The position numbers and the translations under genes are program-made. DNA of 64,000 nt from Saccharicrinis sp. (GTDB taxonomy: Bacteria; Bacteroidota; Bacteroidia; Bacteroidales; Marinilabiliaceae): assembly GCA_024635555.1 (NCBI GenBank), contig JAGXIO010000017.1, positions 1-64,000 on the forward strand. Reading direction: 5' to 3'. Positions 1-64,000 of this stretch are shown here, piece after piece (position 1 is the first letter of the stretch; each line of letters starts with the position of its first letter). The notes beneath the pieces are model-generated. The model was not told the origin of the DNA, searched no databases, and saw only the letters and a list, made by a program, of their open reading frames with translations.

Positions 1-2580
1 CTATCACCTATAGTATTAGCGGAGGAGGCACGGGAGCTACTGTTACCGGATTGCCCACCGGAGTTACAGGTGTATTTAATGCGGGTGTCTTCACTATAAG
101 TGGAACCCCAACAACGAGCTTTAATTATATGGTAACCACTGTTGGTCCTTGTGCCAAACCAACTGCCACGGGTACAGTAACTGTTGGTACAGACGCTATC
201 ATAACGTTGACTTCAGCATCTACAACTAACAATCAGACGATCTGTGCCGGATCGCTCATAGTTCCTATCACCTATAGTATTAGCGGAGGAGGCACGGGAG
301 CTACTGTTACCGGATTGCCCACCGGAGTTACAGGTGTATTTAATGCGGGTGTCTTCACTATAAGTGGAACCCCAACAACGAGCTTTAATTATACGATAAC
401 CACTGTTGGCCCATGTGCCAAACCCACGGCTACGGGTACAGTAACTGTTGGCACAGATGCTACCATAACTTTGACCTCGGCAGCTGCCACTAATAATCAG
501 GCAATTTGTGCTGGCTCGCCTATAGTTCCCATCACCTACGCCATTGACGGAGGAGGCACGGGAGCTACTGTCAGCGTATTGCCCTCAGGGGTAACGGGAG
601 GATTTAACGCTGGTGTCTTCACCATAAGCGGCACGCCAACTTCAAGTTTCAACTATACTGTAACCACTGTTGGTCCTTGTGCCACTCCGACGGCCACCGG
701 AAGAATCGTGATCCGTCCCGATGCTACTATCGACTTAACTTCGGGTGTCAACACGCAAACGGTTTGCCGCAACACAGCCATCGCCAATATCGTTTATACC
801 ATTGGTGGGAGCGGCACGGGAGCTTCTGTCACGGGACTTCCCTCAGGATTAACAAGCAATTTCAACGTCGGCACAAGCACTTTCACCATTACCGGAATCC
901 CAACTGATATTGCAAAGCCATATAATTTTACAGTAACAGCAACAGGTGGATGTACAAGTCCAACAGCTACTGGGACTATCACAATTCGTCCCGATGCCAC
1001 CATCAGCTTAAGTTCTGCCAATAGTAACCAAACTTTATGTCGCAACACCGCTATCAACAGCATCATATACATTATTGGTGGTACTGGTCCGGGGGCTACG
1101 GTGAGTGGCTTACCGGTGGGAGTTAAAGGTGTTTTTAGCGGTACTGCTTTTTCTATCAGTGGTATGCCTACGGATGTGTCTGGAGATTATGACTTTACGG
1201 TAACTGCGACTGGTTCGTGTGCTAGTTCTACTGCAACAGGAACTATCACACTAAGTCCGGATGCAACCTTAGAGTTAACTTCGGCAAATAATACACAAAC
1301 AGTTTGCCCCAATACTGCGATTTCCACTATTAGGTACACTGTAGCAGGTACTGGTACAAATGCAACTGTAAGCGGATTGCCCGTTGGGGTTACAGGAAGT
1401 TACAGTGCCGGTATTTTTTCTATTACAGGTACGCCTACGGTAAATGGCACTTATAATTATATGGTTACTGCTACTGGTTCATGTGGTTCAGGAACGGCAA
1501 CCGGAAAAATAACTGTTAGTTCTGTTCCAGCCATAAATTTAACCTCGAGCAACGCCAATCAAACCTTATGTGTTAGTACTACATTGGCCGATATTACTTA
1601 TTCAATAGGAGGAAGTGCTACTGTTGGTTCTGTTGCAGGTCTTCCCAATGGAGTTACCCATAACGTTAGTGGTGGAGTTATAACAATTAGTGGAACGCCT
1701 ACTATACCAGGAACGTATAACTATACGGTAACATCTACTGGAGAATGTGGTAGGGCTGAAGCAAAGGGGACTATCTACATTACTTCAGATGGTACAATAA
1801 GTTTGACATCGGCCAATGCCGAACAAACAATTTGTATTGACAACGCAATAAGCAATATCGAATTTAAGATTGGAGGAAGCGCCACCGATTTTTCTGTAGG
1901 AGGATTGCCCAATGGGGTGGAAGGCGTTATCGTTGGTCAAATTATTACCCTAAGCGGAACACCTGATCAATCGGGAATTTTTAACTACACGGTTACCGCC
2001 ACAGGAATTTGTAAAGATACCACATTTGGGGGCACCATTACAGTTCGTCCTAATGCAATCATTACCCTAACATCAGCAAACGAAAATCAAACTATTTGTG
2101 TATATAGTCCTTTAGAAGAAATCGCATTTGATATCTCGGGTAGCGGTACTGCTGCTAATGTGAATGGACTCCCGAATGGAGTAAACGGAAGTTTTGCTGC
2201 CGGTGTTTTCAGTATTAGTGGTTCGCCTACTGTTTCTGGAGTGTTTAATTATACGATAACGGCAACAGGCAACTGTAGCAGTGCAACAACAACGGGAATC
2301 ATCACGGTACAGTCCAATGCAAGTATCTCCTTAAGCTCATCAAATAATGAACAAACGGTTTGTGTAAATAGTGCCATCGAAGATATTGCGTATGCCATTG
2401 GTGGTAGTGGCAACGGAGGAACTGTAAATGGGCTACCGAGTGGTGTTGTCTCCAATTATAGCAATGGCATACTTACCGTAAGCGGTACGCCAACCGTATC
2501 AGGAATTTTTGATTATACCGCAATAGCCACTGGTGCGTGTGCTGATGCCGAAGCCAAAGGTTCTTTAATCGTTAATGCTT
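1..2580 (+). repeat. Tandem 264-bp coding repeats of the adhesin
   Basis: Units of about 264 bp (88 codons) run head to tail. Bases 1-129 are identical to 265-393, so the units at the window start are recent copies; units further 3' are increasingly diverged. Near-identical units can recombine and change copy number, which would alter adhesin length. Confidence 0.9.
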
Positions 2581-4115
2581 TGCCGCAGGCTTCTATTAGC
2601 GGAACAACAACTGTTTGTCAGTTTGAACCAAATCCGGAAGTGGTTTTTACCGGTTCAATGGGTGTGGCTCCGTACACTTTTTCTTACACTATAAATAGTG
2701 GTTCGTCATTAACCGTAACAACGCTTAGTGGTAACTCAGTAGCCGTATCTGTACCAACCGACGCGGTGGATATTTATACCTATTCATTGTTAAGTGTAAA
2801 AGATAGTAAAGGTGGTGGGTGCTCCAACGCGCAAACAGGTAATGCAAGCATTCAAGTCGATGAGAAGCCTGTGGCCAATCCAGGTACTGGTGGAAATAAT
2901 TGTGGTCTGAAGTACAACCTGAATGCCCAGCTCAGTATTGAAGGAGGAACAGGAAAGTGGAACTTAGTCAGTGGGCCTGGTACTGCGGCTTTTGAACCGG
3001 AAAATGGTGATAACCCCCAAACAGAGGTTAGCGTTGATGCTTTTGGAACATACGAATTTTTGTGGACTGAAATAAACGAATCCTGCTCGGATGAAGCCTC
3101 TATAACAGTCAATTTTGTTCAGGAGCAGAGCGGTAATGCTGGCATTGATACACTGGTTTGCGATATGGAATATATGCTTGATGCCACACCTGGAAACGGG
3201 GGAGGTACATGGAGCATGTACACAGGTTCCGGCGAAGCAGACTTTAGTCCCAATGCCAACGATCCAAAAGCTACAGTTACAGTAAGCGAATTTGGAACCT
3301 ACCAATTTCAATGGACAGAAGTGAATGATGTTTGTGGATCGAAGGACGATGTGGAGGTAATATTCCGGAGCAAACCAGCTTTGAATGCCGGACGCGACAC
3401 CATCACATGTGGGGGAGATGAGGTTCAGTTGCAGGCCGTTGGCGAAGGAACTTTTATTTGGTCACCTGCATCTACATTAAGCGATCCAAATATTTACAAC
3501 CCTATTGCCAGCCCTATCGAGGAAACAACCTACAGTATTATGCTTACTGATGAGTATGGCTGTACCAGTAGCGATGAAATTAATATTATGCCATTGCCTC
3601 GACCTACTGCCTATGCAGGAGAGGACACAACGCTTACATACGCTTTTTCGTATCAAACCAAAGCCATGGATGTTAGTGCTAGCGAAACAGGTAAGTGGAG
3701 GCAAGTGGGTGATGGAACGGCTATGTTTAGCGACATTACCAACCCTGTTAACACGATTTCAGGTTTGTCAGTGGGTGAAAATATTTTTAAATGGATTGTA
3801 GACAATGGGGTTTGTCCGGTTGGGGAAGATATATTGACAATAACTGTAAAAGATTTGGTAATACCAACCCTTATAACACCAAACGAAGATGGCATAAATG
3901 AGCGATTTGAAATAAGAGGTATACAAAGTTTGGGCAAAACAGAATTGATAATTTTTAACCGTCAGGGATTAATGATGTATAAAAATGCGGATTACGATAG
4001 TAGTTGGAATGGAGTAGATCAGAGTGGTAACTCACTCCCCGACGACACCTATTATTTTAGCATAATACCATCCAACGGAAAGCCTATTAGTGGTTACATT
4101 GTAATAAGAAGATAG
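1..4115 (+). CDS. Repetitive surface adhesin with gliding-type (T9SS type B) C-terminal domain, 5' partial
   Basis: The reading frame is open to the left edge (first full codon at base 3), so the true start is outside the window; the TTG at 51 is only an internal codon. Nine complete and one partial copy of an about 88-residue Ig/cadherin-like repeat are present. Each has a conserved Cys in QTxC, a GLPxGV turn, an SGTPT motif and a second Cys in the TGxC stretch. Two related about 85-residue repeats of another type follow (GTYEFLWTE, GTYQFQWTE), then a PKD-like piece. The last about 85 residues match the CHU_C/gliding-motility C-terminal domain (TPNEDGINERFEI, then DDTYYFSI), the signal for type IX export and surface anchoring. 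The stop codon overlaps or nearly touches the next gene, which encodes a PorP/SprF-like protein, the usual partner of such adhesins. Role as adhesin is inferred. Confidence 0.9.
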   Translation, partial: ITYSISGGGTGATVTGLPTGVTGVFNAGVFTISGTPTTSFNYMVTTVGPCAKPTATGTVTVGTDAIITLTSASTTNNQTICAGSLIVPITYSISGGGTGATVTGLPTGVTGVFNAGVFTISGTPTTSFNYTITTVGPCAKPTATGTVTVGTDATITLTSAAATNNQAICAGSPIVPITYAIDGGGTGATVSVLPSGVTGGFNAGVFTISGTPTSSFNYTVTTVGPCATPTATGRIVIRPDATIDLTSGVNTQTVCRNTAIANIVYTIGGSGTGASVTGLPSGLTSNFNVGTSTFTITGIPTDIAKPYNFTVTATGGCTSPTATGTITIRPDATISLSSANSNQTLCRNTAINSIIYIIGGTGPGATVSGLPVGVKGVFSGTAFSISGMPTDVSGDYDFTVTATGSCASSTATGTITLSPDATLELTSANNTQTVCPNTAISTIRYTVAGTGTNATVSGLPVGVTGSYSAGIFSITGTPTVNGTYNYMVTATGSCGSGTATGKITVSSVPAINLTSSNANQTLCVSTTLADITYSIGGSATVGSVAGLPNGVTHNVSGGVITISGTPTIPGTYNYTVTSTGECGRAEAKGTIYITSDGTISLTSANAEQTICIDNAISNIEFKIGGSATDFSVGGLPNGVEGVIVGQIITLSGTPDQSGIFNYTVTATGICKDTTFGGTITVRPNAIITLTSANENQTICVYSPLEEIAFDISGSGTAANVNGLPNGVNGSFAAGVFSISGSPTVSGVFNYTITATGNCSSATTTGIITVQSNASISLSSSNNEQTVCVNSAIEDIAYAIGGSGNGGTVNGLPSGVVSNYSNGILTVSGTPTVSGIFDYTAIATGACADAEAKGSLIVNALPQASISGTTTVCQFEPNPEVVFTGSMGVAPYTFSYTINSGSSLTVTTLSGNSVAVSVPTDAVDIYTYSLLSVKDSKGGGCSNAQTGNASIQVDEKPVANPGTGGNNCGLKYNLNAQLSIEGGTGKWNLVSGPGTAAFEPENGDNPQTEVSVDAFGTYEFLWTEINESCSDEASITVNFVQEQSGNAGIDTLVCDMEYMLDATPGNGGGTWSMYTGSGEADFSPNANDPKATVTVSEFGTYQFQWTEVNDVCGSKDDVEVIFRSKPALNAGRDTITCGGDEVQLQAVGEGTFIWSPASTLSDPNIYNPIASPIEETTYSIMLTDEYGCTSSDEINIMPLPRPTAYAGEDTTLTYAFSYQTKAMDVSASETGKWRQVGDGTAMFSDITNPVNTISGLSVGENIFKWIVDNGVCPVGEDILTITVKDLVIPTLITPNEDGINERFEIRGIQSLGKTELIIFNRQGLMMYKNADYDSSWNGVDQSGNSLPDDTYYFSIIPSNGKPISGYIVIRR

Positions 4116-4123
4116 TGAGTAGG

Positions 4124-5065
4124 ATGAATCAGACCATAAAAAAAATATTAATTGTAATTGCCATTTTGTCCACTATAAAGGTGGGGGTCTGCGCGCAAAG
4201 TAGTACGGATTTTATGCAGTACGTGTTAAATCCTATGTCGATAAATCCTGCATTTGCAGGTGGACAGGATGCTTTAAATCTTTCGTTATTTTATGGAAAG
4301 CAGTGGACAGATGTTAAAGGTTCTCCAAAAGAGATGACCTTCAGCGCCGATGCACCATTTATGAATAAAAGATTGGGGTTGGGTATCATGCTCTTAAACG
4401 AACAGTTTGGGGTTAGCAAACAAAATGAAATTTCGACTAATTATGCTTATCGGATTCTTTCGCCCCAAAGTGTGTTAGCGTTTGGTTTAGGGGCAAGTGT
4501 AAAGTTACGAAATTCAGCATATAGCGACTTAATAGCCTTAGATCCTGGCGATGAAATATATCTGCAGGACTCAAAAACATACGCCTTAGCAAATTTTAGT
4601 TTTGGTGTGCATTATTCAGTCAAAGATTTTTTTGTCGGTTTTTCAATACCTCAATTGTTGAATTATAATTTCGATATTGAGGAGGGCAAGTACCTTTACA
4701 AAAATGATTTTAATAAGTACAAATATTTACTTAATACGGGTTATAAAATAAAGGCTGGCAATAGTTTGGCAATTGTACCTTCGTTACTATTTCAGTATTC
4801 GGCACTTAATGCAAACGATGAATTTCTTTACGATTTAAACGCGATGTTTAATTATAAGGAAATAATCTATTTAGGTGGATCGTACCAAAATAGTCGATCT
4901 TTTGCTACCTTATTTCAGGTTAAGCCAAACAAACAAATAAGTATTGCGTATAGTTTTAATTTTGAAACTGGTCAGTTGAATAGGTTCACAAATGGTTCGC
5001 ACCAGATTATGCTTAAATATATTTTTAAGTATAAAGTTTATGCACCCAATTCTTTGATATTTTAA
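4124..5065 (+). CDS. PorP/SprF-family type IX secretion outer-membrane protein
   Basis: This is a beta-barrel protein of about 313 residues. It begins with a signal peptide (MNQTIKKILIVIAILS, cleavage near VCAQ) and continues with the family opening, in which a SSTDFMQYVLNPMSINPAFAG-type stretch precedes the barrel strands. PorP/SprF proteins anchor or help export a partner adhesin carrying a type B C-terminal domain. The gene directly upstream is such a protein, so the two are probably a matched pair. A GTG at 4115 overlaps the upstream TAG by one base and is a possible alternative start. I prefer the ATG at 4124 because the signal peptide then starts cleanly. Translational coupling to the adhesin is likely. 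Family assignment is firm; the specific partner is inferred. Confidence 0.88.
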   Translation: MNQTIKKILIVIAILSTIKVGVCAQSSTDFMQYVLNPMSINPAFAGGQDALNLSLFYGKQWTDVKGSPKEMTFSADAPFMNKRLGLGIMLLNEQFGVSKQNEISTNYAYRILSPQSVLAFGLGASVKLRNSAYSDLIALDPGDEIYLQDSKTYALANFSFGVHYSVKDFFVGFSIPQLLNYNFDIEEGKYLYKNDFNKYKYLLNTGYKIKAGNSLAIVPSLLFQYSALNANDEFLYDLNAMFNYKEIIYLGGSYQNSRSFATLFQVKPNKQISIAYSFNFETGQLNRFTNGSHQIMLKYIFKYKVYAPNSLIF

Positions 5066-5098
5066 GGAACCACAAACAATAGCTCTCTCGCAATAAAT

Positions 5099-7249
5099 AT
5101 GAAAATTAAATTAAGTTTATCTATAGCGCTCCTTTTTATTTTTTCGTTGGCGTTAAAAAGCCAATCGGATACATATGAAGTAAAAAAAGCATCTTTTAGT
5201 TCGGATCGCTACGATGAGTTTTCGCCTGTGTTTCATAAAAATGGAATAGTGCTTGGTTCAAATCGGGGCGGCTCTTCTTGGGTGGATTATACAGGTAACC
5301 AAGGTAAGGGACCGGTTAGTATGTTTTTTGTAGAACGAGATACGAAGGGTAAATGGAAAAGAACAAAATTATTTTCGAAAGATTTGACTACCGAGTTTAA
5401 TGACGGGCCCTGTACTTTTAACTCCGACGGCGATATGATATTCTATTCCAGGAATATGTTTGTCATACGCAGTAGAAAGGAAAATCCTTATTACCGAAAT
5501 AAACTGGGTCTTTTTTCGGCCGTTAAAACAGACAAAAAATGGACTGCTATCAGTCCGTTTAGGCATAATAACGATTGGTTCAATATCAGTACCCCAAGTT
5601 TATCGCCCGATGGAAAGCGTTTATATTTTTCGTCGGATAAGCCCGATGGTTTTGGTGGAGCCGACCTGTATTACTGTGATTGGAAAGATGGATATTGGGA
5701 CGAACCGATTAACCTTGGATCCGAAGTAAATACAGCCGAGAATGAGGCCTATCCATTTATGAATGCAGTTGGTGAGCTTTTCTTTTCATCAAACGGACAT
5801 CAGGGAATGGGAGGTAAGGATATTTTTGTTACCAAACAAAAGGGTGAAGACTGGCATAAACCTGTGCATTTGGATTCCCCCATAAACTCGGAGCACGATG
5901 ATTTTGGAATAGTTGCCGACGTTTTGACGAACAGCGGTTACTTTTCTTCGCAGCGCGACAGGACCATTGATATTTACAGCTTTAGTACCCTAAAGCAGCC
6001 TGTTTGGTTTAGTTCTCCGCAAAAGCAAAATAATTACTGTGTTATCTTAAAGGACGAAGATCCATTGGCAGTAGACACCTTATTGTTTCAATATGAGTGG
6101 GATTTTGGGGGTGGTCTTAAGCAATATGGTTCACAAGTGAGGCATTGTTTTCCGGATACAGGTAGTTATACCATAGATTTGAACGTAGTGGTGCGACGGA
6201 CAAAAGAAATGTTTTTCCATAAGGCCACTTACAAGTTGGATATGATGGATTTGGAACAACCATTTATTCGTTCAAAAGATTTTGTAAGAGTGGGTGATTC
6301 AATCCGCATTGATGGTTTAAAAACAAATTATTCAAAGCATGATATAATCGAATATTATTGGCAATTGAATGACACCACGTTTAAAACCGGCGCTGACTTT
6401 TATTATCAATTTAATAAAACGGGGGAGAACCGGATACAACTTGCAGTTGCGTTAAAATCCAAATCGAGTGGTGAGATAAGTAAGCATGCTGTTTCAAAAG
6501 TAATAGCTGTCTATTCAAACAATCGGGAGCGGGATGAGCTTTTGGCTAAGCAGCAATCGACCGTAAATCAGGAAAAAGCAACGGCTGATGCTCAAACGTT
6601 TAAAATAAAACGTGTTTACGGAGCAGGAGATAATAAAGCAAAAGAAAGCGTGTTTAGATTACAACTTCTGGTGTCGAATAAAAAAGTTTCTTTGGAGAGT
6701 TCGGTATTCGCAAAAGTTCCTTCAAAATACCAAATACAGGAGCGTTTCAACAGGGAGGATAGCACATATGCATATATTGTTGAAGAACAAACACAACTTA
6801 TATCACTGTTTCCCAGCTATCAGGAAATAAAGGCAAGTGGTTTCGAAGCAGTAACAGTAACTTATAATCTTCTTAGCAATCCAAGTGAAATAGAATTGTT
6901 TAGGATAAAGGAGAAATATGGAAGTCAGATAAACAGTTTTTTTAATGACAGAAATGTTTTGATAACAAACGGAATTTTGATGCTTAACAATGTGGTGGCA
7001 TTAATGAACAAATATCCTAAAATTAATCTTGAAGTAAACGTTCATACAGATAACATAGCAAGCCAATATCAAAATTTAAACGTGTCAAAATCTTTAGCCA
7101 ATAATATAGTTGATTATCTTGTTGGAAGTGGAATAAACAAGGATAGACTGATACCCCAAGGGAAGAGCGAAGTGTATCCTATCCGATCAAATTTATTAGA
7201 AAGTGGCAGGGAGATAAACCGAAGAGTTGAATTTAAAATTACAGAATAA
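5099..7249 (+). CDS. OmpA-family protein with PD40 beta-propeller and PKD-like region
   Basis: A 716-residue envelope protein. It has an N-terminal signal peptide, then WD40/PD40-like blade motifs (SPDGKRLYFSSDKPDGFGG, FFSSNGHQGMGGKDIF) at about residues 160-250, a PKD-like stretch (YEWDFGGG, then FPDTGSYTIDL) near 330-370, and a C-terminal OmpA-type peptidoglycan-binding domain ending in a GREINRRVEFKI motif. The same domain order occurs in proteins of the PorE/SprE type and in OmpA proteins beside SprF genes. It lies 33 bp after the PorP/SprF-like gene, so the three genes at the left edge form one surface module: adhesin, outer-membrane anchor and peptidoglycan tether. The exact tether role is inferred from domain content. 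Confidence 0.85.
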   Translation: MKIKLSLSIALLFIFSLALKSQSDTYEVKKASFSSDRYDEFSPVFHKNGIVLGSNRGGSSWVDYTGNQGKGPVSMFFVERDTKGKWKRTKLFSKDLTTEFNDGPCTFNSDGDMIFYSRNMFVIRSRKENPYYRNKLGLFSAVKTDKKWTAISPFRHNNDWFNISTPSLSPDGKRLYFSSDKPDGFGGADLYYCDWKDGYWDEPINLGSEVNTAENEAYPFMNAVGELFFSSNGHQGMGGKDIFVTKQKGEDWHKPVHLDSPINSEHDDFGIVADVLTNSGYFSSQRDRTIDIYSFSTLKQPVWFSSPQKQNNYCVILKDEDPLAVDTLLFQYEWDFGGGLKQYGSQVRHCFPDTGSYTIDLNVVVRRTKEMFFHKATYKLDMMDLEQPFIRSKDFVRVGDSIRIDGLKTNYSKHDIIEYYWQLNDTTFKTGADFYYQFNKTGENRIQLAVALKSKSSGEISKHAVSKVIAVYSNNRERDELLAKQQSTVNQEKATADAQTFKIKRVYGAGDNKAKESVFRLQLLVSNKKVSLESSVFAKVPSKYQIQERFNREDSTYAYIVEEQTQLISLFPSYQEIKASGFEAVTVTYNLLSNPSEIELFRIKEKYGSQINSFFNDRNVLITNGILMLNNVVALMNKYPKINLEVNVHTDNIASQYQNLNVSKSLANNIVDYLVGSGINKDRLIPQGKSEVYPIRSNLLESGREINRRVEFKITE

Positions 7250-7251
7250 TT

Positions 7252-7506
7252 ATGGTTGTGGATCATGTGTGCTTTGCAGTAAAAGATATAAACGAAGGGA
7301 TTGCATACTAGGAACATGTTTTTGGATATAAACAAATTGTCCGGTGTGTCATCAACTCAAAGCAAAAAGGCATGCTCACCCTTGTACCACCACAATCGGG
7401 CGAAGCATTTGGCGGACAAGATATTGCTTTTTTGCTTGGGAAATACGGGTTAAATATCAAACTGATTGCTACGGACGAAAAAGCAGGGGTGTATAGATTT
7501 GTTTGA
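7252..7506 (+). pseudogene. Decayed VOC-family (glyoxalase/epimerase-like) gene
   Basis: Two bases after the OmpA gene an ATG opens a frame reading MVVDHVCFAVKDINEGIAY. This is a typical start of a small vicinal-oxygen-chelate protein, but it hits TAG at 7309-7311. The same frame then continues for 64 codons (EHVFGYKQIVR, later GGQDIAFLLGKYGLNIKLI) to TGA at 7504. The first part resembles the first beta-alpha unit of the VOC fold and the last part its C-terminal beta strands. The middle is too short for a complete domain of about 130 residues. The stop plus an apparent internal deletion point to a broken gene. VOC genes of this kind often sit in polysaccharide and acyl-modification loci, so it may be a relic of the neighbouring cluster. 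Confidence 0.6.
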
Positions 7507-7517
7507 CCTACTGCTTG

Positions 7518-7545
7518 TTGAAAATAATAAAAAATGTTAGTTTAG
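7518..7545 (+). promoter_or_regulatory. Possible promoter of the export operon
   Basis: A TTG at 7518-7520 lies 17 bases before TAGTTTAG (7538-7545), which resembles the Bacteroidota -7 box TAnnTTTG only in part. It lies 63 bases before the Wza-like gene, where a locus promoter is expected. Weak match. Confidence 0.25.
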
Positions 7546-7608
7546 ACAATTGTAGCAAAATGAATCATTTATTCGTATATAAATAACATTCAATACCAGT
7601 ATAAGATT

Positions 7609-8397
7609 ATGAAAATTAAGAAGTTGTTGTTCTACATGGCCATAGTAGTAATTGTAGGATTAAGTTCATGTGTATCGCGCCAAAAACTTACCTACCTGCA
7701 GTATTCAGGTGCAATGGATAAAAATAATTCTGCGTTTTCGGAGGGTAGAAAGTCGGTAACACCTTCCGAATATAAAATTATGCCCTACGATAATTTGTTT
7801 ATCAATGTATCATCTATCGATCCAAAATGGTCATCCATGTTTAATACTGCTTCGGAAGGCTCCTTAACCGAAGAAAGTGCTATTCTTCAGGGGTACTGGG
7901 TAGATAACGAAGGGAATATTGATATACCTTTTATTGGTAAAGTTAAAGTTCAGGGCGAAACGTTGGACAACGTGAAAGCGAAGTTACAAGGTATCTTTAT
8001 TAGCTATGTTAAAGATGCTTCACTTACGGTGCGCTTAGTTAATAATTACGTGACTTTGATTGGGGAGGTTCGAAGTCCAGGAAAGTATCCGCTTACCAAG
8101 GTGAGGGTAAATATCTTTGAAGCTTTAGCCATGGCCAGCGATTTATCGGATTTTAGTAATCGCAGTAAAATTCAACTTATCCGCCCAACGGCCTATGGCC
8201 CTGTCATAAAAGAATTCTCATTAAACGACCGAAGTATTTTAAATTCGGATTTTTATTACGTTATGCCCAACGATATTATTTACGCACCACCGCTCAAAGG
8301 AAAAGCATTTCAAGTAAACTCCGCCGTGTTTGGTATTTTATTGGGGGTTGTAAATGCCGGTATGGTTGTGTTTGCATTAATCAATACCAATAATTAA
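7609..8397 (+). CDS. wza: Polysaccharide export outer-membrane lipoprotein (Wza-like)
   Basis: The protein has 262 residues. A lipoprotein signal ends at LSSC with Cys21 as the lipidated residue. A Poly_export domain follows (YKIMPYDNLFINV), then an SLBB-type loop (LIGEVRSPGKYPLTKV), and a C-terminal hydrophobic helix (VFGILLGVVNAGMVVFALI) matching the helix that forms the Wza pore in the outer membrane. It forms the outer-membrane exit channel for the polymer and works with the adjacent Wzc-like protein, 59 bp downstream. The signal peptide supports the start at ATG 7609. Assignment as Wza-like is by family; which polymer passes through is inferred from the locus. Confidence 0.9.
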   Translation: MKIKKLLFYMAIVVIVGLSSCVSRQKLTYLQYSGAMDKNNSAFSEGRKSVTPSEYKIMPYDNLFINVSSIDPKWSSMFNTASEGSLTEESAILQGYWVDNEGNIDIPFIGKVKVQGETLDNVKAKLQGIFISYVKDASLTVRLVNNYVTLIGEVRSPGKYPLTKVRVNIFEALAMASDLSDFSNRSKIQLIRPTAYGPVIKEFSLNDRSILNSDFYYVMPNDIIYAPPLKGKAFQVNSAVFGILLGVVNAGMVVFALINTNN

Positions 8398-8456
8398 AGG
8401 ATACGAGGATAAAATAGAATAATGTTATTTATTAAAGACCAACGTTAACAACATAT

Positions 8457-10799
8457 ATGAAGAATAGCGATAAAGCAATAGGGGTTGCAAAAAGAACCAA
8501 GTCATTCCTGAATCCCGGCATAAACCCCGGGGTTATCATTAAAATATTACTTAAAAACTGGTATTACTTTATATTAGGTATCGTATTGGCACTAGTAGGA
8601 GCACGGTTTTATATCACACATACTATGCCGGTGTACAGAGTTTATACATCGGTGCTTATATACGAAGAGGAAAACAATACTGGTGCCGACAATGATGAAT
8701 TGTTGAATGGGCTGGGCTTGGCCGGCGGCATGAGGAATTTAGAGAACCAAATAAAGATAATAACATCCAGGGAGTTGACGGAGCGCGCAGTGCGTGGCTT
8801 GGGGTTCGAGATAGAATACTATTATAAAACGGTTCGTAATCAGATACCACTCTATCCGGATATCCCTATCGAAATTAAATATAGTGGTAAAAACCCTTTG
8901 CCTCAGAATGTAGAATTAGGTGTACACTACATTGGTAACGATGAATTTAGACTGTATTCCGAAGCACAGGGTTTAAATCTGAAAGCCAAATTTGGTGAAA
9001 CCATCAGATTGCCGGAAGGAGATATTATCATTATAGCTAACAATAGGGATTGGTTTATAAAAAATCAGGAAATCGATCTGAATTTTATTGTGCATAGCGT
9101 CGAACGTCTGGTTAAATACTTTAACAGCAGATTATCTGTTGATATGCTAACCCGGTCGGGTTCTATTATTGAAATTAGTATGAACGGTGTAAACGCACAA
9201 CAAGATGTTGACTTTTTAAATGAGTTAACAGCCGTATTTCAGGATCTATCGCTGGAGAAGAAAAATATGGAAGCCAACCGTAGGATTGATTTTATAGATA
9301 ATCAGTTGGTCGAAATTAGAGACTCTTTGGTTATCACTGAAAATCGCCTGACACAGTTTCGCTCAGCACACCGGGTTATGGATTTATCGGTCCAGGGGCA
9401 GGCCATTATATCCCAGGTAACTAATCTTGAAAACGAAAAGGCACGCCTGAGCCTCGAAGCTAATTATTACGATTATCTTGCTGATTATCTACTAAAAGAC
9501 GTAACAGGTGAGCTGCCTATGGTACCTATCAGTATGGGGATTGAAGATCCGGCTCTCACAACCTTGGTTACCGAGTTGGCCAGCCTTCAGGAACAGTTGG
9601 GTGGAGCAGGAGCAGGAGAGAAGAATCCCCTTCAAAACTTGCTAAGCCAAAGGATGCGCGCTAAAAAGGAAGAGTTGATGGAAACTTTGAGCGGATTACG
9701 TCGTGCCAACAGCTTGGCAAGTAATGAAAACAATGATCGCTTAGCTAGGGTGAATTCCCAGGCATCCGCACTACCGGTAACAGAAAGGCAAATGCTGGGC
9801 ATAGAGCGTAAATTTAAACTGAACGACGATATATATACTTTTTTACTTCAGAAACTGTCAGAGCTTCAAATGCAAAAGGCCTCCAATCGACCCGATAATG
9901 AGGTTGTTGATCCTGCGAGCGAACTTTACAGTCAGATGGTGGCTCCTAACCCCCCTATGATATATTTTATGGCCATTTTCTTAGGCGGGGCAATACCCAT
10001 GCTTTATTTTTATTTTGTTTTTGCGTTTAACAATCGCTTTAGAAAAGAGGATATAGACCAGTTGGGTGATATACCTGTAGTTGGAAATATACCACATATC
10101 AAAGGAAATTCATTTATCGATATCTTTGAAAACCCCGAATCAGTTATTGCAGAATCGTATCGTCTGGTGCGGTCCAGATTGCAGTTTGTTACCGACGAAA
10201 AGAAGAATCCGGTAATTCTGGTTACTTCGGCCATGCCCGGAGATGGGAAAACATTAACGGCTATAAACCTGGCAGCGGTGTACAGTATGTTGGGCAAAAA
10301 AACGGTGTTGGTAGGCTTTGATCTTCGTAACCCGAAATTTGCCAGGGCATTTGAACTCACCAAAGAAAGCGGTGTATCAACCTACTTGATAGGCGAAAAT
10401 ACGGTGGACGATATTATCCAGGAAACATTTCACAAAAATCTTTCGGTTATATCCTCCGGGCCCATACCTCCCAACCCCTCTGAGCTGGCAGCCTCCCCTG
10501 CTACAGCCAAATTGATGGAGGAGTTAAAAAGTCGTTTCGACTTTATAATTATAGATTCGGCACCCATTGGTTTAATATCCGACACCCATCATTTAACAGC
10601 TCATGTAGATTCGGTATTAATGGTAGTGCGGGTTAACAAGACACTAAAAGATATGATGATGCTAGCGATAAATGAAACAATGGAAAGCAATGAGCGCATG
10701 AGCTTACTTATAAATGATGTTGATTTAAAGCTTAAGCGTTATGGTTATGGCAAAAAATATGGCTATACCAACGAAACAAAAAAAGGGAATAAGAAATAA
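8457..10799 (+). CDS. wzc: Polysaccharide co-polymerase/tyrosine autokinase (Wzc-like)
   Basis: An inner-membrane protein of 780 residues. It has a Wzz domain with a first membrane helix near residues 30-50, a long coiled-coil periplasmic part, a second helix near 500-520 (MIYFMAIFLGGAIPMLYFYF), and a cytoplasmic BY-kinase domain. The kinase shows Walker A AMPGDGKT (Lys598, Thr599), an A'-like DLRNPKF motif, and Walker B IIIDSAP. The tail is tyrosine-rich (RYGYGKKYGY), the usual site of autophosphorylation. Kinase and chain-length domains are fused in one chain, as in proteobacterial Wzc. It controls chain length and couples Wzy polymerisation to export through the Wza-like protein just upstream. 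Confidence 0.92.
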   Translation: MKNSDKAIGVAKRTKSFLNPGINPGVIIKILLKNWYYFILGIVLALVGARFYITHTMPVYRVYTSVLIYEEENNTGADNDELLNGLGLAGGMRNLENQIKIITSRELTERAVRGLGFEIEYYYKTVRNQIPLYPDIPIEIKYSGKNPLPQNVELGVHYIGNDEFRLYSEAQGLNLKAKFGETIRLPEGDIIIIANNRDWFIKNQEIDLNFIVHSVERLVKYFNSRLSVDMLTRSGSIIEISMNGVNAQQDVDFLNELTAVFQDLSLEKKNMEANRRIDFIDNQLVEIRDSLVITENRLTQFRSAHRVMDLSVQGQAIISQVTNLENEKARLSLEANYYDYLADYLLKDVTGELPMVPISMGIEDPALTTLVTELASLQEQLGGAGAGEKNPLQNLLSQRMRAKKEELMETLSGLRRANSLASNENNDRLARVNSQASALPVTERQMLGIERKFKLNDDIYTFLLQKLSELQMQKASNRPDNEVVDPASELYSQMVAPNPPMIYFMAIFLGGAIPMLYFYFVFAFNNRFRKEDIDQLGDIPVVGNIPHIKGNSFIDIFENPESVIAESYRLVRSRLQFVTDEKKNPVILVTSAMPGDGKTLTAINLAAVYSMLGKKTVLVGFDLRNPKFARAFELTKESGVSTYLIGENTVDDIIQETFHKNLSVISSGPIPPNPSELAASPATAKLMEELKSRFDFIIIDSAPIGLISDTHHLTAHVDSVLMVVRVNKTLKDMMMLAINETMESNERMSLLINDVDLKLKRYGYGKKYGYTNETKKGNKK

Positions 10800-10828
10800 A
10801 GTTAACATTAAAGCTATAAATCGAATTT

Positions 10829-11227
10829 ATGAAGCCTGCGTTAATTGAATTACCTAAGTATTTGGATATTAGGGGAAATCTATCTTTTGTTGAAGAAGAC
10901 AGCCAATTGCCATTTAAAATTAAAAGGGTGTATTGGATTTACGATGTCCCCGGTGGTGAAATAAGAGGAGGACATGCCTTTAAAGAAACCCAAGAGCTAA
11001 TCATAGCCCTCTCCGGTAGCTTTGACGTGGTGTTAAACGATGGCGAACAGGAATATAAATACGCACTCAATAGATCCTATCATGGGGTATTGGTTCCTAA
11101 AATGATGTGGCGTACACTCCAAAATTTTTCAACCAACTCATTGGCCGTTATTATCTCTTCTACCGATTACGATGCCAATGATTACCTAAGGGATTTTAAT
11201 GAGTTTAAAAAAATGACACAATGCTAA
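10829..11227 (+). CDS. FdtA/WxcM-like dTDP-sugar 3,4-ketoisomerase, divergent copy
   Basis: A 132-residue single-domain cupin of the WxcM/FdtA family. These enzymes move the keto group of dTDP-4-keto-6-deoxyglucose to C3, the step before amination at C3. The conserved stretch VYWIYDVPGGEIRGGHAF is present, but the usual HAH pair is HAF: His49 is kept and residue 51 is Phe. The next gene encodes a second copy with both histidines and overlaps this one by 7 bp, so the pair is translationally coupled. This copy could be inactive, a partner subunit, or an isomerase with changed outcome. Family is clear; activity is uncertain. Confidence 0.82.
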   Translation: MKPALIELPKYLDIRGNLSFVEEDSQLPFKIKRVYWIYDVPGGEIRGGHAFKETQELIIALSGSFDVVLNDGEQEYKYALNRSYHGVLVPKMMWRTLQNFSTNSLAVIISSTDYDANDYLRDFNEFKKMTQC

Positions 11228-11643
11228 GTTATGTTTCTGATATCCACAATTGTAATGTGGTTGAATTAAGTAAAATACATAATCCTGCCGGTAATATTAC
11301 CATTGTTCAAAATAGTGATGATCTGCCCTTTGATGTAAAGCGGGTTTATTACCTCTACGATGTACCCGGAGGGTCGGAGCGGGGAGGTCATGCACATAAA
11401 GGTTTGTACCAACTGATTGTGGCTGCCAGCGGTAGCTTTGATGTGATCATTGACGATGGACGACAAAAAAAAATAATACAACTTAACAGGCCCAATTTTG
11501 GCTTGATGGTAATACCGGGCATTTGGCGCGAGATAGTCAATTTTTCTTCCGGTGCTATTTGCTTTGTACTGGCATCCGAAAAGTACAGCGAAGACGATTA
11601 TATTCGCAAATATGACGAATTTATAACCTATAAAAAACACTAA
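11221..11643 (+). CDS. fdtA: FdtA-like dTDP-4-keto-6-deoxyglucose 3,4-ketoisomerase
   Basis: A 140-residue cupin closely related to the gene before it. The active-site stretch RGGHAHKGLYQLIVAASGSF keeps both histidines (His57 and His59), so this copy looks catalytically complete. It should make dTDP-3-keto-6-deoxyhexose for the FdtB-like aminotransferase at 15.5 kb, on the way to Fuc3N or Qui3N. Which epimer is made cannot be told from the sequence. It overlaps the preceding copy by 7 bp and ends 2 bp before the following acyltransferase-like gene, indicating one operon. Confidence 0.85.
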   Translation: MLSYVSDIHNCNVVELSKIHNPAGNITIVQNSDDLPFDVKRVYYLYDVPGGSERGGHAHKGLYQLIVAASGSFDVIIDDGRQKKIIQLNRPNFGLMVIPGIWREIVNFSSGAICFVLASEKYSEDDYIRKYDEFITYKKH

Positions 11644-11645
11644 CC

Positions 11646-12578
11646 ATGCTTATCGAAGTGGATGCCAATACTTTTGGGCAATACTTTTACAACGATGCCC
11701 ATCCGTTTAACTCCAAAGCGTTTATTGAACTGAATAAAGCCAAGGTTGATAAAATCGTACGCTTGGTGGAGAATACGGATAAACCTGAAATGGGATTGGT
11801 GGCAGGTATCCGCAACAATATCCTTCTTTCTCCTTTTTCTGCACCTTTTGGAGGTTTCCATTTTAAAAAGGAAAATATGTATTCCGATAGGATAGATGCT
11901 TTTATGTTATTTTTAAAGGAATATATACGGAGTAACAATTACACGGAGTTTCGCATAACACTTCCTCCCGATATTTACCATCAAACCTTTAATGCCAAAT
12001 GCGTTAATTCATTGAATAGGGCAGGATTTTTAAGTCAAATCCCAGAAGTAACTAGCTGGATTAACCTAAGTAGTGTGGGAGATACCTACAAGCATACAAA
12101 GAGTAGCAATTACTATCGTCAAGCACAAAGAAACCATCTTGTTTTTACACAGGCTTTTAGCGAATCGGAAAAAGCCGAAGCTTATCGACTGATATGTGAA
12201 AACAGAGCTAAGTTCGATCGCCCCATATATATGACCTTGGACGATTTAAAACAAATGGAAGGTTTATGGACTGTCGATTTTTTTAAAGTCACAACCTCCG
12301 GAGGAGAGATGCTTGCTTCGGCTGTTTTTTATAGATGGGGAATTAATATGGTTTATGGAGTTTTTTGGGGCGACAATGAACAAGGAAGACCATTGAGAGC
12401 AATGGATTTCTTATTGTTGAATTTATGGCATTTTTATAAACAAAAAGGATTTAAATACGTGGATTTAGGTATATCCACCGAAGACGGAATCCCAAACATA
12501 GGCTTGCTTAGGTTTAAGGAAACGCACGAAGCGGTTTCCTCTGTGCGGTATAGGTTTATTTTAAAGGAAAAGGAATAA
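11646..12578 (+). CDS. GNAT/FemAB-like acyl- or aminoacyltransferase
   Basis: A 310-residue protein without signal peptide. The C-terminal half has the FemAB/Acetyltransf_6 pattern: SNYYRQAQRNHLVF, later GGEMLASAVFYRWGINMVYG, then KYVDLGISTEDGIPN near the end. Enzymes of this kind transfer acyl or aminoacyl groups to amino sugars or peptidoglycan. Placed directly after two FdtA-like genes, it may acylate the 3-amino sugar they help to make; this is inferred from position only. A distinct hexapeptide acyltransferase at 13.9 kb is an alternative candidate for that step. Confidence 0.6.
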   Translation: MLIEVDANTFGQYFYNDAHPFNSKAFIELNKAKVDKIVRLVENTDKPEMGLVAGIRNNILLSPFSAPFGGFHFKKENMYSDRIDAFMLFLKEYIRSNNYTEFRITLPPDIYHQTFNAKCVNSLNRAGFLSQIPEVTSWINLSSVGDTYKHTKSSNYYRQAQRNHLVFTQAFSESEKAEAYRLICENRAKFDRPIYMTLDDLKQMEGLWTVDFFKVTTSGGEMLASAVFYRWGINMVYGVFWGDNEQGRPLRAMDFLLLNLWHFYKQKGFKYVDLGISTEDGIPNIGLLRFKETHEAVSSVRYRFILKEKE

Positions 12579-12600
12579 TGGTTCTTTATGGAATAAAATA

Positions 12601-12753
12601 CATAGGGTTGAAACCCTATGCTAATATAAATTGACCTTACAGGTCATAATATTGTTCGATAACATTGCTAATAGCTCTGAAAGAGCGAAAGGTAAAAGCA
12701 TAGTCCTTTAGGGCTATGTAAATAGAAAGTTGTAAGTGCAGGGCTGTAAGCCC
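12601..12753. repeat. Chain of five short hairpins filling the spacer
   Basis: The 342-bp spacer holds five inverted repeats in a row: 12601-12620 (9-bp arms, CATAGGGTT), 12632-12646 (TGACCT/AGGTCA), 12674-12686 (GCTCT/AGAGC), 12699-12718 (CATAGTCC with one wobble) and 12741-12753 (GGGCT/AGCCC). All have loops of 2-4 bases. Nothing coding is visible here. The pattern fits a REP/MITE-like palindromic element rather than a terminator, because no T-run follows. Confidence 0.7.
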
Positions 12754-12920
12754 GACCTGTATTGTATTTCTGACTGTTTTACTCAAGCTTTTTTTTATTA
12801 CCCATTATAAACCATACAGAGCCATTTAATTAAAGCCCTTTTTCATGTGTTTATAATTGATTTTATTTGCCACATGGAACTCGCCATTACAATCATTCCC
12901 CTTTGTAAGAAGCAACTCTC

Positions 12921-13934
12921 ATGGCTCGTTTCATATTACCCATTGAAAATTTTACCGAGTCAAAACAAATTGACTTCACGAAAAAAAATCGGATTAAAAA
13001 ATTACTAGATATGTTTGTTCTAAATCCCGATCCTTATAGTTTGCCGTGTTATCATATTGGTCCGTTTAAAACCAGCGACTTATCTATAAATCATCACCTT
13101 CCACAAAGTAATAAAATAGATGATTATTTTACCGATAGGTTCACTGGAAGAGAATTTGCCTATACCGAAAACGGACGTAGAGCTATTTATTTGGCTTTAC
13201 AAAGCTTAAATCTTCAAAAAAATGATGTGGTTACCATTTTAACCACCTCCAATAACTTTTATATCAGTGGTTGTGTTACCACGGAAATTGAGAAGTTTTG
13301 TCAATGGTCGCGTGAGATGGTTCCCAACACAAAAGCTATATTCGTTAATCATGAGTTTGGTTTTGCCTATCCGAATCCTGAAAAATTAAAAGAATATGGA
13401 TTACCTATTATCGAAGATTGTGCCAATGCTTTTTTTACGGAAGGGGTAGGTGTAAACCCCGGAACTATTGGCGATTTTGTGATATATAGCTTTCCTAAAA
13501 CATTCCCTTTACAAGTTGGAGGGCTGTTGGTAGCCGATAATTTAAGTACTATAAAAAGGGAGTGCCTAACGGAGGGTGAGCTCCTAATACATACGAAAGA
13601 TGTTCTTTCTGCCTATATCGATTCCAAAGATCAAATAATTGAAAAAAGGTTATTCAACTACAATTATCTAACGCAAGCGTTTTTAAAGCTGGGATTTAGC
13701 CAGCGCTTCCAGCTAGAGAAGGGTACGGTTCCCGGTGTGTTTATGTTTAAAACCGATGGACATGATATCGATTTGCCCGCGCTTAAAAACCATTTTTATG
13801 CACATGGCGTGCAGTGTAGTGTTTTTTATGGTGAGGAGGCTTTTTTTATACCTGTGCACCAAGCCTTAGAGCAAGATGACTTGGATTATTTTGTAGCTGT
13901 GATGAAATCATATTTAAATAAGCACTTAAAATGA
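12921..13934 (+). CDS. DegT-family PLP-dependent aminotransferase-like protein
   Basis: A 337-residue protein of the DegT/DnrJ/EryC1 fold. Features seen are ENGRRAIYLALQSL for the cofactor phosphate site, IIEDCANAFF for the Asp that pairs with the PLP ring nitrogen, and YSFPKTFPLQVGG with Lys193 in the place of the Schiff-base lysine. The sequence between these motifs is divergent from typical sugar aminotransferases, so the substrate is unknown. Its last codons overlap the start of a hexapeptide acyltransferase by 4 bp, which suggests that the two act in sequence on one amino sugar: amination, then N-acylation. Confidence 0.65.
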   Translation: MARFILPIENFTESKQIDFTKKNRIKKLLDMFVLNPDPYSLPCYHIGPFKTSDLSINHHLPQSNKIDDYFTDRFTGREFAYTENGRRAIYLALQSLNLQKNDVVTILTTSNNFYISGCVTTEIEKFCQWSREMVPNTKAIFVNHEFGFAYPNPEKLKEYGLPIIEDCANAFFTEGVGVNPGTIGDFVIYSFPKTFPLQVGGLLVADNLSTIKRECLTEGELLIHTKDVLSAYIDSKDQIIEKRLFNYNYLTQAFLKLGFSQRFQLEKGTVPGVFMFKTDGHDIDLPALKNHFYAHGVQCSVFYGEEAFFIPVHQALEQDDLDYFVAVMKSYLNKHLK

Positions 13935-14437
13935 AATTTTCGAATATCATATTGGGACAAGACGTAGATATCGATACTTCGTCAAACGTGAACTACATCA
14001 ACATCGGCGACAGAGTAAGGATAGCAAAGCGTTGTAGTGTTTTTGGAGGTCCTGATAATCAGCTTCAAATCGGGGATGATGTTTTTGTCGGTATGAACAG
14101 CGTAATGGTTGGTTTTTGGTCTAAAATTACTATTGGCAACAATGTGAGCATTGCACAAAATGTGAACATAATGTCGGCATCCGGTCCTAATGCATCCGAA
14201 CGAATGCAGAGAATATTTCCTATTGATAAAGGAGAAATTGAAATTGGTGAACATTCCTGGATTGGAGCTTGTGCTGTCATCATGCCCAATGTAACATTAG
14301 GTAAATTTTGTATTGTGGCAGCTAATAGCTACGTAAATAAGTCTTTTCCAGACTATTCGATTATTGGAGGTACGCCGGCCAAATTAATTCGGAGATTTAC
14401 TGATGAGGAAATAAAAACGGTACTGAAGGAAGTGTAA
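13931..14437 (+). CDS. Left-handed beta-helix acyltransferase
   Basis: 168 residues, made mainly of hexapeptide turns (IGDRVRIAKRCSVFGG, IGDDVFVGMNSVMVG, IGEHSWIGACAVIMPNVTLG, ending in IIGGTPAKLI). This is the WcaF/maltose-acetyltransferase type of fold, using acetyl-CoA or acyl-CoA. The overlap with the aminotransferase upstream suggests N-acetylation of the 3-amino sugar (the FdtC role), but O-acetylation cannot be excluded. Confidence 0.75.
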   Translation: MKFSNIILGQDVDIDTSSNVNYINIGDRVRIAKRCSVFGGPDNQLQIGDDVFVGMNSVMVGFWSKITIGNNVSIAQNVNIMSASGPNASERMQRIFPIDKGEIEIGEHSWIGACAVIMPNVTLGKFCIVAANSYVNKSFPDYSIIGGTPAKLIRRFTDEEIKTVLKEV

Positions 14438-14483
14438 CTAGCTGTTAGTAATTTGGCTTTAAATTTTTAAATAAGATTATTTA

Positions 14484-15449
14484 ATGATAGAAAATAGTAA
14501 TTGTCCACTGGTAACTATTGTGGTGAGTACTTATAATAGCAGTAAGTTTATTATAGAAACTTTGGATAGTTTTGTTACTCAAACTTATGATAATATTGAG
14601 TTGATTATTGGGGATGATGCGTCAATAGATGATACAATAACAAAAGTAAAAAATTGGTTGTCGGTCGATAGTAATAAAAGTAAGTTTAAGGATGTAAAAA
14701 TAATTGAGGTAGAAGTGAATACGGGGGTGTCGGCTAATGCCAACCGAAGTTTAAAAAGAGCTACCGGCGATTGGATAAAGTTTATTGGTGCCGATGATGT
14801 GCTGTTGCCCAATTGCATTAGCGATAATGTGAAGTTTGTAAGCAAAAATACGAAAGCTAAGGTGCTCTTTTCAAAAGTAAATATTTATATCAATACTTTT
14901 GAATCAAGTAATTTTAAGGTTACTGCCCCAGGCGAAATAACCCTGGATAGTATTGTTTCCCCTCACCACACGGCACAATCGCAATACCAAATGTTATTAC
15001 GTAACGACAGTATCCATTTTACCCCATCTGTTTTTTTGCACAGAGAAACATTACTATCGGTGGGTGGATTCGATGAACGATTTAGGCTATTGGAAGATTA
15101 TCCGCTTTGGCTCAATTTGACTAAAAATGGGCATAGACTGTTTTTTATGGACAAGATTACGGTCAATTACCGTACCCATTCCCAGGCCATCAACAATACA
15201 GGAGAACGGCATGTTGTAAATCCAAATTACTTTAAACAAGAGGATTTTAGAAAGATTTACACGTATCCATATTTGCCATCTTTAGAGCGTACTAATCAGC
15301 GCTATGTGTGGTGTGTATCGCAAATGTTCCGTTTCACACGGTTCAATAAGGTCTGTGGTTTTAATAATTTTGTGTATGATGTTTTAACTTTCTACGCTAA
15401 TCCCTTTAGGTATTTTTTAAGAGTTAAAAAGATGGTCAAATCTAATTAA
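14484..15449 (+). CDS. Family 2 glycosyltransferase
   Basis: A 321-residue GT-A enzyme. The N-terminus is canonical (VTIVVSTYNSSKFI), an Asp pair for nucleotide binding lies at IIGDDAS, the metal-binding ADD motif at FIGADDVL, and the acceptor/base region at GGFDERFRLLEDYPLW. It should add one sugar to the lipid-linked repeat unit at the inner membrane. Donor and linkage cannot be read from the sequence. It lies between the acyltransferase and the FdtB-like gene, so transfer of the 3-amino sugar is possible. Confidence 0.85.
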   Translation: MIENSNCPLVTIVVSTYNSSKFIIETLDSFVTQTYDNIELIIGDDASIDDTITKVKNWLSVDSNKSKFKDVKIIEVEVNTGVSANANRSLKRATGDWIKFIGADDVLLPNCISDNVKFVSKNTKAKVLFSKVNIYINTFESSNFKVTAPGEITLDSIVSPHHTAQSQYQMLLRNDSIHFTPSVFLHRETLLSVGGFDERFRLLEDYPLWLNLTKNGHRLFFMDKITVNYRTHSQAINNTGERHVVNPNYFKQEDFRKIYTYPYLPSLERTNQRYVWCVSQMFRFTRFNKVCGFNNFVYDVLTFYANPFRYFLRVKKMVKSN

Positions 15450-15461
15450 GCATAAAGTATA

Positions 15462-16607
15462 GTGGTTAAATTTTTAGATATTCAGAAGATAACATCGAGC
15501 TTTGAGCCCGAGTTAAGCGATGCGGTTAAACGAGTGATAGACAGCGGTTGGTATTTACAAGGAGATGCAGTCAGTCAGTTTGAGAATGAGTATGCTCAAT
15601 ATATTGGAGCTGTAAACTGTATTGGCACTGCCAATGGTTTGGACGCCCTTCGACTGATTTTAAAAGCCTATATCCAAATGGGTGTGATGAAGGAAGGTGA
15701 TGAGGTTATTGTTCCCGCTAATACCTATATCGCATCCATGCTGGCCATCAGCGACAATAACCTTACACCGATTTTGGTAGAACCTGATATAAACACCTAC
15801 AATTTGGATGTTAATTTGATTGAGAAAAGCATAACGTCCAAAACAAAAGCCATTATGGTTGTTCACCTGTATGGTCAGGTGTGTTGGTCGAAAGAATTGG
15901 AGGAGTTGGCGAAAAAGCATAATCTTAAAATTATAGAAGACAACGCACAAGCCGCAGGTGCTCAAATTACATACTCTTCGCTCTCCGCTCTCCACTCTCG
16001 TCTTGTTCGCAGTGGAGCACTTGGTGATGCAGCGGGGCATAGTTTTTATCCCGGTAAAAACCTAGGAGCACTAGGCGACGGGGGAGCTGTTACCACCAGT
16101 GACGATGAGTTGGCACACACCATCAGGGCATTGGCCAATTACGGTTCTACAAAAAAATATGTAAACGATTATAAAGGCTTAAATTCCAGATTAGACGAAA
16201 TTCAAGCTGCCGTTTTAAGTGTTAAACTGCGTAAGCTGGATGCGGATAACCAACACCGAAGAGAGATAGCCAACTATTATCTACAAAATATTAAACACCC
16301 TGATGTAATCCTACCTAACATTAATTCACAGGATTCGTCACTCAGCGACATAAATTGTGTTTGGCATTTGTTTGTAATTCGTCATCCAGACCGTGATCGC
16401 TTGCAGCGATATATGACTGAAAATGGTATTCAGACCTTGATACATTATCCAATTCCACCGCATAAGCAAGGTGCATATAAAGAGTGGATTTCCCTTTCGT
16501 ATCCAATTACCGAGATGATTCATCAAAACGTTCTTAGCTTACCCATAAGTCAGGTGATGAGTATGGAGGAGGCACAACAGATAGTGGAGGTAATTAATAG
16601 TTTTTAG
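15462..16607 (+). CDS. fdtB: FdtB-like dTDP-3-keto-6-deoxyhexose aminotransferase with unusual insert
   Basis: A 381-residue DegT-family enzyme starting at GTG. Motifs: [13 protein letters not shown] (phosphate site), [11 protein letters not shown] (ring-nitrogen Asp) and [16 protein letters not shown] (Schiff-base Lys199). The set matches FdtB/QdtB-type transaminases that aminate C3 using glutamate, the step after the FdtA-like isomerases. Between AQAAGA and [10 protein letters not shown], where relatives have a short YKGK-like link, this protein carries a longer Ser/Leu-rich segment ([13 protein letters not shown]). That segment is encoded by a 7-bp periodic array like those in the spacers. 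The insert is in frame and near the active-site loop, so the enzyme may still work. Confidence 0.87.
15973..16007 (+). repeat. 7-bp periodic array inside the fdtB-like coding sequence
   Basis: Five consecutive heptamers read actcttc, gctctcc, gctctcc, actctcg, tcttgtt. The consensus RCTCTCS resembles the pyrimidine-rich spacer arrays at 24607 and 26201. It encodes the extra residues described for this enzyme. Confidence 0.6.
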
Positions 16608-16691
16608 AGGTAAGTAGATACATACAATTAATATCAATATAAGTAAGATTTATAGCGTTTAATTGGAAGGTCAAAACTCATTTAAAACATT

Positions 16692-16774
16692 TATAACTAG
16701 CCCCGGGATTCATCCCGGGGAAACTAGGTAGTATTAATTTCGGGCTTCCTGCCCTCCGGCAGGCGGGTAGCCCC
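16692..16774. repeat. Two-hairpin element, 20-bp palindrome in hairpin B
   Basis: Hairpin A is ccccgggat-tc-atcccgggg (16701-16720). Hairpin B has arms GGGCT (16742-16746) and AGCCC (16769-16773). In its loop lies the 20-base cctgccctccggcaggcggg (16748-16767), itself a 6-4-6 hairpin. The copy at 34398-34477 has hairpin B intact (gggctttagccc) and hairpin A interrupted by the same 20-mer. Confidence 0.8.
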
Positions 16775-16806
16775 ACATTACCAATCCGACCCTATATTAA
16801 CTGTAA

Positions 16807-18360
16807 ATGGATAAAAACAATAATTCTGAAGAAGAACAACTTTCACCCGAAGCGCAACAATTAAAGAAGACAATAGCCGATAAGGAAGATCAATCCTCTT
16901 ACCGTCAAATATTTAAAGCTACTTCTTTATTTGGGGGAGTGCAAGTAATAAATATTGTCATAGGTATTATCAGGGTAAAATTTATAGCTGTATTACTCGG
17001 AACTGCCGGTGTGGGCATCATGGGTTTATTGAATGCTCCCTTACAATTGATTATCTCCATAGCCGGACTCGGTATAGCGTTCAGTGCGGTGCGAGATATT
17101 TCTGAAGCACAGGGAACTGGCGATAAAACGCGTATTGCGAAAACAATATTTACCGTTAAGCGGTGGACCTGGTTTACCGGTTTGCTGGCAGCGGTAATTA
17201 CCCTGTCGCTTTCTCCCCTTCTAAGTCAATGGAGTTTTGGTAATGGCGATTACACCTGGGCTTTTGTTTGGTTATCGGTTACTTTGTTTTTGCAGGCCAT
17301 TAGTGATGGACAAAAGGCCATACTCCAGGGGATGCGAAGGTTACAGGATTTGGCGAAGGCTGGAGTTATTGGTTCGGCGCTTGGTTTGGTGACTTCAATA
17401 CCGCTATACTATTTTTTCGGGTTAGAGGGTATTGTTCCATCGTTTATAGTTACCGCACTAACGGTACTGTTCTTAACCTGGTATTTCTCACGCAAGGTAA
17501 AAATTGAAAAAGTAGCGTTAACCCCTAAAGAAACTTGGAACAAGGGTAAGGGCATGGCTAAACTGGGCTTATCCATGACTTTGGCCGGATTTCTAGGAAC
17601 ATTATCAACCTACATTTTAAATGCTTACATTAGTAATTCAGGAGGTGTGGAGCACGTGGGACTTTATAATGCAGGATGGGGCGTAGTAGGACAATACACA
17701 GGTATAGTGTTTACTGCCATGGCAACCGATTATTTTCCCCGTCTTTCTGCCATTCAGTCCGATAATTTAAAAGTACGAAAACTGGTTAGTCAGCAGGCAG
17801 AAACTGCCTTGTTGATTATGGCTCCCTTACTGGCGCTATTAATTGTAACCATGCCATTGGCGGTCAGGGTTCTTTATACTGCGGCGTTTTTGCCCATTGT
17901 AATGTTTGCCAACCTAACTGTACTTGGGATGCAATTAAAAGCTGTGTCTTGGTCTATGGGCTACGTGTTTTTGGCTAAAGGTGATGGCCGTTTGTTTCTG
18001 ATATTAGAAATTATTTCGGCTACTGTAATATTAGGATTAAACCTGTTGTTTTATTATTTGTATGGCCTTAATGGATTGGGAATTTCATTTATTCTTTCGT
18101 TTTTATTTGGCGTTATATTGTCGTACACCGTTTTGAGGAGCAAATATAAGTTTAGCTTTTCAAAAAAGTTTTATGGTCGATTTGCAATAACCTACTCACT
18201 TGTTATTGTGTCGTTTATAACGGTTTTTATTCCTAACGAAACGATGAAATATGCAGCTGGGCTAAGTGTGCTTATAGTTGCAGTTATTTACTCCTATTAT
18301 AAATTAAACGAATTGATGGATATTAAACAGTTGGTAATCAACAAGTTTAATAAACTATAA
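16807..18360 (+). CDS. wzx: O-antigen flippase (Wzx-like)
   Basis: An integral membrane protein of 517 residues with about 12-14 hydrophobic segments, of the polysaccharide-transport (MOP/MATE) superfamily. After a polar N-terminal tail of about 35 residues it opens with SLFGGVQVINIVIGIIRVKF and GTAGVGIMGLLNAPLQLI, a pattern typical of WzxE-type O-antigen translocases. It should flip the undecaprenyl-diphosphate-linked repeat unit to the periplasm, feeding the EpsG/Wzy-like polymerase at 21.7 kb. It starts 33 bases after the end of a hairpin element. Confidence 0.9.
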   Translation: MDKNNNSEEEQLSPEAQQLKKTIADKEDQSSYRQIFKATSLFGGVQVINIVIGIIRVKFIAVLLGTAGVGIMGLLNAPLQLIISIAGLGIAFSAVRDISEAQGTGDKTRIAKTIFTVKRWTWFTGLLAAVITLSLSPLLSQWSFGNGDYTWAFVWLSVTLFLQAISDGQKAILQGMRRLQDLAKAGVIGSALGLVTSIPLYYFFGLEGIVPSFIVTALTVLFLTWYFSRKVKIEKVALTPKETWNKGKGMAKLGLSMTLAGFLGTLSTYILNAYISNSGGVEHVGLYNAGWGVVGQYTGIVFTAMATDYFPRLSAIQSDNLKVRKLVSQQAETALLIMAPLLALLIVTMPLAVRVLYTAAFLPIVMFANLTVLGMQLKAVSWSMGYVFLAKGDGRLFLILEIISATVILGLNLLFYYLYGLNGLGISFILSFLFGVILSYTVLRSKYKFSFSKKFYGRFAITYSLVIVSFITVFIPNETMKYAAGLSVLIVAVIYSYYKLNELMDIKQLVINKFNKL

Positions 18361-18425
18361 TTTTACTTATCATAAATCTATTACAATTTCTATAACATCC
18401 TATTCAATTGCCTAATTTAGATAAT

Positions 18426-19451
18426 ATGATACGTATTTCTGTAATACTACCGATGTACAACGTCGAGCCTTATTTGGAAAGGTGCATACGCAGCCTCGAA
18501 GATCAAGATATTCCGCAACAAGATTATGAAATTATTTGTGTAAACGATGGATCGCCGGATAATAGCAAACAAGTAGTACTCCAACTTCAAAAGGAATACA
18601 ATAACATTGTTTTAATCGATCAGAAAAACCAAGGTGTTTCGCGAGCCAGAAACAATGCAATTGATAGCGCTAGGGGTAAATATTTATTGTTTGTGGATCC
18701 GGATGATTATGTGGATGCAAATAGTTTTGGACGAATTTTATCAAATGCAGACAATCATAATGCTGAGGTATCATTTCTAGGTTTTACATTTTTGGAAGAA
18801 GATGGATCGGTGCGTAAAACCATATTTAATTCAAAACACATCAATACTGTTTTTGAAGGTGCAAAGGCTTATTATGTAGCTCGAGGTGATGGAAAAACAG
18901 ACCCTGACAGAATGTGGGCTGTGCTTTATAAATCGGAGTTTATTAACTTACATAAGTTGCGTTTTCTCTCCAATGTTCCCTACCTCGAAGATGGTGAGTT
19001 TATCGCACGCATTTTGTTCTTGGCCGAACGTTGTGTTTTTGATGGATATTCTTTTTATCAGAGAACAACGCGACCTGGATCGGCCACCAATTCAAGATTG
19101 TTTAATTCGGAAAGAGCCATAAACGGATTTTTATTAGCCGCCAAAAATCTGAAAAATTTTAAGCGTGAACAGGAATCCATCAATAAAGATGTTGTTTTTT
19201 TAAATAGGCCCATTGTAAAATTTGTAGTTTTGTGTATGGCCTCGTCCGTTGGACTATTTGAGCCCCGCAGGGTGGTTAAGACGGTGCGTTTATTAAAAGA
19301 AAATAATTTAAAATTACTTAGCGTTTCAGGTTGCGATAAAGAATTTAGAATTCTTGGACGGCTTTATAATGTTTCTCCATATTTTTTATATACGTACTTA
19401 ACGCTGGAGAATTTTATGACGTTTGGAAGAAAATCTTTAATGTCGAAATGA
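18426..19451 (+). CDS. Family 2 glycosyltransferase
   Basis: A GT-A enzyme of about 341 residues. MIRISVILPMYNVEPYLERC is the standard start, followed by IICVNDGSPDNS (nucleotide-binding Asp), VSRARNNAI and FVDPDDYVD (metal site). I chose ATG 18426 rather than the in-frame TTG 18408, because the family normally begins one or two residues before the first beta strand. It transfers a sugar during repeat-unit assembly at the inner membrane; donor unknown. Confidence 0.87.
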   Translation: MIRISVILPMYNVEPYLERCIRSLEDQDIPQQDYEIICVNDGSPDNSKQVVLQLQKEYNNIVLIDQKNQGVSRARNNAIDSARGKYLLFVDPDDYVDANSFGRILSNADNHNAEVSFLGFTFLEEDGSVRKTIFNSKHINTVFEGAKAYYVARGDGKTDPDRMWAVLYKSEFINLHKLRFLSNVPYLEDGEFIARILFLAERCVFDGYSFYQRTTRPGSATNSRLFNSERAINGFLLAAKNLKNFKREQESINKDVVFLNRPIVKFVVLCMASSVGLFEPRRVVKTVRLLKENNLKLLSVSGCDKEFRILGRLYNVSPYFLYTYLTLENFMTFGRKSLMSK

Positions 19452-19478
19452 GAGCAATAACTAATAAAAAAGACAGTA

Positions 19479-20603
19479 GTGAACATTTTATTTGCATATA
19501 GAAATTGGTTAAACCCTAACAAGGGTGGCGTAGGCAGAGTGGCCGATACGCTGGCAAGATACTTTGGCGAAAACGGACATAACATGTACTACCTGAACTT
19601 TCAATACGAAGAGAAGGATGAATATGAGTTTCCGGCAAAAATATATACCCTACCCAATCCTGATTTCTATTCGAGCGCTAACCTGCGTTTTTACCATCAA
19701 TTGTTAAATGATTTGGCCATAGATATCGTGGTTAACCATGATGCTTCAAATAAGCGATCCGATTTTTGGTTAAATACCGGCAAGCATCCTGCAAAAAAAA
19801 TATCCTTTTATCACACCTCTCCCTTGCATGGTTTGAACCGCGACTCGGGACACGGGGTGTTTGTTAATTATGTAATGCGCAAACTCAGAGGTGTAAAATA
19901 TAAAATGGCGATTTTATCTTTGCTTAAAAAAAGTGATAAATTGGTGTTGCTGTCGGGGGAGTTTGAAAAAAGCATACAAGAAAAGCTGAAGTTAAAATCG
20001 CACAAAATTGTACCCATCAGCAATGCTTGTGTATTTGACACGCTGCAATCAACTTCAACAAAGAAAAAACAAGTACTTTTTGTGGGAAGGGTAGATTGGT
20101 CTTCTAAAAGAACCGATAAGATGCTGCGTATTTGGGCCAATTTATTTAATAAACATCCCCAATGGGAGCTACTGATACTTGGCGACGGACCTGATAGGAA
20201 AAAAACAGAGCTGCTGGCCAAAAAATTAGAATTGAAGAATATTGTTTTCAAGGGTTTTGTAGATCCCGAACCATACTATAAGCAAGCTTCCATAATCTGT
20301 CTAACGTCTGATTACGAGGGTTTTGGGTTGGTTATGGTTGAGGCTATGCAGTTTGGCGTAGTGCCCATTGCCTTTAATAATTGGGTTTCCTTAAAAGATG
20401 TAATTGTACATGAGCATACCGGTTTGGTGGTAAATGCAAACGACATGCATGATTTTATTGCCAAATTGGATTATTTGATCAGCGATGAAAATGAGAGGGA
20501 AAGGATGGCATTGAATGCCAAGGAATATGTACAAAAATTCCACATTGATGTAATAGGTCCGCAGTGGCTTGCACTTTTAAAATCATGCATGAACAATGAC
20601 TGA
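19479..20603 (+). CDS. Family 4 glycosyltransferase
   Basis: A 374-residue GT-B enzyme starting at GTG. A glycine-rich acceptor loop appears at LNPNKGGVGRVADTLARYF. The C-terminal donor domain has VLFVGRVDWSSKRTD and the EX7E-type signature in DYEGFGLVMVEAMQFGVVPI. It is a retaining transferase, probably acting on a lipid-linked intermediate in the cytoplasm. It overlaps the following glycosyltransferase by 8 bp, so the two are coupled. Confidence 0.87.
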   Translation: MNILFAYRNWLNPNKGGVGRVADTLARYFGENGHNMYYLNFQYEEKDEYEFPAKIYTLPNPDFYSSANLRFYHQLLNDLAIDIVVNHDASNKRSDFWLNTGKHPAKKISFYHTSPLHGLNRDSGHGVFVNYVMRKLRGVKYKMAILSLLKKSDKLVLLSGEFEKSIQEKLKLKSHKIVPISNACVFDTLQSTSTKKKQVLFVGRVDWSSKRTDKMLRIWANLFNKHPQWELLILGDGPDRKKTELLAKKLELKNIVFKGFVDPEPYYKQASIICLTSDYEGFGLVMVEAMQFGVVPIAFNNWVSLKDVIVHEHTGLVVNANDMHDFIAKLDYLISDENERERMALNAKEYVQKFHIDVIGPQWLALLKSCMNND

Positions 20604-21708
20604 AATAAAAAAAATATTGCTGGTGTCGAATGGTTTTTTTCCGGAGATATCACCACGGAGTTATAGGGCAACAGAACTAGCTAAAGAGTTTTGTAATCAA
20701 GGGCATGAGGTTACAGTAATAACAAAATTTCGCAATCACGATTATAGCGAGTTTTTGAGCCAGCATCCCGTAAAACTAAAAATGTGGAAGAAATCACGTC
20801 TTAAAGCGGTGCCTTCATCCTCAAACAGATGGGCTGGTTTATTTGGTAGTATTGCCAACCGTGCTTTACTTATGCTATTCGAATATCCAGCCATCGGAGA
20901 TATGTTTCAGGTTAAAAGGATGTTGAAAAATGAGGGAGGGTATGATTTGCTCATCTCCTTTGCCGTTCCGCATCCTGTGCATTGGGGCGTCGCCTGGTCG
21001 CGCACAGCAAAACATAAAATAGCCCATACTTGGGTCGCCGACTGTGGCGATCCATACATGGGAGATGTGTTGGACACATACCGTAAGCTCTTTTATTTTG
21101 GCTATTTAGAAAAATGGTTTGGCAGAAAAGCCGATTATATAGCTATTCCCATTGCAACTGCAGTTGATGCCTACTATCCCGAATTCAAAAATAAAATCAG
21201 AATAATTTCGCAAGGATTTCAGTTTGATTTAAATACCAACAACAAAAAGCGTCCAAACAACCCGGTGCCCACTTTTGCCTATGCCGGGGGATTTATTGCC
21301 GGGGTTCGCGATCCGCAACCCTTGCTCCAGTTTTTAAGCACGCTGAATATACCTTTCAAGTTTTTGGTTTATACTAATTCGATGGAGATGCTAAACGGAT
21401 ATCAAGAGCAGTTGAAGGATAAATTAATTGTTTCGGGATATATTCCACGAAACGAACTGATGGGCATATTGGAGGGAATGGACTTTTTGGTTAATTTCGA
21501 TAACAACACAGTACTAAATTCTCCCAGTAAACTCATTGATTATGCCATCGTAAATCGTCCGGTTTTAAATATTAGTCGCGATTTTAACGCACAAAGTATC
21601 TTAAATTTTATAAAGGGCGATTATTCCCAAGCGATGCCTTTGCCCAATCCTGAGCAGTTTCATATTAGTAATGTATCCAAGCAATTTATCGACTTATTAA
21701 ATGATTAA
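20596..21708 (+). CDS. GT-B (family 4-like) glycosyltransferase
   Basis: A 370-residue protein. The N-terminus reads ILLVSNGFFPEISPRSYRAT with GHEVTVIT, typical of the acceptor domain of GT4 enzymes. The C-terminal half has FAYAGGFIAGVRDPQPLL and NSPSKLIDYAIVNRPVLNI in place of the classic EX7E motif, so the donor site is less typical. The start overlaps the previous glycosyltransferase gene, and the polymerase gene follows 8 bp after its stop. Confidence 0.75.
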   Translation: MTEIKKILLVSNGFFPEISPRSYRATELAKEFCNQGHEVTVITKFRNHDYSEFLSQHPVKLKMWKKSRLKAVPSSSNRWAGLFGSIANRALLMLFEYPAIGDMFQVKRMLKNEGGYDLLISFAVPHPVHWGVAWSRTAKHKIAHTWVADCGDPYMGDVLDTYRKLFYFGYLEKWFGRKADYIAIPIATAVDAYYPEFKNKIRIISQGFQFDLNTNNKKRPNNPVPTFAYAGGFIAGVRDPQPLLQFLSTLNIPFKFLVYTNSMEMLNGYQEQLKDKLIVSGYIPRNELMGILEGMDFLVNFDNNTVLNSPSKLIDYAIVNRPVLNISRDFNAQSILNFIKGDYSQAMPLPNPEQFHISNVSKQFIDLLND

Positions 21709-21716
21709 ACTATCGG

Positions 21717-22979
21717 ATGAATAAATTCTTTTGGGATAAATATTTTCACACTAACCCCGCCAGCAGTATAAACTATCTAATACTATTTATACTGTGGCCA
21801 TTTGTGGCTTTTTTAGTGGCTTTGGCTGATTATAGCAAAAGAGAAGCGAAAAATGTAGTGTATATTTTTCTTATCTATTATGGTGCTACAACGGTTGTAG
21901 ATATAGGTTATTATATTGATGCTGTAGGGTATGCACTTCAGCTTGCGGAAAAAAGCCATTTACCTTTTTCTGATATTTTCAACATATTCACCAATTTGTA
22001 TTCCGATGGTGATTCTATTGATATTTTGGAACCCTTGTTGTCCTTTTTAGTCTCCCGCATCACCAGCGACCATAGGGTACTGTTTGCAATTTTCGCTGCT
22101 ATATTTGGTTTTTTTTATCTAAAAAGTATCAATCTACTGCATAAAAAATATCGCCAAAGTCCTAATATGGATGCACTTATTCTTTTGGCTTTTTTTAGCC
22201 TTTTGCTACCTGTAATGGCCATATCGGGGTTTAGGATGTGGACTGCCATGTGGATTTTTCTTTATGGTGCTTATCATGTTGTACTTCATCGCGATATAAA
22301 ATATTTCATACTAACCTTTGGGGCAGTGTTTGTGCATTGGAGTTTTGTATCCGTAAATGGTATTCTGCTAATATATTTCTTTGCGCGCAACCGCGATGTT
22401 ATTTATATACCCTTAGCCATAATTTCCTTTGTGGTTCCTTATTTAATAGCACCCTTCTTAAGCGTTATTTCACTTAGGATGGGAGGCGTTTTTGAGGAAA
22501 GATATAGCATGTATTCCGACACTGCATATGCATCGGGTTTGCAAGAGCAGGCTCAGGAACTTTCTTGGTTTATGCAAATTGGTACCGATTTGGTTTTGTA
22601 TTTTTTGTTGCTCGCCATGGGGATTATAAAATTTAAGTATGGCGATATGATGAAAGGCAAAGCCGAAAGCAACTTATTTAGCTTTACTCTTCTGCTATTA
22701 ACATTTGTTAATGTGGGTAAAACACTGCCTTCGTTGGGTAATCGTTTTCAAATGCTGTTCTTTTTGTTTGCAACGATGTATGTATTTCTGTTTTTTGTTA
22801 AAAAACCGCCCGGAAAAACCATTAGCTATCTTACCCTGGTTGGTTTGTTCCCCATGCTTTTAAATTCCTTAATTGTATTACGGCAAGGCTCCGATACCCT
22901 AAATGCATGGATATTTGCACCGGGATTTGGAATGCCTTGGATTATGCATGATATAAATTTGGCTAGCGTATTGTTTTAA
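21717..22979 (+). CDS. wzy: EpsG-family O-antigen/exopolysaccharide polymerase (Wzy-like)
   Basis: A 420-residue membrane protein with about 10-12 hydrophobic helices. The pattern fits the EpsG/Wzy group: an early loop with YIDAVGYALQLAEKS, then IDILEPLLSFLVSRITSDHRVLFAIFA, and a periplasmic loop around EERYSMYSD. Wzy joins flipped repeat units at the periplasmic face. It is the only gene in the window with this profile, which supports the call. Sequence conservation in this family is low, so the assignment rests on topology, a few motifs and position. Confidence 0.78.
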   Translation: MNKFFWDKYFHTNPASSINYLILFILWPFVAFLVALADYSKREAKNVVYIFLIYYGATTVVDIGYYIDAVGYALQLAEKSHLPFSDIFNIFTNLYSDGDSIDILEPLLSFLVSRITSDHRVLFAIFAAIFGFFYLKSINLLHKKYRQSPNMDALILLAFFSLLLPVMAISGFRMWTAMWIFLYGAYHVVLHRDIKYFILTFGAVFVHWSFVSVNGILLIYFFARNRDVIYIPLAIISFVVPYLIAPFLSVISLRMGGVFEERYSMYSDTAYASGLQEQAQELSWFMQIGTDLVLYFLLLAMGIIKFKYGDMMKGKAESNLFSFTLLLLTFVNVGKTLPSLGNRFQMLFFLFATMYVFLFFVKKPPGKTISYLTLVGLFPMLLNSLIVLRQGSDTLNAWIFAPGFGMPWIMHDINLASVLF

Positions 22980-23003
22980 ACTACTCATTAGATAAATCTT
23001 GTT

Positions 23004-24137
23004 TTGATCAGAAAAATAATAACACCCTCGGTTCAACGTCATATTTCAAATATGCCCGGTTTTAGTACAAAACGAAAACTCCTTGTCATTGAATCGGATG
23101 ACTGGGGTAGTATCCGCATGCCCAGCAATAAAACTTTTGACAATCTTAGCGATTCTGGTATCGATTTGTTATCGGATGAGGGATTCCGGTTTAATAAGTA
23201 CGATACGCTGGCTACTGCCGAAGATTTAACCCTGCTTTTTGAGCTGCTTTCTTCGGTTAAAGATTCTTCCGATCGTGCTGCTGTTATTACACCCATGGCG
23301 GTGATGGCCAATCCTGATTTTCAGAAAATACGCCACAGCCAATTCAATGCCTATTATTACGAGCCTTTTACCGACACCCTTACAAGGCAACCAGGTTGCG
23401 AATCATCTTTTAAACTATGGAAAGAAGGTATCGAGAAAAGGTTATTTGTTCCTCAATTTCATGGTAGAGAACATTTAAACGTAAAGCCTTGGATAAAAGC
23501 CCTGCGGATGGGACATAAAAGCACCCACATCGCTTTTGATAATCAAATGTGGGGTATCTCAACGGCCAACGAGCCGGATATACAATTAGAATTTCAAGCG
23601 GCCTTTGATTTTATCGATCCCAAAGATATTGAATACCAGAAGGAAGTAATTAGAACTGGGCTTGATTTGTTTGAGGAATTATTGGCTTATCGGGCATCTT
23701 TTTTTGTTCCACCGAACGGTCCATTCAGCAAACAATTGGAACCTGAATGTGTGGCGGCCGGAATTAATTATCTATCTACGTCAAAAATTCAGACCGAACC
23801 ATTGGGTAATGGCAAATCCCGAAAGAGATTACACTGGCCTGGTCAAAAGAGCAGCAACGGTTTGACTTACCTTACACGCAATTGTTTTTTTGAGCCCAGC
23901 GACGAAGGTAAGGATTGGGTAGATAGTTGCCTACAAGAAATATCAAGTGCTTTTAAATGGCGAAAGCCAGCCGTAATAAGTTCGCACAGAGTTAATTATA
24001 TTGGTGCTTTACACAAGCATAACCGCGATAATGGATTAAAACAATTGGAAAACTTATTAAGTCAGATTGTAAAAAAATGGCCCGATGTTGAATTTGTAAC
24101 CTCAGAGGAACTAGGGAGGATTATGACGGGGAAATGA
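23004..24137 (+). CDS. Polysaccharide (de)acetylase-like protein, copy 1
   Basis: A 377-residue protein starting at TTG; the paralog at 24.7 kb aligns from the same residue and supports this start. The hallmark VIESDDWGSIRMPS carries an Asp pair (Asp32, Asp33) like the metal site of NodB-type deacetylases. FVPQFHGREH provides two histidines suited to zinc binding, and SHRVNYIGALHKHNRDNGL closes the domain. There is no signal peptide, so it may act in the cytoplasm on a lipid-linked or nucleotide sugar. I recall this family as annotated polysaccharide (de)acetylase in Bacteroidota; the reaction is not proven by the sequence. Confidence 0.7.
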   Translation: MIRKIITPSVQRHISNMPGFSTKRKLLVIESDDWGSIRMPSNKTFDNLSDSGIDLLSDEGFRFNKYDTLATAEDLTLLFELLSSVKDSSDRAAVITPMAVMANPDFQKIRHSQFNAYYYEPFTDTLTRQPGCESSFKLWKEGIEKRLFVPQFHGREHLNVKPWIKALRMGHKSTHIAFDNQMWGISTANEPDIQLEFQAAFDFIDPKDIEYQKEVIRTGLDLFEELLAYRASFFVPPNGPFSKQLEPECVAAGINYLSTSKIQTEPLGNGKSRKRLHWPGQKSSNGLTYLTRNCFFEPSDEGKDWVDSCLQEISSAFKWRKPAVISSHRVNYIGALHKHNRDNGLKQLENLLSQIVKKWPDVEFVTSEELGRIMTGK

Positions 24138-24175
24138 GCGTAAGGCATAACCGCATAGCGGTTTAATGTGAATAG

Positions 24176-24217
24176 CCCCGGGTTTTAACCCGGGGGATAT
24201 GGCGGGATTCAAACCCG
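24176..24217. repeat. Two-hairpin palindromic element, third relative
   Basis: Hairpin ccccgggtt-tt-aacccgggg (24176-24195) is followed by a second, imperfect GC-rich hairpin with CGGG/CCCG arms (24203-24217). Spacing and order match the elements at 16692 and 34398, here without the 20-bp insert. A small hairpin (AACCGC-ATA-GCGGTT) lies just upstream. The rest of the 539-bp spacer holds a gene remnant and a heptamer array. Confidence 0.6.
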
Positions 24218-24343
24218 ACGCACCACAAACCATATTGTATGTTTACGTTAAGTTTGCGTCGGAACGAAGCATAAAAGGTTGAAATTAATATGTTTTGTTT
24301 GTAGGTGTTTAAAAGTTTTACATGATTGTGTATAATACAAAGA

Positions 24344-24401
24344 GTCTGTAAAATGCTTATCTCTATGATTAACAATTCCGATAAATGGTGTCCAAAATAA
24401 A
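24344..24401 (+). pseudogene. 58-bp gene-end remnant, copy A
   Basis: This stretch matches 26129-26186 at 52 of 58 bases. In frame it reads VCKMLISMINNSDKW, then stops. The wording resembles the last helix of the small four-helix-bundle (S23/23S-IVP type) proteins common in Bacteroidota, which is inference from a short match. No start or upstream part of such a gene is visible. Confidence 0.5.
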
Positions 24402-24606
24402 CACAACGTTCAAATGTTGCCCGCTCTTCCCTCTCCCTTTTTTTAAGGCGGGGGAAGTACTGCCGCAAAGCGGTAGGGAAGGGGGTTTTACGCTCCCGAA
24501 GAAATTAAATTTTAGGTTTCGGGATTTGACTACGTCGATTTCCGCATTGCTCCAATTCGCTTTGCTCAATCTCCGTTGTCCGTTTTACGCTGTCCCCTTT
24601 TTTTTC

Positions 24607-24676
24607 TGTTCGCTTTACGCTGTTCGCTGTTCGCTTTACGCTGTCCGCTGCTAACAACCTACATTAAACAACCCTC
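24607..24676 (+). repeat. 7-bp periodic array ending at a start codon
   Basis: Ten heptamers run without interruption to the ATG at 24677: tgttcgc, tttacgc, tgttcgc, tgttcgc, tttacgc, tgtccgc, tgctaac, aacctac, attaaac, aaccctc. Each ends in C. The first six are close copies; the last four are diverged. There is no room for a separate Shine-Dalgarno site. Looser units extend further upstream to about 24570. Confidence 0.8.
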
Positions 24677-25786
24677 ATGCTGTCCAAAATAAAATCAACT
24701 ATATCGCAAAACCTGATTAATATCCCCGGTTTCAGAACTAAGCGCAAAATTGTTGTTATCGAAAGCGACGATTGGGGAAGTATCCGTATGCCGTCGATGG
24801 AGGTGTATAATAAGTTTTTCAACAAAGGATTTGATATCGTTAATTCCGATTATAATCGTTTGGATACGCTGGAAAATAACGATGATATGTCCATGTTATT
24901 AGAGGTGTTGAGCGCACACTCCGATTCTAAGGGTAATGCTGCGGTAATGACGGCCAACGTAGTGGTGGGCAATCCTGACTTTGAGCGTATAAGACAATCC
25001 AATTTTGCTGAATATTCCGTTGAATCCGTTACGGAAACATTAAAAACGTACCCCGGACGAGATAAAGTGCTTGACCTATGGCGCGAGGGATACGAAAAGC
25101 GTTTGTTCCATCCGCAATTTCATGGCAGGGAGCATGTAAATGTTGTTAGATGGATGGATGCATTACGAAAGCGGACACCGGAGATCATGTTCACCTTCGA
25201 TAATAACACTACTTTTTCGGGCGATGGGGACTATAACTTTATGGAAGTGCTCGATTACAATACGCCTGACGATCTACTATTGATGAAAGAAAGCTTAAAG
25301 CACGGACTGGAAATGTTTGAAGAGTTGTTCGGTTTCAGGTCCAAATCATTTATTCCGCCCTGCTACACTTGGGATAGTAATGTGGAAGAGACACTTAATA
25401 ACAATGGAGTTAAATATATGCAAGGTTTGTTTGTTCAGTCAGTTCCCACCGGTACGTTCGAAAATTACACCCATAAATATCACTTTATGGGAAGCCGCAA
25501 CAAACTTGGTCAACGCTATCTGATGCGTAATTGCTTTTTTGAGCCAGCGTTAACAAAAATAAGCGATCCGGTAGGTGAGTGTTTACGACGAATAGATATT
25601 GCTTTTAAATGGAATAAGCCTGCCACAATTGGTTCGCACCGTATTAATTTTATGGGAGCATTGGATTCAAATAACAGAGCTGATAACCTAAAGCTGCTTG
25701 ATAATTTGTTAAAAGGCATCATAAAAAAATGGCCCGATGTGGAATTTATGACTTCAGATCAGTTGGGTGATTTGATGAGCGACTAG
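24677..25786 (+). CDS. Polysaccharide (de)acetylase-like protein, copy 2
   Basis: A 369-residue paralog of the preceding gene, similar along its whole length. It has the same VIESDDWGSIRMPS block, FHPQFHGREHVNVVRWMDAL, CFFEPAL and GSHRINFMGALDSNNRADNL. Differences lie in the region around residues 170-270, which suggests related but distinct substrates or two steps on one sugar. It is bounded on both sides by heptamer arrays in opposite orientation: pyrimidine-rich before the ATG, purine-rich right after the stop. That makes it look like a separable cassette. Function is inferred as for copy 1. Confidence 0.7.
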   Translation: MLSKIKSTISQNLINIPGFRTKRKIVVIESDDWGSIRMPSMEVYNKFFNKGFDIVNSDYNRLDTLENNDDMSMLLEVLSAHSDSKGNAAVMTANVVVGNPDFERIRQSNFAEYSVESVTETLKTYPGRDKVLDLWREGYEKRLFHPQFHGREHVNVVRWMDALRKRTPEIMFTFDNNTTFSGDGDYNFMEVLDYNTPDDLLLMKESLKHGLEMFEELFGFRSKSFIPPCYTWDSNVEETLNNNGVKYMQGLFVQSVPTGTFENYTHKYHFMGSRNKLGQRYLMRNCFFEPALTKISDPVGECLRRIDIAFKWNKPATIGSHRINFMGALDSNNRADNLKLLDNLLKGIIKKWPDVEFMTSDQLGDLMSD

Positions 25787-25877
25787 AAAAGAGTGAACAG
25801 CGGACAGAAAAGAGTGGAAAGAAGAAGGAAGCATAGAAAGGATATAGCGTATAGCGTATAGCGTATAGCGGAAAGAA
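25787..25877 (+). repeat. 7-bp periodic array starting at a stop codon
   Basis: Thirteen heptamers begin right after the TAG of the gene: aaaagag, tgaacag, cggacag, aaaagag, tggaaag, aagaagg, aagcata, gaaagga, four copies of tatagcg, gaaagaa. The sequence is the reverse-complement type of the array before the gene: cagcggacag (25798-25807) is the exact inverse of 24641-24650. Confidence 0.8.
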
Positions 25878-25883
25878 AATATT

Positions 25884-25945
25884 GAACGCCAGCCTGCCGT
25901 CAGGTAGGACGTGCATTGCAACAGTTCAGACCTGTTGGCGTCGCA
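25884..25945. repeat. Palindromic element with CCTGCC-type core
   Basis: An outer inverted repeat ACGCCA/TGGCGT encloses cctgccgtcaggtagg, a shorter relative of the 20-bp palindrome at 16748 and 34416, and a second hairpin AACAG/CTGTT. Nothing coding is visible. Confidence 0.45.
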
Positions 25946-25963
25946 GACCCGACAGCGTCGATA

Positions 25964-26044
25964 GGAGAGAGCGGAAAAAAAGTTAGCGGAAAAAAGTTAG
26001 CGTACAGTAAATAGCGTACAACGTAAAGAAAAAAGCGAAAAGTG
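25964..26044 (+). repeat. Second purine-rich 7-bp-like array
   Basis: Units such as gttagcg, tacagta, aatagcg, tacaacg, taaagaa and aaaagcg continue the purine-rich type of 25787. They include a tandem copy of agcggaaaaaa-gtt with a one-base length difference. The register is less strict than in the neighbouring arrays. Confidence 0.5.
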
Positions 26045-26074
26045 GTCTTCTCCAGCTGTGATGCTTTATGCCTC

Positions 26075-26176
26075 ATGAAAGAACAATCAACTAAACTGTA
26101 TTTGAGTTTAAAGGATGAATCTGAGGAGGTTTGTAAAATACTTATCTCTATGATTAATAATTCAGATAGATGGTGA
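26075..26176 (+). pseudogene. Four-helix-bundle-like gene remnant, copy B
   Basis: An ATG opens a 33-codon frame (MKEQSTKLYLSLKDESEEVC, then KILISMINNSDRW) ending in TGA. The last part is the 58-bp segment shared with 24344-24401. The reading resembles the C-terminal helices of four-helix-bundle (S23/IVP-like) proteins, which are about 120 residues long; the N-terminal three quarters is missing. It is too short to be functional in that family, so remnant is preferred over small gene. Confidence 0.45.
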
Positions 26177-26200
26177 CCAAAATAAAACGGTAGACATACG

Positions 26201-26235
26201 CTGTCCGCTCCCTGCCCCATGCTCCCTGCCCCGCA
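26201..26235 (+). repeat. 7-bp periodic array upstream of capA-like gene
   Basis: Heptamers ctgtccg, ctccctg, ccccatg, ctccctg, ccccgca run toward the TTG start at 26264. The 28 A-rich bases between are too simple to judge for period. It is the pyrimidine-rich orientation, as before the gene at 24677. Confidence 0.6.
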
Positions 26236-26263
26236 CTAAAATAAACACCAAATAAAAAACAAA

Positions 26264-27400
26264 TTGAAAACAACTTCCATAAACATCCTCATCACCGGCG
26301 ACTTTGCCCCTTTAAACCGGGTGGAAGAATTCTGCCTCAACGGTAATTTTAAATCGGTGTTCAACGATTTTTACGAAGTATTCGAAAACAACGATTTAAA
26401 TGTGGTGGATTTGGAATGTCCCTTGACCCATGCAAAAACAACCCGCCCAAAAACCGGTCCGTATCAAAAAGCACATCCCGATACCATTGGGGCTTTGAAA
26501 TATGCCGGAGTATCGCTTGCGGTCATGGCGAATAACCACATTATGGATTACGATAATCAAGGTGTTAAGGACACTTTGGATCTCTGTAAGCAAAATGGAA
26601 TTGCTACGCTTGGTATAGGCTCATCTTCAGGAGAGGCTGCAAAGCCTTTCTCACTTGAAACAAAGGGCAAAAGAATAGGCATTTTAAATTTTGCTGATAA
26701 TGAGTTTCTTTCTACCCCAGATGGTTCGTACACTTGTAATCCCATCGATCCAATAAACGGGCATTACGATATTGTAAAAGCCAAGAAGGAGCACGATTAT
26801 GTGGTTGTGATTATTCATGCCGGAAATGAATTCTATCGTTTACCGTCGCCACGCACAAAACAGCTGTATCGCTTTTTGGCAGATCAAGGAGCAGATGCGG
26901 TTATATCGCATCATACCCATGTATTTTCAGGCTACGAAATATATAAAGGCAAGCCTATTTTTTACGGTCTAGGTAATTTTGTGTACGACTGGCCCGGAAA
27001 AATAAACTCCGATTGGAACAGGGGATATGTGGTCAGGTTAAGCATCTCGGACAAACTGGATTTTGAGATAATACCTTTGAAGCAAGGAAACGAAAAACCC
27101 GGGGTTTTCAAACTGGCCGAAAGTGAGAAAGTCACTTTCGATAAAGATTTAGAGGAGCTAAGCCGAATCATTTCCAACGACGAAGAGTTGGAAGTGGAAT
27201 TTCAAAAGTATTGTCAATCTGTATTTCCGATGTATGACGCTTTTATTGAACCCTTTTTTGGCAGATACATTGTAGCATTACAAAAAAGAGGTTGGTTGCC
27301 AAAACTATTATCCCGACAAAAGAGGCTCTTCCATCTCAACCTTAACCGCTGCCAATCGCACAGAGACGTTTTGTTGCGTTTGCTCAAAAAATATGAGTAA
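26264..27400 (+). CDS. CapA-family metallophosphatase-like protein
   Basis: 378 residues, start TTG. The CapA/PGA_cap fold is seen in order: ITGDFAPLNR (metal-binding Asp), VVDLECPLT, VMANNHIMDYD (Asn-His), VVIIHAGNEF, VISHHTHVFSGYE (His-His-x-His) and IFYGLGNFVYDW. Members take part in poly-gamma-glutamate or other capsule synthesis, probably as phosphatase-like enzymes. There is no signal peptide or membrane anchor here, unlike Bacillus CapA, so a cytoplasmic role in modifying the repeat unit is likely. It lies beside an asparagine synthase and an ATP-grasp protein, which may form an amide-bond module. Confidence 0.82.
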   Translation: MKTTSINILITGDFAPLNRVEEFCLNGNFKSVFNDFYEVFENNDLNVVDLECPLTHAKTTRPKTGPYQKAHPDTIGALKYAGVSLAVMANNHIMDYDNQGVKDTLDLCKQNGIATLGIGSSSGEAAKPFSLETKGKRIGILNFADNEFLSTPDGSYTCNPIDPINGHYDIVKAKKEHDYVVVIIHAGNEFYRLPSPRTKQLYRFLADQGADAVISHHTHVFSGYEIYKGKPIFYGLGNFVYDWPGKINSDWNRGYVVRLSISDKLDFEIIPLKQGNEKPGVFKLAESEKVTFDKDLEELSRIISNDEELEVEFQKYCQSVFPMYDAFIEPFFGRYIVALQKRGWLPKLLSRQKRLFHLNLNRCQSHRDVLLRLLKKYE

Positions 27401-27532
27401 TAGCTTATGGCTAATGGCTATTCTATTATCCATAAACGATAATGATATTGTAATCTAAAGGAATTAAACCGGACAGAGCTTTTTGAAATCAAACCACAAA
27501 CTTCTGAACTTTAAACTTTAAACCCCATTCTC
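27401..27532 (+). repeat. 7-bp arrays after a stop and before a start codon
   Basis: Immediately after the capA-like TAA come tagctta, tggctaa, tggctat (27401-27421), the same type as the array at 42690. Immediately before the ATG at 27533 come aaaccac, aaacttc, tgaactt, taaactt, taaaccc, cattctc (27491-27532), the same type as the array at 36437. The 70 bases between show no feature. Confidence 0.7.
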
Positions 27533-29461
27533 ATGTGTGGAATCACAGGATATATCAACACCAACTCAAAATCAATAAGCGATAGCTCCAGGATTATTTC
27601 GATGCTACAGATTCAGAGGCATCGTGGTCCGGACGATTCGGGTATCAGAGCCTTTAACTTAAAAACGGGACGATCAAAAGCATTTAACAGTCAGGAAGTC
27701 AGTAATATAGAAGATGGTTTAGATGGAGTGCTGGGTTTTAACCGACTGAGCATTCTCGACCTTTCGGCTAACGGACATCAACCCATGGTGAGTCCAAATG
27801 GTAAAGTGATTCTGGCTTTTAATGGCGAAATTTATAATGCTTTCGATTATAAGCAGGAGTTAACAGACTGGGGCTATGTATTTAAGAGTACTTCGGATAC
27901 TGAAGTTGTTTTGGCATTGTATTTAAAATATGGTTTGCAAGGGATGCTAAGCAAGCTCAACGGTATGTTTGCCATTGTTATTGCCGATTTGGATAAGCAG
28001 GAACTTTACGTGGCTCGCGACCGCTTTGGTATTAAACCGATGTATTATGTAACAACTGGAAACACATTTGCTTTTTCCTCCGAATTAAAGTCCTTTAAAT
28101 ATCTGGAGGGTTATTCATTTAGTTTAAACGCATCTAAGTTAGATGAATACTTGCTTTTCAGGAATAATATCAACGATACGCTTTTTGATGGTATCAAATC
28201 CTTAAAGCCTGGACATTTTATTACCTACACGCAAGGAGGAAATCTTAGCATAAAGCAATTTTTTAATGTAAACGATTATAACAGGGAGATCCCTGAAGTA
28301 GTTAGTTTACAGCAAGAGCAACAAAAGCTGGAATCCTATTTAGATAAAAGCGTGCAAAGTCAGCTAATGAGCGATGTAAAGCTGGGCTGTCAGCTGTCGG
28401 GTGGGGTTGATTCTTCGTTGGTAACATGGCTGGCAAACAAACAAAGCAAAAGCGGGAATTTTGAGTCTGTTTCCATTGTGTTTGACGATGAACGTTTTTC
28501 GGAGGAAAAATATATTAACGAAGTAAGAGATGCTTTGGACATTACAGCTCACAAGTTTTTGTTGGATTCGGACTATTATCTCGATCATTTTGAAGATGCC
28601 ACTTGGCATCTGGAAGCTCCTTTAAATCATCCCAATACCATTGGCATTTACATGCTGTCGCAAAGAGCAAAAGAATATGTTACGGTGCTGTTAAGCGGTG
28701 AAGGAGCCGATGAGGTTTTTGGTGGATACGAGAGGTTTTATGATATTAAATATCCTTATGGCGGATTAAACCTATTGCGTCAGATTAAAAATAATATTAA
28801 GCAACCTTCGCAGATATTCGATTATTTTAACGAGGCCAATAGAGCGGTAATGTCAACTGCTTTTATGCAAACTGACTTGGCGCAGGTTCTGAGGCCCCAG
28901 TTTAACAAACAGAAGGCGGCTATGGATCGGAAATCGCTGTATGCCAATTTAACGGGCACACGTTTCGATCGTCAAGTTAAATACGAAATGCTATCGTACT
29001 TACCTGATTTGTTGATACGGCAGGATAAAATGTCCATGGCACATTCAATTGAGAATAGGGTGCCATTTTTAGATAATGAAGTGGTGAACCATTCGTTCAC
29101 TATCCCGGAGAATCATCTGCTCAGTCGTAAAAATGGAAACGGTACCAACACCGAAAAGTATCTTCTTAAACAGATGACGGCTGATGTGTTTGGTCATCAA
29201 TTTGCTTTCCGCGATAAAATGGGATTTGGCATACCGCTGCGCGAATTCTTTTTAAAAGATAAATTTAACCAATACCTGAACGATAAAATATTGCCTGGTG
29301 TAAAAAGCAGAGCGATATTTGATAATAAGACAGTAAACTCTTGGGTGGGTAACATCAAAGGCCTAAAGCCCCGCGAGCTCGAAGCATTGTGGGTAGTCAT
29401 TGCCTTCGAAACCTGGGCCTCTGTATATCTGGACGGAAATTATAACCCACCTCATAAATAG
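27533..29461 (+). CDS. asnB: Asparagine synthase (glutamine-hydrolysing)
   Basis: 642 residues with two domains. The N-terminal class II glutaminase begins MCGITGY with catalytic Cys2, and has RHRGPDDSG and FNGEIYN. The C-terminal synthetase has the PP-loop LSGGVDSSLV and LLSGEGADEVFGGYERF. In polysaccharide loci, such enzymes often amidate a uronic acid or an amino-acid substituent rather than make free asparagine. That role here is inferred from context. A 7-bp periodic array runs into its start codon. Confidence 0.92.
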   Translation: MCGITGYINTNSKSISDSSRIISMLQIQRHRGPDDSGIRAFNLKTGRSKAFNSQEVSNIEDGLDGVLGFNRLSILDLSANGHQPMVSPNGKVILAFNGEIYNAFDYKQELTDWGYVFKSTSDTEVVLALYLKYGLQGMLSKLNGMFAIVIADLDKQELYVARDRFGIKPMYYVTTGNTFAFSSELKSFKYLEGYSFSLNASKLDEYLLFRNNINDTLFDGIKSLKPGHFITYTQGGNLSIKQFFNVNDYNREIPEVVSLQQEQQKLESYLDKSVQSQLMSDVKLGCQLSGGVDSSLVTWLANKQSKSGNFESVSIVFDDERFSEEKYINEVRDALDITAHKFLLDSDYYLDHFEDATWHLEAPLNHPNTIGIYMLSQRAKEYVTVLLSGEGADEVFGGYERFYDIKYPYGGLNLLRQIKNNIKQPSQIFDYFNEANRAVMSTAFMQTDLAQVLRPQFNKQKAAMDRKSLYANLTGTRFDRQVKYEMLSYLPDLLIRQDKMSMAHSIENRVPFLDNEVVNHSFTIPENHLLSRKNGNGTNTEKYLLKQMTADVFGHQFAFRDKMGFGIPLREFFLKDKFNQYLNDKILPGVKSRAIFDNKTVNSWVGNIKGLKPRELEALWVVIAFETWASVYLDGNYNPPHK

Positions 29462-29587
29462 TGGCTATAGTATACGCCAAATAGTTCGTCATGCTCATCT
29501 TTATTCAGCCATACAAAAATGTACTGGTTCGTTTAGAAGCATTAAATAAAAAACAAAATACACCACGTCCATCTCTACGTTATGTCT

Positions 29588-29605
29588 CTCCCCCTTTCGG
29601 GGGAG
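29588..29605. repeat. GC-rich hairpin before the ATP-grasp gene
   Basis: CTCCCCC-TTTC-GGGGGAG is followed by a further G-rich stretch and TTTT. It lies 25 bases before the next ATG. It could be an attenuator or terminator after asnB, or another palindromic element; a similar GC-rich block occurs near 24430-24490. Confidence 0.45.
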
Positions 29606-29630
29606 CCGGAGGGGGCTTTTACTTTTTCCT

Positions 29631-30647
29631 ATGAAAATAGCTATACACAGTGCCAAAGGATCCTTCAGTGATAGATGGATTCCTTATTGCGAAAAAAACA
29701 ATATTGACTTTAAATTGGTAAACTGTTTCGGTACCGATATTATGCAGCAGCTGGAGGATTGCGATGCGCTGATGTGGCATTTTAACCATAAAGGGGCACG
29801 CGAAAGCAAGTTCGCCAAGCAATTGTTGTTTGCTGTTCAGCATACAGGTAAAAAAGTATTCCCCGATTACAATACCGCGTGGCATTTTGACGATAAGGTA
29901 GCGCAAAAATATTTGTTAGAAGGTATTGATGCGCCATTGGCTCCCGCTTACGCTTTTTATACTGAAAAAGAAGCGCTGGAGTGGGCGGCTATCACCGCTT
30001 ATCCCAAAGTGTTTAAACTGCGCAATGGTGCCGGATCGGATAATGTTAAGCTGGTGAAGTCTTTTGATGGAGCCAAAAAATTGATACAAAAATCTTTTGG
30101 TAAGGGTTTTAAACAATATGATGCTTGGGGAAATCTCAAAGAGCGGATTAGGTTATTTAAGGCTGGCAAAACCACTTTCTTCGATGTTACCAAAGGAATT
30201 GCGCGTATATTTTACACAACACAATATGCTCGGGTAACGGGTAAGGAGATGGGCTATGTTTATTTTCAGGAGTTTATACCTCAAAACGATTCCGATATCA
30301 GGGTTTGCGTTGTGGGTGACAAAGCCTTTGCCATAAAACGTATGGTACGCGAAAATGACTTTAGAGCTTCCGGCAGCGGCACCATTCTTTACGACAAAAA
30401 ATATTTCGACGACGATACCATTAAAACGGCTTTTGATATTTCGGAAAAATTAAAGGATCAGTGCATGGCTTACGATTTTGTTTATTTAAACGGCAAGCCT
30501 TTGATAGTTGAAATAAGCTATGGTTTTGCCAAGGAAGGATACGACGATTGTGTGGGATATTGGGACAAAGATATGACTTGGCATCCCGGAAAGTTTAATC
30601 CCTACGGATGGATGGTGGAAGATATTCTCAGGAACGGGTCTGTATAA
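29631..30647 (+). CDS. ATP-grasp domain protein (RimK-like)
   Basis: 338 residues, no signal peptide. The N-terminal part (MKIAIHSAKGSFSDRWIPYC, ALMWHFNHKG) is a pre-ATP-grasp domain. YPKVFKLRNGAGSDNVKLV, the acidic MGYVYFQEFIPQNDSDIRV and PLIVEISYGFAKEGYDDC match the ATP-grasp nucleotide and metal sites. ATP-grasp ligases join a carboxylate to an amine through an acyl phosphate. With the asparagine synthase upstream and the CapA-like gene, it may attach an amino acid to a uronic acid or amino sugar; that is inference. I do not recognise a named family member. Confidence 0.7.
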   Translation: MKIAIHSAKGSFSDRWIPYCEKNNIDFKLVNCFGTDIMQQLEDCDALMWHFNHKGARESKFAKQLLFAVQHTGKKVFPDYNTAWHFDDKVAQKYLLEGIDAPLAPAYAFYTEKEALEWAAITAYPKVFKLRNGAGSDNVKLVKSFDGAKKLIQKSFGKGFKQYDAWGNLKERIRLFKAGKTTFFDVTKGIARIFYTTQYARVTGKEMGYVYFQEFIPQNDSDIRVCVVGDKAFAIKRMVRENDFRASGSGTILYDKKYFDDDTIKTAFDISEKLKDQCMAYDFVYLNGKPLIVEISYGFAKEGYDDCVGYWDKDMTWHPGKFNPYGWMVEDILRNGSV

Positions 30648-30673
30648 AAGTGCTGTAAATCAGACCCGTTCCT
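30630..30673. other. Perfect 13-bp inverted repeat spanning the gene end
   Basis: AGGAACGGGTCTG (30630-30642) is the exact inverse of 30661-30673, with 18 bases between that contain the TAA stop of the ATP-grasp gene. No T-run follows, so it is not a classical terminator. It could act as an RNA-stabilising 3' hairpin. Confidence 0.7.
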
Positions 30674-30777
30674 TAGCGCTATAAATACTTTTAGCTTTCA
30701 GCACCAAAACCACAAACAATTCCATTCCTTAACATCAAAACCACGATTACCCCGCTCCCGAGTTAAATAAAAATTTA

Positions 30778-31875
30778 ATGACAATAGAAAATAAGAAAAT
30801 AAAAATATGTTTGGTGATACATTCACTTCAGGCTGGTGGCATGGAGCGGGTTATGTCGGAGTTGGCATCCTATTTTGCAAATAAAGCTAACACAGAAACA
30901 CACCTGATACTTTACGGTTTAAACAGGGAGATATTTTATAAAATACCCGACAATGTTATCGTGCACAAGCCAAAGTTTAAGTTTGATAACAAAAAGCGAT
31001 GGGTATCTACTCTAAAAACCATTTTATATCTACGTAAAACTATAGCGTGTATTCACCCAAAATCGGTACTTAGTTTTGGCGAACATTGGAATAATCTTGT
31101 TTTACTTTCCATGGTAGGTTTAAAACATTCCGTTTATGTATCCGATAGAAGTCAACCCGACAAGAGCTTGGGTAAAATACAGGATTATCTGCGTAAAAAG
31201 CTTTATCCAAAGGCCAAAGGCATTATAGCCCAGACTCAAAAAGCAAAAGAAATTTTTCAAAAGAGTGTTAAACATCCCAATATTGCTGTTATAGGTAATC
31301 CAATAAGGGAGGTTGGTCAGATTGAACCCAAACCACAAAAGGAAAAAATAGTACTGATGGTTGGTCGGCTTATCCAAAGTAAAAACCAGGATAAGCTGAT
31401 TGAGATTTTTGCTAGGGTAAATGCTCCCGATTGGAAGTTGATGTTAGTGGGCTACGATCATTTAAAACAAAAAAATATGGACAGGCTAAAGACGCTGGCC
31501 AAGGATTTAAAAGTCGGCGATAGGGTTGTTTTTACCGGAAAGCAGGATAATGTAGAGAAATTGTATGGGCAAAGCTCCATCTTCGCATTTACCTCAAGTT
31601 CAGAAGGCTTTCCCAATGTCATTGGCGAGGCCATGTCGGCTGGGCTTCCGGTGGTGGCTTTCGACTGTGTAGCAGGGCCTTCAGATATGATTAGCGATGG
31701 CCAAAACGGATTTCTTATCCCTCTTTTCGATTCTGACGAATTTGAGATTAAGCTTTCCCTATTGATGAAAGATCATGCCCTTCGTGAAAAAATGGGAGCC
31801 AATGCCCTCCAAAGTATTCAGCGATTTTCTAAGGAAAAAATATGTGAAGAGTTTTATCAATTTATCACAAAATAA
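30778..31875 (+). CDS. Family 4 glycosyltransferase (PglA/PglJ-like)
   Basis: 365 residues. KICLVIHSLQAGGMERVMSE is the acceptor-domain loop typical of the PglA/PglJ/AmsD group. VLMVGRLIQSKNQDKLIEIF and SSEGFPNVIGEAMSAGLPVV hold the donor site with EX7E, followed by the group hallmark AGPSDMI. PglA-type enzymes add HexNAc to lipid-linked bacillosamine, which would suit the PglC/D/E/F-like genes in this window; that link is inferred. Confidence 0.87.
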   Translation: MTIENKKIKICLVIHSLQAGGMERVMSELASYFANKANTETHLILYGLNREIFYKIPDNVIVHKPKFKFDNKKRWVSTLKTILYLRKTIACIHPKSVLSFGEHWNNLVLLSMVGLKHSVYVSDRSQPDKSLGKIQDYLRKKLYPKAKGIIAQTQKAKEIFQKSVKHPNIAVIGNPIREVGQIEPKPQKEKIVLMVGRLIQSKNQDKLIEIFARVNAPDWKLMLVGYDHLKQKNMDRLKTLAKDLKVGDRVVFTGKQDNVEKLYGQSSIFAFTSSSEGFPNVIGEAMSAGLPVVAFDCVAGPSDMISDGQNGFLIPLFDSDEFEIKLSLLMKDHALREKMGANALQSIQRFSKEKICEEFYQFITK

Positions 31876-31964
31876 TCATGTCAGTAAGCTATCAGCCTAA
31901 CAATCTAACAACCTTCCCGTCAGAAAATAAATTTCAGGCGACGGGATGTCACTTCGTTCCAATT

Positions 31965-31999
31965 AATCTATAATCTCATAGTCTCAAAATCTTAAAAAA
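31965..31999 (+). repeat. 7-bp periodic array before the epimerase gene
   Basis: Units aatctat, aatctca, tagtctc, aaaatct, taaaaaa end one base before the ATG at 32001. Looser units (agctatc, agcctaa, caatcta, acaacct) lie just after the previous gene's stop. Confidence 0.55.
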
Positions 32000-32000
32000 A

Positions 32001-32894
32001 ATGAAAATACTCATCATAGGCTCAAAAGGATTTATAGGCCAAAATTTGGTTCGTTACTTCCAGAAAAAAAATTACAAAGTTTTTAAAGCGGATGTGGTAG
32101 TAGATTATACCGATACCGATCGTTATTTTTTAATTGATGCCTCCAACTCCGATTACAATACGGTTTTTCATTACGAAAAATACGATTTGTGCATCAATTG
32201 CTCGGGAGCGGCCAGTGTGCCCGATTCTTTGAAGAATCCGATGAGAGATTACTATTTGAATACCGTAAACGTATTTAAAATACTCACAGCCATTAACCAG
32301 TTTCAACCCGAATGCAAATTTATAAACATGGGTAGTGCCGCTGTTTATGGCAATCCGCTGACCTTGCCGGTACTTGAAAGTGCAGAGCGAAACCCTCTTT
32401 CTCCTTATGGATTTCATAAGTTGCAGGCCGAGCAAATATGTGACGAGTTTTACAAGTTTTTTAAACTAAAAACCTGCTCATTACGTATTTTTTCGGTGTA
32501 TGGTAACGGACTGCAAAAACAATTGTTTTGGGATCTGAATCAAAAAGCGTTGTCAGGTACACCGATAGAATTATTTGGAACAGGTGACGAGTCAAGAGAC
32601 TTTATTCATGTGTACGACTTGGCCAGAGCCATTGAATTGGTTGCGCTTAACTCGGAGTTTAAAGCGGATGTTATTAATATTGGCAATGGGCAGGAAGTAA
32701 AAATTAAAGAGGTGGTAGCCGATTTTTTTGCTTTATTTAAAGATGAAGTAGTATATACTTTCTCTGGCACTACCCGGAAAGGCGACCCTTTAAACTGGAA
32801 GGCCGATATTAATAAACTAAAATCGTTTGGTTATGCGCCCACAGTTGATATGAAAGAGGGCTTGAGGCAATATTATGAATGGTTGCAGGAATAA
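32001..32894 (+). CDS. NAD-dependent sugar epimerase/dehydratase (extended SDR)
   Basis: 297 residues. The Rossmann motif is GSKGFIG near the N-terminus. The catalytic set is NMGSAAVYGNP (Ser/Thr) and SPYGFHK (Tyr-x3-Lys), and a GDESRDFIHVYDLARAI stretch lies in the substrate domain. It converts a nucleotide sugar for one of the glycosyltransferases; whether epimerase, dehydratase or 4-reductase cannot be told. It stands alone between two palindromic/array spacers. Confidence 0.85.
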   Translation: MKILIIGSKGFIGQNLVRYFQKKNYKVFKADVVVDYTDTDRYFLIDASNSDYNTVFHYEKYDLCINCSGAASVPDSLKNPMRDYYLNTVNVFKILTAINQFQPECKFINMGSAAVYGNPLTLPVLESAERNPLSPYGFHKLQAEQICDEFYKFFKLKTCSLRIFSVYGNGLQKQLFWDLNQKALSGTPIELFGTGDESRDFIHVYDLARAIELVALNSEFKADVINIGNGQEVKIKEVVADFFALFKDEVVYTFSGTTRKGDPLNWKADINKLKSFGYAPTVDMKEGLRQYYEWLQE

Positions 32895-32898
32895 TCAC

Positions 32899-33040
32899 AT
32901 TGCCGTTGGCTTTAGCCAACGGAAAAAAGACTTTACTTTTGGCTTTAGCCACATTTAGTCTATTTGGTTTAAAATAAAAAATGTGGCTAAAGCCAGTAGC
33001 TGCTGCACATTCATAACCGTTGGTTAAAACCAACGGCAAT
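32899..33040. repeat. 142-bp MITE-like nested inverted-repeat element
   Basis: Terminal inverted repeats of 11 bp (attgccgttgg / ccaacggcaat) bound the element, and each end is itself a hairpin with 9-bp arms (32903-32922 and 33017-33036). Inside, a 16-bp inverted repeat (32940-32955 against 32980-32995, TGGCTTTAGCCACATT) forms a central hairpin. No coding potential. It starts five bases after the epimerase stop. Confidence 0.8.
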
Positions 33041-33108
33041 AGGGGTTAAAACAAACCTATATTTCAAACAAGATGAACTTTTACATTTTTTTAATCACTT
33101 TTTAAACA

Positions 33109-34257
33109 ATGATACCCTTAGATAAAAAAAGACTCAAAATTGGACTTCTGTTCAATTTTCAATCCGTATGGATGGGTGGAATAACCTACATACTTAATCT
33201 TATAAAAACATTTAATTATTTAGATGATGAGGAAAAACCTGAAATTATTCTTTATTACAGTTCTGCTTTAAAAAAGTACATTTCTGATATTGATTATCCG
33301 CATATAACATTTTCGGAATATCCTGCGCATCCGGTGGCCTTAGGTTATATCATGTCGTGGTTAAATCGGAAGAACTTATTTATCGATGATTTAATAGTAC
33401 AAGATAGTTTGGATGCTATTTATCCAGTTAGAGATTGTCCGGTAAAATCCAAAACGAATGCCAAAGTTATCGCGTGGTATGCCGATCTTCAACATAAAGT
33501 ATATCCGGAGTTTTTTACTCGCTCAACACTTTTGCATCGTACACTAAGGCTCAATCTAATGCTGCGAAATGCCACCAACATGGTGGTGTCGAGCCAGGCT
33601 GTGAGAGACGATTTCGACCGTTTTTTCAAGATTCGGAAGAAACTTAGGTTTCATATTTTTCATTTTGTGTCGATAAATGAAGATTTTGAGCAAGCCAATA
33701 TTAAAGAATTAAGGCATACGTATAATTTACCCGAGAAATACTTTATGGTATCCAACCAATTTCATAAACATAAAAACCATAAGGTAATATTATTGGCTCT
33801 GGTAAAATTAAAAGAGAAAGGAATTTACAAGCACATAGCCTTCACGGGTAGATTTCCATCTGCCGCGGACTCACCTTATCTAGCTGAACTTCATCAAATT
33901 ATTAACGACAATAACCTGCACAATCAAATCAGTATGTTGGGTATTATTCCGCGTAATGATCAGATGCAATTGATGAATTATTGCCAAGCTGTTTTACAAC
34001 CCAGTCTTTTTGAGGGATGGAGTACGGTTATAGAGGATGCTAAATCCCTGCAAGTACCGGTGATGGCCAGTAACTTAAAAGTGAATGTGGAGCAATTACA
34101 AGATAAAGGCGAATATTTTGAGCCAGATGATTACAAAACCTTGGCTACTATGCTGGCCAACTTTCCCGATAGAAATAGAGCGAAGTCTATCTATATGCCG
34201 CATGAGCATAGGGTGAAAAGCGCAGCCAAGGAATTATTGAGCATTTTTAGCAGATGA
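33109..34257 (+). CDS. Family 4 glycosyltransferase
   Basis: 382 residues, GT-B fold. The N-terminal loop is FNFQSVWMGGITYILNLIKT. VSNQFHKHKNHKVILLAL and QPSLFEGWSTVIEDAKSLQVPV form the donor site, with an EX7E-type arrangement in which Asp takes the place of the second Glu. Acts in repeat-unit assembly; donor unknown. Flanked by the MITE-like element upstream and a two-hairpin element downstream. Confidence 0.84.
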   Translation: MIPLDKKRLKIGLLFNFQSVWMGGITYILNLIKTFNYLDDEEKPEIILYYSSALKKYISDIDYPHITFSEYPAHPVALGYIMSWLNRKNLFIDDLIVQDSLDAIYPVRDCPVKSKTNAKVIAWYADLQHKVYPEFFTRSTLLHRTLRLNLMLRNATNMVVSSQAVRDDFDRFFKIRKKLRFHIFHFVSINEDFEQANIKELRHTYNLPEKYFMVSNQFHKHKNHKVILLALVKLKEKGIYKHIAFTGRFPSAADSPYLAELHQIINDNNLHNQISMLGIIPRNDQMQLMNYCQAVLQPSLFEGWSTVIEDAKSLQVPVMASNLKVNVEQLQDKGEYFEPDDYKTLATMLANFPDRNRAKSIYMPHEHRVKSAAKELLSIFSR

Positions 34258-34397
34258 GTACAGTACGCAATCCTACTTGAATAAAGTGATATTTTAGAGG
34301 TTCTATTATTTCTATTCATCAGTGAAAATAAATACACCTCCCTAACTTCAATCTACTAACCAACCTTTTAAGGTAGAGTAATTTTGGGAAAATACGC

Positions 34398-34477
34398 ATA
34401 ACTAGCCCCGGGATTCCTGCCCTCCGTCAGGCGGGTATCCCGGGAAACTTTACAGCATGTATATCGGGCTTTAGCCC
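34398..34477. repeat. Two-hairpin element, 20-bp palindrome in hairpin A
   Basis: The left 18 bases match the element at 16693-16710. Hairpin A (CCCCGGGATT...TATCCCGGG) is split by cctgccctccgtcaggcggg (34416-34435), which differs from the 20-mer at 16748 at one position. Hairpin B, gggctttagccc (34466-34477), is intact. Confidence 0.8.
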
Positions 34478-34529
34478 AAATTAATGTGCAAAATCCTATC
34501 TGCCGCTAAAAAATCTAAACTCAAACCAT

Positions 34530-35660
34530 TTGAAAAAAATCACCATCATAAATCAGGATTCGGGCTATTTAATGATCGACATCGCCAATGATTATATCCG
34601 TAAGGGATATGATACTACTTTAATTGCAGGGAGGATTGTGCAAAGAGATATTCCTTTAAATAAGGATGTACACGTAAAAAAAATCGTGCAGTACAACCGA
34701 TCCTCAAACTTCAAACGATTAATAACCTGGTTTGTCGCTACTATTCAAATATGGACGATAGTATTTTTTAAATCTCGCAAATCACATTTACTCATTGTCA
34801 GCAATCCTCCTCTTGCGCCGCTTTTGCCTTTATTATTGCCCAACAAGTATTCGTTGTTGATCTTCGATTTGTTTCCCGACGCACTGTCCGAATATGGTTT
34901 TGTCAAGGATAAATCGACTATTATAAAATTATGGGGGCGAGCCAACAAAAAGGTGTATGCTGGGGCAAATAAAAATTATACCTTGACCAAAGGTATGCGC
35001 AAAGCTATGGGTAATTATACTTCAACAGAAAAAATAGACATCGTACCCTTATGGACTAATAATTCATTTTTGAAACCGATGTCAAAAGATAACAACTCCT
35101 TTATTAAGGAACATGGTTTGGAGGGTAAGTTTGTGGTGCTTTATTCGGGTAATTTTGGTTATGCACATCAGGTTGATTTGATTATTGACCTAGCAGCTAA
35201 AATATACGACCCAAACATTGTGTTTGTTTTGGTGGGTGGAGGACATACCGAAGCAAAACTGAAAAGTAGAATTGATAAAGAAGGTATTTGCAATTGCCTG
35301 ATACTTCCATGGCAAACCGTGGACATGCTACCTTACTCCCTCTCGTCGGCCGATTTGTCGATAGTGAGTTTGAGCGAAAATGCCACGAACCTGGCCATTC
35401 CCAGTAAAGTATTTAATTATATGTCGGTTGGGTCGCCCATATTAGGAATCACGGGTGCCGGTTCCGACTTGGAAAGTTTGATATTGGATTATGAATTAGG
35501 CAAATCATTTACTGCCGGTCAATCAGATCAAATCGTAAATTTCATAAAAGAACTGGCGGGTAATAGTGCCCTCTCTGATTTTTATAGTGCCAATTCTCTT
35601 AAAGCCACAAATAAGCACACCTCTAAAAATGTTGAACTCATAACACAATTCGATGTATAA
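34530..35660 (+). CDS. Family 4 glycosyltransferase
   Basis: 376 residues, start TTG. The pattern ITIINQDSGYLMIDIANDYI, LLIVSNPPLAPLLPLLL and FDLFPDALSEYGF is that of the GT4 enzymes often encoded just before a priming transferase (WbuB/CapM-like). VLYSGNFGYAHQVDLIIDLA and NLAIPSKVFNYMSVGSPIL mark the donor domain. It overlaps the priming-transferase gene by 8 bp, so it probably adds the second sugar. Confidence 0.82.
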   Translation: MKKITIINQDSGYLMIDIANDYIRKGYDTTLIAGRIVQRDIPLNKDVHVKKIVQYNRSSNFKRLITWFVATIQIWTIVFFKSRKSHLLIVSNPPLAPLLPLLLPNKYSLLIFDLFPDALSEYGFVKDKSTIIKLWGRANKKVYAGANKNYTLTKGMRKAMGNYTSTEKIDIVPLWTNNSFLKPMSKDNNSFIKEHGLEGKFVVLYSGNFGYAHQVDLIIDLAAKIYDPNIVFVLVGGGHTEAKLKSRIDKEGICNCLILPWQTVDMLPYSLSSADLSIVSLSENATNLAIPSKVFNYMSVGSPILGITGAGSDLESLILDYELGKSFTAGQSDQIVNFIKELAGNSALSDFYSANSLKATNKHTSKNVELITQFDV

Positions 35661-36243
35661 AAAATTCTTTAAACAGGTCATAGATTTTTTCCTGGCTTTA
35701 ATTGCTGCAATCCTTTTAATGCCGATCTTTATAGTTGTTTTCATCGCCATAAAACTCGAATCAAAGGGTCCAGCCGTCTTTCACCAAGCACGTTTGGGTA
35801 AAAACGGAAAGATATTTACCGTGTTAAAATTTCGTTCTATGGTGGCCGATCAGAGCCAAATAAAGAAAAGCACTACGGTTTACGAAAACGATCCCAGAAT
35901 AACCCGGATAGGTGCTTTTATTCGAAAAACCAGTATTGACGAATTGCCACAGGTGTTTAATATTATAAAGGGCGAGATGAGTTTTATAGGGCCACGTCCG
36001 CCGGTGCCTCATTTTCCGAAAAAATATGACCAGTACAACGATTTTGAAAAACAACGATTTGATGTGAAGCCAGGAATCAGTGGTCTGGCACAAATCCGCT
36101 GCCGCGAAATTCACGATTGGAATATCAACATTCCCATCGACGTGGAATATGTAAACAACTATTCTTTCGTCTATGATGTTAAATTGTTTTTAGCCTCTTT
36201 TATGACTTTTTTTAAACACGATAATATTTATACAAAAGGGTGA
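35653..36243 (+). CDS. Undecaprenyl-phosphate sugar-phosphate transferase (PglC-like)
   Basis: 196 residues, the length of the small PglC-type enzymes without the extra membrane domain of WcaJ/WbaP. One N-terminal hydrophobic stretch (FFLALIAAILLMPIFIVVFIA) is followed by the catalytic core: RLGKNGKIFTVLKFRSM, TRIGAFIRKTSIDELPQ, GEMSFIGPRPP and KPGISGLAQI. It starts repeat-unit assembly by placing a sugar phosphate on undecaprenyl phosphate. With PglD-, PglE- and PglF-like genes in the window, UDP-diacetylbacillosamine or a relative is the likely donor; this is inference. Confidence 0.9.
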   Translation: MYKKFFKQVIDFFLALIAAILLMPIFIVVFIAIKLESKGPAVFHQARLGKNGKIFTVLKFRSMVADQSQIKKSTTVYENDPRITRIGAFIRKTSIDELPQVFNIIKGEMSFIGPRPPVPHFPKKYDQYNDFEKQRFDVKPGISGLAQIRCREIHDWNINIPIDVEYVNNYSFVYDVKLFLASFMTFFKHDNIYTKG

Positions 36244-36365
36244 AACGGTATTCAGTGAACAGTTGGAGTGAAACGACATCCAGTCACCTTAATTTCATTT
36301 ATTCTTTGACGGGAAAGCAGTAATCAGTTAACAATATAATTAGTGGGCATTTAAGCATTCCAATA

Positions 36366-36421
36366 ATCATCACATCATCACATCATCACATCACCACATT
36401 AGCACATCATCACATCACCTG
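36366..36421 (+). repeat. 8-bp periodic array
   Basis: Seven octamers: atcatcac three times, atcaccac, attagcac, atcatcac, atcacctg. It stands 15 bases before a 7-bp array in the same spacer. The units are too short for CRISPR. Confidence 0.8.
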
Positions 36422-36436
36422 AAATTTAATTAGACG

Positions 36437-36499
36437 GGAACTCAAAACTCGGAACTCTAAACTTTTAACCCTAAACTCTGAACCCAAAACACTAAAAGC
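36437..36499 (+). repeat. 7-bp periodic array ending at a start codon
   Basis: Nine heptamers run up to the ATG at 36500: ggaactc, aaaactc, ggaactc, taaactt, ttaaccc, taaactc, tgaaccc, aaaacac, taaaagc. Positions 3-4 are almost always AA and position 5 is mostly C. No separate ribosome-binding site fits between array and start. Confidence 0.85.
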
Positions 36500-37195
36500 A
36501 TGAACAAAACTATCGCCATACATCAACCCAATTATTTGCCATGGCTGGGTTATTTTTATAAAATTTCTCAATCCGATGTCTTTGTATTTCTTGACGATGT
36601 GCAGTTTTCGAACCAAGGGATGCACAATTACACCTATCTAAAAACGTCCAACGGTCCTTATCGCCTAAAATATCCGGTCAATCAAAAATTTGGTGACGAT
36701 ATAAAGCAGGTATCATCAAAAGATGAAATCAATTGGAAGAAAAAGCATCTGGATACCATTGCCTCAAATTATAAAAAAGCGCCACATTTTGAAGAAGTGT
36801 TTGAGGATTACAAGCATATTTTAAATCAGGAATACCAAGATATTGTAGATCTTAACACTGCTTTTATCCTTTTTTATGCCAATAAAATGGGCATCAACAC
36901 ACAGTTCGTGCGTTCTTCCGAGCTAAATATAGAATCGAACCGTACCGAAAAAATTATAGATATTTGTAAAGCCTTGGGCGGGAACGTATATTACTCCGGA
37001 ACTGGCGCTAAAGCCTACCAAACAAATGAGGAATATGATTCACAGGGAATCGAGCTTCGGTATTCAGTTTTTAAACCAGTGGAATATCCCCAACTGTGGA
37101 ACGAGTTTCAATCAAATGTTTCGGCATTAGACTATTTTATGAACTGCGGATACGATTTTAGTAGGATACTAAAAGAACAAAAAAACGGTGTATAA
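36500..37195 (+). CDS. WbqC-family protein
   Basis: 231 residues. The family signature is clear: IAIHQPNYLPWLGYFYKI near the start, then FVFLDDVQFSNQG, and RSSELNIESNRTEKIIDICK in the second half. WbqC proteins occur in O-antigen loci and are thought to act on amino sugars; the reaction is not established to my knowledge. The stop overlaps the next start (TAATG), so it is coupled to the PLP-type protein that follows. Confidence 0.85.
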   Translation: MNKTIAIHQPNYLPWLGYFYKISQSDVFVFLDDVQFSNQGMHNYTYLKTSNGPYRLKYPVNQKFGDDIKQVSSKDEINWKKKHLDTIASNYKKAPHFEEVFEDYKHILNQEYQDIVDLNTAFILFYANKMGINTQFVRSSELNIESNRTEKIIDICKALGGNVYYSGTGAKAYQTNEEYDSQGIELRYSVFKPVEYPQLWNEFQSNVSALDYFMNCGYDFSRILKEQKNGV

Positions 37196-38169
37196 TGGAA
37201 ATTGGTAGCTTTATCGGCCTCGATTTGGAAGGCACCCAAGAATATTACAATAACGAACTGGACATGGCGCGGTTAAATTCTGCTCGATCAGGTATTTACC
37301 ATGCCTGTGGGCTTTACGGATGTCATACGGTTTATATCCCGTTTTATTTATGTCCGAGCGTAAATAAGTATTTGACCGATCACGGGATAAAGACCATCAA
37401 ATATCATATCAATTCGTATTTTGAACCAATAGGGGTTAAGCAGGAGCCGAATAGCGCCTTTGTTATAGTAAATTATTTTGGTATACTAAGCCACCGTAAG
37501 ATGCAGGAAATGGCTATGCGGTTCCGAAATGTTATCGTAGATAATTCGGCTGCCTTTTACGCAAGCCCTATAGATGCATGTTATAACGTATATTCTCCCC
37601 GTAAATTTTTTGGTGTGCCCGATGGGTGCTATGTTATTGGAAATTATGCATCAAAGGGCATCAAGCAATATGATCAGGATCGTTCGGCCGGAACATCGTC
37701 TTTTTTGTTTGCTACCATCGAACAGGGAACCAACCTTACCTACAACGAGCGGATGAAAAACGAGGAACGTATTGATAAATCTGGCTCACTACGCATGTCG
37801 GAACTGACACGTTGCCTGCTCAAAAATATCAATTACCCAAGGATTAGAGCCAAAAGAATAGAGAACTTTAATTATGCCCACTTGATGTTTAATAAAATAA
37901 ATAAATGCGATCCGTTCCATTCGTTCGATAGCACTTGTGTTCCCATGGTGTATCCCTTGGTTATTGAAAATGAAGAGCTGGACAAAAAACTCAGAGAAAA
38001 AAAAGTGTATGTGGGCCGCCTATGGACAAGCGTTACGCAGGAGGTAGAATCAAATTCGTTTGAAGGTCGCATGTCGAAATTTATGGTGCCCCTACCCATC
38101 GATCAACGATATGGACGTACCGAAATTACCCAAATGCGCAATTACGTGAGCGATATATTAAGCGAATAA
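37195..38169 (+). CDS. PLP-dependent aminotransferase-like protein, partner of WbqC
   Basis: 324 residues. It resembles a divergent fold-type I enzyme: LNSARSGIYHACGLYGC in place of the phosphate-binding helix, VIVDNSAAFYAS for the ring-nitrogen Asp, and YSPRKFFGVPDGCYV with Lys137 where the Schiff-base lysine is expected. The C-terminal domain is short. The one-base overlap with the WbqC-family gene suggests a joint function on an amino sugar. The assignment rests on these motifs only; it could also be a non-catalytic relative. Confidence 0.55.
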   Translation: MEIGSFIGLDLEGTQEYYNNELDMARLNSARSGIYHACGLYGCHTVYIPFYLCPSVNKYLTDHGIKTIKYHINSYFEPIGVKQEPNSAFVIVNYFGILSHRKMQEMAMRFRNVIVDNSAAFYASPIDACYNVYSPRKFFGVPDGCYVIGNYASKGIKQYDQDRSAGTSSFLFATIEQGTNLTYNERMKNEERIDKSGSLRMSELTRCLLKNINYPRIRAKRIENFNYAHLMFNKINKCDPFHSFDSTCVPMVYPLVIENEELDKKLREKKVYVGRLWTSVTQEVESNSFEGRMSKFMVPLPIDQRYGRTEITQMRNYVSDILSE

Positions 38170-38283
38170 ATTGCGTAATTATTTGAATAAAAAAGAAAAT
38201 AAAAGATGAGTCTATTTGGCTAATGCCTATGGCAGGAGTATTTTTACTCATCATAAAAATGCTTGAAAATAAATGAAGGCAGA

Positions 38284-39423
38284 ATGTCTATAAAAGGTAC
38301 AAGATTAAATAAGGAGTTGGTTGTAAAGGATAAATTAAACATTCGTATTCATCCAATTGGGAGTATCGATGCGCAGGAATGGGATCAGTTTTTAAACAGC
38401 ACATCTGAATCTACTTTTTTTTGTACCACCGATTGGTGGAATACTTTTGAGGATGCATATATTCTGCAAATACGTGATAATAATGGAAAGCTTGTGGGAG
38501 GGGTGCCTTTTCGTACCCTAAAGGTTTTACCAATTATAGGAAAATATTTTAGGTTTTCGTGGTTAGATTCATCCGTACTCGTCTCTGATGGGCTTAATCA
38601 AGAGGATCATCTAAACATTAAAAAAATATCCTTTGAATACCTGGTAAAGCATCTCGAAAAGACTGGTGTGATAGTCATGACCATATCGTCCAAATCACAT
38701 TCCCTCGATGAAAACCTTTTCCAGGTCTTATTCAAATCATCAGAAAAGTGTGCCACCCTTATTGTAGATTTGAGTAAAGAGGAGGAAGATATTTTAAAGT
38801 CTTTCGAGAAGAGAAAAAAAAACTCCATCCGTAAAGCCAAAAAAATGGGTGTTGTAATTAATATATTGGAAGGGGAATCCGGCCTCCCGCTTATACCTGA
38901 TTATTGTTTGTTGCAAAACAAAATGTTCGAGTACAAGAGTAATTCGTATTCGGATATATATGCCAAGTCGGCGCAGCATATAAAATCCATATTGTTGTCG
39001 AAGCAAAAAACATTTATTGCGATGGCCTATTATCAGGGGCAACCTGTTGTAGGCAATATCATGGTGTCGCACAAAAAAGCGATTTATGCCTATTTAGGAG
39101 CCTCGGATAATATGCTGAATAGGGCTACAAATGCGTCTACCTTGCTCGAACTCGAATCCATGATGTATGTAAAGCGTAAAGGTTATGATAGCTATGATTT
39201 AGGCGGCATACCTGCCCAAGTTCCGGATAGTACAGATAGCCTGTACGGGATTTATTTATATAAAAAAGGTTTTGGTGGAGCTCACTTTGTTTTTGATTGT
39301 GCAACCTATATGCTCCGCAAAAGTAGATATCGCTTTATTTGGAGGCTCCGTAAACTCGATACCAACCCCGTGATGCGTAAAATATATAAATTACTAAAAA
39401 AATTTCAAGAGAAAAACAAGTAA
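38284..39423 (+). CDS. FemAB/GNAT-like transferase, copy 1
   Basis: About 379 residues. Shared blocks with the next gene: ESTFFCTTDWWNTFEDAYIL, VPFRTLKVLP, SWLDSSVLVSD, KKNSIRKAKKMGVVINILEG, AMAYYQGQPVVGNIMVSHK and YDSYDLGGIPAQVPDSTDSL, YGIYLYKKGFGG. This is the FemAB/Acetyltransf_6 double-GNAT pattern. An in-frame TTG at 38263 would add seven residues; neither start has a clear ribosome site. Likely role: aminoacyl or acyl transfer to an amino sugar. Tandem with copy 2, 14 bp apart. Confidence 0.7.
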   Translation: MSIKGTRLNKELVVKDKLNIRIHPIGSIDAQEWDQFLNSTSESTFFCTTDWWNTFEDAYILQIRDNNGKLVGGVPFRTLKVLPIIGKYFRFSWLDSSVLVSDGLNQEDHLNIKKISFEYLVKHLEKTGVIVMTISSKSHSLDENLFQVLFKSSEKCATLIVDLSKEEEDILKSFEKRKKNSIRKAKKMGVVINILEGESGLPLIPDYCLLQNKMFEYKSNSYSDIYAKSAQHIKSILLSKQKTFIAMAYYQGQPVVGNIMVSHKKAIYAYLGASDNMLNRATNASTLLELESMMYVKRKGYDSYDLGGIPAQVPDSTDSLYGIYLYKKGFGGAHFVFDCATYMLRKSRYRFIWRLRKLDTNPVMRKIYKLLKKFQEKNK

Positions 39424-39437
39424 TAATTTTTTTAAAA

Positions 39438-40529
39438 ATGAGCAACGATTTAAGTATCAATATAAGCCACATCAATAAGCTCGACGAAAACGAGTGGAAT
39501 GATTTCCTTTTCAAATCATCAGATTCTACTTTCTTCTGCACCACAGGTTGGTGGAAGACTTATCAGGATGTGTACATATTACAAATCAGAAATGAGCAGC
39601 AGCAGCTTATGGCCGGCGTTCCTTTCCGTATTTTATCGGTGTTACCACTTTTAAAAAGATTTTTTAAAAGTGCATGGCTAGATTCCTCTGTCGTGGTGAG
39701 TGATGAGTATGATGAGAAGGTCAGGTATCACCTTAAAAAGGCCGCATTCGATTATTTGTTGGCCTACCTGAAAAAAAGGAGTGTGATAAACATGACTATT
39801 TCTCCCAAGACCAGATCGCACGACGGTGAGCTGTTTAAAGAGATATTCGGGAATGTCGACAAATGTGCCACCTTTGTGGTCGATCTTAGTCTCGATGAGC
39901 AAGCTATTTTTAAATCTTTTTCAAAGGGAAGAAAAAGCGCCATAAAAAAGGCACAAAAAATGGGTGTTGAAGTTAAAATATTGGAGGGGGCATCGGGTTT
40001 TTCTCTTCTTTCCGACTATTGTTATCTGGAAAATAAGCTTTTTGATAACAAGCAGAATTCATATTCTAATATCTACTTTAAATCGGAAGCTTATCTAAAA
40101 AAGTTGTTGTCCTCGGGTAATACCTATGTTGCGATGGCGTATTATGAAGATAAACCGGTGGCGGGAAGTATCATCGTAGCCCATTATAAGAGCTTGTATT
40201 ACTATTTGGGCGCTTCTGATATTGAGCTTAATAGACTAACAAATGGAGCCTCATTGTTGAAGTATGAGAGCATATTGTATGGAAAGAAAAAAGGATGTCA
40301 AGAATTTGATTTAGGTGGCATTCCATTTGTGGAACTTGATGCCTCGGATAGCCTATACGGCGTATATAAGTTTAAAAAAGATTTTGGGGGTGAGCGACAA
40401 GAGTTCGACTGTAATAATTACACAATTCACCCTCGGCGTTATAAGCTCATTTGGAGATTAAGAAAGTTCGAATCGAATCCTTTAGCTCAAAAAGTGTATA
40501 GATTGTTAACTGGGGGTAAAGTTATTTAA
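39438..40529 (+). CDS. FemAB/GNAT-like transferase, copy 2
   Basis: 363 residues, a full-length paralog of the previous gene. Matching blocks are STFFCTTGWWKTYQDVYILQ, VPFRILSVLPL, AWLDSSVVVSDE, GRKSAIKKAQKMGVEVKILE, AMAYYEDKPVAGSIIVAHYK and EFDLGGIPFVELDASDSLYG. The N-terminus begins directly at the first beta strand. The two copies have diverged most around residues 110-160. Two consecutive acyl or aminoacyl transfers, or two acceptor positions, would explain keeping both; this is inference. Confidence 0.7.
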   Translation: MSNDLSINISHINKLDENEWNDFLFKSSDSTFFCTTGWWKTYQDVYILQIRNEQQQLMAGVPFRILSVLPLLKRFFKSAWLDSSVVVSDEYDEKVRYHLKKAAFDYLLAYLKKRSVINMTISPKTRSHDGELFKEIFGNVDKCATFVVDLSLDEQAIFKSFSKGRKSAIKKAQKMGVEVKILEGASGFSLLSDYCYLENKLFDNKQNSYSNIYFKSEAYLKKLLSSGNTYVAMAYYEDKPVAGSIIVAHYKSLYYYLGASDIELNRLTNGASLLKYESILYGKKKGCQEFDLGGIPFVELDASDSLYGVYKFKKDFGGERQEFDCNNYTIHPRRYKLIWRLRKFESNPLAQKVYRLLTGGKVI

Positions 40530-40595
40530 CCAGCAACAAACTATTAAGAATTTGAATTGGCCTCGGTCATGATTATTAAATAAATAAAATTTTCC

Positions 40596-41267
40596 ATGAA
40601 AAAAAATATATTAATATTAGCCCCTCATCCCGATGATGAAGTACTTGGCTGCGGAGGTATAATCCGTAAAAAATCAGAAAAGGGGCATCAGGTTTATGTG
40701 CTGGTAGCCACGCGTGGATCGGCAAAGCGATACAGCGAAGAGCGCGTGGCCAATGTACGGAAGGAGGCTTTACTGGCTCATGCCATATTGGGAGTTACCG
40801 AAACATTGTTTCTGGATTTTCCCGCGCCGGATTTGGATCAGGTGTCAAAGGCTGATATGTCGGGTGAAATTGCTCAAGTGTTAAAGAAATTTGAGATAGA
40901 AGAGTTGTTTTTGCCACACCGTGGCGATATACACCATGATCATCAAGCTATTTTTAATGCCGGACTGGTTGCTGCACGTCCTGTGCATGGCAATACCGTT
41001 AAAAGCATTTATGCCTACGAAACGCTATCCGAAACAGAATGGGCCGCACCGTTTGCCTCTGATGCTTTTATTCCCAATTATTTTGTGGATATTTCCGATA
41101 ATTTTGCATCAAAGCTGGATGCCATGGTGCAGTTTAAAAGTCAAGTCAGGGAGTTTCCCAATTCGCGCTCTCTGCAAGCAATTGAAGCTTTGGCTAAGTA
41201 TAGAGGTTGCACCGTTGGCGTTGACCGTGCCGAAGCATTTATGGTTATTCGTGTAATAGAAGATTGA
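40596..41267 (+). CDS. PIG-L/LmbE-family N-deacetylase
   Basis: 223 residues. The metal-binding APHPDDE motif lies at residues 9-15 (His11, Asp13, Asp14), and the second ligand set in RGDIHHDHQAIFNAGL. Family members are zinc-dependent deacetylases of GlcNAc-type sugars or related small molecules. It would expose a free amino group, a suitable acceptor for the FemAB-like or ACP-dependent acylation genes around it. No signal peptide, so it acts in the cytoplasm. Confidence 0.88.
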   Translation: MKKNILILAPHPDDEVLGCGGIIRKKSEKGHQVYVLVATRGSAKRYSEERVANVRKEALLAHAILGVTETLFLDFPAPDLDQVSKADMSGEIAQVLKKFEIEELFLPHRGDIHHDHQAIFNAGLVAARPVHGNTVKSIYAYETLSETEWAAPFASDAFIPNYFVDISDNFASKLDAMVQFKSQVREFPNSRSLQAIEALAKYRGCTVGVDRAEAFMVIRVIED

Positions 41268-41396
41268 GTTGGTGTAAAAAATAAAATTACAAACAAATAT
41301 TTAACCGATTGCAATACGAAAAACATTATATTCGGTATTAGAAGTCTCATTTAAAACGACTCAATAATTCAGTTATTAATCTAAAAACTTACTACC

Positions 41397-41621
41397 ATGA
41401 AAGATAAATTTATTACAGCTCTGGCCGAGGCGCTCGAAATGGAAGACAATGAAATTAAAATGGAAGATACCTTTAGAGATTACGATACCTACGACTCACT
41501 CTCGGAGCTCTCTATTTTAGCCATGCTTGATTCTGATTTTGGTATCGAACTCGAAATGAACGAATATAATACGTATTTAACCGTGGGAGATTTGTACAAG
41601 CGTGTTTCTTCCAGTAAATAA
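41397..41621 (+). CDS. Acyl carrier protein
   Basis: 74 residues, acidic. Ser34 in the YDSLSEL motif is the likely 4'-phosphopantetheine site. The KAS III-like gene begins 9 bp after its stop, so the pair is translated together. It is a dedicated carrier, distinct from housekeeping AcpP, whose DSLD-type motif and neighbours (fabF) are absent. Confidence 0.85.
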   Translation: MKDKFITALAEALEMEDNEIKMEDTFRDYDTYDSLSELSILAMLDSDFGIELEMNEYNTYLTVGDLYKRVSSSK

Positions 41622-41630
41622 CCTATAAAC

Positions 41631-42689
41631 ATGGCACTCTTTTCTTTTAACAATATAGGTATTTCCGGAATGTCCGGTGCTGTACCTAAAAATGTAATCA
41701 ACAACTACGAATACGACGTGTTTTTTCCTAAGGAAGAAATAAAAGAAGTGGTGGATAAAATAGGGGTGAAGGAACGGCGGTTTGCAGATGAAAATACTTG
41801 CGCCTCCGATTTGTGCTACGCCGCTGCTGAAGACCTCCTTAATGGGATGAATGTAAACCGCGACGAAATTGATCTCTTAATTTTTATCTCCCAAACTCCT
41901 GATTACCGGATGCCAGCCACTTCCATTCTATTGCAAAATAGGTTGGGATTGTCCAGGTCGGCCATTGCCTTTGATATTAGCTTGGGTTGTTCTGCCTTTT
42001 TGTATGGCCTATCCGTAGCTTATTCGATGATTGCTTCCGGAGCAGTTAAAAAAGCCCTTATACTGGATGGCGAAACTAGGTCGAAAGTATATTCGCAAAA
42101 GGATCGTAAAACGGCCTTCTTGTTCGGCGATGCTGGTATAGCTGCGTTGATAGAAAAAAATGATAAGTTTGGCACCAGCTGGTTCTCGTTGAACTCCGAT
42201 GGAGAACGTGAAGACCTGATAAAAATACCCGCTGGTGGATATCGAAACATGTCAAGTGCAGAAACGCTAAAAGAAAAGGTGGTGGATGAGTATGGTAACA
42301 TGCGATCCGACGAGCATGGATATATGAATGGAGCTGATGTGTTTAACTTTGTTTTGCGTGAAATACCCAAGGATTTTAAACGTTTGGTGGAATATGCCGG
42401 TGTGGATACCTCTACTGTAGATTATTTTGTGTTTCATCAGGCCAATCAATACATCAACGGACTGGTTGCTAAAAAATTAAAGTTAGCAGATGAAAAAATT
42501 CCATCAACGGTTCATAAGTATGGAAATACTTCATCTGTATCTATTCCTCTAACTATTGTGTCGGAATTAAAAGATAAACTCAATAAGCATTCTCGCCTAT
42601 TGCTTTGCGGCTTCGGCGTAGGCCTGTCTTGGGGAACTGCCATTATTGATGTGGACAACTGTTACGTAGGAAACGTGGTGGAAGTATAG
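41631..42689 (+). CDS. 3-oxoacyl-ACP synthase III-like enzyme
   Basis: 352 residues, thiolase fold. The catalytic triad of KAS III is complete: Cys120 in SLGCSAFLYG, His269 in FHQANQYI and Asn299 in KYGNTSSVSI. It would condense acyl-CoA with malonyl-ACP, most simply giving acetoacetyl-ACP on the adjacent carrier. The SDR at 43.1 kb could reduce this to 3-hydroxybutyryl-ACP for an N-acyl sugar. Lacking other fatty-acid genes, it is unlikely to be the housekeeping FabH. Related enzymes of non-condensing type exist, so acyl transfer alone is an alternative. Confidence 0.87.
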   Translation: MALFSFNNIGISGMSGAVPKNVINNYEYDVFFPKEEIKEVVDKIGVKERRFADENTCASDLCYAAAEDLLNGMNVNRDEIDLLIFISQTPDYRMPATSILLQNRLGLSRSAIAFDISLGCSAFLYGLSVAYSMIASGAVKKALILDGETRSKVYSQKDRKTAFLFGDAGIAALIEKNDKFGTSWFSLNSDGEREDLIKIPAGGYRNMSSAETLKEKVVDEYGNMRSDEHGYMNGADVFNFVLREIPKDFKRLVEYAGVDTSTVDYFVFHQANQYINGLVAKKLKLADEKIPSTVHKYGNTSSVSIPLTIVSELKDKLNKHSRLLLCGFGVGLSWGTAIIDVDNCYVGNVVEV

Positions 42690-42780
42690 TGGCTGATGGC
42701 TGGTAGCTGATGGCTGATGGCTAATGGCCGATAGCTGATGGCCGGTAGCTGATAGCTTATGGCATTTAGCCAATGGCTGC
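42690..42780 (+). repeat. 7-bp periodic array starting at a stop codon
   Basis: Thirteen heptamers begin right after TAG: tggctga, tggctgg, tagctga, tggctga, tggctaa, tggccga, tagctga, tggccgg, tagctga, tagctta, tggcatt, tagccaa, tggctgc. The consensus is TRGCYGA. Only substitutions, no length changes, separate the units. Confidence 0.88.
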
Positions 42781-42801
42781 TCGAGATAAACCAACAAACC
42801 A

Positions 42802-42914
42802 ATGCTTGTGATAGACATGCTGTAAATCAAGCCCCAACGGGGCGCAGTCTAATAACCTAGGGTAAGCGCAGCGCAGCCCTAGGTATTTAACGCAATGTAA
42901 ATCGGCACAAGCAT
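42802..42914. repeat. 113-bp palindromic element with 9-bp terminal inverted repeats
   Basis: Ends ATGCTTGTG and CACAAGCAT enclose two hairpins: GCCCC-AAC-GGGGC (42831-42843) and CCTAGGG/CCCTAGG (42856-42883). The second has a loop of GC-rich AGCGCAGCGCAG type. No coding potential. The remaining spacer to 43109 shows no clear feature. Confidence 0.65.
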
Positions 42915-43109
42915 AAAGTTGTTATTTGCACACCCTTGTTTTGTGCCGCAAATGCATGATGTTGTTTAGTGGATATTTCGTTACAAATTCCGCAGTATTG
43001 TGGGACCGGTTCTCAGGGTAAGGGAATAAAACTAATTGTGTAAGCATTTTTAATTCTTCGTACTCTTATACTAATCTGGCTTGCCAAAATCAATATCTAA
43101 TCCATCAAT

Positions 43110-43877
43110 ATGAATAAAACACCTTTTACCCTGCACAACAAGGTAATTGTAATTACTGGTGCCTCTTCGGGTATCGGTAGGCAATGTGCCATTACATGCA
43201 GCCAGATGGGAGCTGCTGTTGCGTTGCTTGGTAGGGATGCCGATCGCTTAAACGACACCTTGCAGGCAATGGAAAATATATCTAAGCATAAAACGTTTCC
43301 ATTTGATTTATGCGATTTTGAGCAAGCAGCGGCAAGCATTAAGGATATCAGTACCCAATTTGGTCAAATAAGCGGCCTAATAAATTGTGCCGGAATATCT
43401 ACAACCCTACCCATAAATGCCGTATCTACGGATAAAATGGAAACGTTTTTCAGAACCAATGTATTGGGATCGTTAAACTTAACTAAGCTGGTGGTTAGTG
43501 CATCAAACTTCTCGAAGCAAGGAGGTAGTGTTATTTTTATTAGTTCGGTGATGGGTGTGGTGGGGGCCAAAGGGAAAACCTTGTACTCCATGACAAAAGG
43601 AGCCTTGGTTTCAGCTGCCAAGTCATTGGCGGTTGAATTAGCACCCAGAAGTATTAGAGTAAATTCGGTTGCACCTGGCGTGGTACAAACCCCCATGTCG
43701 CAATCGGCCATTTATTCCAGAAATCAAGAAGCCCTCGATTACGTAACAAACCAGCATCCCTTGGGGCTCGGCTTACCCGAAGATGTGGCCAACGCCTGCG
43801 TATTCCTGTTAAGTGATGCTTCGCGCTGGATCACCGGTACCAATTTAGTGGTAGATGGAGGCTACCTGGCCAAATAG
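43110..43877 (+). CDS. Short-chain dehydrogenase/reductase (FabG-like)
   Basis: 255 residues, classical SDR. TGASSGIG at residues 16-23 binds NAD(P), NCAG follows in the fold, Ser145/146 lies in VIFISSVMG, and Tyr159/Lys163 in YSMTKGA form the active site. It ends in the typical DGGYLAK tail. Beside the ACP and KAS III-like genes, a 3-ketoacyl-ACP reductase role fits best. A sugar-alcohol dehydrogenase role cannot be excluded from sequence alone. Confidence 0.85.
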   Translation: MNKTPFTLHNKVIVITGASSGIGRQCAITCSQMGAAVALLGRDADRLNDTLQAMENISKHKTFPFDLCDFEQAAASIKDISTQFGQISGLINCAGISTTLPINAVSTDKMETFFRTNVLGSLNLTKLVVSASNFSKQGGSVIFISSVMGVVGAKGKTLYSMTKGALVSAAKSLAVELAPRSIRVNSVAPGVVQTPMSQSAIYSRNQEALDYVTNQHPLGLGLPEDVANACVFLLSDASRWITGTNLVVDGGYLAK

Positions 43878-44157
43878 CGTGATGAAAACAAAACAATTCT
43901 CTTTTAAAATGTGGATATTTTCCGTCTTAACCTTAAAGAGGACTTTTGCTCTCTCCAATTTCGGTAACACTATTTTTATTAGATTATCACTTAATCAATT
44001 TTACTAAGCTGTAAAACAAAGCCCCTTTAGGGGTTTGGGGTAATCATGAAAGAGTATTAAAAAAACTGGGAGTTTTCTTAGATGTCCTATTTAAGAAAAA
44101 GTTAGAAATGCTAAATTCAACTTCTGCAATCAAAATACAAAAAACCATTCATTTTTT
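43878..44157. other. Spacer with one small hairpin
   Basis: 280 bases without a gene. It holds CCCC-TTTA-GGGG at 44022-44033, followed by TTTGGGG. A short ATG-initiated frame at 44047 stops after four codons. Nothing else is recognisable. Confidence 0.4.
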
Positions 44158-44811
44158 ATGACAGACCTTATTATTATCGGTGCTGGTGGACATGCAGCCG
44201 AAATAAACGACTATATATGTTTTGCACAGCTAGAATCCGATGTGCAGCAAATTCAAATCAAAGGATTTATAGACGATAACCCAAATAGCTATCAAGCCTA
44301 TCAATTCTCAGCCCCGTATCTGGGAACTATAAAAGATCATGTTATATCCAAAAATGCATCTTATTTGATGGCCATTGCGAACCTCAATTATAGAAGACCT
44401 ATTATAGAACGTTTTGTGGAGAATGGTGCAACTTTCATTTCTTTCGTTCATAAAACAGCCTACATATCTCCCTCGGCCGTTATAGGTAATGGTTCCATAA
44501 TTGGCCCTAATGTAAATATTGGCCCTAATGTAAAAATAGGAGAGTTTAATTTAATCAATTCCCGATGCAGCTTAGGGCACGATACACAAATGGGCAACTA
44601 TAATTTCATTAGTCCCAATGTTTGTTTCTCAGGTTTTACAGCTATTGGGCACGAAAATTTATTCGGAATAAATAGTGTTACCATACCCCATATTTCCGTA
44701 GGCCATAACAATAAAATTGCCGCAGGTATGGTACTCGACCAAAATGTTAAAGATGATGAGGTGGTGTTTTATCGCTTCAAAGAAAAAATAATAGCAGTTC
44801 CAAAAAAATAA
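44158..44811 (+). CDS. NeuD/PglD-family sugar O/N-acyltransferase
   Basis: 217 residues. A Rossmann-like N-terminal part (LIIIGAGGHAAEI) is followed by a left-handed beta-helix (IGNGSIIGPNVNIGPNVKIG, MGNYNFISPNVCFSGFTAIG). His in SRCSLGHDTQMG corresponds to the catalytic His of PglD. PglD acetylates UDP-4-amino-sugar at N4 using acetyl-CoA. The next gene, 8 bp on, encodes the matching aminotransferase, so the two likely make UDP-diacetylbacillosamine or a relative. Use of an ACP-bound acyl group instead of acetyl-CoA is possible here but unproven. Confidence 0.87.
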   Translation: MTDLIIIGAGGHAAEINDYICFAQLESDVQQIQIKGFIDDNPNSYQAYQFSAPYLGTIKDHVISKNASYLMAIANLNYRRPIIERFVENGATFISFVHKTAYISPSAVIGNGSIIGPNVNIGPNVKIGEFNLINSRCSLGHDTQMGNYNFISPNVCFSGFTAIGHENLFGINSVTIPHISVGHNNKIAAGMVLDQNVKDDEVVFYRFKEKIIAVPKK

Positions 44812-44818
44812 AAATAAG

Positions 44819-45958
44819 ATGAGCCAAACCGAACGAGTTTATTTATCAAGTCCCCATATGTCGGGGCACGAGCAAAAATATATACAACAAGCTTTTGAGC
44901 AAAACTGGATTGCTCCACTGGGACCCAATGTAAATGCCTTTGAAGATACCCTGGCTAATTATTGTGGTGTAAAACATGCCGCAGTGCTTAGTTCGGGCAC
45001 TGCAGCACTTCATTTAGCACTTATTATGTTGGACGTAAAGGCGGGTGATGAGGTGCTGGTGTCAACTTTTACTTTTTCTGCTACGGTAAATCCAATTGTT
45101 TATCAAAGTGCCAAACCCGTGTTTATTGATAGTGAACCGGATACCTGGAACATGGATCCTCAGCTACTAGAGCAGGCACTCAAGGAACGGGTCGCAAATA
45201 ATACCTTACAAAAAGTAAAAGCTATTGTTGTGGTTCATCTTTACGGGATGCCCGCCAAAATGGATCAGATTATGGAGGTAGCCAATCGGTACGGGGTGCC
45301 GGTAATTGAAGATGCCGCCGAAGCGCTAGGGAGTAAATACAAAGGTAAACCCTTAGGCTCCTTTGGTAAATTGTCCATACTTTCATTTAACGGTAATAAA
45401 ATAATTACCACTTCGGGCGGTGGTGCCTTGCTGTGTAACGAGGAAGAGTATGCCATTAAAGCCCGTTTTTTGGCTACACAAGCCCGCGACCAGGCCCCGC
45501 ATTATCAGCATAGCCAAATTGGTTACAACTATCGGATGAGTAATGTGCTTGCCGGAATTGGCAGAGGACAGATGGAAGTGATAGATAAAAGAGTGGAAAA
45601 GAGAATAGAGAATTATAATTTTTATAAATCTAGTTTTAAAAGTATCGAAGCAATACAATTTCCTGATCTCCCGGGAACCGATTATTTCTCAAACCGTTGG
45701 CTAACAACCTTCCTAATAGATAAGGATAAAACAGAAGTTACCTATTCTCAGATTCAAGAAGCACTTGAAAAGTACAATATCGAATCGCGTCCTTTGTGGA
45801 AACCCATGCATTTACAACCCATTTTTAATATTTATGAGGCATACATGAATGGAACTTCCGAAAATCTTTTTGCCTCTGGTATCTGCATACCCAGCGGATC
45901 CAACCTTGCCGATGCGCAACGCACGCAAGTGGTGGAAGTAATAAGGCAATGCTTTTAA
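44819..45958 (+). CDS. PglE-like UDP-4-keto-sugar aminotransferase
   Basis: 379 residues of the DegT family. It shows VYLSSPHMSGHEQKYIQQAF, then LSSGTAALHLAL (phosphate site), VIEDAAEALGSKYKGKPLG (Asp) and ILSFNGNKIITTSGGG with Lys194 as Schiff base. The opening SSPHMSGHE and the SFNGNK motif are those of the PglE/PseC-like group that aminates C4 of UDP-4-keto-6-deoxy-GlcNAc. The keto-sugar would come from PglF at 56.4 kb. Organised with the PglD-like gene as a pair. Confidence 0.88.
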   Translation: MSQTERVYLSSPHMSGHEQKYIQQAFEQNWIAPLGPNVNAFEDTLANYCGVKHAAVLSSGTAALHLALIMLDVKAGDEVLVSTFTFSATVNPIVYQSAKPVFIDSEPDTWNMDPQLLEQALKERVANNTLQKVKAIVVVHLYGMPAKMDQIMEVANRYGVPVIEDAAEALGSKYKGKPLGSFGKLSILSFNGNKIITTSGGGALLCNEEEYAIKARFLATQARDQAPHYQHSQIGYNYRMSNVLAGIGRGQMEVIDKRVEKRIENYNFYKSSFKSIEAIQFPDLPGTDYFSNRWLTTFLIDKDKTEVTYSQIQEALEKYNIESRPLWKPMHLQPIFNIYEAYMNGTSENLFASGICIPSGSNLADAQRTQVVEVIRQCF

Positions 45959-46002
45959 AAATAGGATTATTTTAATATTTTTGGTGTCATAATTACAGCA
46001 GG

Positions 46003-47019
46003 ATGAATAAAACGAAACTCATAAAAAAAACGGGGATACATAAACTATTCAAACCATTTTATGGAGGTATTGGTCATGCTATCATGTTTCATAGGGTTTA
46101 TAACGACAATAAAAAGTTAATTACCGGTGGGCTACAAGTTACTAGCGATTATATGGAACAGGTAATCACTTATTATAAAAATAATGACATTGACATTGTT
46201 TCGTTGGATGAGTTTTATAAAAGGATAACAAGTAAGGAGAAATCGAAACGATTTGTAACTTTTACTTTTGATGATGGATATTTGGATAACCTGACCCATG
46301 CACTGCCCGTATTTGAAAAATACGATGCGCCCTTTTCGGTTTTTGTTTGCACCGGATATATCGATAAAACAGCGTTTCTATGGTGGTATCTCCTCGAAGA
46401 AATCATGTTTAAACAGAATTGCCTTAAGTTTTGTTATAACAATCAAGAATATATTTTTAAAACTGAAACGGAGGAAGAAAAAAGAGTTGCTTTTGGAAAG
46501 ATTAAAACTTTAATTTTGGAGTGTACCAATGTATCTGATTATAATGCACTGATGCAGCTTATTTTAAAGGGTTCTGATGTGAGACCCTTTGAGCTGAACG
46601 ATAAATTGATATTAACTTTAGAACAAACAAAAAAATTAAGTGAGCATCCCTTAGTTACCTTGGGTGCACATACACTCAATCATATGGCATTAAGTGCAAT
46701 GAGTACAGAAGATGTATATACAGAAATTCAGGGATCAATAGCGCGGTTAAAAGAGATAATAGGTAAAAATATTGAATACTTTGCATATCCCTATGGTACC
46801 ACTGTGGAAGCGGGTGAGCGAGAATTTGAAATAGCAGGTAAATGTAATCTAAAAATGGCGTTCACAACGCAACGCAAGAATATCTCGCGTAAGCAGTCGA
46901 AAAATATTTTTTCTATACCCCGGGTTGGGATTAATCCCAGAATGGAAGTAGATCATATCGATTTGTATATGAGTGGATTTAGCGTATTTAAAGATAGTTT
47001 GGGCAACTTGTCTTTCTAA
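46003..47019 (+). CDS. NodB-type polysaccharide deacetylase
   Basis: 338 residues. The NodB domain has FTFDDGYLDN (Asp90, Asp91), a FSVFVCTGYID strand, GAHTLNHMALS (His pair) and FAYPYGTTVEAG. It removes N- or O-acetyl groups from sugars. There is no signal peptide or anchor, so a cytoplasmic precursor is the more likely substrate. It is unrelated in sequence to the two (de)acetylase-like paralogs at 23-26 kb. Confidence 0.88.
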   Translation: MNKTKLIKKTGIHKLFKPFYGGIGHAIMFHRVYNDNKKLITGGLQVTSDYMEQVITYYKNNDIDIVSLDEFYKRITSKEKSKRFVTFTFDDGYLDNLTHALPVFEKYDAPFSVFVCTGYIDKTAFLWWYLLEEIMFKQNCLKFCYNNQEYIFKTETEEEKRVAFGKIKTLILECTNVSDYNALMQLILKGSDVRPFELNDKLILTLEQTKKLSEHPLVTLGAHTLNHMALSAMSTEDVYTEIQGSIARLKEIIGKNIEYFAYPYGTTVEAGEREFEIAGKCNLKMAFTTQRKNISRKQSKNIFSIPRVGINPRMEVDHIDLYMSGFSVFKDSLGNLSF

Positions 47020-47043
47020 CTTTGAAGTAAAAAAACGTAAAAC

Positions 47044-47616
47044 ATGAAAACACCACAAGAGTATATTTTGATGCTATTTAATGCCATACGTTGCATTCCG
47101 CATTTAATTCTTTTTGTTCTTCATAAAAACAAACCGATTATAAAGGCTGATATGGCAAGGAGTTTGGAAAATATGGGACTAAATTTTAATGTGTACTTTG
47201 GTTTGTTATATCTACTTTCGTTTTGCAGAGAGTTCAGGAATTTATTTTATTATAGAACACGACCCTACTCCTTTTTCCTCAATTATATTTGTCGTTCCGA
47301 ATCCACCTTGTTTATTCAAACAAAAACGATTGGTGGAGGACTTAAAATAATACACGGTTTTGCAACGGCCATCGGTGCCGTATCAATAGGTGAAAATTGC
47401 ACTGTATATCAACAGGTTACCATTGGTGGTACCGATGATGGAGCTCCTACCATAGGCGATAATGTGCAAATTTTTGCCGGAGCAGTTGTGTTCGGGAAAA
47501 TTACCATAGGAAATAATGTAACCATTGGTGCCAATGCAACAGTTTTCACCAACGTGCCGGATAATTCGAGTGTGCTACCGGGCACTTCAAAAATTTTTCA
47601 ATGGAATAAGCCTTAA
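47044..47616 (+). CDS. Serine-acetyltransferase-like hexapeptide acyltransferase
   Basis: 190 residues. An alpha-helical N-terminal region of about 90 residues is followed by left-handed beta-helix repeats: IHGFATAIGAVSIGENC, TIGGTDDGAPTIGDNVQIF, GKITIGNNVTIGANATVF. This is the CysE-like arrangement found in capsule O-acetyltransferases. The MBOAT gene starts at the base after its stop, so these two and the SGNH-like gene form one acylation unit. Confidence 0.8.
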   Translation: MKTPQEYILMLFNAIRCIPHLILFVLHKNKPIIKADMARSLENMGLNFNVYFGLLYLLSFCREFRNLFYYRTRPYSFFLNYICRSESTLFIQTKTIGGGLKIIHGFATAIGAVSIGENCTVYQQVTIGGTDDGAPTIGDNVQIFAGAVVFGKITIGNNVTIGANATVFTNVPDNSSVLPGTSKIFQWNKP

Positions 47617-49068
47617 ATGTTATTTAACTCTCTCGATTTTGCGATTTTTCTGCCGGTCGTATTCGTCTTATACTGGTTCGTATTTAACCGAAATTTGAAA
47701 CTACAAAATTTATTAATTGTAGCCGCAAGTTATGTTTTTTACGGTTGGTGGGATTATCGGTTCTTATCATTGATTTTTCTGAGTACCATGGTTGATTTTT
47801 TGGTGGGAAGTAGATTAGCAGGAGAAGAGGAAGATAGAAATCGTAAGGTGTTGCTGTGGATTAGCATTGTTTTTAATCTCGGATTTCTCGGATTTTTCAA
47901 ATATTATAATTTCTTTCTGGATAACTTCATCTCCGCTTTTAGTCTTTTGGGTGGAACGTTTACAGCAGGTTCGTTAAAAATTATACTTCCCGTGGGTATC
48001 AGTTTTTATACATTTCAAACAATGAGTTACACCATTGATGTGTACCAAAAGAAACTGAAACCAACTAAGGATTTTATTGCTTTTTCGGCTTTTGTTAGCT
48101 TTTTCCCTCAACTGGTAGCTGGACCTATCGAAAGGGCTTCCAATTTACTCCCTCAGTTTTATTCTAAACGAAACTTCGAATACAGTAAAGCTGCGGATGG
48201 TATGCGACAAATACTTTGGGGTTTATTCAAAAAGGTGGTTATTGCAGATAACTGCGCCGAATTTGCCAATCAAATTTTCAATAACTCTGCACAGATGAAT
48301 GGAAGTGCCCTGATGTTAGGTGCTTTGTTTTTCACCTTTCAAATTTATGGCGATTTTTCGGGTTACTCCGATATTGCTATCGGTACATCGCGCTTATTTG
48401 GTTTCGATTTAATGCGAAACTTTGCATACCCCTATTTCTCGCGAGATATAGCCGAATTTTGGCGCCGATGGCATATTTCGCTCTCAACATGGTTTCGCGA
48501 TTATTTGTACATCCCTTTGGGTGGTAGCCGCGGGGGTACATGGATGAAAGTTAGAAACATCTTTATTATTTTTGTGGTAAGCGGATTTTGGCATGGTGCA
48601 AATTGGACTTTCGTAATATGGGGTCTTCTAAATGCTATTTATTTTCTACCCTTGCTACTTACTCAAAATAACAGGAATAATTTAGGCGTAGTTGCACAGG
48701 ATAGACGTTTACCATCGCTCAAGGATTTTTTTGCCATACTCACTACTTTTTTACTTACCGTTTTTGCATGGGTTTTTTTTAGAGCTCAAAGTGTAACGCA
48801 CGCTTTAGATTATTTAGGTGGAATTTTTTCAAAGACTTTATTCCAGATGCCTAACTTTTTTAATTTGCATGGGGCTTTATTAACCATTGTACTCACTATA
48901 TTAGCTGTAATGGTGGAGTGGGTAGCGCGTCGTGAGCAATTTGCTCTAGGTGGTATAGGTCAAATAAATAACAGGTGGCTGCGTTGGACGATATATGGTC
49001 TGGTTATTTTTGTAATTGGTGTTTACATGAGAACAGAAGAAAGCCCTTTTATTTATTTTCAGTTTTAG
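47617..49068 (+). CDS. MBOAT-family O-acyltransferase (AlgI/DltB-like)
   Basis: 483 residues, about 11 membrane helices. Family landmarks: VASYVFYGWWDYRFLSLI, LPVGISFYTFQTMSYTIDVY, AGPIERASNLLPQF, FGFDLMRNFAYPYFSRDIAE, FWRRWHISLSTWFRDYLYIP and GFWHGANWTFVIWG with the invariant His. MBOAT proteins move acyl groups across the inner membrane to periplasmic polymers. The next gene encodes an SGNH-like partner, as in AlgI/AlgJ/AlgX and PatA/PatB systems, so O-acylation of the exported polymer is the likely role. Confidence 0.93.
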   Translation: MLFNSLDFAIFLPVVFVLYWFVFNRNLKLQNLLIVAASYVFYGWWDYRFLSLIFLSTMVDFLVGSRLAGEEEDRNRKVLLWISIVFNLGFLGFFKYYNFFLDNFISAFSLLGGTFTAGSLKIILPVGISFYTFQTMSYTIDVYQKKLKPTKDFIAFSAFVSFFPQLVAGPIERASNLLPQFYSKRNFEYSKAADGMRQILWGLFKKVVIADNCAEFANQIFNNSAQMNGSALMLGALFFTFQIYGDFSGYSDIAIGTSRLFGFDLMRNFAYPYFSRDIAEFWRRWHISLSTWFRDYLYIPLGGSRGGTWMKVRNIFIIFVVSGFWHGANWTFVIWGLLNAIYFLPLLLTQNNRNNLGVVAQDRRLPSLKDFFAILTTFLLTVFAWVFFRAQSVTHALDYLGGIFSKTLFQMPNFFNLHGALLTIVLTILAVMVEWVARREQFALGGIGQINNRWLRWTIYGLVIFVIGVYMRTEESPFIYFQF

Positions 49069-49095
49069 TAAATTATTCACAATACATGAAACGAG

Positions 49096-49206
49096 CCCCC
49101 GAAGGGTCGGGGCAGGCTATGAGAGTTGCTTCTCACAAAACCTGTCCCGCCTTAGCGGGAGGGGAATGATTGTAATGGCGAGTTCCCCGTCTGCGCCGGG
49201 CAGGCA
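49096..49206. repeat. Cluster of GC-rich hairpins
   Basis: Hairpins CCCCGA/TCGGGG (49097-49112) and TCCCGC-CTTA-GCGGGA (49145-49160) are followed by a CCGTCTGCGCCGGGCAGG block near 49187-49204 that resembles the CCTGCC palindrome family. The block ends just before the ATG at 49208, so an upstream ATG at 49166 would translate it. Confidence 0.55.
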
Positions 49207-49207
49207 T

Positions 49208-50164
49208 ATGGCAAATGAAATTAATTATAAGCATATGAAACGTTTTTGTTTTACGCTGTTGGCTTTTCTTCCTTTTGTAGTTTTATTATATGCAGCATTA
49301 TTGTATGTAATGGGCTCATTTATTCCGCCCGCTGCAACACCCAATATTTTAAATAGTTCTATTGTAGGACAAACTGAACTTCGTTTAAAAGAGGTGAAAC
49401 ATTTTGGTACAGTAGATATACTTTTTTTGGGCTCATCACATGCTTATCGTGGGTTTGACACACGGATATTTGAAAAAGCAGGGTTTCGATGCTTCAACTT
49501 AGGAACAAGTGCGCAAACACCATTGGAAACAAAAATTTTATTGCGTCGTTATCTGGACCGACTAAATCCAAAATTAATTGTTTATGATGTTTTCCCCACT
49601 ACATTTTCAATAGATGGAGTAGAGTCTTTTGTAGATATTTTGGCCAACGATTCGGTTGATTTTGCCACCTTTGAAAAGTTTATTGTAATGCATAACGTAA
49701 AGCTTTATAATACTTTCTTTTATCAAATCTTATCAGATCCACTGCATAAAAGACTCGAATTAGATCAACCAAAGCATATCGATGATGATACTTACATCAA
49801 CGGAGGTTATGTGGAGAAAGAAATATCGTATTTTAAATATATTAACCACCCCAAACAAGAATGGAAGTTTAACATCGAGCAATATAAAAACTTTGAAGAA
49901 ACATTGGAGTTAATAAAAAAAAGAAATATTGAGGTAGTATTGGTATTTGCTCCTATTACTTCTTCGTTATATCATTCATATACAAATAACAAGTTGTTCA
50001 ATGATAAAATGGATGCTTATGGCGAATACTATAATTTTAATGAGATGTTAACGTTGAATGATTCATTGCACTTTTTGGATGAGCATCACCTGAATCAATA
50101 CGGTGTGCAACTATTCGATGAAAAATTGATAGAACTTTTAATAACAAAGGGCCAAATCCCTTAA
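49208..50164 (+). CDS. SGNH-like membrane-anchored acyl-esterase/transferase partner of MBOAT
   Basis: About 318 residues. One N-terminal membrane anchor (LLAFLPFVVLLYAALLYVMG) is followed by a periplasmic SGNH-like domain: IDILFLGSSHAYRGFD supplies the nucleophile Ser block, and LDEHHLNQYGVQLFDEKL the Asp-x-x-His block. Such proteins accept an acyl group from the MBOAT neighbour and pass it to a sugar. I start at ATG 49208, because the alternative ATG 49166 would translate a hairpin repeat; ATG 49235 is also possible. Ester hydrolysis rather than transfer cannot be excluded. Confidence 0.75.
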   Translation: MANEINYKHMKRFCFTLLAFLPFVVLLYAALLYVMGSFIPPAATPNILNSSIVGQTELRLKEVKHFGTVDILFLGSSHAYRGFDTRIFEKAGFRCFNLGTSAQTPLETKILLRRYLDRLNPKLIVYDVFPTTFSIDGVESFVDILANDSVDFATFEKFIVMHNVKLYNTFFYQILSDPLHKRLELDQPKHIDDDTYINGGYVEKEISYFKYINHPKQEWKFNIEQYKNFEETLELIKKRNIEVVLVFAPITSSLYHSYTNNKLFNDKMDAYGEYYNFNEMLTLNDSLHFLDEHHLNQYGVQLFDEKLIELLITKGQIP

Positions 50165-50338
50165 ATAAAGACCTTATGGTATTTTATTTTTATTTGTCAA
50201 CGGATTTGATTAAATTGGGTTAATCTTTTTTATTTTATCAAATTTAATTTACCCTAAATTTATAGGCATATATCGTTTTAGTAATGCATATATTTATCAC
50301 AGAGTAAATTAATACTAAACCCATCAATGTAATTGAAT

Positions 50339-51601
50339 ATGAAAAAATTTGCTCTTTTCTTGTTGCTCCTTCCGATTTATCATGTTACTCCTGCGCAGAT
50401 TGTGGCAGATCATAACGTAGTGGATATGTACGATAAAATACCCCAACAATGGGTGGATGAAGTAAAAAAAATGTGGGTAAGTGTGGCAGGAAAGTCACAT
50501 GCAGAAGCATATATTACCGGAGCCGACATGCTCGATGACAATGACCCTACCAAACCGTCTTCAAAAAAATATGAAGGTGAACCGGAACCTTATACGGATC
50601 AACATTTAAGGATAAGTACAGCAATCCGGGGTACACAAAATTCCCCTACTGCATGGGAATACCAAAACGAGCAACAACATTGGTACACTAACCCAGAAGC
50701 TCGTGAGCGCATTAAGGCATATCTTCAGTATTGTCATGATATTGGTCCCAAATTAAGTGCTACTATGTACGGTTGGTCATACGATGCCCAATTTGAAAAT
50801 GAGCCTTCGGGTGAATATGACCCTGCTTATCATGTCCGTTGGGCCGGAAGGACTACTGATGGGCCAGATGGTAGCCGCATTTGGGGCTTGGATGATCAAG
50901 ATAAAGCGATAACTGGAAATAGCGTTAGTATGAATACTTATATCGAGACCGTTAATGAGTACAATCAATATTGCAAAGATAACGACATAGCCACAAAGGT
51001 AATATTTACTACCGGGTCGGTCGATAATGGTGATCAAGGATGGGCTAAGGGTGAACGAGGCTATCAGCAATTCTTAAAATGGCAGTATATACGGGATTAC
51101 GTGAAAAATTCTGGAGGTGGTTACTTGATAGATTATGCGGACATACTATGCTACAATGATGCCGGACAATTTGAAACGACAAGCTGGATAGATAATAATC
51201 AAACTGAGCAGACCTACGGCTTAATACACCCTGATAATCTGGAGGGTGGTTATACGAGTCACATTGGCTATAACGGAGCCGAACGTGTGGCCAAAGCGAT
51301 GTGGTGGTTACTCGCCCGCATGGCCGGTTGGGATGGTAAACCGATTTCAACTTCCGTACTTCAGGATGATAAAACAGATACTATTCAGGTGATAGAAAGA
51401 GATGGGCTCGTGGAGATAAAATCAGAAGAAGATATCACGGGGAAGGTGGTTAGTTTAATTAGCGTAAACGGGCAAACAGTGCAAAAAAAAATGATAGAAG
51501 GTAATACTTGCCAAATCAATATGGATAGTCTTCCCAGCGGAATGTATCTGCTTGTAATTGCCTTGGACAATCCTTTTAGTAAAAAAATTATTAAGCATTA
51601 A
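50339..51601 (+). CDS. Secreted protein with T9SS type A C-terminal domain
   Basis: 420 residues. A signal peptide (MKKFALFLLLLPIYHVTPAQ) supports ATG 50339 over the in-frame TTG at 50333. The central about 300 residues are rich in Trp and Asp (ATMYGWSYDAQFENEPSG, IDYADILCYNDAGQFETTSW) and suggest a glycoside-hydrolase-like barrel; I do not recognise the family. The last about 70 residues (VVSLISVNGQTVQKKM, LPSGMYLLVI, FSKKIIKH) are the type A sorting signal for export and cell-surface attachment. It may trim or remodel the polymer made by the locus. It ends at a strong terminator. Confidence 0.7.
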   Translation: MKKFALFLLLLPIYHVTPAQIVADHNVVDMYDKIPQQWVDEVKKMWVSVAGKSHAEAYITGADMLDDNDPTKPSSKKYEGEPEPYTDQHLRISTAIRGTQNSPTAWEYQNEQQHWYTNPEARERIKAYLQYCHDIGPKLSATMYGWSYDAQFENEPSGEYDPAYHVRWAGRTTDGPDGSRIWGLDDQDKAITGNSVSMNTYIETVNEYNQYCKDNDIATKVIFTTGSVDNGDQGWAKGERGYQQFLKWQYIRDYVKNSGGGYLIDYADILCYNDAGQFETTSWIDNNQTEQTYGLIHPDNLEGGYTSHIGYNGAERVAKAMWWLLARMAGWDGKPISTSVLQDDKTDTIQVIERDGLVEIKSEEDITGKVVSLISVNGQTVQKKMIEGNTCQINMDSLPSGMYLLVIALDNPFSKKIIKH

Positions 51602-51626
51602 TCGTATAAACTTCACAATGTATTAC

Positions 51627-51660
51627 AACAAAAAAGCCGGGTGAACCCGGCTTTTTTGTT
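51627..51660. terminator. Bidirectional intrinsic terminator
   Basis: Perfect 15-bp arms (AACAAAAAAGCCGGG) with a 4-base loop and A/T runs on both sides. It lies between convergent genes and can serve both. Confidence 0.92.
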
Positions 51661-51672
51661 GTTGTGCGAATG

Positions 51673-52566
51673 CTACTGAAGTGCTTCACCTGTTAATTTA
51701 GTTTTTGTACCGTTGTTTTCCACCACATCAATAATCCTGTTGGCAAACAATCGCGAAACTTTTTTCGAAAAATCACCACCGGGATGAGAGTTATAGGGTG
51801 TTAGTGCGTAATCATCCTTAAAATAGAGGCCACCTTCAGTTTGTAAAGCGTACAAATCCCAAAGGTAAATATTGTCGCCTTCTTCGTTCCATTCATTTAT
51901 TACCCAATTATAAAAGGTCTTGGCTCTTTTTGCCTCCTCGTCGGGTAAATAATATTGCACCTGCACTGCACCCGTAAATAAGATAAATTTAGTATTAGGG
52001 AATTCGTGCATCTTCTTTTTTAAGGCTTTATACTGGAGCTTATAGTTGGCCATTGTTTTCACATCCGAATTAATATCGGCAGAATCCTGGTCGGGCTGAA
52101 TATTGCTGGAGGGGTAGCAATGCTTAAAAATAATTACCTGATAATCTTTTGTAAGCATTTCCAGCGTAGGTTCTTCTAGGTATGGCTCCCCTCCTGCATT
52201 CTTTACCCAAATGTTATAATAGTCGTAGGGATAATTGTTCCATCCGTAAGGCGATATTTTTGGAAAGGCCATTTCGGTGATTCGGTAATCTGTCTGGTTT
52301 TCCAAGTTATGTGCTTCAATATAAGCGGGTACACGTGGACTTTTAGTCATCATTTCTGCAAGACGATCACTAATTCGGTTAACTACTTTGATAAGGAAAG
52401 TGCGTTTGGTGCCGTTCCAAATGGCACTGCCTGTGCTGTGATGTAAAAATGCAATATTCATGTCGGAGCTTGTTTTTGTTGTTGGAGTAGCTTCTTTTGA
52501 ATTGTTGCACGAATTGAGGATAACGAAGAATGCGCCTAAAACAAAATAAATTAATTTGATTTTCAT
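51673..52566 (-). CDS. Secreted lipoprotein, SGNH-hydrolase-like
   Basis: 297 residues. The signal peptide ends in a lipobox (VILNSC, Cys19), so it is membrane-anchored. NIAFLHHSTGSAIWNG near the mature N-terminus and YNSHPGGDFSKKVSRLFANR near the C-terminus resemble the first and last blocks of SGNH-type folds, with a His in the last block. The usual Ser position is not certain. It could be an esterase that removes polymer decorations, but no function is proven. It faces the T9SS-exported protein across a shared terminator. Confidence 0.55.
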   Translation of the reverse strand: MKIKLIYFVLGAFFVILNSCNNSKEATPTTKTSSDMNIAFLHHSTGSAIWNGTKRTFLIKVVNRISDRLAEMMTKSPRVPAYIEAHNLENQTDYRITEMAFPKISPYGWNNYPYDYYNIWVKNAGGEPYLEEPTLEMLTKDYQVIIFKHCYPSSNIQPDQDSADINSDVKTMANYKLQYKALKKKMHEFPNTKFILFTGAVQVQYYLPDEEAKRAKTFYNWVINEWNEEGDNIYLWDLYALQTEGGLYFKDDYALTPYNSHPGGDFSKKVSRLFANRIIDVVENNGTKTKLTGEALQ

Positions 52567-52652
52567 AAAAATGCAATTTTAAAATGAACATTGACTGATT
52601 TTCTATTGGCAAGCGGATGCATTAATATACTACCTTGTTACCAGTTGAAAAA

Positions 52653-52660
52653 CAAATTTA
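52653..52660 (-). promoter_or_regulatory. Possible -7 box of the lipoprotein gene
   Basis: On the minus strand TAAATTTG matches the Bacteroidota TAnnTTTG box, 87 bases before the ATG. A second match, TATCTTTG, lies further upstream at 52712-52719. No clear -33 TTTG is present for either. Confidence 0.25.
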
Positions 52661-52728
52661 CACCATTATTGTTTATTGCGCTTGGTTTTGCGAGTTTTAA
52701 TAGAAACAAACCAAAGATACTTTAAAAC

Positions 52729-52758
52729 AAAAAAAACCGGAAACAAGTATGTTCCCGG
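52729..52758 (-). terminator. Intrinsic terminator of the beta-helix gene
   Basis: Read on the minus strand, CCGGGAACA-tact-TGTTTCCGG (one G-U pair) is followed by eight T. It lies 33 bases after the stop of the beta-helix gene. Confidence 0.85.
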
Positions 52759-52790
52759 CTCTATATTTACTTTTTAAACAAAAGTTTAAA

Positions 52791-54809
52791 CTATTGCTTT
52801 GTAACCGTTGTGCTAATTATATCTACGCCATTATCTAAGTTTATTTTGTAATTGCCTCTTAGCAGTGGAGCTAGGTTTAATACCATTTTGTTGAGGTTTG
52901 GTTTTGCCGAAAAATAATCTGTCAACATGGTTTGCCCCACTTCGTCTGTAACGGTCACTGTAATATTGGCCACCTTCGAACAGGTGAATTGAATGGCAAA
53001 CAGCCCAATAGTAGGGTTGGGGAAGCTTTTAACTATTTTATAAGTGACATTCACATCATCGGGTAGCTTGGTAACTGTACACGATGTGTTTGAGTTGCCA
53101 TTGCTTAAGCGAATCGTATATACACCCGCAGCTAGGCCACTTAAATCAACCTCAACCTGATTGTTTTGTCCAATACTGGCCTCATCACTTGGCTGAATAA
53201 ACTGGTTGCCCGTATCGTCGGTTGCTGTAATGCTAACGGTGCCTGCTTGTGGTGAGTAATAAGTTACCGATACAATATCCGCCGTTTTATTGGGGGTGTA
53301 GTCTGTTATTTCTATAGGTTTATAGTCGTTGGGCACATATTCAAAAGCTCCAAGGTCTGGGGCAGCACCTAGATATGTATTGGCGTCAATGCCTGCAGCT
53401 CTTAATTCACTTGCAATTACTGTTTCTAAATCAAGTCCGGCATCGATTAAATCACTGCCTGCAACAAGTTTCATAAAATTAACATCAGGCAGCGAACCAT
53501 CGGGTTTACGGGGAGATTTCAGTTCTTGGACATTTAAACTAATAAAATCATCGTCTGTAACCGTGTAGGTTTCGTTTATTCTAAACCAAGGCAAACTACC
53601 AACTTCTTCTGCTGGTGCAAATCTAAAAGTGTTATTATATGTTTCGTAAAATTCACCTACTGATAGAATATAGGGATAACCAGCCGCTGTGATCTCTACG
53701 GGTTTATAAGCTATATTATTATAATATTTAGGAGGGGTTATGCCATTATAAGCATCATTTATAGATATTGATATACTTATGCCGTTGTTATAAAGCGAAT
53801 TGTTATACACCCTAGATTCATTAGGATAATACGGGGCATAAGCTAAATCATATAAACCAAGACCTAAATTACCAGCTGCAATACAATTCTTAAGTACCCG
53901 TCTTACTCCAGTAACATTAGGGCCTACATGAGTATTCCCAATCGCGTCTTGTGTAGCACCGATACCTCTATTAGCTCCATACTTAAAACCATTACCATCA
54001 AGAGCACCGGCGAAACCTTGATTAAATGCCCAGCAGTTATCAAATATCAAACGTCCTGGCCCCGATATATCAAAACCATCATCGCCATTACCCCAAGCAC
54101 GGCAACCATAAAAATAAAGGTAAGTACCGCTTTCAGCATCCATCTTACACCCATCAGAACCATTACCTGGTACAGAACTTACTAAATCTACACAATCATA
54201 TATGTCACAATTAATAAACCGAGTTGTATCAGTAGGTATTTCAGGATATTCAGGATGCCCTGCAACACCCCAATAAGTCATACCTCTACCCCCAACATCG
54301 TGTATAGTCATATTCTCAAAAATCATGTTATGAGTAATACCGTTACCAATACCACAAGCAAGTTCTTGCGAAGTTGGCTGTATAACATTACGTACAGTAA
54401 GACCTTTGAGGTGATACCAGCCAACACGAGTAATATCTAATGCACTATTAAAGCGATTTCCCGTCATATCCACTTGTGAGCAATCAAGGATAGGAACTTC
54501 GCCAGGATAGTTGAAAAATTTAATAGGAGCTTCTCTAGTGCCTGTATTGCCATATCCTAATTCAGGGTCAACTATTACTATGGCATTACCAAATGCATGT
54601 TCCTGTGGATACCAAACGCCCCCCCTAAAATAAACCGTTTCGCCCGCTTGTGCCGTAGAAAAGGCTTTTTGCCATGTTCCCCATGGTCTGTCGTATGTGC
54701 CAGGGCCGGAATCGTTCCCATCTACTGCCACATAATAATCGCCCCCTATGTCCTGTGCCGTAATAAGTAAGGGCACGAACATCAATAAAGTTAATAGTAA
54801 CTTCTTCAT
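52791..54809 (-). CDS. Secreted right-handed beta-helix protein with T9SS type A C-terminal domain
   Basis: 672 residues. A signal peptide (MKKLLLTLLMFVPLLITAQ) is followed by YYVAVDGNDSGPGTYDRPWG, the typical opening of DUF1565/pectate-lyase-like beta-helix proteins. Helix turns then appear (GLTVRNVIQ, MIFENMTIHDVGGRGMTYWG, RLIFDNCWAFNQGFAG), closed by DLGAFEYVP. A PKD-like linker and a T9SS type A signal (KSFPNPTIGLFAIQF, NYKINLDN) finish the protein. Such folds are common in polysaccharide lyases and epimerases acting on uronic-acid polymers; the activity here is inferred. The leader before the ATG contains a repeated ACACAACACAAA string. Confidence 0.8.
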   Translation of the reverse strand: MKKLLLTLLMFVPLLITAQDIGGDYYVAVDGNDSGPGTYDRPWGTWQKAFSTAQAGETVYFRGGVWYPQEHAFGNAIVIVDPELGYGNTGTREAPIKFFNYPGEVPILDCSQVDMTGNRFNSALDITRVGWYHLKGLTVRNVIQPTSQELACGIGNGITHNMIFENMTIHDVGGRGMTYWGVAGHPEYPEIPTDTTRFINCDIYDCVDLVSSVPGNGSDGCKMDAESGTYLYFYGCRAWGNGDDGFDISGPGRLIFDNCWAFNQGFAGALDGNGFKYGANRGIGATQDAIGNTHVGPNVTGVRRVLKNCIAAGNLGLGLYDLAYAPYYPNESRVYNNSLYNNGISISISINDAYNGITPPKYYNNIAYKPVEITAAGYPYILSVGEFYETYNNTFRFAPAEEVGSLPWFRINETYTVTDDDFISLNVQELKSPRKPDGSLPDVNFMKLVAGSDLIDAGLDLETVIASELRAAGIDANTYLGAAPDLGAFEYVPNDYKPIEITDYTPNKTADIVSVTYYSPQAGTVSITATDDTGNQFIQPSDEASIGQNNQVEVDLSGLAAGVYTIRLSNGNSNTSCTVTKLPDDVNVTYKIVKSFPNPTIGLFAIQFTCSKVANITVTVTDEVGQTMLTDYFSAKPNLNKMVLNLAPLLRGNYKINLDNGVDIISTTVTKQ

Positions 54810-55241
54810 TTGTGTTGTGTTTTTGTGTTGTGTTTATATAGTGTTGAATTTGTGTTGCAAGCTTAAGTATTGTTATAACTCGAATAACTATTTAATGTTT
54901 TTTGTAATTAAAATTCTTTATTTATTTTGCTTCTCCAAACAATTGTCAAATTTACGAGTTTTATTCAAAAAAGGTTTCAAACATCTTACTTATCATGTAT
55001 TTTTAACTATTCGTCAATAATGTTTTATGTACTTTCAACAATTTGTCTTCATTGTTGTTGTTTTTACGTTAGAGATTCTTAAATCACACTTATTGCGAAA
55101 CTTTAGCTATGGACAGGCAACGTATAGTTTTTATTGTAACTGAATCTCATCAATTAAATAGATTGTTCTGTCAATAAAAAGCAAGAGTTAATAGATAGAT
55201 TCATTAAATTGTATGAAAACTAATTAATAAACCATTGTATC
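54810..55241. other. Divergent spacer, AT-rich
   Basis: 432 bases between divergently transcribed genes. On the minus strand TAAATTTG (54947-54954) could be the -7 box for the beta-helix gene, with a leader of about 140 bases. On the plus strand only a loose TATAGTTTTT near 55120 is seen. No gene or palindromic element is recognisable. Confidence 0.35.
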
Positions 55242-56063
55242 ATGAAGAAATTGTTAACATTATTAATAGCCGTTAGCGTACTAGGCTTGGTTTCGTGCGA
55301 AAAAAACTCCGGTCCTTCGGAAGTTCCTGGTAATATACCCGGATTCGGAAACAATACCGACGTGAAACCTGAAATAAAAGAGAATTTTGTTTATCCGGAA
55401 GATATTACATTAGAAGGTGTAATTACCGGTGCCTCAAATGAAACAACCACTGCAAGCAATTTAAAATCTGCCAATTCAGGCAATTGGGAATATGGGAGCG
55501 GAGGGGATGTGAAGCTTAAACTTACTCTAAAAAATAATTCCAACACGCCCCGAACCATCTTTTTACCTAAAGGACTTATTTGGGAATCTACTCAAAATGG
55601 GTATCAGCATGGTTTGCAACTTCAAACGGTTTGGATTAGTTTAGCAGGTAAACAATCTAAAGAAGTTATTATTGATTTGTATTGTGCAAATTTCAATTTG
55701 TTGCCATATCCTGGGCATGACGTTGTTTACCATATTTTGGGTGTAACAACTTCTAAAATTATTTGGAGATTTTTGGATATGATTGGCTGGAAGATGATAA
55801 ATTTTGAAATGATTGCAGCAAATCAGTCAAATCCCGGCAATCAACTTAAATCTTCGGAAGGGCCAACGTTTGATGTGATTTCGGCAAGGTTGCAATCGAT
55901 GTTGCATAAGCTTACGGATAATGGAGCGGAGTTCACGGATGAAGATATTGCATTTATCAAAAGTATTCCAGATGTGGAACATGAAACTGCACGAAAATAT
56001 CTAGACAAAGATGTTACTTATCCATTATATTTGGAAGAATATAGTGAAATGGTTAAAAAATAA
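55242..56063 (+). CDS. Hypothetical lipoprotein
   Basis: 273 residues. The signal peptide ends in LGLVSC, with Cys19 as the lipidation site, followed by a Gly/Pro/Asn-rich linker. The middle part (GDVKLKLTLKNNSNTPRTIF, LPKGLIW) looks like an Ig-like beta sandwich; the end (AEFTDEDIAFIKSIPDVEHE) is helical. I do not recognise the family. It is monocistronic: a divergent spacer lies upstream and a terminator downstream. Confidence 0.75.
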   Translation: MKKLLTLLIAVSVLGLVSCEKNSGPSEVPGNIPGFGNNTDVKPEIKENFVYPEDITLEGVITGASNETTTASNLKSANSGNWEYGSGGDVKLKLTLKNNSNTPRTIFLPKGLIWESTQNGYQHGLQLQTVWISLAGKQSKEVIIDLYCANFNLLPYPGHDVVYHILGVTTSKIIWRFLDMIGWKMINFEMIAANQSNPGNQLKSSEGPTFDVISARLQSMLHKLTDNGAEFTDEDIAFIKSIPDVEHETARKYLDKDVTYPLYLEEYSEMVKK

Positions 56064-56168
56064 ATGTAATGATCTGTAAAAGATTAGCAAGCAGTATTAG
56101 CTGTTTATTAATTTCGGAATTAAGTTTATTTAAAACTCAAGCAGTTAGAATATAAACTATTAAATAAG

Positions 56169-56203
56169 AATGGGTAAATCTGGTTTAGATTTACCCATTT
56201 TTG
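56169..56203 (+). terminator. Intrinsic terminator
   Basis: TGGGTAAATCT-ggttt-AGATTTACCCA, a perfect 11-bp stem, is followed by TTTTTG. It lies about 105 bases after the lipoprotein stop. Confidence 0.88.
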
Positions 56204-56275
56204 TAATCGCAATTTTGTAGCTTTTAAATTACAAGTTTAAAACGTTCATCATATTTTGGTGTATTTTAAATCAAA

Positions 56276-56303
56276 TTTGTGGGTATTTACTTGCATAAAT
56301 TTG
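56276..56303 (+). promoter_or_regulatory. Likely promoter of the pglF-like gene
   Basis: TTTG (56276-56279), 16 bases, then TAAATTTG (56296-56303) fits the Bacteroidota pattern TTTG...TAnnTTTG, with a spacer a little short of the usual 19-21. The start codon is 74 bases downstream. Confidence 0.45.
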
Positions 56304-56377
56304 TAATTTGATGATTATTTGTGCAGTCTGGACACCAAACCTAGAAAGATAAGTCGTATAAACTTACATACATAACA

Positions 56378-58279
56378 ATGAAAAGTATTCTATTAAATAT
56401 TTTTAATGGTCGTGTTGTTTCCCCTTGGTGGATTCTGCTGATTGATCTGGGTATTTCGGCAAATGCCTTTGTCCTCGCCTTTATTCTTAGGTTAAACGTT
56501 CAATTAACGGCATATTCGGTTTCCGATATGTTGATTGGGGGTACGTATGTGTTGACGGTTTATTTGGTATCCTTTCTTTTGTTTGGTTCTTACCGTGGAG
56601 TTATCAGGCATAGCAATTATAACGAGCTAAAGCTTTTGGCTGTAGCATGTTTCAGTGCTTTTGTTTTTCTAATATTATCCAGTTCGGTTTTTGAGTGGCT
56701 CCAATATGGCTGGTTTATAGTGCCTCGTTTGGTATTGATATTTCATTTTTTGATGACCATAGTACTCAGCTTTACGTTTAGGATTTTAGTGAAAGAAACC
56801 TATAGTTCATTAACTAAAAAGAATACCTCCACTAATGTGTTTATTTATGGAGCCGGGGATATGGGGCAAATTACGCTTGAAGCTATCCGTAGCGATAAAG
56901 CCAATCAGTATAATGTAGTTGGAATAATAGATGATAACGCGAACATGAAAAACGTTGTGCTACATTCTGTTCCGGTTTTTAGTTGGGAGAAAGCACTGAG
57001 GGTTGGTGAGGCTAAACAGATAGAGGTGGTTATTCTGGCCATTAACCGTATTACAGTTAAACGTAAACACGATATTACAAATGCCTGTTTGGATAAGGGA
57101 TGGAAATTAAAGGTAATGCCCTCGGTGGGCAATTGGGTAAATGGTATTTCCAACCAAAATCAGATTAGGGATATACGCATTGAAGATATACTGGGACGCG
57201 AAGAGATTAGGCTGAATCAACTGCAGATAATGGATGGTTTGGATGGAAAAGTGATAGCGGTTACTGGAGCTGCCGGTTCCATTGGTTCCGAAATAGTGCG
57301 ACAGCTGTTACGCTTTTCGGTTAGAAAAATTGTAATGGTGGACATGGCCGAGTCGGCGTTGTACGATTTACAACAAGAGTTGTTGTTGAGTCATACGGAT
57401 GCACCGTTTAATGTTGTTTTGGCTGATATTACCAATGCGCATCGCATGCAGGAGGTTTTTGATTTATATCGTCCTCAGATAGTTTTTAATGCAGCAGCCT
57501 ATAAACATGTACCCTTATTAGAGGAATTTCCTTACGAAGCTATCCGCGTAAATATTGGTGGGGTGAAGGTGTTGGCCGATTTGGCTATTAAGTATCAAGT
57601 GGAGAAATTTGTAATGGTTTCTACGGATAAAGCGGTCAATCCAACCAATGTGATGGGTGCTTCTAAGCGCATATGCGAAATATATATTCAGGCTTTGTCA
57701 CAATTAAAAGATGTGAAAACTGAGTTTGTGACCACCCGTTTTGGTAATGTGTTGGGTTCAAATGGTTCGGTGGTACCTTTGTTTAAAAGGCAAATAGAAC
57801 GGGGTGGGCCTATAACTGTAACGCACAAAGATATTACCCGATATTTTATGACCATTCCCGAAGCGTGTCAATTGGTTCTTGAAGCCGGCTTTATGGGACG
57901 TGGTGGTGAGATATTTGTATTCGACATGGGTGAACCGGTTAAAATTGTTGATCTGGCCAAGGAGATGGTTCGCCTCTCTGGGTTAAAACTAGGTGAGGAT
58001 ATTGATATTACCTACACTGGACTACGACCCGGAGAGAAATTATACGAAGAACTGCTGGCGTCTAAGGAAAGTACAATGCCTACACATCATGAGAAAATTA
58101 TGATTGCCAAAGTACGGCAATATGAATATGTCATTATCAAAGAGCGTATTAAAGAGCTGTTACTTGCGCTTAAAATGGAAAATAATGAGCACCTCGTGTC
58201 CCGAATGAAAGAGTTGGTACCTGAATATAAATCGCAAAACAGTCAGTATAGTGAGTTGGATAAACAGATGATACAATAG
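56378..58279 (+). CDS. pglF: UDP-GlcNAc 4,6-dehydratase, membrane type (PglF/CapD/WbpM-like)
   Basis: 633 residues. Four membrane helices occupy about residues 10-135. A first Rossmann domain (VFIYGAGDMGQITLEAI) is followed by the catalytic SDR domain: VIAVTGAAGSIGSEIVRQLL, then MVSTDKAVNPTNVMGASKRI with the Met-x3-Lys form of the active site, and TTRFGNVLGSNGSVVPLFK. It makes UDP-4-keto-6-deoxy-GlcNAc, the substrate of the PglE-like aminotransferase at 44.8 kb. It stands under its own promoter between two terminators, so it can be expressed apart from the main locus. Confidence 0.93.
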   Translation: MKSILLNIFNGRVVSPWWILLIDLGISANAFVLAFILRLNVQLTAYSVSDMLIGGTYVLTVYLVSFLLFGSYRGVIRHSNYNELKLLAVACFSAFVFLILSSSVFEWLQYGWFIVPRLVLIFHFLMTIVLSFTFRILVKETYSSLTKKNTSTNVFIYGAGDMGQITLEAIRSDKANQYNVVGIIDDNANMKNVVLHSVPVFSWEKALRVGEAKQIEVVILAINRITVKRKHDITNACLDKGWKLKVMPSVGNWVNGISNQNQIRDIRIEDILGREEIRLNQLQIMDGLDGKVIAVTGAAGSIGSEIVRQLLRFSVRKIVMVDMAESALYDLQQELLLSHTDAPFNVVLADITNAHRMQEVFDLYRPQIVFNAAAYKHVPLLEEFPYEAIRVNIGGVKVLADLAIKYQVEKFVMVSTDKAVNPTNVMGASKRICEIYIQALSQLKDVKTEFVTTRFGNVLGSNGSVVPLFKRQIERGGPITVTHKDITRYFMTIPEACQLVLEAGFMGRGGEIFVFDMGEPVKIVDLAKEMVRLSGLKLGEDIDITYTGLRPGEKLYEELLASKESTMPTHHEKIMIAKVRQYEYVIIKERIKELLLALKMENNEHLVSRMKELVPEYKSQNSQYSELDKQMIQ

Positions 58280-58404
58280 TATTTGCCGTTTTTTATAGCT
58301 ACTATTTTAACTTTCCGTTAGACAATTTGTTTTTTTAATTGGAGGTAACAAATTGTTTTTAATTCCGTATCAAGGAAACTAACTAATTGATTAAACTTTT
58401 TATT

Positions 58405-58653
58405 ATGAGGGAAGATATACGAAAATTTATTGCGGAAACTTCATTTACTAACTTATCCGACATTAAGGATGAAACCTTAATATTCGATGAGGGCATTTTT
58501 GATTCAATGGGACTATTGGGACTAATTAACTTCTTGGAAAGCGAATTCAATGTTGTAACAGAAGATACCGAATTACAAGAAGAAAACTTTGGGAGCGTTA
58601 AACGAATTGCCGCTTTTGTTCAGAAAAAAATAGGTGTAGTTGTTGCTGACTAA
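58405..58653 (+). CDS. Acyl carrier protein, second copy
   Basis: 82 residues from ATG 58405; an in-frame TTG at 58387 is less likely. Ser34 in FDSMGLLGL is the probable phosphopantetheine site. The protein is only distantly similar to the ACP at 41.4 kb. It is a stand-alone carrier 125 bp after pglF and before a terminator; its partner enzyme is not adjacent, so its role is open. Confidence 0.82.
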   Translation: MREDIRKFIAETSFTNLSDIKDETLIFDEGIFDSMGLLGLINFLESEFNVVTEDTELQEENFGSVKRIAAFVQKKIGVVVAD

Positions 58654-58736
58654 ACGACTTTTTACACTACCAATGGAATGTGAGGTGTTTTGCTTTCCAC
58701 CACACGCGTAACTAAGAATTGTAACTTTTAAAGAAG

Positions 58737-58775
58737 AACGTCAAGACAATTCATTACATGTCCTGACGTTTTTTG
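58737..58775 (+). terminator. Intrinsic terminator
   Basis: Arms AACGTCAAGACA and TGTCCTGACGTT (12 bp, one mismatch) around a 10-base loop are followed by TTTT. It closes the pglF-acp unit. The remaining spacer to 59021 carries only the typA promoter. Confidence 0.85.
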
Positions 58776-58991
58776 TATTATCTACTCCTGACGTGTTTGT
58801 TTCATTTCATGAATGTATCGTTATTTGTGATGGTCACATTTATAAATATCAAAGTGCACGCCTATGCATTTTGAGCACAACTGTCTGTTTTTTCCACCTT
58901 TTAATTTGAACCGAACGGTTAAAAACCTTTAAATACAATTGTTTATGCAATTTATTTAAAATCAACAGCAAAAAAAAACCGAAATAAAAAC

Positions 58992-58999
58992 TACCTTTG
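58992..58999 (+). promoter_or_regulatory. -7 box of the typA promoter
   Basis: TACCTTTG is an exact match to TAnnTTTG, 22 bases before the start codon. No clear -33 TTTG is seen; the upstream region is A-rich. Confidence 0.55.
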
Positions 59000-59021
59000 C
59001 ACCCTCATTTTTTATTAATAT

Positions 59022-60818
59022 ATGTACGACATAAGGAATATCGCAATTATTGCGCACGTTGACCACGGCAAGACTACCCTGGTGGATAAAATGTTACTAG
59101 CAGGTAAATTGTTCAAGGATCACCAGGAGGTCAAGGAACTTTTTATGGACAATAACGATCTGGAGCGGGAAAGAGGGATTACTATTCTTTCGAAAAACGT
59201 TTCGGTAATGTACAAAGGCACGAAAATAAACATTATTGATACCCCAGGTCACTCGGACTTTGGTGGAGAAGTAGAACGTGTTTTAAATATGGCCGATGGG
59301 GTTTTGCTTTTGGTAGATGCCTTTGAAGGTCCTATGCCACAGACTCGTTTTGTGTTGCAAAAGGCACTTAGACTAGGGTTAAAGCCCATTGTTGTTATTA
59401 ATAAGGTGGATAAAGCCAATTGCCGCCCTGAGGAAGTTCAGGAAGCAGTTTTTGACCTCATGTTTAACTTAGATGCCGATGAAGATCAGTTGAACTTTGT
59501 CACCCTTTATGGTTCGGCCAGAAACAATTGGATGAGTACCGATTGGAGAAAGCAAACCGATGATATATCGGCTGTATTTGATGCCGTTTTAGAAAATATA
59601 CCTGCTCCTAAAATCATTGAAGGTACGCCACAGATGCTTATCACTTCTTTGGATCACTCCCCATATACTGGACGAATTGCCATAGGACGTGTTCATCGTG
59701 GCCAACTCAAGACCAATCAGCAGGTGGCGTTGATAAGTCGGGATGGCTCAATCACTAAAACTAAAATCAAAGAGATTAATATTTTTGATGGCTTGGGTCG
59801 CACCAAAGTAGACGAGGTGCAATGTGGTGAACTATGTGCCTTAATAGGCTTAGAAAAGTTTGATATTGGTGATACTATTGCGGATGTAGAAAACCCCGAA
59901 GCGCTTGATCCTATTGCTATTGATGAGCCTACCATGAGCATGTTGTTTACCATTAACAACTCCCCATTTTTTGGTCAAGACGGTAAATATGTTACCTCAC
60001 GCCATATCAAAGATAGGTTGGATGCTGAGCTGGAAAAAAACCTGGCTCTTAAAATTGAAAATACCAATTCGGCAGACGCATGGAACGTTTTCGGGCGTGG
60101 CGTGCTTCACTTGGCTATTTTAATAGAAACCATGCGCCGCGAAGGCTACGAAATGCAAATAGGTCAGCCACGTGTAATTATAAAAGAGATAGCTGCCATT
60201 AAGCACGAACCTATTGAAGAACTCACCATTGACCTGCCCGACGAGTTTGCCGGAAGAGCAATTGAGATGGTAAGCCAGCGCAAAGGAGATATGTTGAGTA
60301 TGGAACGTAAAGGCGAACGTGTGGTTATAGAGTTTACCATTCCATCGCGTGGAATTATTGGTTTACGTAACGCAATGCTTACTGCAACTGCCGGAGAGGC
60401 TATCATGGCGCATCGTTTTATCGAGTTTCAACCGTACAAAGGGCATATCGCCAAACGGATTAATGGTTCGCTTATTTCCATGGAAGATGGAGCAGCCATA
60501 CCTTACGCATTGGATAAGTTGCAGGATAGGGGTGAATTTTTTGTGTCGCCACAGGAAAAGATTTACACAGGACAGGTAATTGGCGAAAACAACCGTGACG
60601 GTGATTTAACTGTTAACATCACAAAAACCAAAAAGCTGACCAACATGCGTACCTCAGGTACGGATGATAAAGTACGATTGGCTCCTCCCATTATTTTTTC
60701 TTTGGAGGAAGCACTGGAATATATTCAAGGTGATGAATATGTGGAGGTTACGCCAAAGTTTATTCGTATTCGCAAAATATTTCTGCAGGAGCACGAGCGC
60801 AAACGTCTTCCGAAGTAG
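59022..60818 (+). CDS. typA: Ribosome-associated GTPase TypA/BipA
   Basis: 598 residues, the normal family length. G1 is AHVDHGKTT (Lys17, Thr18), switch II/G3 is DTPGHSDF, and G4 is NKVD. EF-G-like domains II-V and the BipA-specific C-terminal domain ([35 protein letters not shown]) follow. BipA acts in ribosome assembly and stress adaptation. It is a housekeeping gene that marks the right border of the polysaccharide locus. Own promoter and terminator. Confidence 0.97.
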
Positions 60819-60850
60819 GAAGAAGAAGTTTGGAAAATTATAATATAAGG

Positions 60851-60884
60851 AACGGTTCTTTTTTTTTTAAGAGCCGTTTTTTTT
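60851..60884 (+). terminator. Intrinsic terminator of typA
   Basis: AACGGTTCTT and AAGAGCCGTT (10 bp, one G-U) enclose an eight-T loop and are followed by T6. Confidence 0.88.
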
Positions 60885-60904
60885 AGTTATGTGGGGTTAT
60901 TTTA

Positions 60905-61114
60905 TCATTTCTGTAGGTAGTCTTGGTATATATCCTCTCTCTCATCTTCCCAAAAATCTAATCCCTGGGTTTGAGCAGAAAAATCACGCACTTCATTATC
61001 TGATTGATTCAACTCTTCAATAAAAGTTACAATAACCCTGTATTGTTTTTTCTCGCTTACTTTTTCTGTAAGCCTTATGTTTTTACCATCGTATATTCCG
61101 TTTACAGCAAGCAT
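60905..61114 (-). CDS. Small antitoxin-like protein
   Basis: 69 residues. The opening AVNGIYDGKNIRLTEKVSEK, followed by YRVIVTFIEEL, has the short beta-beta form of small antitoxin or DNA-binding proteins found before PIN or RelE toxins. The acidic tail FWEDEREDIYQDYL is typical of a toxin-wrapping segment. No toxin gene is adjacent: typA converges on one side and the ABC gene lies on the other. It may be an orphan antitoxin. A good -7 box lies 25 bases before the ATG. Confidence 0.6.
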   Translation of the reverse strand: MLAVNGIYDGKNIRLTEKVSEKKQYRVIVTFIEELNQSDNEVRDFSAQTQGLDFWEDEREDIYQDYLQK

Positions 61115-61138
61115 AGTTTTTGTTTTTTATATCTTTCA

Positions 61139-61146
61139 CAAAGTTA
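61139..61146 (-). promoter_or_regulatory. -7 box of the antitoxin-like gene
   Basis: On the minus strand TAACTTTG matches TAnnTTTG exactly, 24 bases before the ATG at 61114. No clear -33 element. Confidence 0.5.
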
Positions 61147-61287
61147 GTGATTTATACTTGAAATGATTTAATGTTACTTTTTATTTCAACACTTCGTTAT
61201 ATTTTTGTAACTATCTGAATGTTAGAGTTTTTGCTGAGTTACGCGATTTTCGCTAACCCCTTGATAATATAGCGTTTGTAAATAAGT

Positions 61288-62583
61288 CTAGTTTCTATTA
61301 TCTAAAATCCCTGTCTGCCGACAGGCAGGTATCGGTCTATTGATTAATGCATCCGCTACCACTCTACCTGTACTGCCCTCATTGCACTCAATTAATTGAA
61401 AAATATATGTTGGTTTAAGACCCTGTTCGGTGCGGTGCGACACATAAATAATGGCTGTATCGCTTTGCTGGGCTATTTCTTGAACCAGTTCAACCATGAG
61501 TGCGGCACTATCATCATCGAGACCTGTTGATGGTTCGTCAAGAATTAAAAGAGGAGGGTGCTTAATCATGGCGCGTACAATGAGCACCAAGCGTTGGTTT
61601 ACTTGCGACAGGTCGCTAAAACGCAGGTTCTTTTTATCATCCAAGTTAATTACTCTAAGCCAGTCCATTGCTAATTTTTTTTGTTGGTCACTGGGCTTGG
61701 AATATAGCCCCACGCTATCCATCAGCCCCGAAATAATCATTTGCAAGGCATTATGGTTACCCCGAAAGTTGTCGGTAAGGGAAGGTGTAAAATAACCTAT
61801 CTTTTCTTTTATCTGCCATACGCTTTCGCCACTCCCTTTTTTTTGTCCAAATAAATATATCTCCTGACCAAAAGCTTTGGGATTATCGCCATAAATCATG
61901 GAGAGCAGCGTGGTTTTTCCAGAGCCATTGGGGCCTTTTAAATGCCAAAATTCACCTTTTTTTATTTGCCAGGTTATGTCCTTCACAACAATTCTGTTGT
62001 TGTAGCTCACACTCACCCCGTCCATCTCCACCAGCACGTGGGGTAAATTGTTGAAGGGTTTTAAGGGGCCGGGGATAGTAACATTTAGTGTTTGCGGCTT
62101 TTGTGCGGTATTTAGTTCGTACGCTTGCACAGAGTGCCAATGCAATGTGTCATCGGGTAGTATTTGAAGTATGTTATTAATAAAAGGCAAGATATCGGTG
62201 TGTCTTTTATATAGCTGAACAATAGGGATATGCAGCGCAACATGCTCCAGTTGTTTTTTTAATTGCTGTACCGACTCCACGTCCAAACAATCGAAGGGAT
62301 TGTCTAAGACCAAAAAATCCGGTTTTTGTTGCATCAGATATTTTAACAATGCTTTGCGCTGCTCGCCACTGCTAAAGGTGCGAATACTTCTTTCGTCATC
62401 GTTCGTTAATAAAAAATTATCGTGTCGCAGTTCCTCGTCGATTAATTTTTCGAGGGTAACGGTAGAGAACAGCAATCCCTTTTTACCTTGCAAAAAAGCT
62501 ATTTTTCCATCTCCCATGAGGAGTTGCTGCATCCATCTTTGCTTCATGGAAAGCCCTTTACTTTCTATTGCAAAATGTTTCAA
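61288..62583 (-). CDS. Double ABC ATPase domain protein (ModF-like)
   Basis: 431 residues with two ABC domains in one chain and no membrane part. The second domain is complete: LKGPNGSGKTTLLSMIYG (Walker A), FSDLSQVNQRLVLIVRAM (signature) and LLILDEPSTGLDDD (Walker B). The first has a clear signature (FSSGEQRKALLKYL) and Walker B (FLVLDNPFDCLD), but its Walker A region (LLMGDGKIAFLQGKKG) is degenerate. The layout matches ModF/PhrA-type proteins of unknown role. The last residues, PACRQTGILDNRN, come from a palindromic repeat that reaches into the gene. Confidence 0.82.
   Translation of the reverse strand: MKHFAIESKGLSMKQRWMQQLLMGDGKIAFLQGKKGLLFSTVTLEKLIDEELRHDNFLLTNDDERSIRTFSSGEQRKALLKYLMQQKPDFLVLDNPFDCLDVESVQQLKKQLEHVALHIPIVQLYKRHTDILPFINNILQILPDDTLHWHSVQAYELNTAQKPQTLNVTIPGPLKPFNNLPHVLVEMDGVSVSYNNRIVVKDITWQIKKGEFWHLKGPNGSGKTTLLSMIYGDNPKAFGQEIYLFGQKKGSGESVWQIKEKIGYFTPSLTDNFRGNHNALQMIISGLMDSVGLYSKPSDQQKKLAMDWLRVINLDDKKNLRFSDLSQVNQRLVLIVRAMIKHPPLLILDEPSTGLDDDSAALMVELVQEIAQQSDTAIIYVSHRTEQGLKPTYIFQLIECNEGSTGRVVADALINRPIPACRQTGILDNRN
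61310..61329. repeat. 20-bp palindrome inside the ABC gene end
   Basis: cctgtctgccgacaggcagg has the same 6-4-6-plus-4 layout as the 20-mers at 16748 and 34416, and 15 of 20 bases match the former. On the minus strand it is translated as part of the C-terminus. Confidence 0.7.
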
Positions 62584-62612
62584 TCTATTTTTTTAAATGG
62601 TTTATGTTTTGT

Positions 62613-62647
62613 TATAGTCGGCAATATAGGCCTATATAGTCGGCAAT
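62613..62647. repeat. 13-bp direct repeat with 22-bp period upstream of the ABC gene
   Basis: tatagtcggcaat occurs at 62613-62625 and again at 62635-62647. The nine bases between are ataggccta and contain the palindrome TAGGCCTA. Two identical sites about two helical turns apart, 30-64 bases before the start codon, look like an operator. Confidence 0.55.
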
Positions 62648-62680
62648 GTGCATTCTTTAGCCGCTTCAGTTAACTATTGA

Positions 62681-64000
62681 TTATTGTTCAAATTGTTGTT
62701 GTAAGAGGTCAATTCTCCGGGTTATATCAGTCAGGTGTTCGCCGTTATTCAATCTTTTGGCTTCATCGAGATAGAATTTTGCCGTAACAGGATTTTCTTC
62801 CAGATATAGTTCGGCAGTAAAAAGAGCTGCATAGGGTGCAAAATACCTTTGGTCGTCATCGCCCATTTTTATGGCTTCGGAATAGTGGAATATGGCTCTG
62901 GCCTTTTGGTCTATCATCTGATAACATCTTCCCAGTCGGTACTGAAGTTCGATGTTTTGTGCAGGCCCTTTTATGCTTGCTTGGTGAACAGTAAGCGTGT
63001 CAATCGCATCTTTATATTTTCCAGCATCAAATAAAATTCGGGATTGCAACAGTGTTTTGTGGAGTTTATTATCCAATGAATTCTCGTAGTTCGCCTGCTT
63101 GTCCTCCCAGGTTGGATAAGCTTTCAGCTTAGATATAATTTTTTGCTGTTGATGGTAGTTATCAGTTGCATCGGTTAAAAAATAATGCCATGATAGGTAG
63201 CGGTGCGCATCGGCAACAAACTGACCGGATGTATTTTTTTTGATATATTCTAAAAGTGTCTTTTCAGCTTTTTTGTCAAAACTGAGCACTTGGTACTTGC
63301 CTTTTAGATAAAGCATAGGCAAAAAGGTCTGGGTGGTACTATCCGCAAACCAGGGTGTTGCCAGTGATGGTTTGCGTATTTTAAATGCGCATCGTGTTAG
63401 TGCAAACTGCGCTAAGGGAGTCAGTTGGCTAGCTTGACTGTCGAGAATTAATTTTTCTATTTCCTTATCGCTTACATCAAATTTAAGATAGCTAAAAGCG
63501 AGATGAATAATGGCATCCTGCTTATAAGCTATTTTTTTTCCGTTGGCTTCTAAGTAGGCATTCAGCGCAGCAAAACCTCTTTCGCTGTCGCCACCATAGC
63601 CTATCCATCCAGCCCATCGGTTATAGGGCTGTGGCATATTACTCATAAGAAGGTTAAAAATTCCTGTGAGTTTTAAGTTGGAAATGAGTTTGGGATGTTC
63701 GCTTTCGCTTTTTTGCCAATACCTGTAAGCTTTAAAAAAGGAGAGTATGGCATCCCTTTGTTTATCTGCCACATATTCCATAATGCCTTTTTGTAAGTAT
63801 ATCTCCGACAAAAATGCCAAAGTGCGCACTTCGCCATCGGAATATTTATTTAAGGTATCGTTAATGCTGTTAAGCTGCTCACTGTAATTGGTTGGGAAGG
63901 TGTTATTTATCATTTCGCGAAGAAACAATTGATAATGACTTAAATAAGCCTTTTCAGCAGGGCTACATTCTATGACAATGGAATCGTTGCTTGTGTTGTT
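62681..64000 (-). CDS. TPR-like repeat protein, 5' partial
   Basis: The frame stays open to the right edge (24 further codons beyond the TTG at 63928), so the N-terminus is outside the window. At least 439 residues are present. Helical pairs of TPR type recur (LQSRILFDAGKYKDAIDTLT, IELQYRLGRCYQMIDQKARA, AIFHYSEAIKMG), ending with AKFYLDEAKRLNNGEHL. No signal peptide can be judged. TPR proteins scaffold other proteins; no specific function can be given. Confidence 0.75.
   Translation of the reverse strand, partial: NNTSNDSIVIECSPAEKAYLSHYQLFLREMINNTFPTNYSEQLNSINDTLNKYSDGEVRTLAFLSEIYLQKGIMEYVADKQRDAILSFFKAYRYWQKSESEHPKLISNLKLTGIFNLLMSNMPQPYNRWAGWIGYGGDSERGFAALNAYLEANGKKIAYKQDAIIHLAFSYLKFDVSDKEIEKLILDSQASQLTPLAQFALTRCAFKIRKPSLATPWFADSTTQTFLPMLYLKGKYQVLSFDKKAEKTLLEYIKKNTSGQFVADAHRYLSWHYFLTDATDNYHQQQKIISKLKAYPTWEDKQANYENSLDNKLHKTLLQSRILFDAGKYKDAIDTLTVHQASIKGPAQNIELQYRLGRCYQMIDQKARAIFHYSEAIKMGDDDQRYFAPYAALFTAELYLEENPVTAKFYLDEAKRLNNGEHLTDITRRIDLLQQQFEQ

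Follow-up and report, generated by a model that had tools for sequence, protein, structure and literature searches.

Degenerate heptamer arrays of a Saccharicrinis genome as probable arms of intercistronic elements that can carry small S23p or GxxExxY ORFs

Two described systems come close to the arrays analyzed here. Intervening sequences of 23S rRNA that carry an S23p ORF (Coxiella, Leptospira) share with them the family PF05635, by name and model, and the presence of inverted repeats. According to PMC4990558, GACAGAT heptamers lie directly 5' of the S23p ORF of such a sequence, and their copy number varies between strains. Unlike the rRNA intervening sequences, the copies that we examined lie between protein-coding genes, none of them in a 23S rRNA helix; each of their two arms is an array of heptads or octads, and many copies have no ORF. 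Excision by RNase III has been reported for the rRNA intervening sequences and serves only as an analogy for the elements considered here.

The second system is that of the TAACTGA repeats (MacGregor 2015, PMC4679880), which are reported to be heptamers adjoining start codons that also occur in Bacteroidetes and Cyanobacteria; they consist of one fixed unit, for which translational control was proposed, whereas the units of our window are not exact TAACTGA. The terms four helix, S23 and intervening sequence are absent from the text of that article. The original prediction for this DNA, which took no element of this kind to have been described, has to be corrected, since heptamers before genes (PMC4679880), and before one S23p ORF (PMC4990558), are already in print. 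For the rule of paired arms and its link to an ORF, no earlier description was found in the literature searched. The inverted partner arm and the link to a protein family had both been missed by that prediction.

Arrays of the window

The window is a stretch of 64,000 nucleotides of contig JAGXIO010000017.1, in which we found units of the AACTYTR, CTGTTCG, TGGCTGA and ATCATCAC types. The features are the following:

24572..24650, + strand: CT-type (right-hand) array of CTGTTCG/CTTTACG before the gene at 24677 (TRF, detector, shuffles)
25787..25870, + strand: AG-type (left-hand) units, the last four perfect TATAGCG, after the stop of 24677-25786 (25843-25870 from TRF and detector, the remainder by eye)
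26199..26232, + strand: CT-type units CGCTGTC, CGCTCCC and TGCCCCA before the PGA_cap-domain gene at 26264 (by eye; weak alone)
27398..27420, + strand: AG-type units TAATGGC over and past the stop of 26264-27400 (TRF, sequence)
27498..27523, + strand: CT-type array AACTTTA before asnB at 27533 (TRF, shuffles)
36250..36331, + strand: AG-type units CAGTGAA, CAGTTGG and GCAGTAATCAGTTAAC flanking a reversed hairpin core (by eye)
36366..36417, + strand: 8-bp array of ATCATCAC (TRF, detector)
36437..36496, + strand: CT-type array AACTCTA, 3 nt before wbqC at 36500 (TRF, detector, shuffles)
42690..42778, + strand: AG-type array TGGCTGA, beginning at the stop of 41631-42689 (TRF, detector)

The units at 36250..36331 follow the stop of 35653-36243 and are too short for the detector; their core recurs elsewhere. 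The octamers at 36366-36417 are close to the octads (TGATGTGC and its complement) that surround a four-helix-bundle ORF in locus L091. At 42690..42778, the stop codon TAG shares the register of the units, as judged by eye.

Lag-7 identity and the best segment were compared with those of Markov-shuffled sequence (whole gap, 1000 shuffles; stretch, 2000 shuffles). The stretch 24607-24676 showed an identity of 38/63, a value reached by 0 shuffles, and 36437-36499 showed 36/56 (p 0.000 and 0.001); the result for 27491-27532 was moderate (21/35, p 0.002 and 0.0075). The first two arrays are thus clearly and the third moderately non-random, as predicted, but the two looser ones proposed before 26264 (stretch 26201-26263, p 0.031 and 0.058) and before 32001 (p 0.126 and 0.139) were unconvincing. 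The claim that the period runs without a gap into the ATG was borne out at 36437 only, where the array stops 3 nt short; the strong part ends 26 nt before the ATG in the 24607 array and 9 nt before it in the 27491 array, and lag-7 matches in the last 14 positions amounted to 5/14, 8/14 and 8/14 for the 24607, 27491 and 36437 arrays, respectively. Among the downstream genes, AsnB and WbqC were confirmed; the assignment of the gene at 24677 as '(de)acetylase-like' was not, because no Pfam or NCBIfam model matched it. An Rfam search over 24001-44000 gave two matches at E <= 1, both below the gathering scores, and whole-genome searches placed no PF05635 or PF13366 ORF or remnant on the window's contig.

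Periodicity, placement and polarity in the genome

In the intergenic DNA of the window's genome, lags 7, 14 and 21 were prominent. Outside the contigs chosen for their arrays, five lag-7 segments were found in 57 kb of intergenic DNA, a density of 8.7 per 100 kb. Shuffles gave 0.3 per 100 kb, and 310 kb of coding sequence contained one segment, so that the signal clearly exceeds that of randomized DNA. In the array-chosen contigs, lags 8 (3 segments), 15 (16), 16 (3) and 23 (7) were also raised, and lag 22 gave only 1 segment; these lags and the 8-bp array of the window contradict the strict 7-base spacing originally claimed. Periods 14 and 21 often scored at least as high as period 7 (TRF, array detector), which makes the proposed expansion by copying plausible, in the form of multi-unit copying.

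Long simple sequence repeats and the cyanobacterial STRR heptamers have a unit of 7, are intergenic and are associated with slippage; their units are near-identical, unlike the degenerate ones described here, and we know of no polarity rule or partner arm for them. Neutral slippage with a preferred 7-nt step could grow arrays in any non-coding DNA; by its own argument, the arrays would end at genes because coding sequence is intolerant, and PF05635 ORFs would merely be located in gaps rich in simple-sequence DNA. The observed periods, which are multiples of 7 and in some cases sums of 7 and 8, agree with this account, as do the visible duplication of multiple units and a within-gap similarity that is direct as well as inverted.

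Placement was examined with genes called as the longest frame from the first ATG, with no trained gene finder, and the contigs behind the array and polarity counts were partly picked for AACTYTR matches, so array density is inflated there. With these definitions, 37 of the 72 arrays lay within 6 nt of a gene end, where uniform placement gives 9.8 (maximum 19 over 2000 draws); the arrays are therefore not equally common far from genes. This crowding and the intergenic lag-7 excess support the prediction of degenerate, periodic arrays tied to gene ends. However, 26 of the 37 adjoin stop codons and 11 adjoin starts, and therefore the arrays are not a start-codon feature, contrary to what had been supposed. 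Co-directional gene pairs were not significantly enriched among the array gaps of the window's genome (47/61 vs 332/476, p 0.30).

The units showed a marked polarity, inverted between the two gene ends. Of the 53 arrays of the window's genome no more than 30 nt away from a gene end, 49 had AG-type units when read outward, against a background of 397/670 (59%; p 1e-7); all 23 arrays at this distance from a start were CT-type in the forward orientation. At distances above 30 nt, the polarity was gone (8/16). In-unit stop codons were considered as its cause because, on visual inspection, stops frequently share the register of the units, and were rejected, given that the consensus units GGAGCTT and CAGTGTT follow the polarity without containing a stop codon. 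Neutral slippage leaves this polarity unexplained. In PMC4679880, the TAACTGA sets of Maribeggiatoa and Flexibacter are mostly forward before starts, and one Flexibacter set is reversed right behind a stop, in agreement with our polarity; the Microcystis sample, in which 6 sets are forward and 8 are reversed with respect to a start, is not accommodated by simply extending the rule.

It has also to be considered that heptads preceding starts might be sites for an RNA-binding protein or for S1-like ribosome loading. Arrays do adjoin starts, the CT-type leaders are G-poor, and a cis-regulatory role was proposed for the TAACTGA repeats (PMC4679880); however, stop-side arrays are at least as common, unit sequence changes between loci, and some relatives have nothing at a junction that is occupied in others. 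Start-specific regulation was ruled out by the stop-codon arrays, and we regard the cis-regulatory explanation as a whole as improbable.

Small ORFs between matched inverted arms

The ORFs that we identified inside paired arms belong to PF05635 (four-helix-bundle, rRNA intervening-sequence protein) and PF13366 (GxxExxY). The window's genome has five PF05635 matches, all on contigs other than that of the window, and all five ORFs have units on both sides (the detector called both sides in 3 and one side in 2). Other ORF-bearing copies carry PF13366.

We extended this observation to database loci, taking the best 80 of at least 587 confirmed; 79 were used in arm matching (one short flank was dropped), and 75 full-length ORFs remained after four more were dropped for a frame outside 300-420 nt. 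Among these 75, the left flank was periodic in 49, the right in 46 and at least one side in 61, leaving 14 with no detectable array, whereas 63 of 260 flanks of other genes in the same loci were periodic; at a stricter cut, the figures were 77/150 and 44/260 (p 4e-13). Polarity at the periodic arms of these ORFs was 42:5 on the left and 34:6 on the right. In a comparison of genomes, lag-7 arrays numbered 0 in 65 kb of intergenic DNA from 8 genomes without PF05635 and 17 in 118 kb from 8 readable genomes with it. Of the 10 genomes without PF05635, 8 were sampled, and of the 51 with it, 8 relatives plus the window's genome, with G002 left out. This contrast is small, confounded by kinship and uneven, as one genome contributed 9 of the 17 arrays and 4 of the 8 PF05635-bearing genomes gave none; two of the PF05635-free genomes carry PF13366.

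The arms of one locus match each other in inverted orientation. Among the best 80 of at least 587 loci, the inverted match was 17.3 against 10.0 in permuted pairs (sd 0.32, n=79), above the direct similarity (12.0 vs 9.3); the predicted RNA duplex of the arms reached -35.7 kcal/mol against -24.2 for swapped arms, and in the predicted fold 0.268 of left-arm bases paired with the right arm, against 0.119. Fresh loci from viral contigs behaved similarly (18.2 vs 9.2, sd 0.88, n=17); there, unlike on chromosomes, most ORFs run antisense to the adjacent genes (11/15 upstream, 10/13 downstream). For GxxExxY, 32 pattern matches in viral contigs yielded 0 confirmed relatives, and 8 plasmid records were found, with paired arms by eye in 2 of the 4 examined (L323, L324).

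In the array-bearing gaps of the window's genome, the inverted match was not significant (9.55 vs 8.92 across gaps, z 1.2); by strand, minus-strand pairs gave z 3.1 and plus-strand pairs z 0.0. Direct similarity of the two sides was raised (z 4.8), and 6 of the 15 gaps with two periodic arms matched well, against 18% of different-locus pairs. Thus, inverted repeats predicted to be able to form a stem characterize the ORF-bearing copies and are weak at the ORF-less array gaps. Cassettes of the form array-gene-array were also considered and rejected: both flanks were periodic in only 2 genes, and their match was no better (11.0 vs 10.2).

The element ORF sits between operon partners. At the mutA/mutB junction, 20 stretches from relatives comprised 9 with GxxExxY, 2 with truncated GxxExxY, 3 with the four-helix-bundle ORF, 2 ORF-less and 4 empty, and the arms vary with the ORF type. 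One ORF-less stretch (G011) retains the arms of its congener G029, and the other (G003) belongs to the genus of the window. To account for the insertions at fadJ/fadI, a minimum of 4 changes on branches with good support is required in the ORF tree, a quick tree in which 33 of 72 inner branches have support below 80. When the 61 array gaps found in the window's genome were compared with 123 four-helix-bundle loci, 1 junction was common to both sets (L041, L108); at it, the window's genome retains the left-hand array without the ORF.

Neutral slippage leaves unexplained the matched inverted arms at ORFs, the enrichment at ORFs over other genes of the same loci, and the change of arms with the type of ORF at a single junction. 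The polarity and the matching of arms count against it as a complete explanation, and we consider it unlikely. REP/REPIN are small dispersed extragenic hairpins, and the arrays could flank elements of the REP type whose movement depends on RAYT (Y1 transposase) genes. A dispersed hairpin core does occur within many arrays, and 10 Y1_Tnp matches are present in the genome, two of which share one place; however, none of the 10 Y1_Tnp loci has a detected array or core, and the core scan gave 43 hits counted per strand, so that many cores appear twice, compared with 72 arrays. With no RAYT link and arms that are tandem arrays, unlike REP/REPIN, we give this explanation hardly any credence.

A proposed intercistronic element

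We propose that the arrays of the window are probably right-hand arms of small intercistronic elements, cousins of the rRNA intervening sequences, and that most copies in this genome have probably lost their ORF. An ORF-bearing copy would consist of one small ORF (PF05635 or PF13366) between inverted, degenerate 7- or 8-bp arrays, and would span from the stop codon of the upstream gene to the start codon of the downstream gene, with units mostly AG-type when read into the gap from either gene, and arms that agree within a copy and differ between copies. At the RNA level, the two arms are predicted to form a stem that encloses the ORF as a loop, and RNase III may cleave this stem, by analogy with the S23p-encoding intervening sequences of rRNA. 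A cut between cistrons would spare both neighbouring proteins, and the element would therefore be tolerated. Such elements likely sit between adjacent genes in many bacteria and are probably mobile, moving from junction to junction. Upon loss of the ORF, the arms would stay, diverge and vary in length by slippage, leaving degenerate arrays beside stop and start codons; the copies of the window may once have held an ORF.

A wider reading can be offered as a single, tentative claim. These elements may form a homing-like intercistronic class, cousins of the rRNA intervening sequences that colonise stop-to-start gaps in conserved operons with interchangeable cargo, either S23p or a protein of PD-(D/E)XK nuclease fold; both heptad arms would be rewritten together, so that complementarity persists, and ORF-less remains would make up most degenerate heptamer arrays of Bacteroidota, and perhaps also lie behind TAACTGA-type repeats elsewhere.

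The match within copies and the difference between them raise the question of whether selection acts on an RNA stem or one arm is copied from the other, and both alternatives are testable in cultured Bacteroidota. If the proposal is true, two abundant families for which no role is known, the four-helix-bundle S23p and GxxExxY proteins, would be cargo of one class of element, degenerate heptamer arrays previously noted without a cause would be given one, and intervening sequences would interrupt mRNAs between cistrons.

Degenerate arrays at gene ends

The original prediction described three heptamer arrays that run without a spacer into start codons. Compared with shuffled sequence, those at 24607-24676 and 36437-36499 are far from random and that at 27491-27532 moderately so; only the array at 36437-36499 reaches the ATG (to within 3 nt), and the other two do not abut it. 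Two looser arrays, proposed before 26264 and 32001, were unconvincing against shuffled sequence. Arrays of the window that had not been named before are the following (AG-type units are those of left-hand arms, CT-type those of right-hand arms).

25843-25870, AG-type array
27398-27420, AG-type array
36366-36417, 8-bp array
42690-42778, AG-type array

Since the proteins encoded near these arrays match PGA_cap, asparagine synthase, WbqC, a sugar transferase and an epimerase, the arrays appear to lie in a surface-polysaccharide cluster; elsewhere in this genome (5.33 Mb, 259 contigs) housekeeping genes, recognized from the beginnings of their proteins, are also flanked by arrays. A dispersed hairpin core inside heptad arrays, CCCG(T/C)C - AT-rich loop - G(A/G)CGGGAT, often with GTCGCTTCGCTCC after it, was observed at 24495-24525, 31916-31947 and 36265-36313 (the third by eye) and at many loci of the genome; by eye, its stem letters track the array family, CCCGTC occurring with ACTG units and CCCGCC with TCT and AACT units. 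The window also contains a 264-bp repeat (2.6 copies, 85% matches) within a large ORF at 1-697, and shortly past the 42690 array a weak match to Rfam Acido-Lenti-1 (42830-42883, minus strand, 27.6 bits, gathering 37, E 0.01).

For array statistics, 992 kb of the genome were sampled. As the original prediction implied, the intergenic lag-7 signal was stronger than in shuffled sequence: across the 57 kb of intergenic sequence in 27 loci not chosen for arrays there were 5 segments, a density of 8.7 per 100 kb where Markov shuffles gave 0.3, and 310 kb of coding DNA had a single one. The next lags in these loci were 14 (5 segments) and 21 (4), and lags 5, 6, 9, 10 and 13 gave zero segments. The remaining loci, partly chosen for arrays, yielded 30 segments at lag 7, with lags 15 (16), 23 (7), 8 (3) and 16 (3) also raised and a single segment at lag 22. 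Because lag 7 leads and these other lags are raised, heptads predominate and part of the arrays combine 7 and 8. Two long intergenic 21-bp arrays (L053:2558-2804 and L073:18887-19061) are unlike the heptad families. A separate gene run, some of it efflux-like (C38:1-20000), carries heptad arrays in four gaps, the longest 254 bp, and some of its units are TTTAGGG, resembling plant telomeres.

Of 72 arrays, 37 lie no more than 6 nt from a gene boundary, 26 of them beside stop codons and 11 beside starts, where uniform placement within the same gaps gave 9.8 (maximum 19 of 2000). When an array follows a stop, the stop codon often shares the register of its units, as judged by eye. Scoring of RGH versus DCY triplets revealed that among the 53 scorable arrays no farther than 30 nt from a gene boundary, 49 read AG-type outward from the gene (starts 23/23, stops 26/30), compared with 8/16 farther away. 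Array-free gaps have a weaker bias in the same direction (397/670 flanks; 49/53 against that, p 1e-7). Given this outward polarity, the left edge of a gap tends to be AG-type and the right edge CT-type, irrespective of gene strands, like an inverted pair.

Small ORFs between paired arms

One array-rich stretch includes a small ORF for a four helix bundle protein (NCBIfam TIGR02436), and a family search returned five PF05635 matches in the genome, all of them with heptad or octad units on both sides. Arrays were called by the detector on both sides in L088, L089 and L090, and on one side in L087, whose second-side units are visible by eye in the flanking sequence, and L091, whose second-side array lies within the downstream coding frame. 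The units are AGTATCAAGATATGAG and CTTGATACTTGATACTT in L088, TTTTCAGTC and GACTGCAG in L090, and the octads TGATGTGC plus complement in L091, to which the window array at 36366-36417 is similar. The downstream gene of L091, from 1842, has its in-frame octad array between the start and the rest of an efflux-type-looking protein. Solved relatives (2gsc, 2rld) have five chains each, and the Xanthomonas protein is reported to form a pentameric ring (PMC4990558).

Stretches of eight genomes without PF05635 gave 0 lag-7 arrays in 65 kb of intergenic DNA, and eight readable genomes with it gave 17 in 118 kb (Poisson 9e-5, kinship uncontrolled). Nine of the 17 came from G060 alone; no array was detected in the PF05635-bearing G007, G019, G033 or G034, and in the PF05635-free group G018 and G042 have PF13366.

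With a profile built from 15 four-helix-bundle proteins, we took from named genomes the best 80 of at least 587 confirmed loci, mostly Bacteroidota by title, with others such as Limnohabitans, Oscillospiraceae, Clostridia, Nitrospirae and Methanophagales. In the 79 of these best 80 that have flanks, lags 7, 14, 21, 8 and 16 were enriched on both sides, and left flanks scored 17.3 against the reverse complement of the right flank at the same locus; with partners permuted the score was 10.0 (sd 0.32, maximum 11.5 of 5000). The own partner was the best inverted match in 25/79. Direct similarity was also increased, but less (12.0 vs 9.3). Among the 75 full-length ORFs of this best-80 set, arrays were detectable on both sides in 34, on at least one in 61 and on neither in 14; other gene flanks of the same loci had them in 63/260. 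For loci of this best-80 set, the predicted duplex energy was -35.7 kcal/mol with the own arm and -24.2 with swapped arms, and in the predicted arm-ORF-arm fold the fraction of left-arm bases paired with the right arm was 0.268, compared with 0.119 for a swapped arm. A similar match was observed in 22 viral-contig loci (17 distinct flanks, including a few near-copies): 18.2 vs 9.2 (sd 0.88), with the own partner best in 12/17.

Probable entry at operon junctions, and bare arms

Among the best 80 of at least 587 loci, the chromosomal ORFs are co-stranded with the upstream neighbour in 71/73 and the downstream one in 67/71, at median gaps of 59 and 52 nt (65 loci with both). The viral loci go against this strand rule, the ORF being antisense to 11/15 upstream and 10/13 downstream neighbours. 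Junctions among the best 80, named from end sequences read by eye, were fadJ/fadI (16), thiolase/acyl-CoA dehydrogenase (13), panB/rluA (6), mutA/mutB (4), sdhA/sdhB (3), atpD/atpC (2) and others (31). On a quick ORF tree of this set, site labels cluster overall (32 changes vs 45 shuffled), and the fadJ/fadI label does not (14 vs 14.6). Because fadJ/fadI and thiolase/acyl-CoA dehydrogenase each need at least four changes on well-supported branches, repeated entry into both is likely.

The mutA/mutB junction was located in relatives by searching with the downstream mutase protein, and 20 stretches with short and long gaps, mostly without a known four-helix-bundle ORF, were sampled. Nine hold a GxxExxY ORF (TIGR04256 and PF13366, PD-(D/E)XK nuclease superfamily; in two pieces in G013, shifted near its end in G029), two a truncated one (G006, G017), three a four-helix-bundle ORF, two arms only, and four are empty, with gaps of 7 to 19 nt; the states of G006, G017 and G028 were assigned by eye. 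Loci picked for the four-helix-bundle ORF added nine more copies that carry it. At a low threshold, the best lag was 8 in 14/18 GxxExxY arms, and 7 in 14/22 and 8 in 6/22 four-helix-bundle arms. The ORF-less gap of G011 retains the arms of its congener G029, and G003, likewise ORF-less, is a member of the window genome's genus, which is direct evidence that ORF-bearing copies can give rise to bare arms. The window's genome itself holds a broken GxxExxY remnant beside CGCAAAG-type units.

Reading of the window arrays

Heptamer repeats before starts are already in print (PMC4679880), and a table in PMC5524665 places a four helix bundle protein between the guanylate kinase and nicotinic acid mononucleotide adenylyltransferase genes. 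In the mainly open-access literature, including parts of PMC4679880, PMC4990558, PMC8934634, PMC5524665 and PMC8700078, we found neither protein family tied to paired arrays between operon genes.

The window itself is the weakest link: whole-genome searches gave no PF05635 or PF13366 match on its contig. Across its genome, arms of the same gap match no better than those of different gaps, except in minus-strand pairs; a good match was found in 6/15 two-armed gaps. Decay would give such poor matching, and independent insertions would equally. The named window arrays are best read as right-hand arms of copies that are ORF-less. For the rRNA intervening sequence, PMC4990558 reports both RNase III cutting and GACAGAT heptamers directly before the S23p (PF05635) ORF. 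By analogy with that case, RNase III may cut the paired arms.
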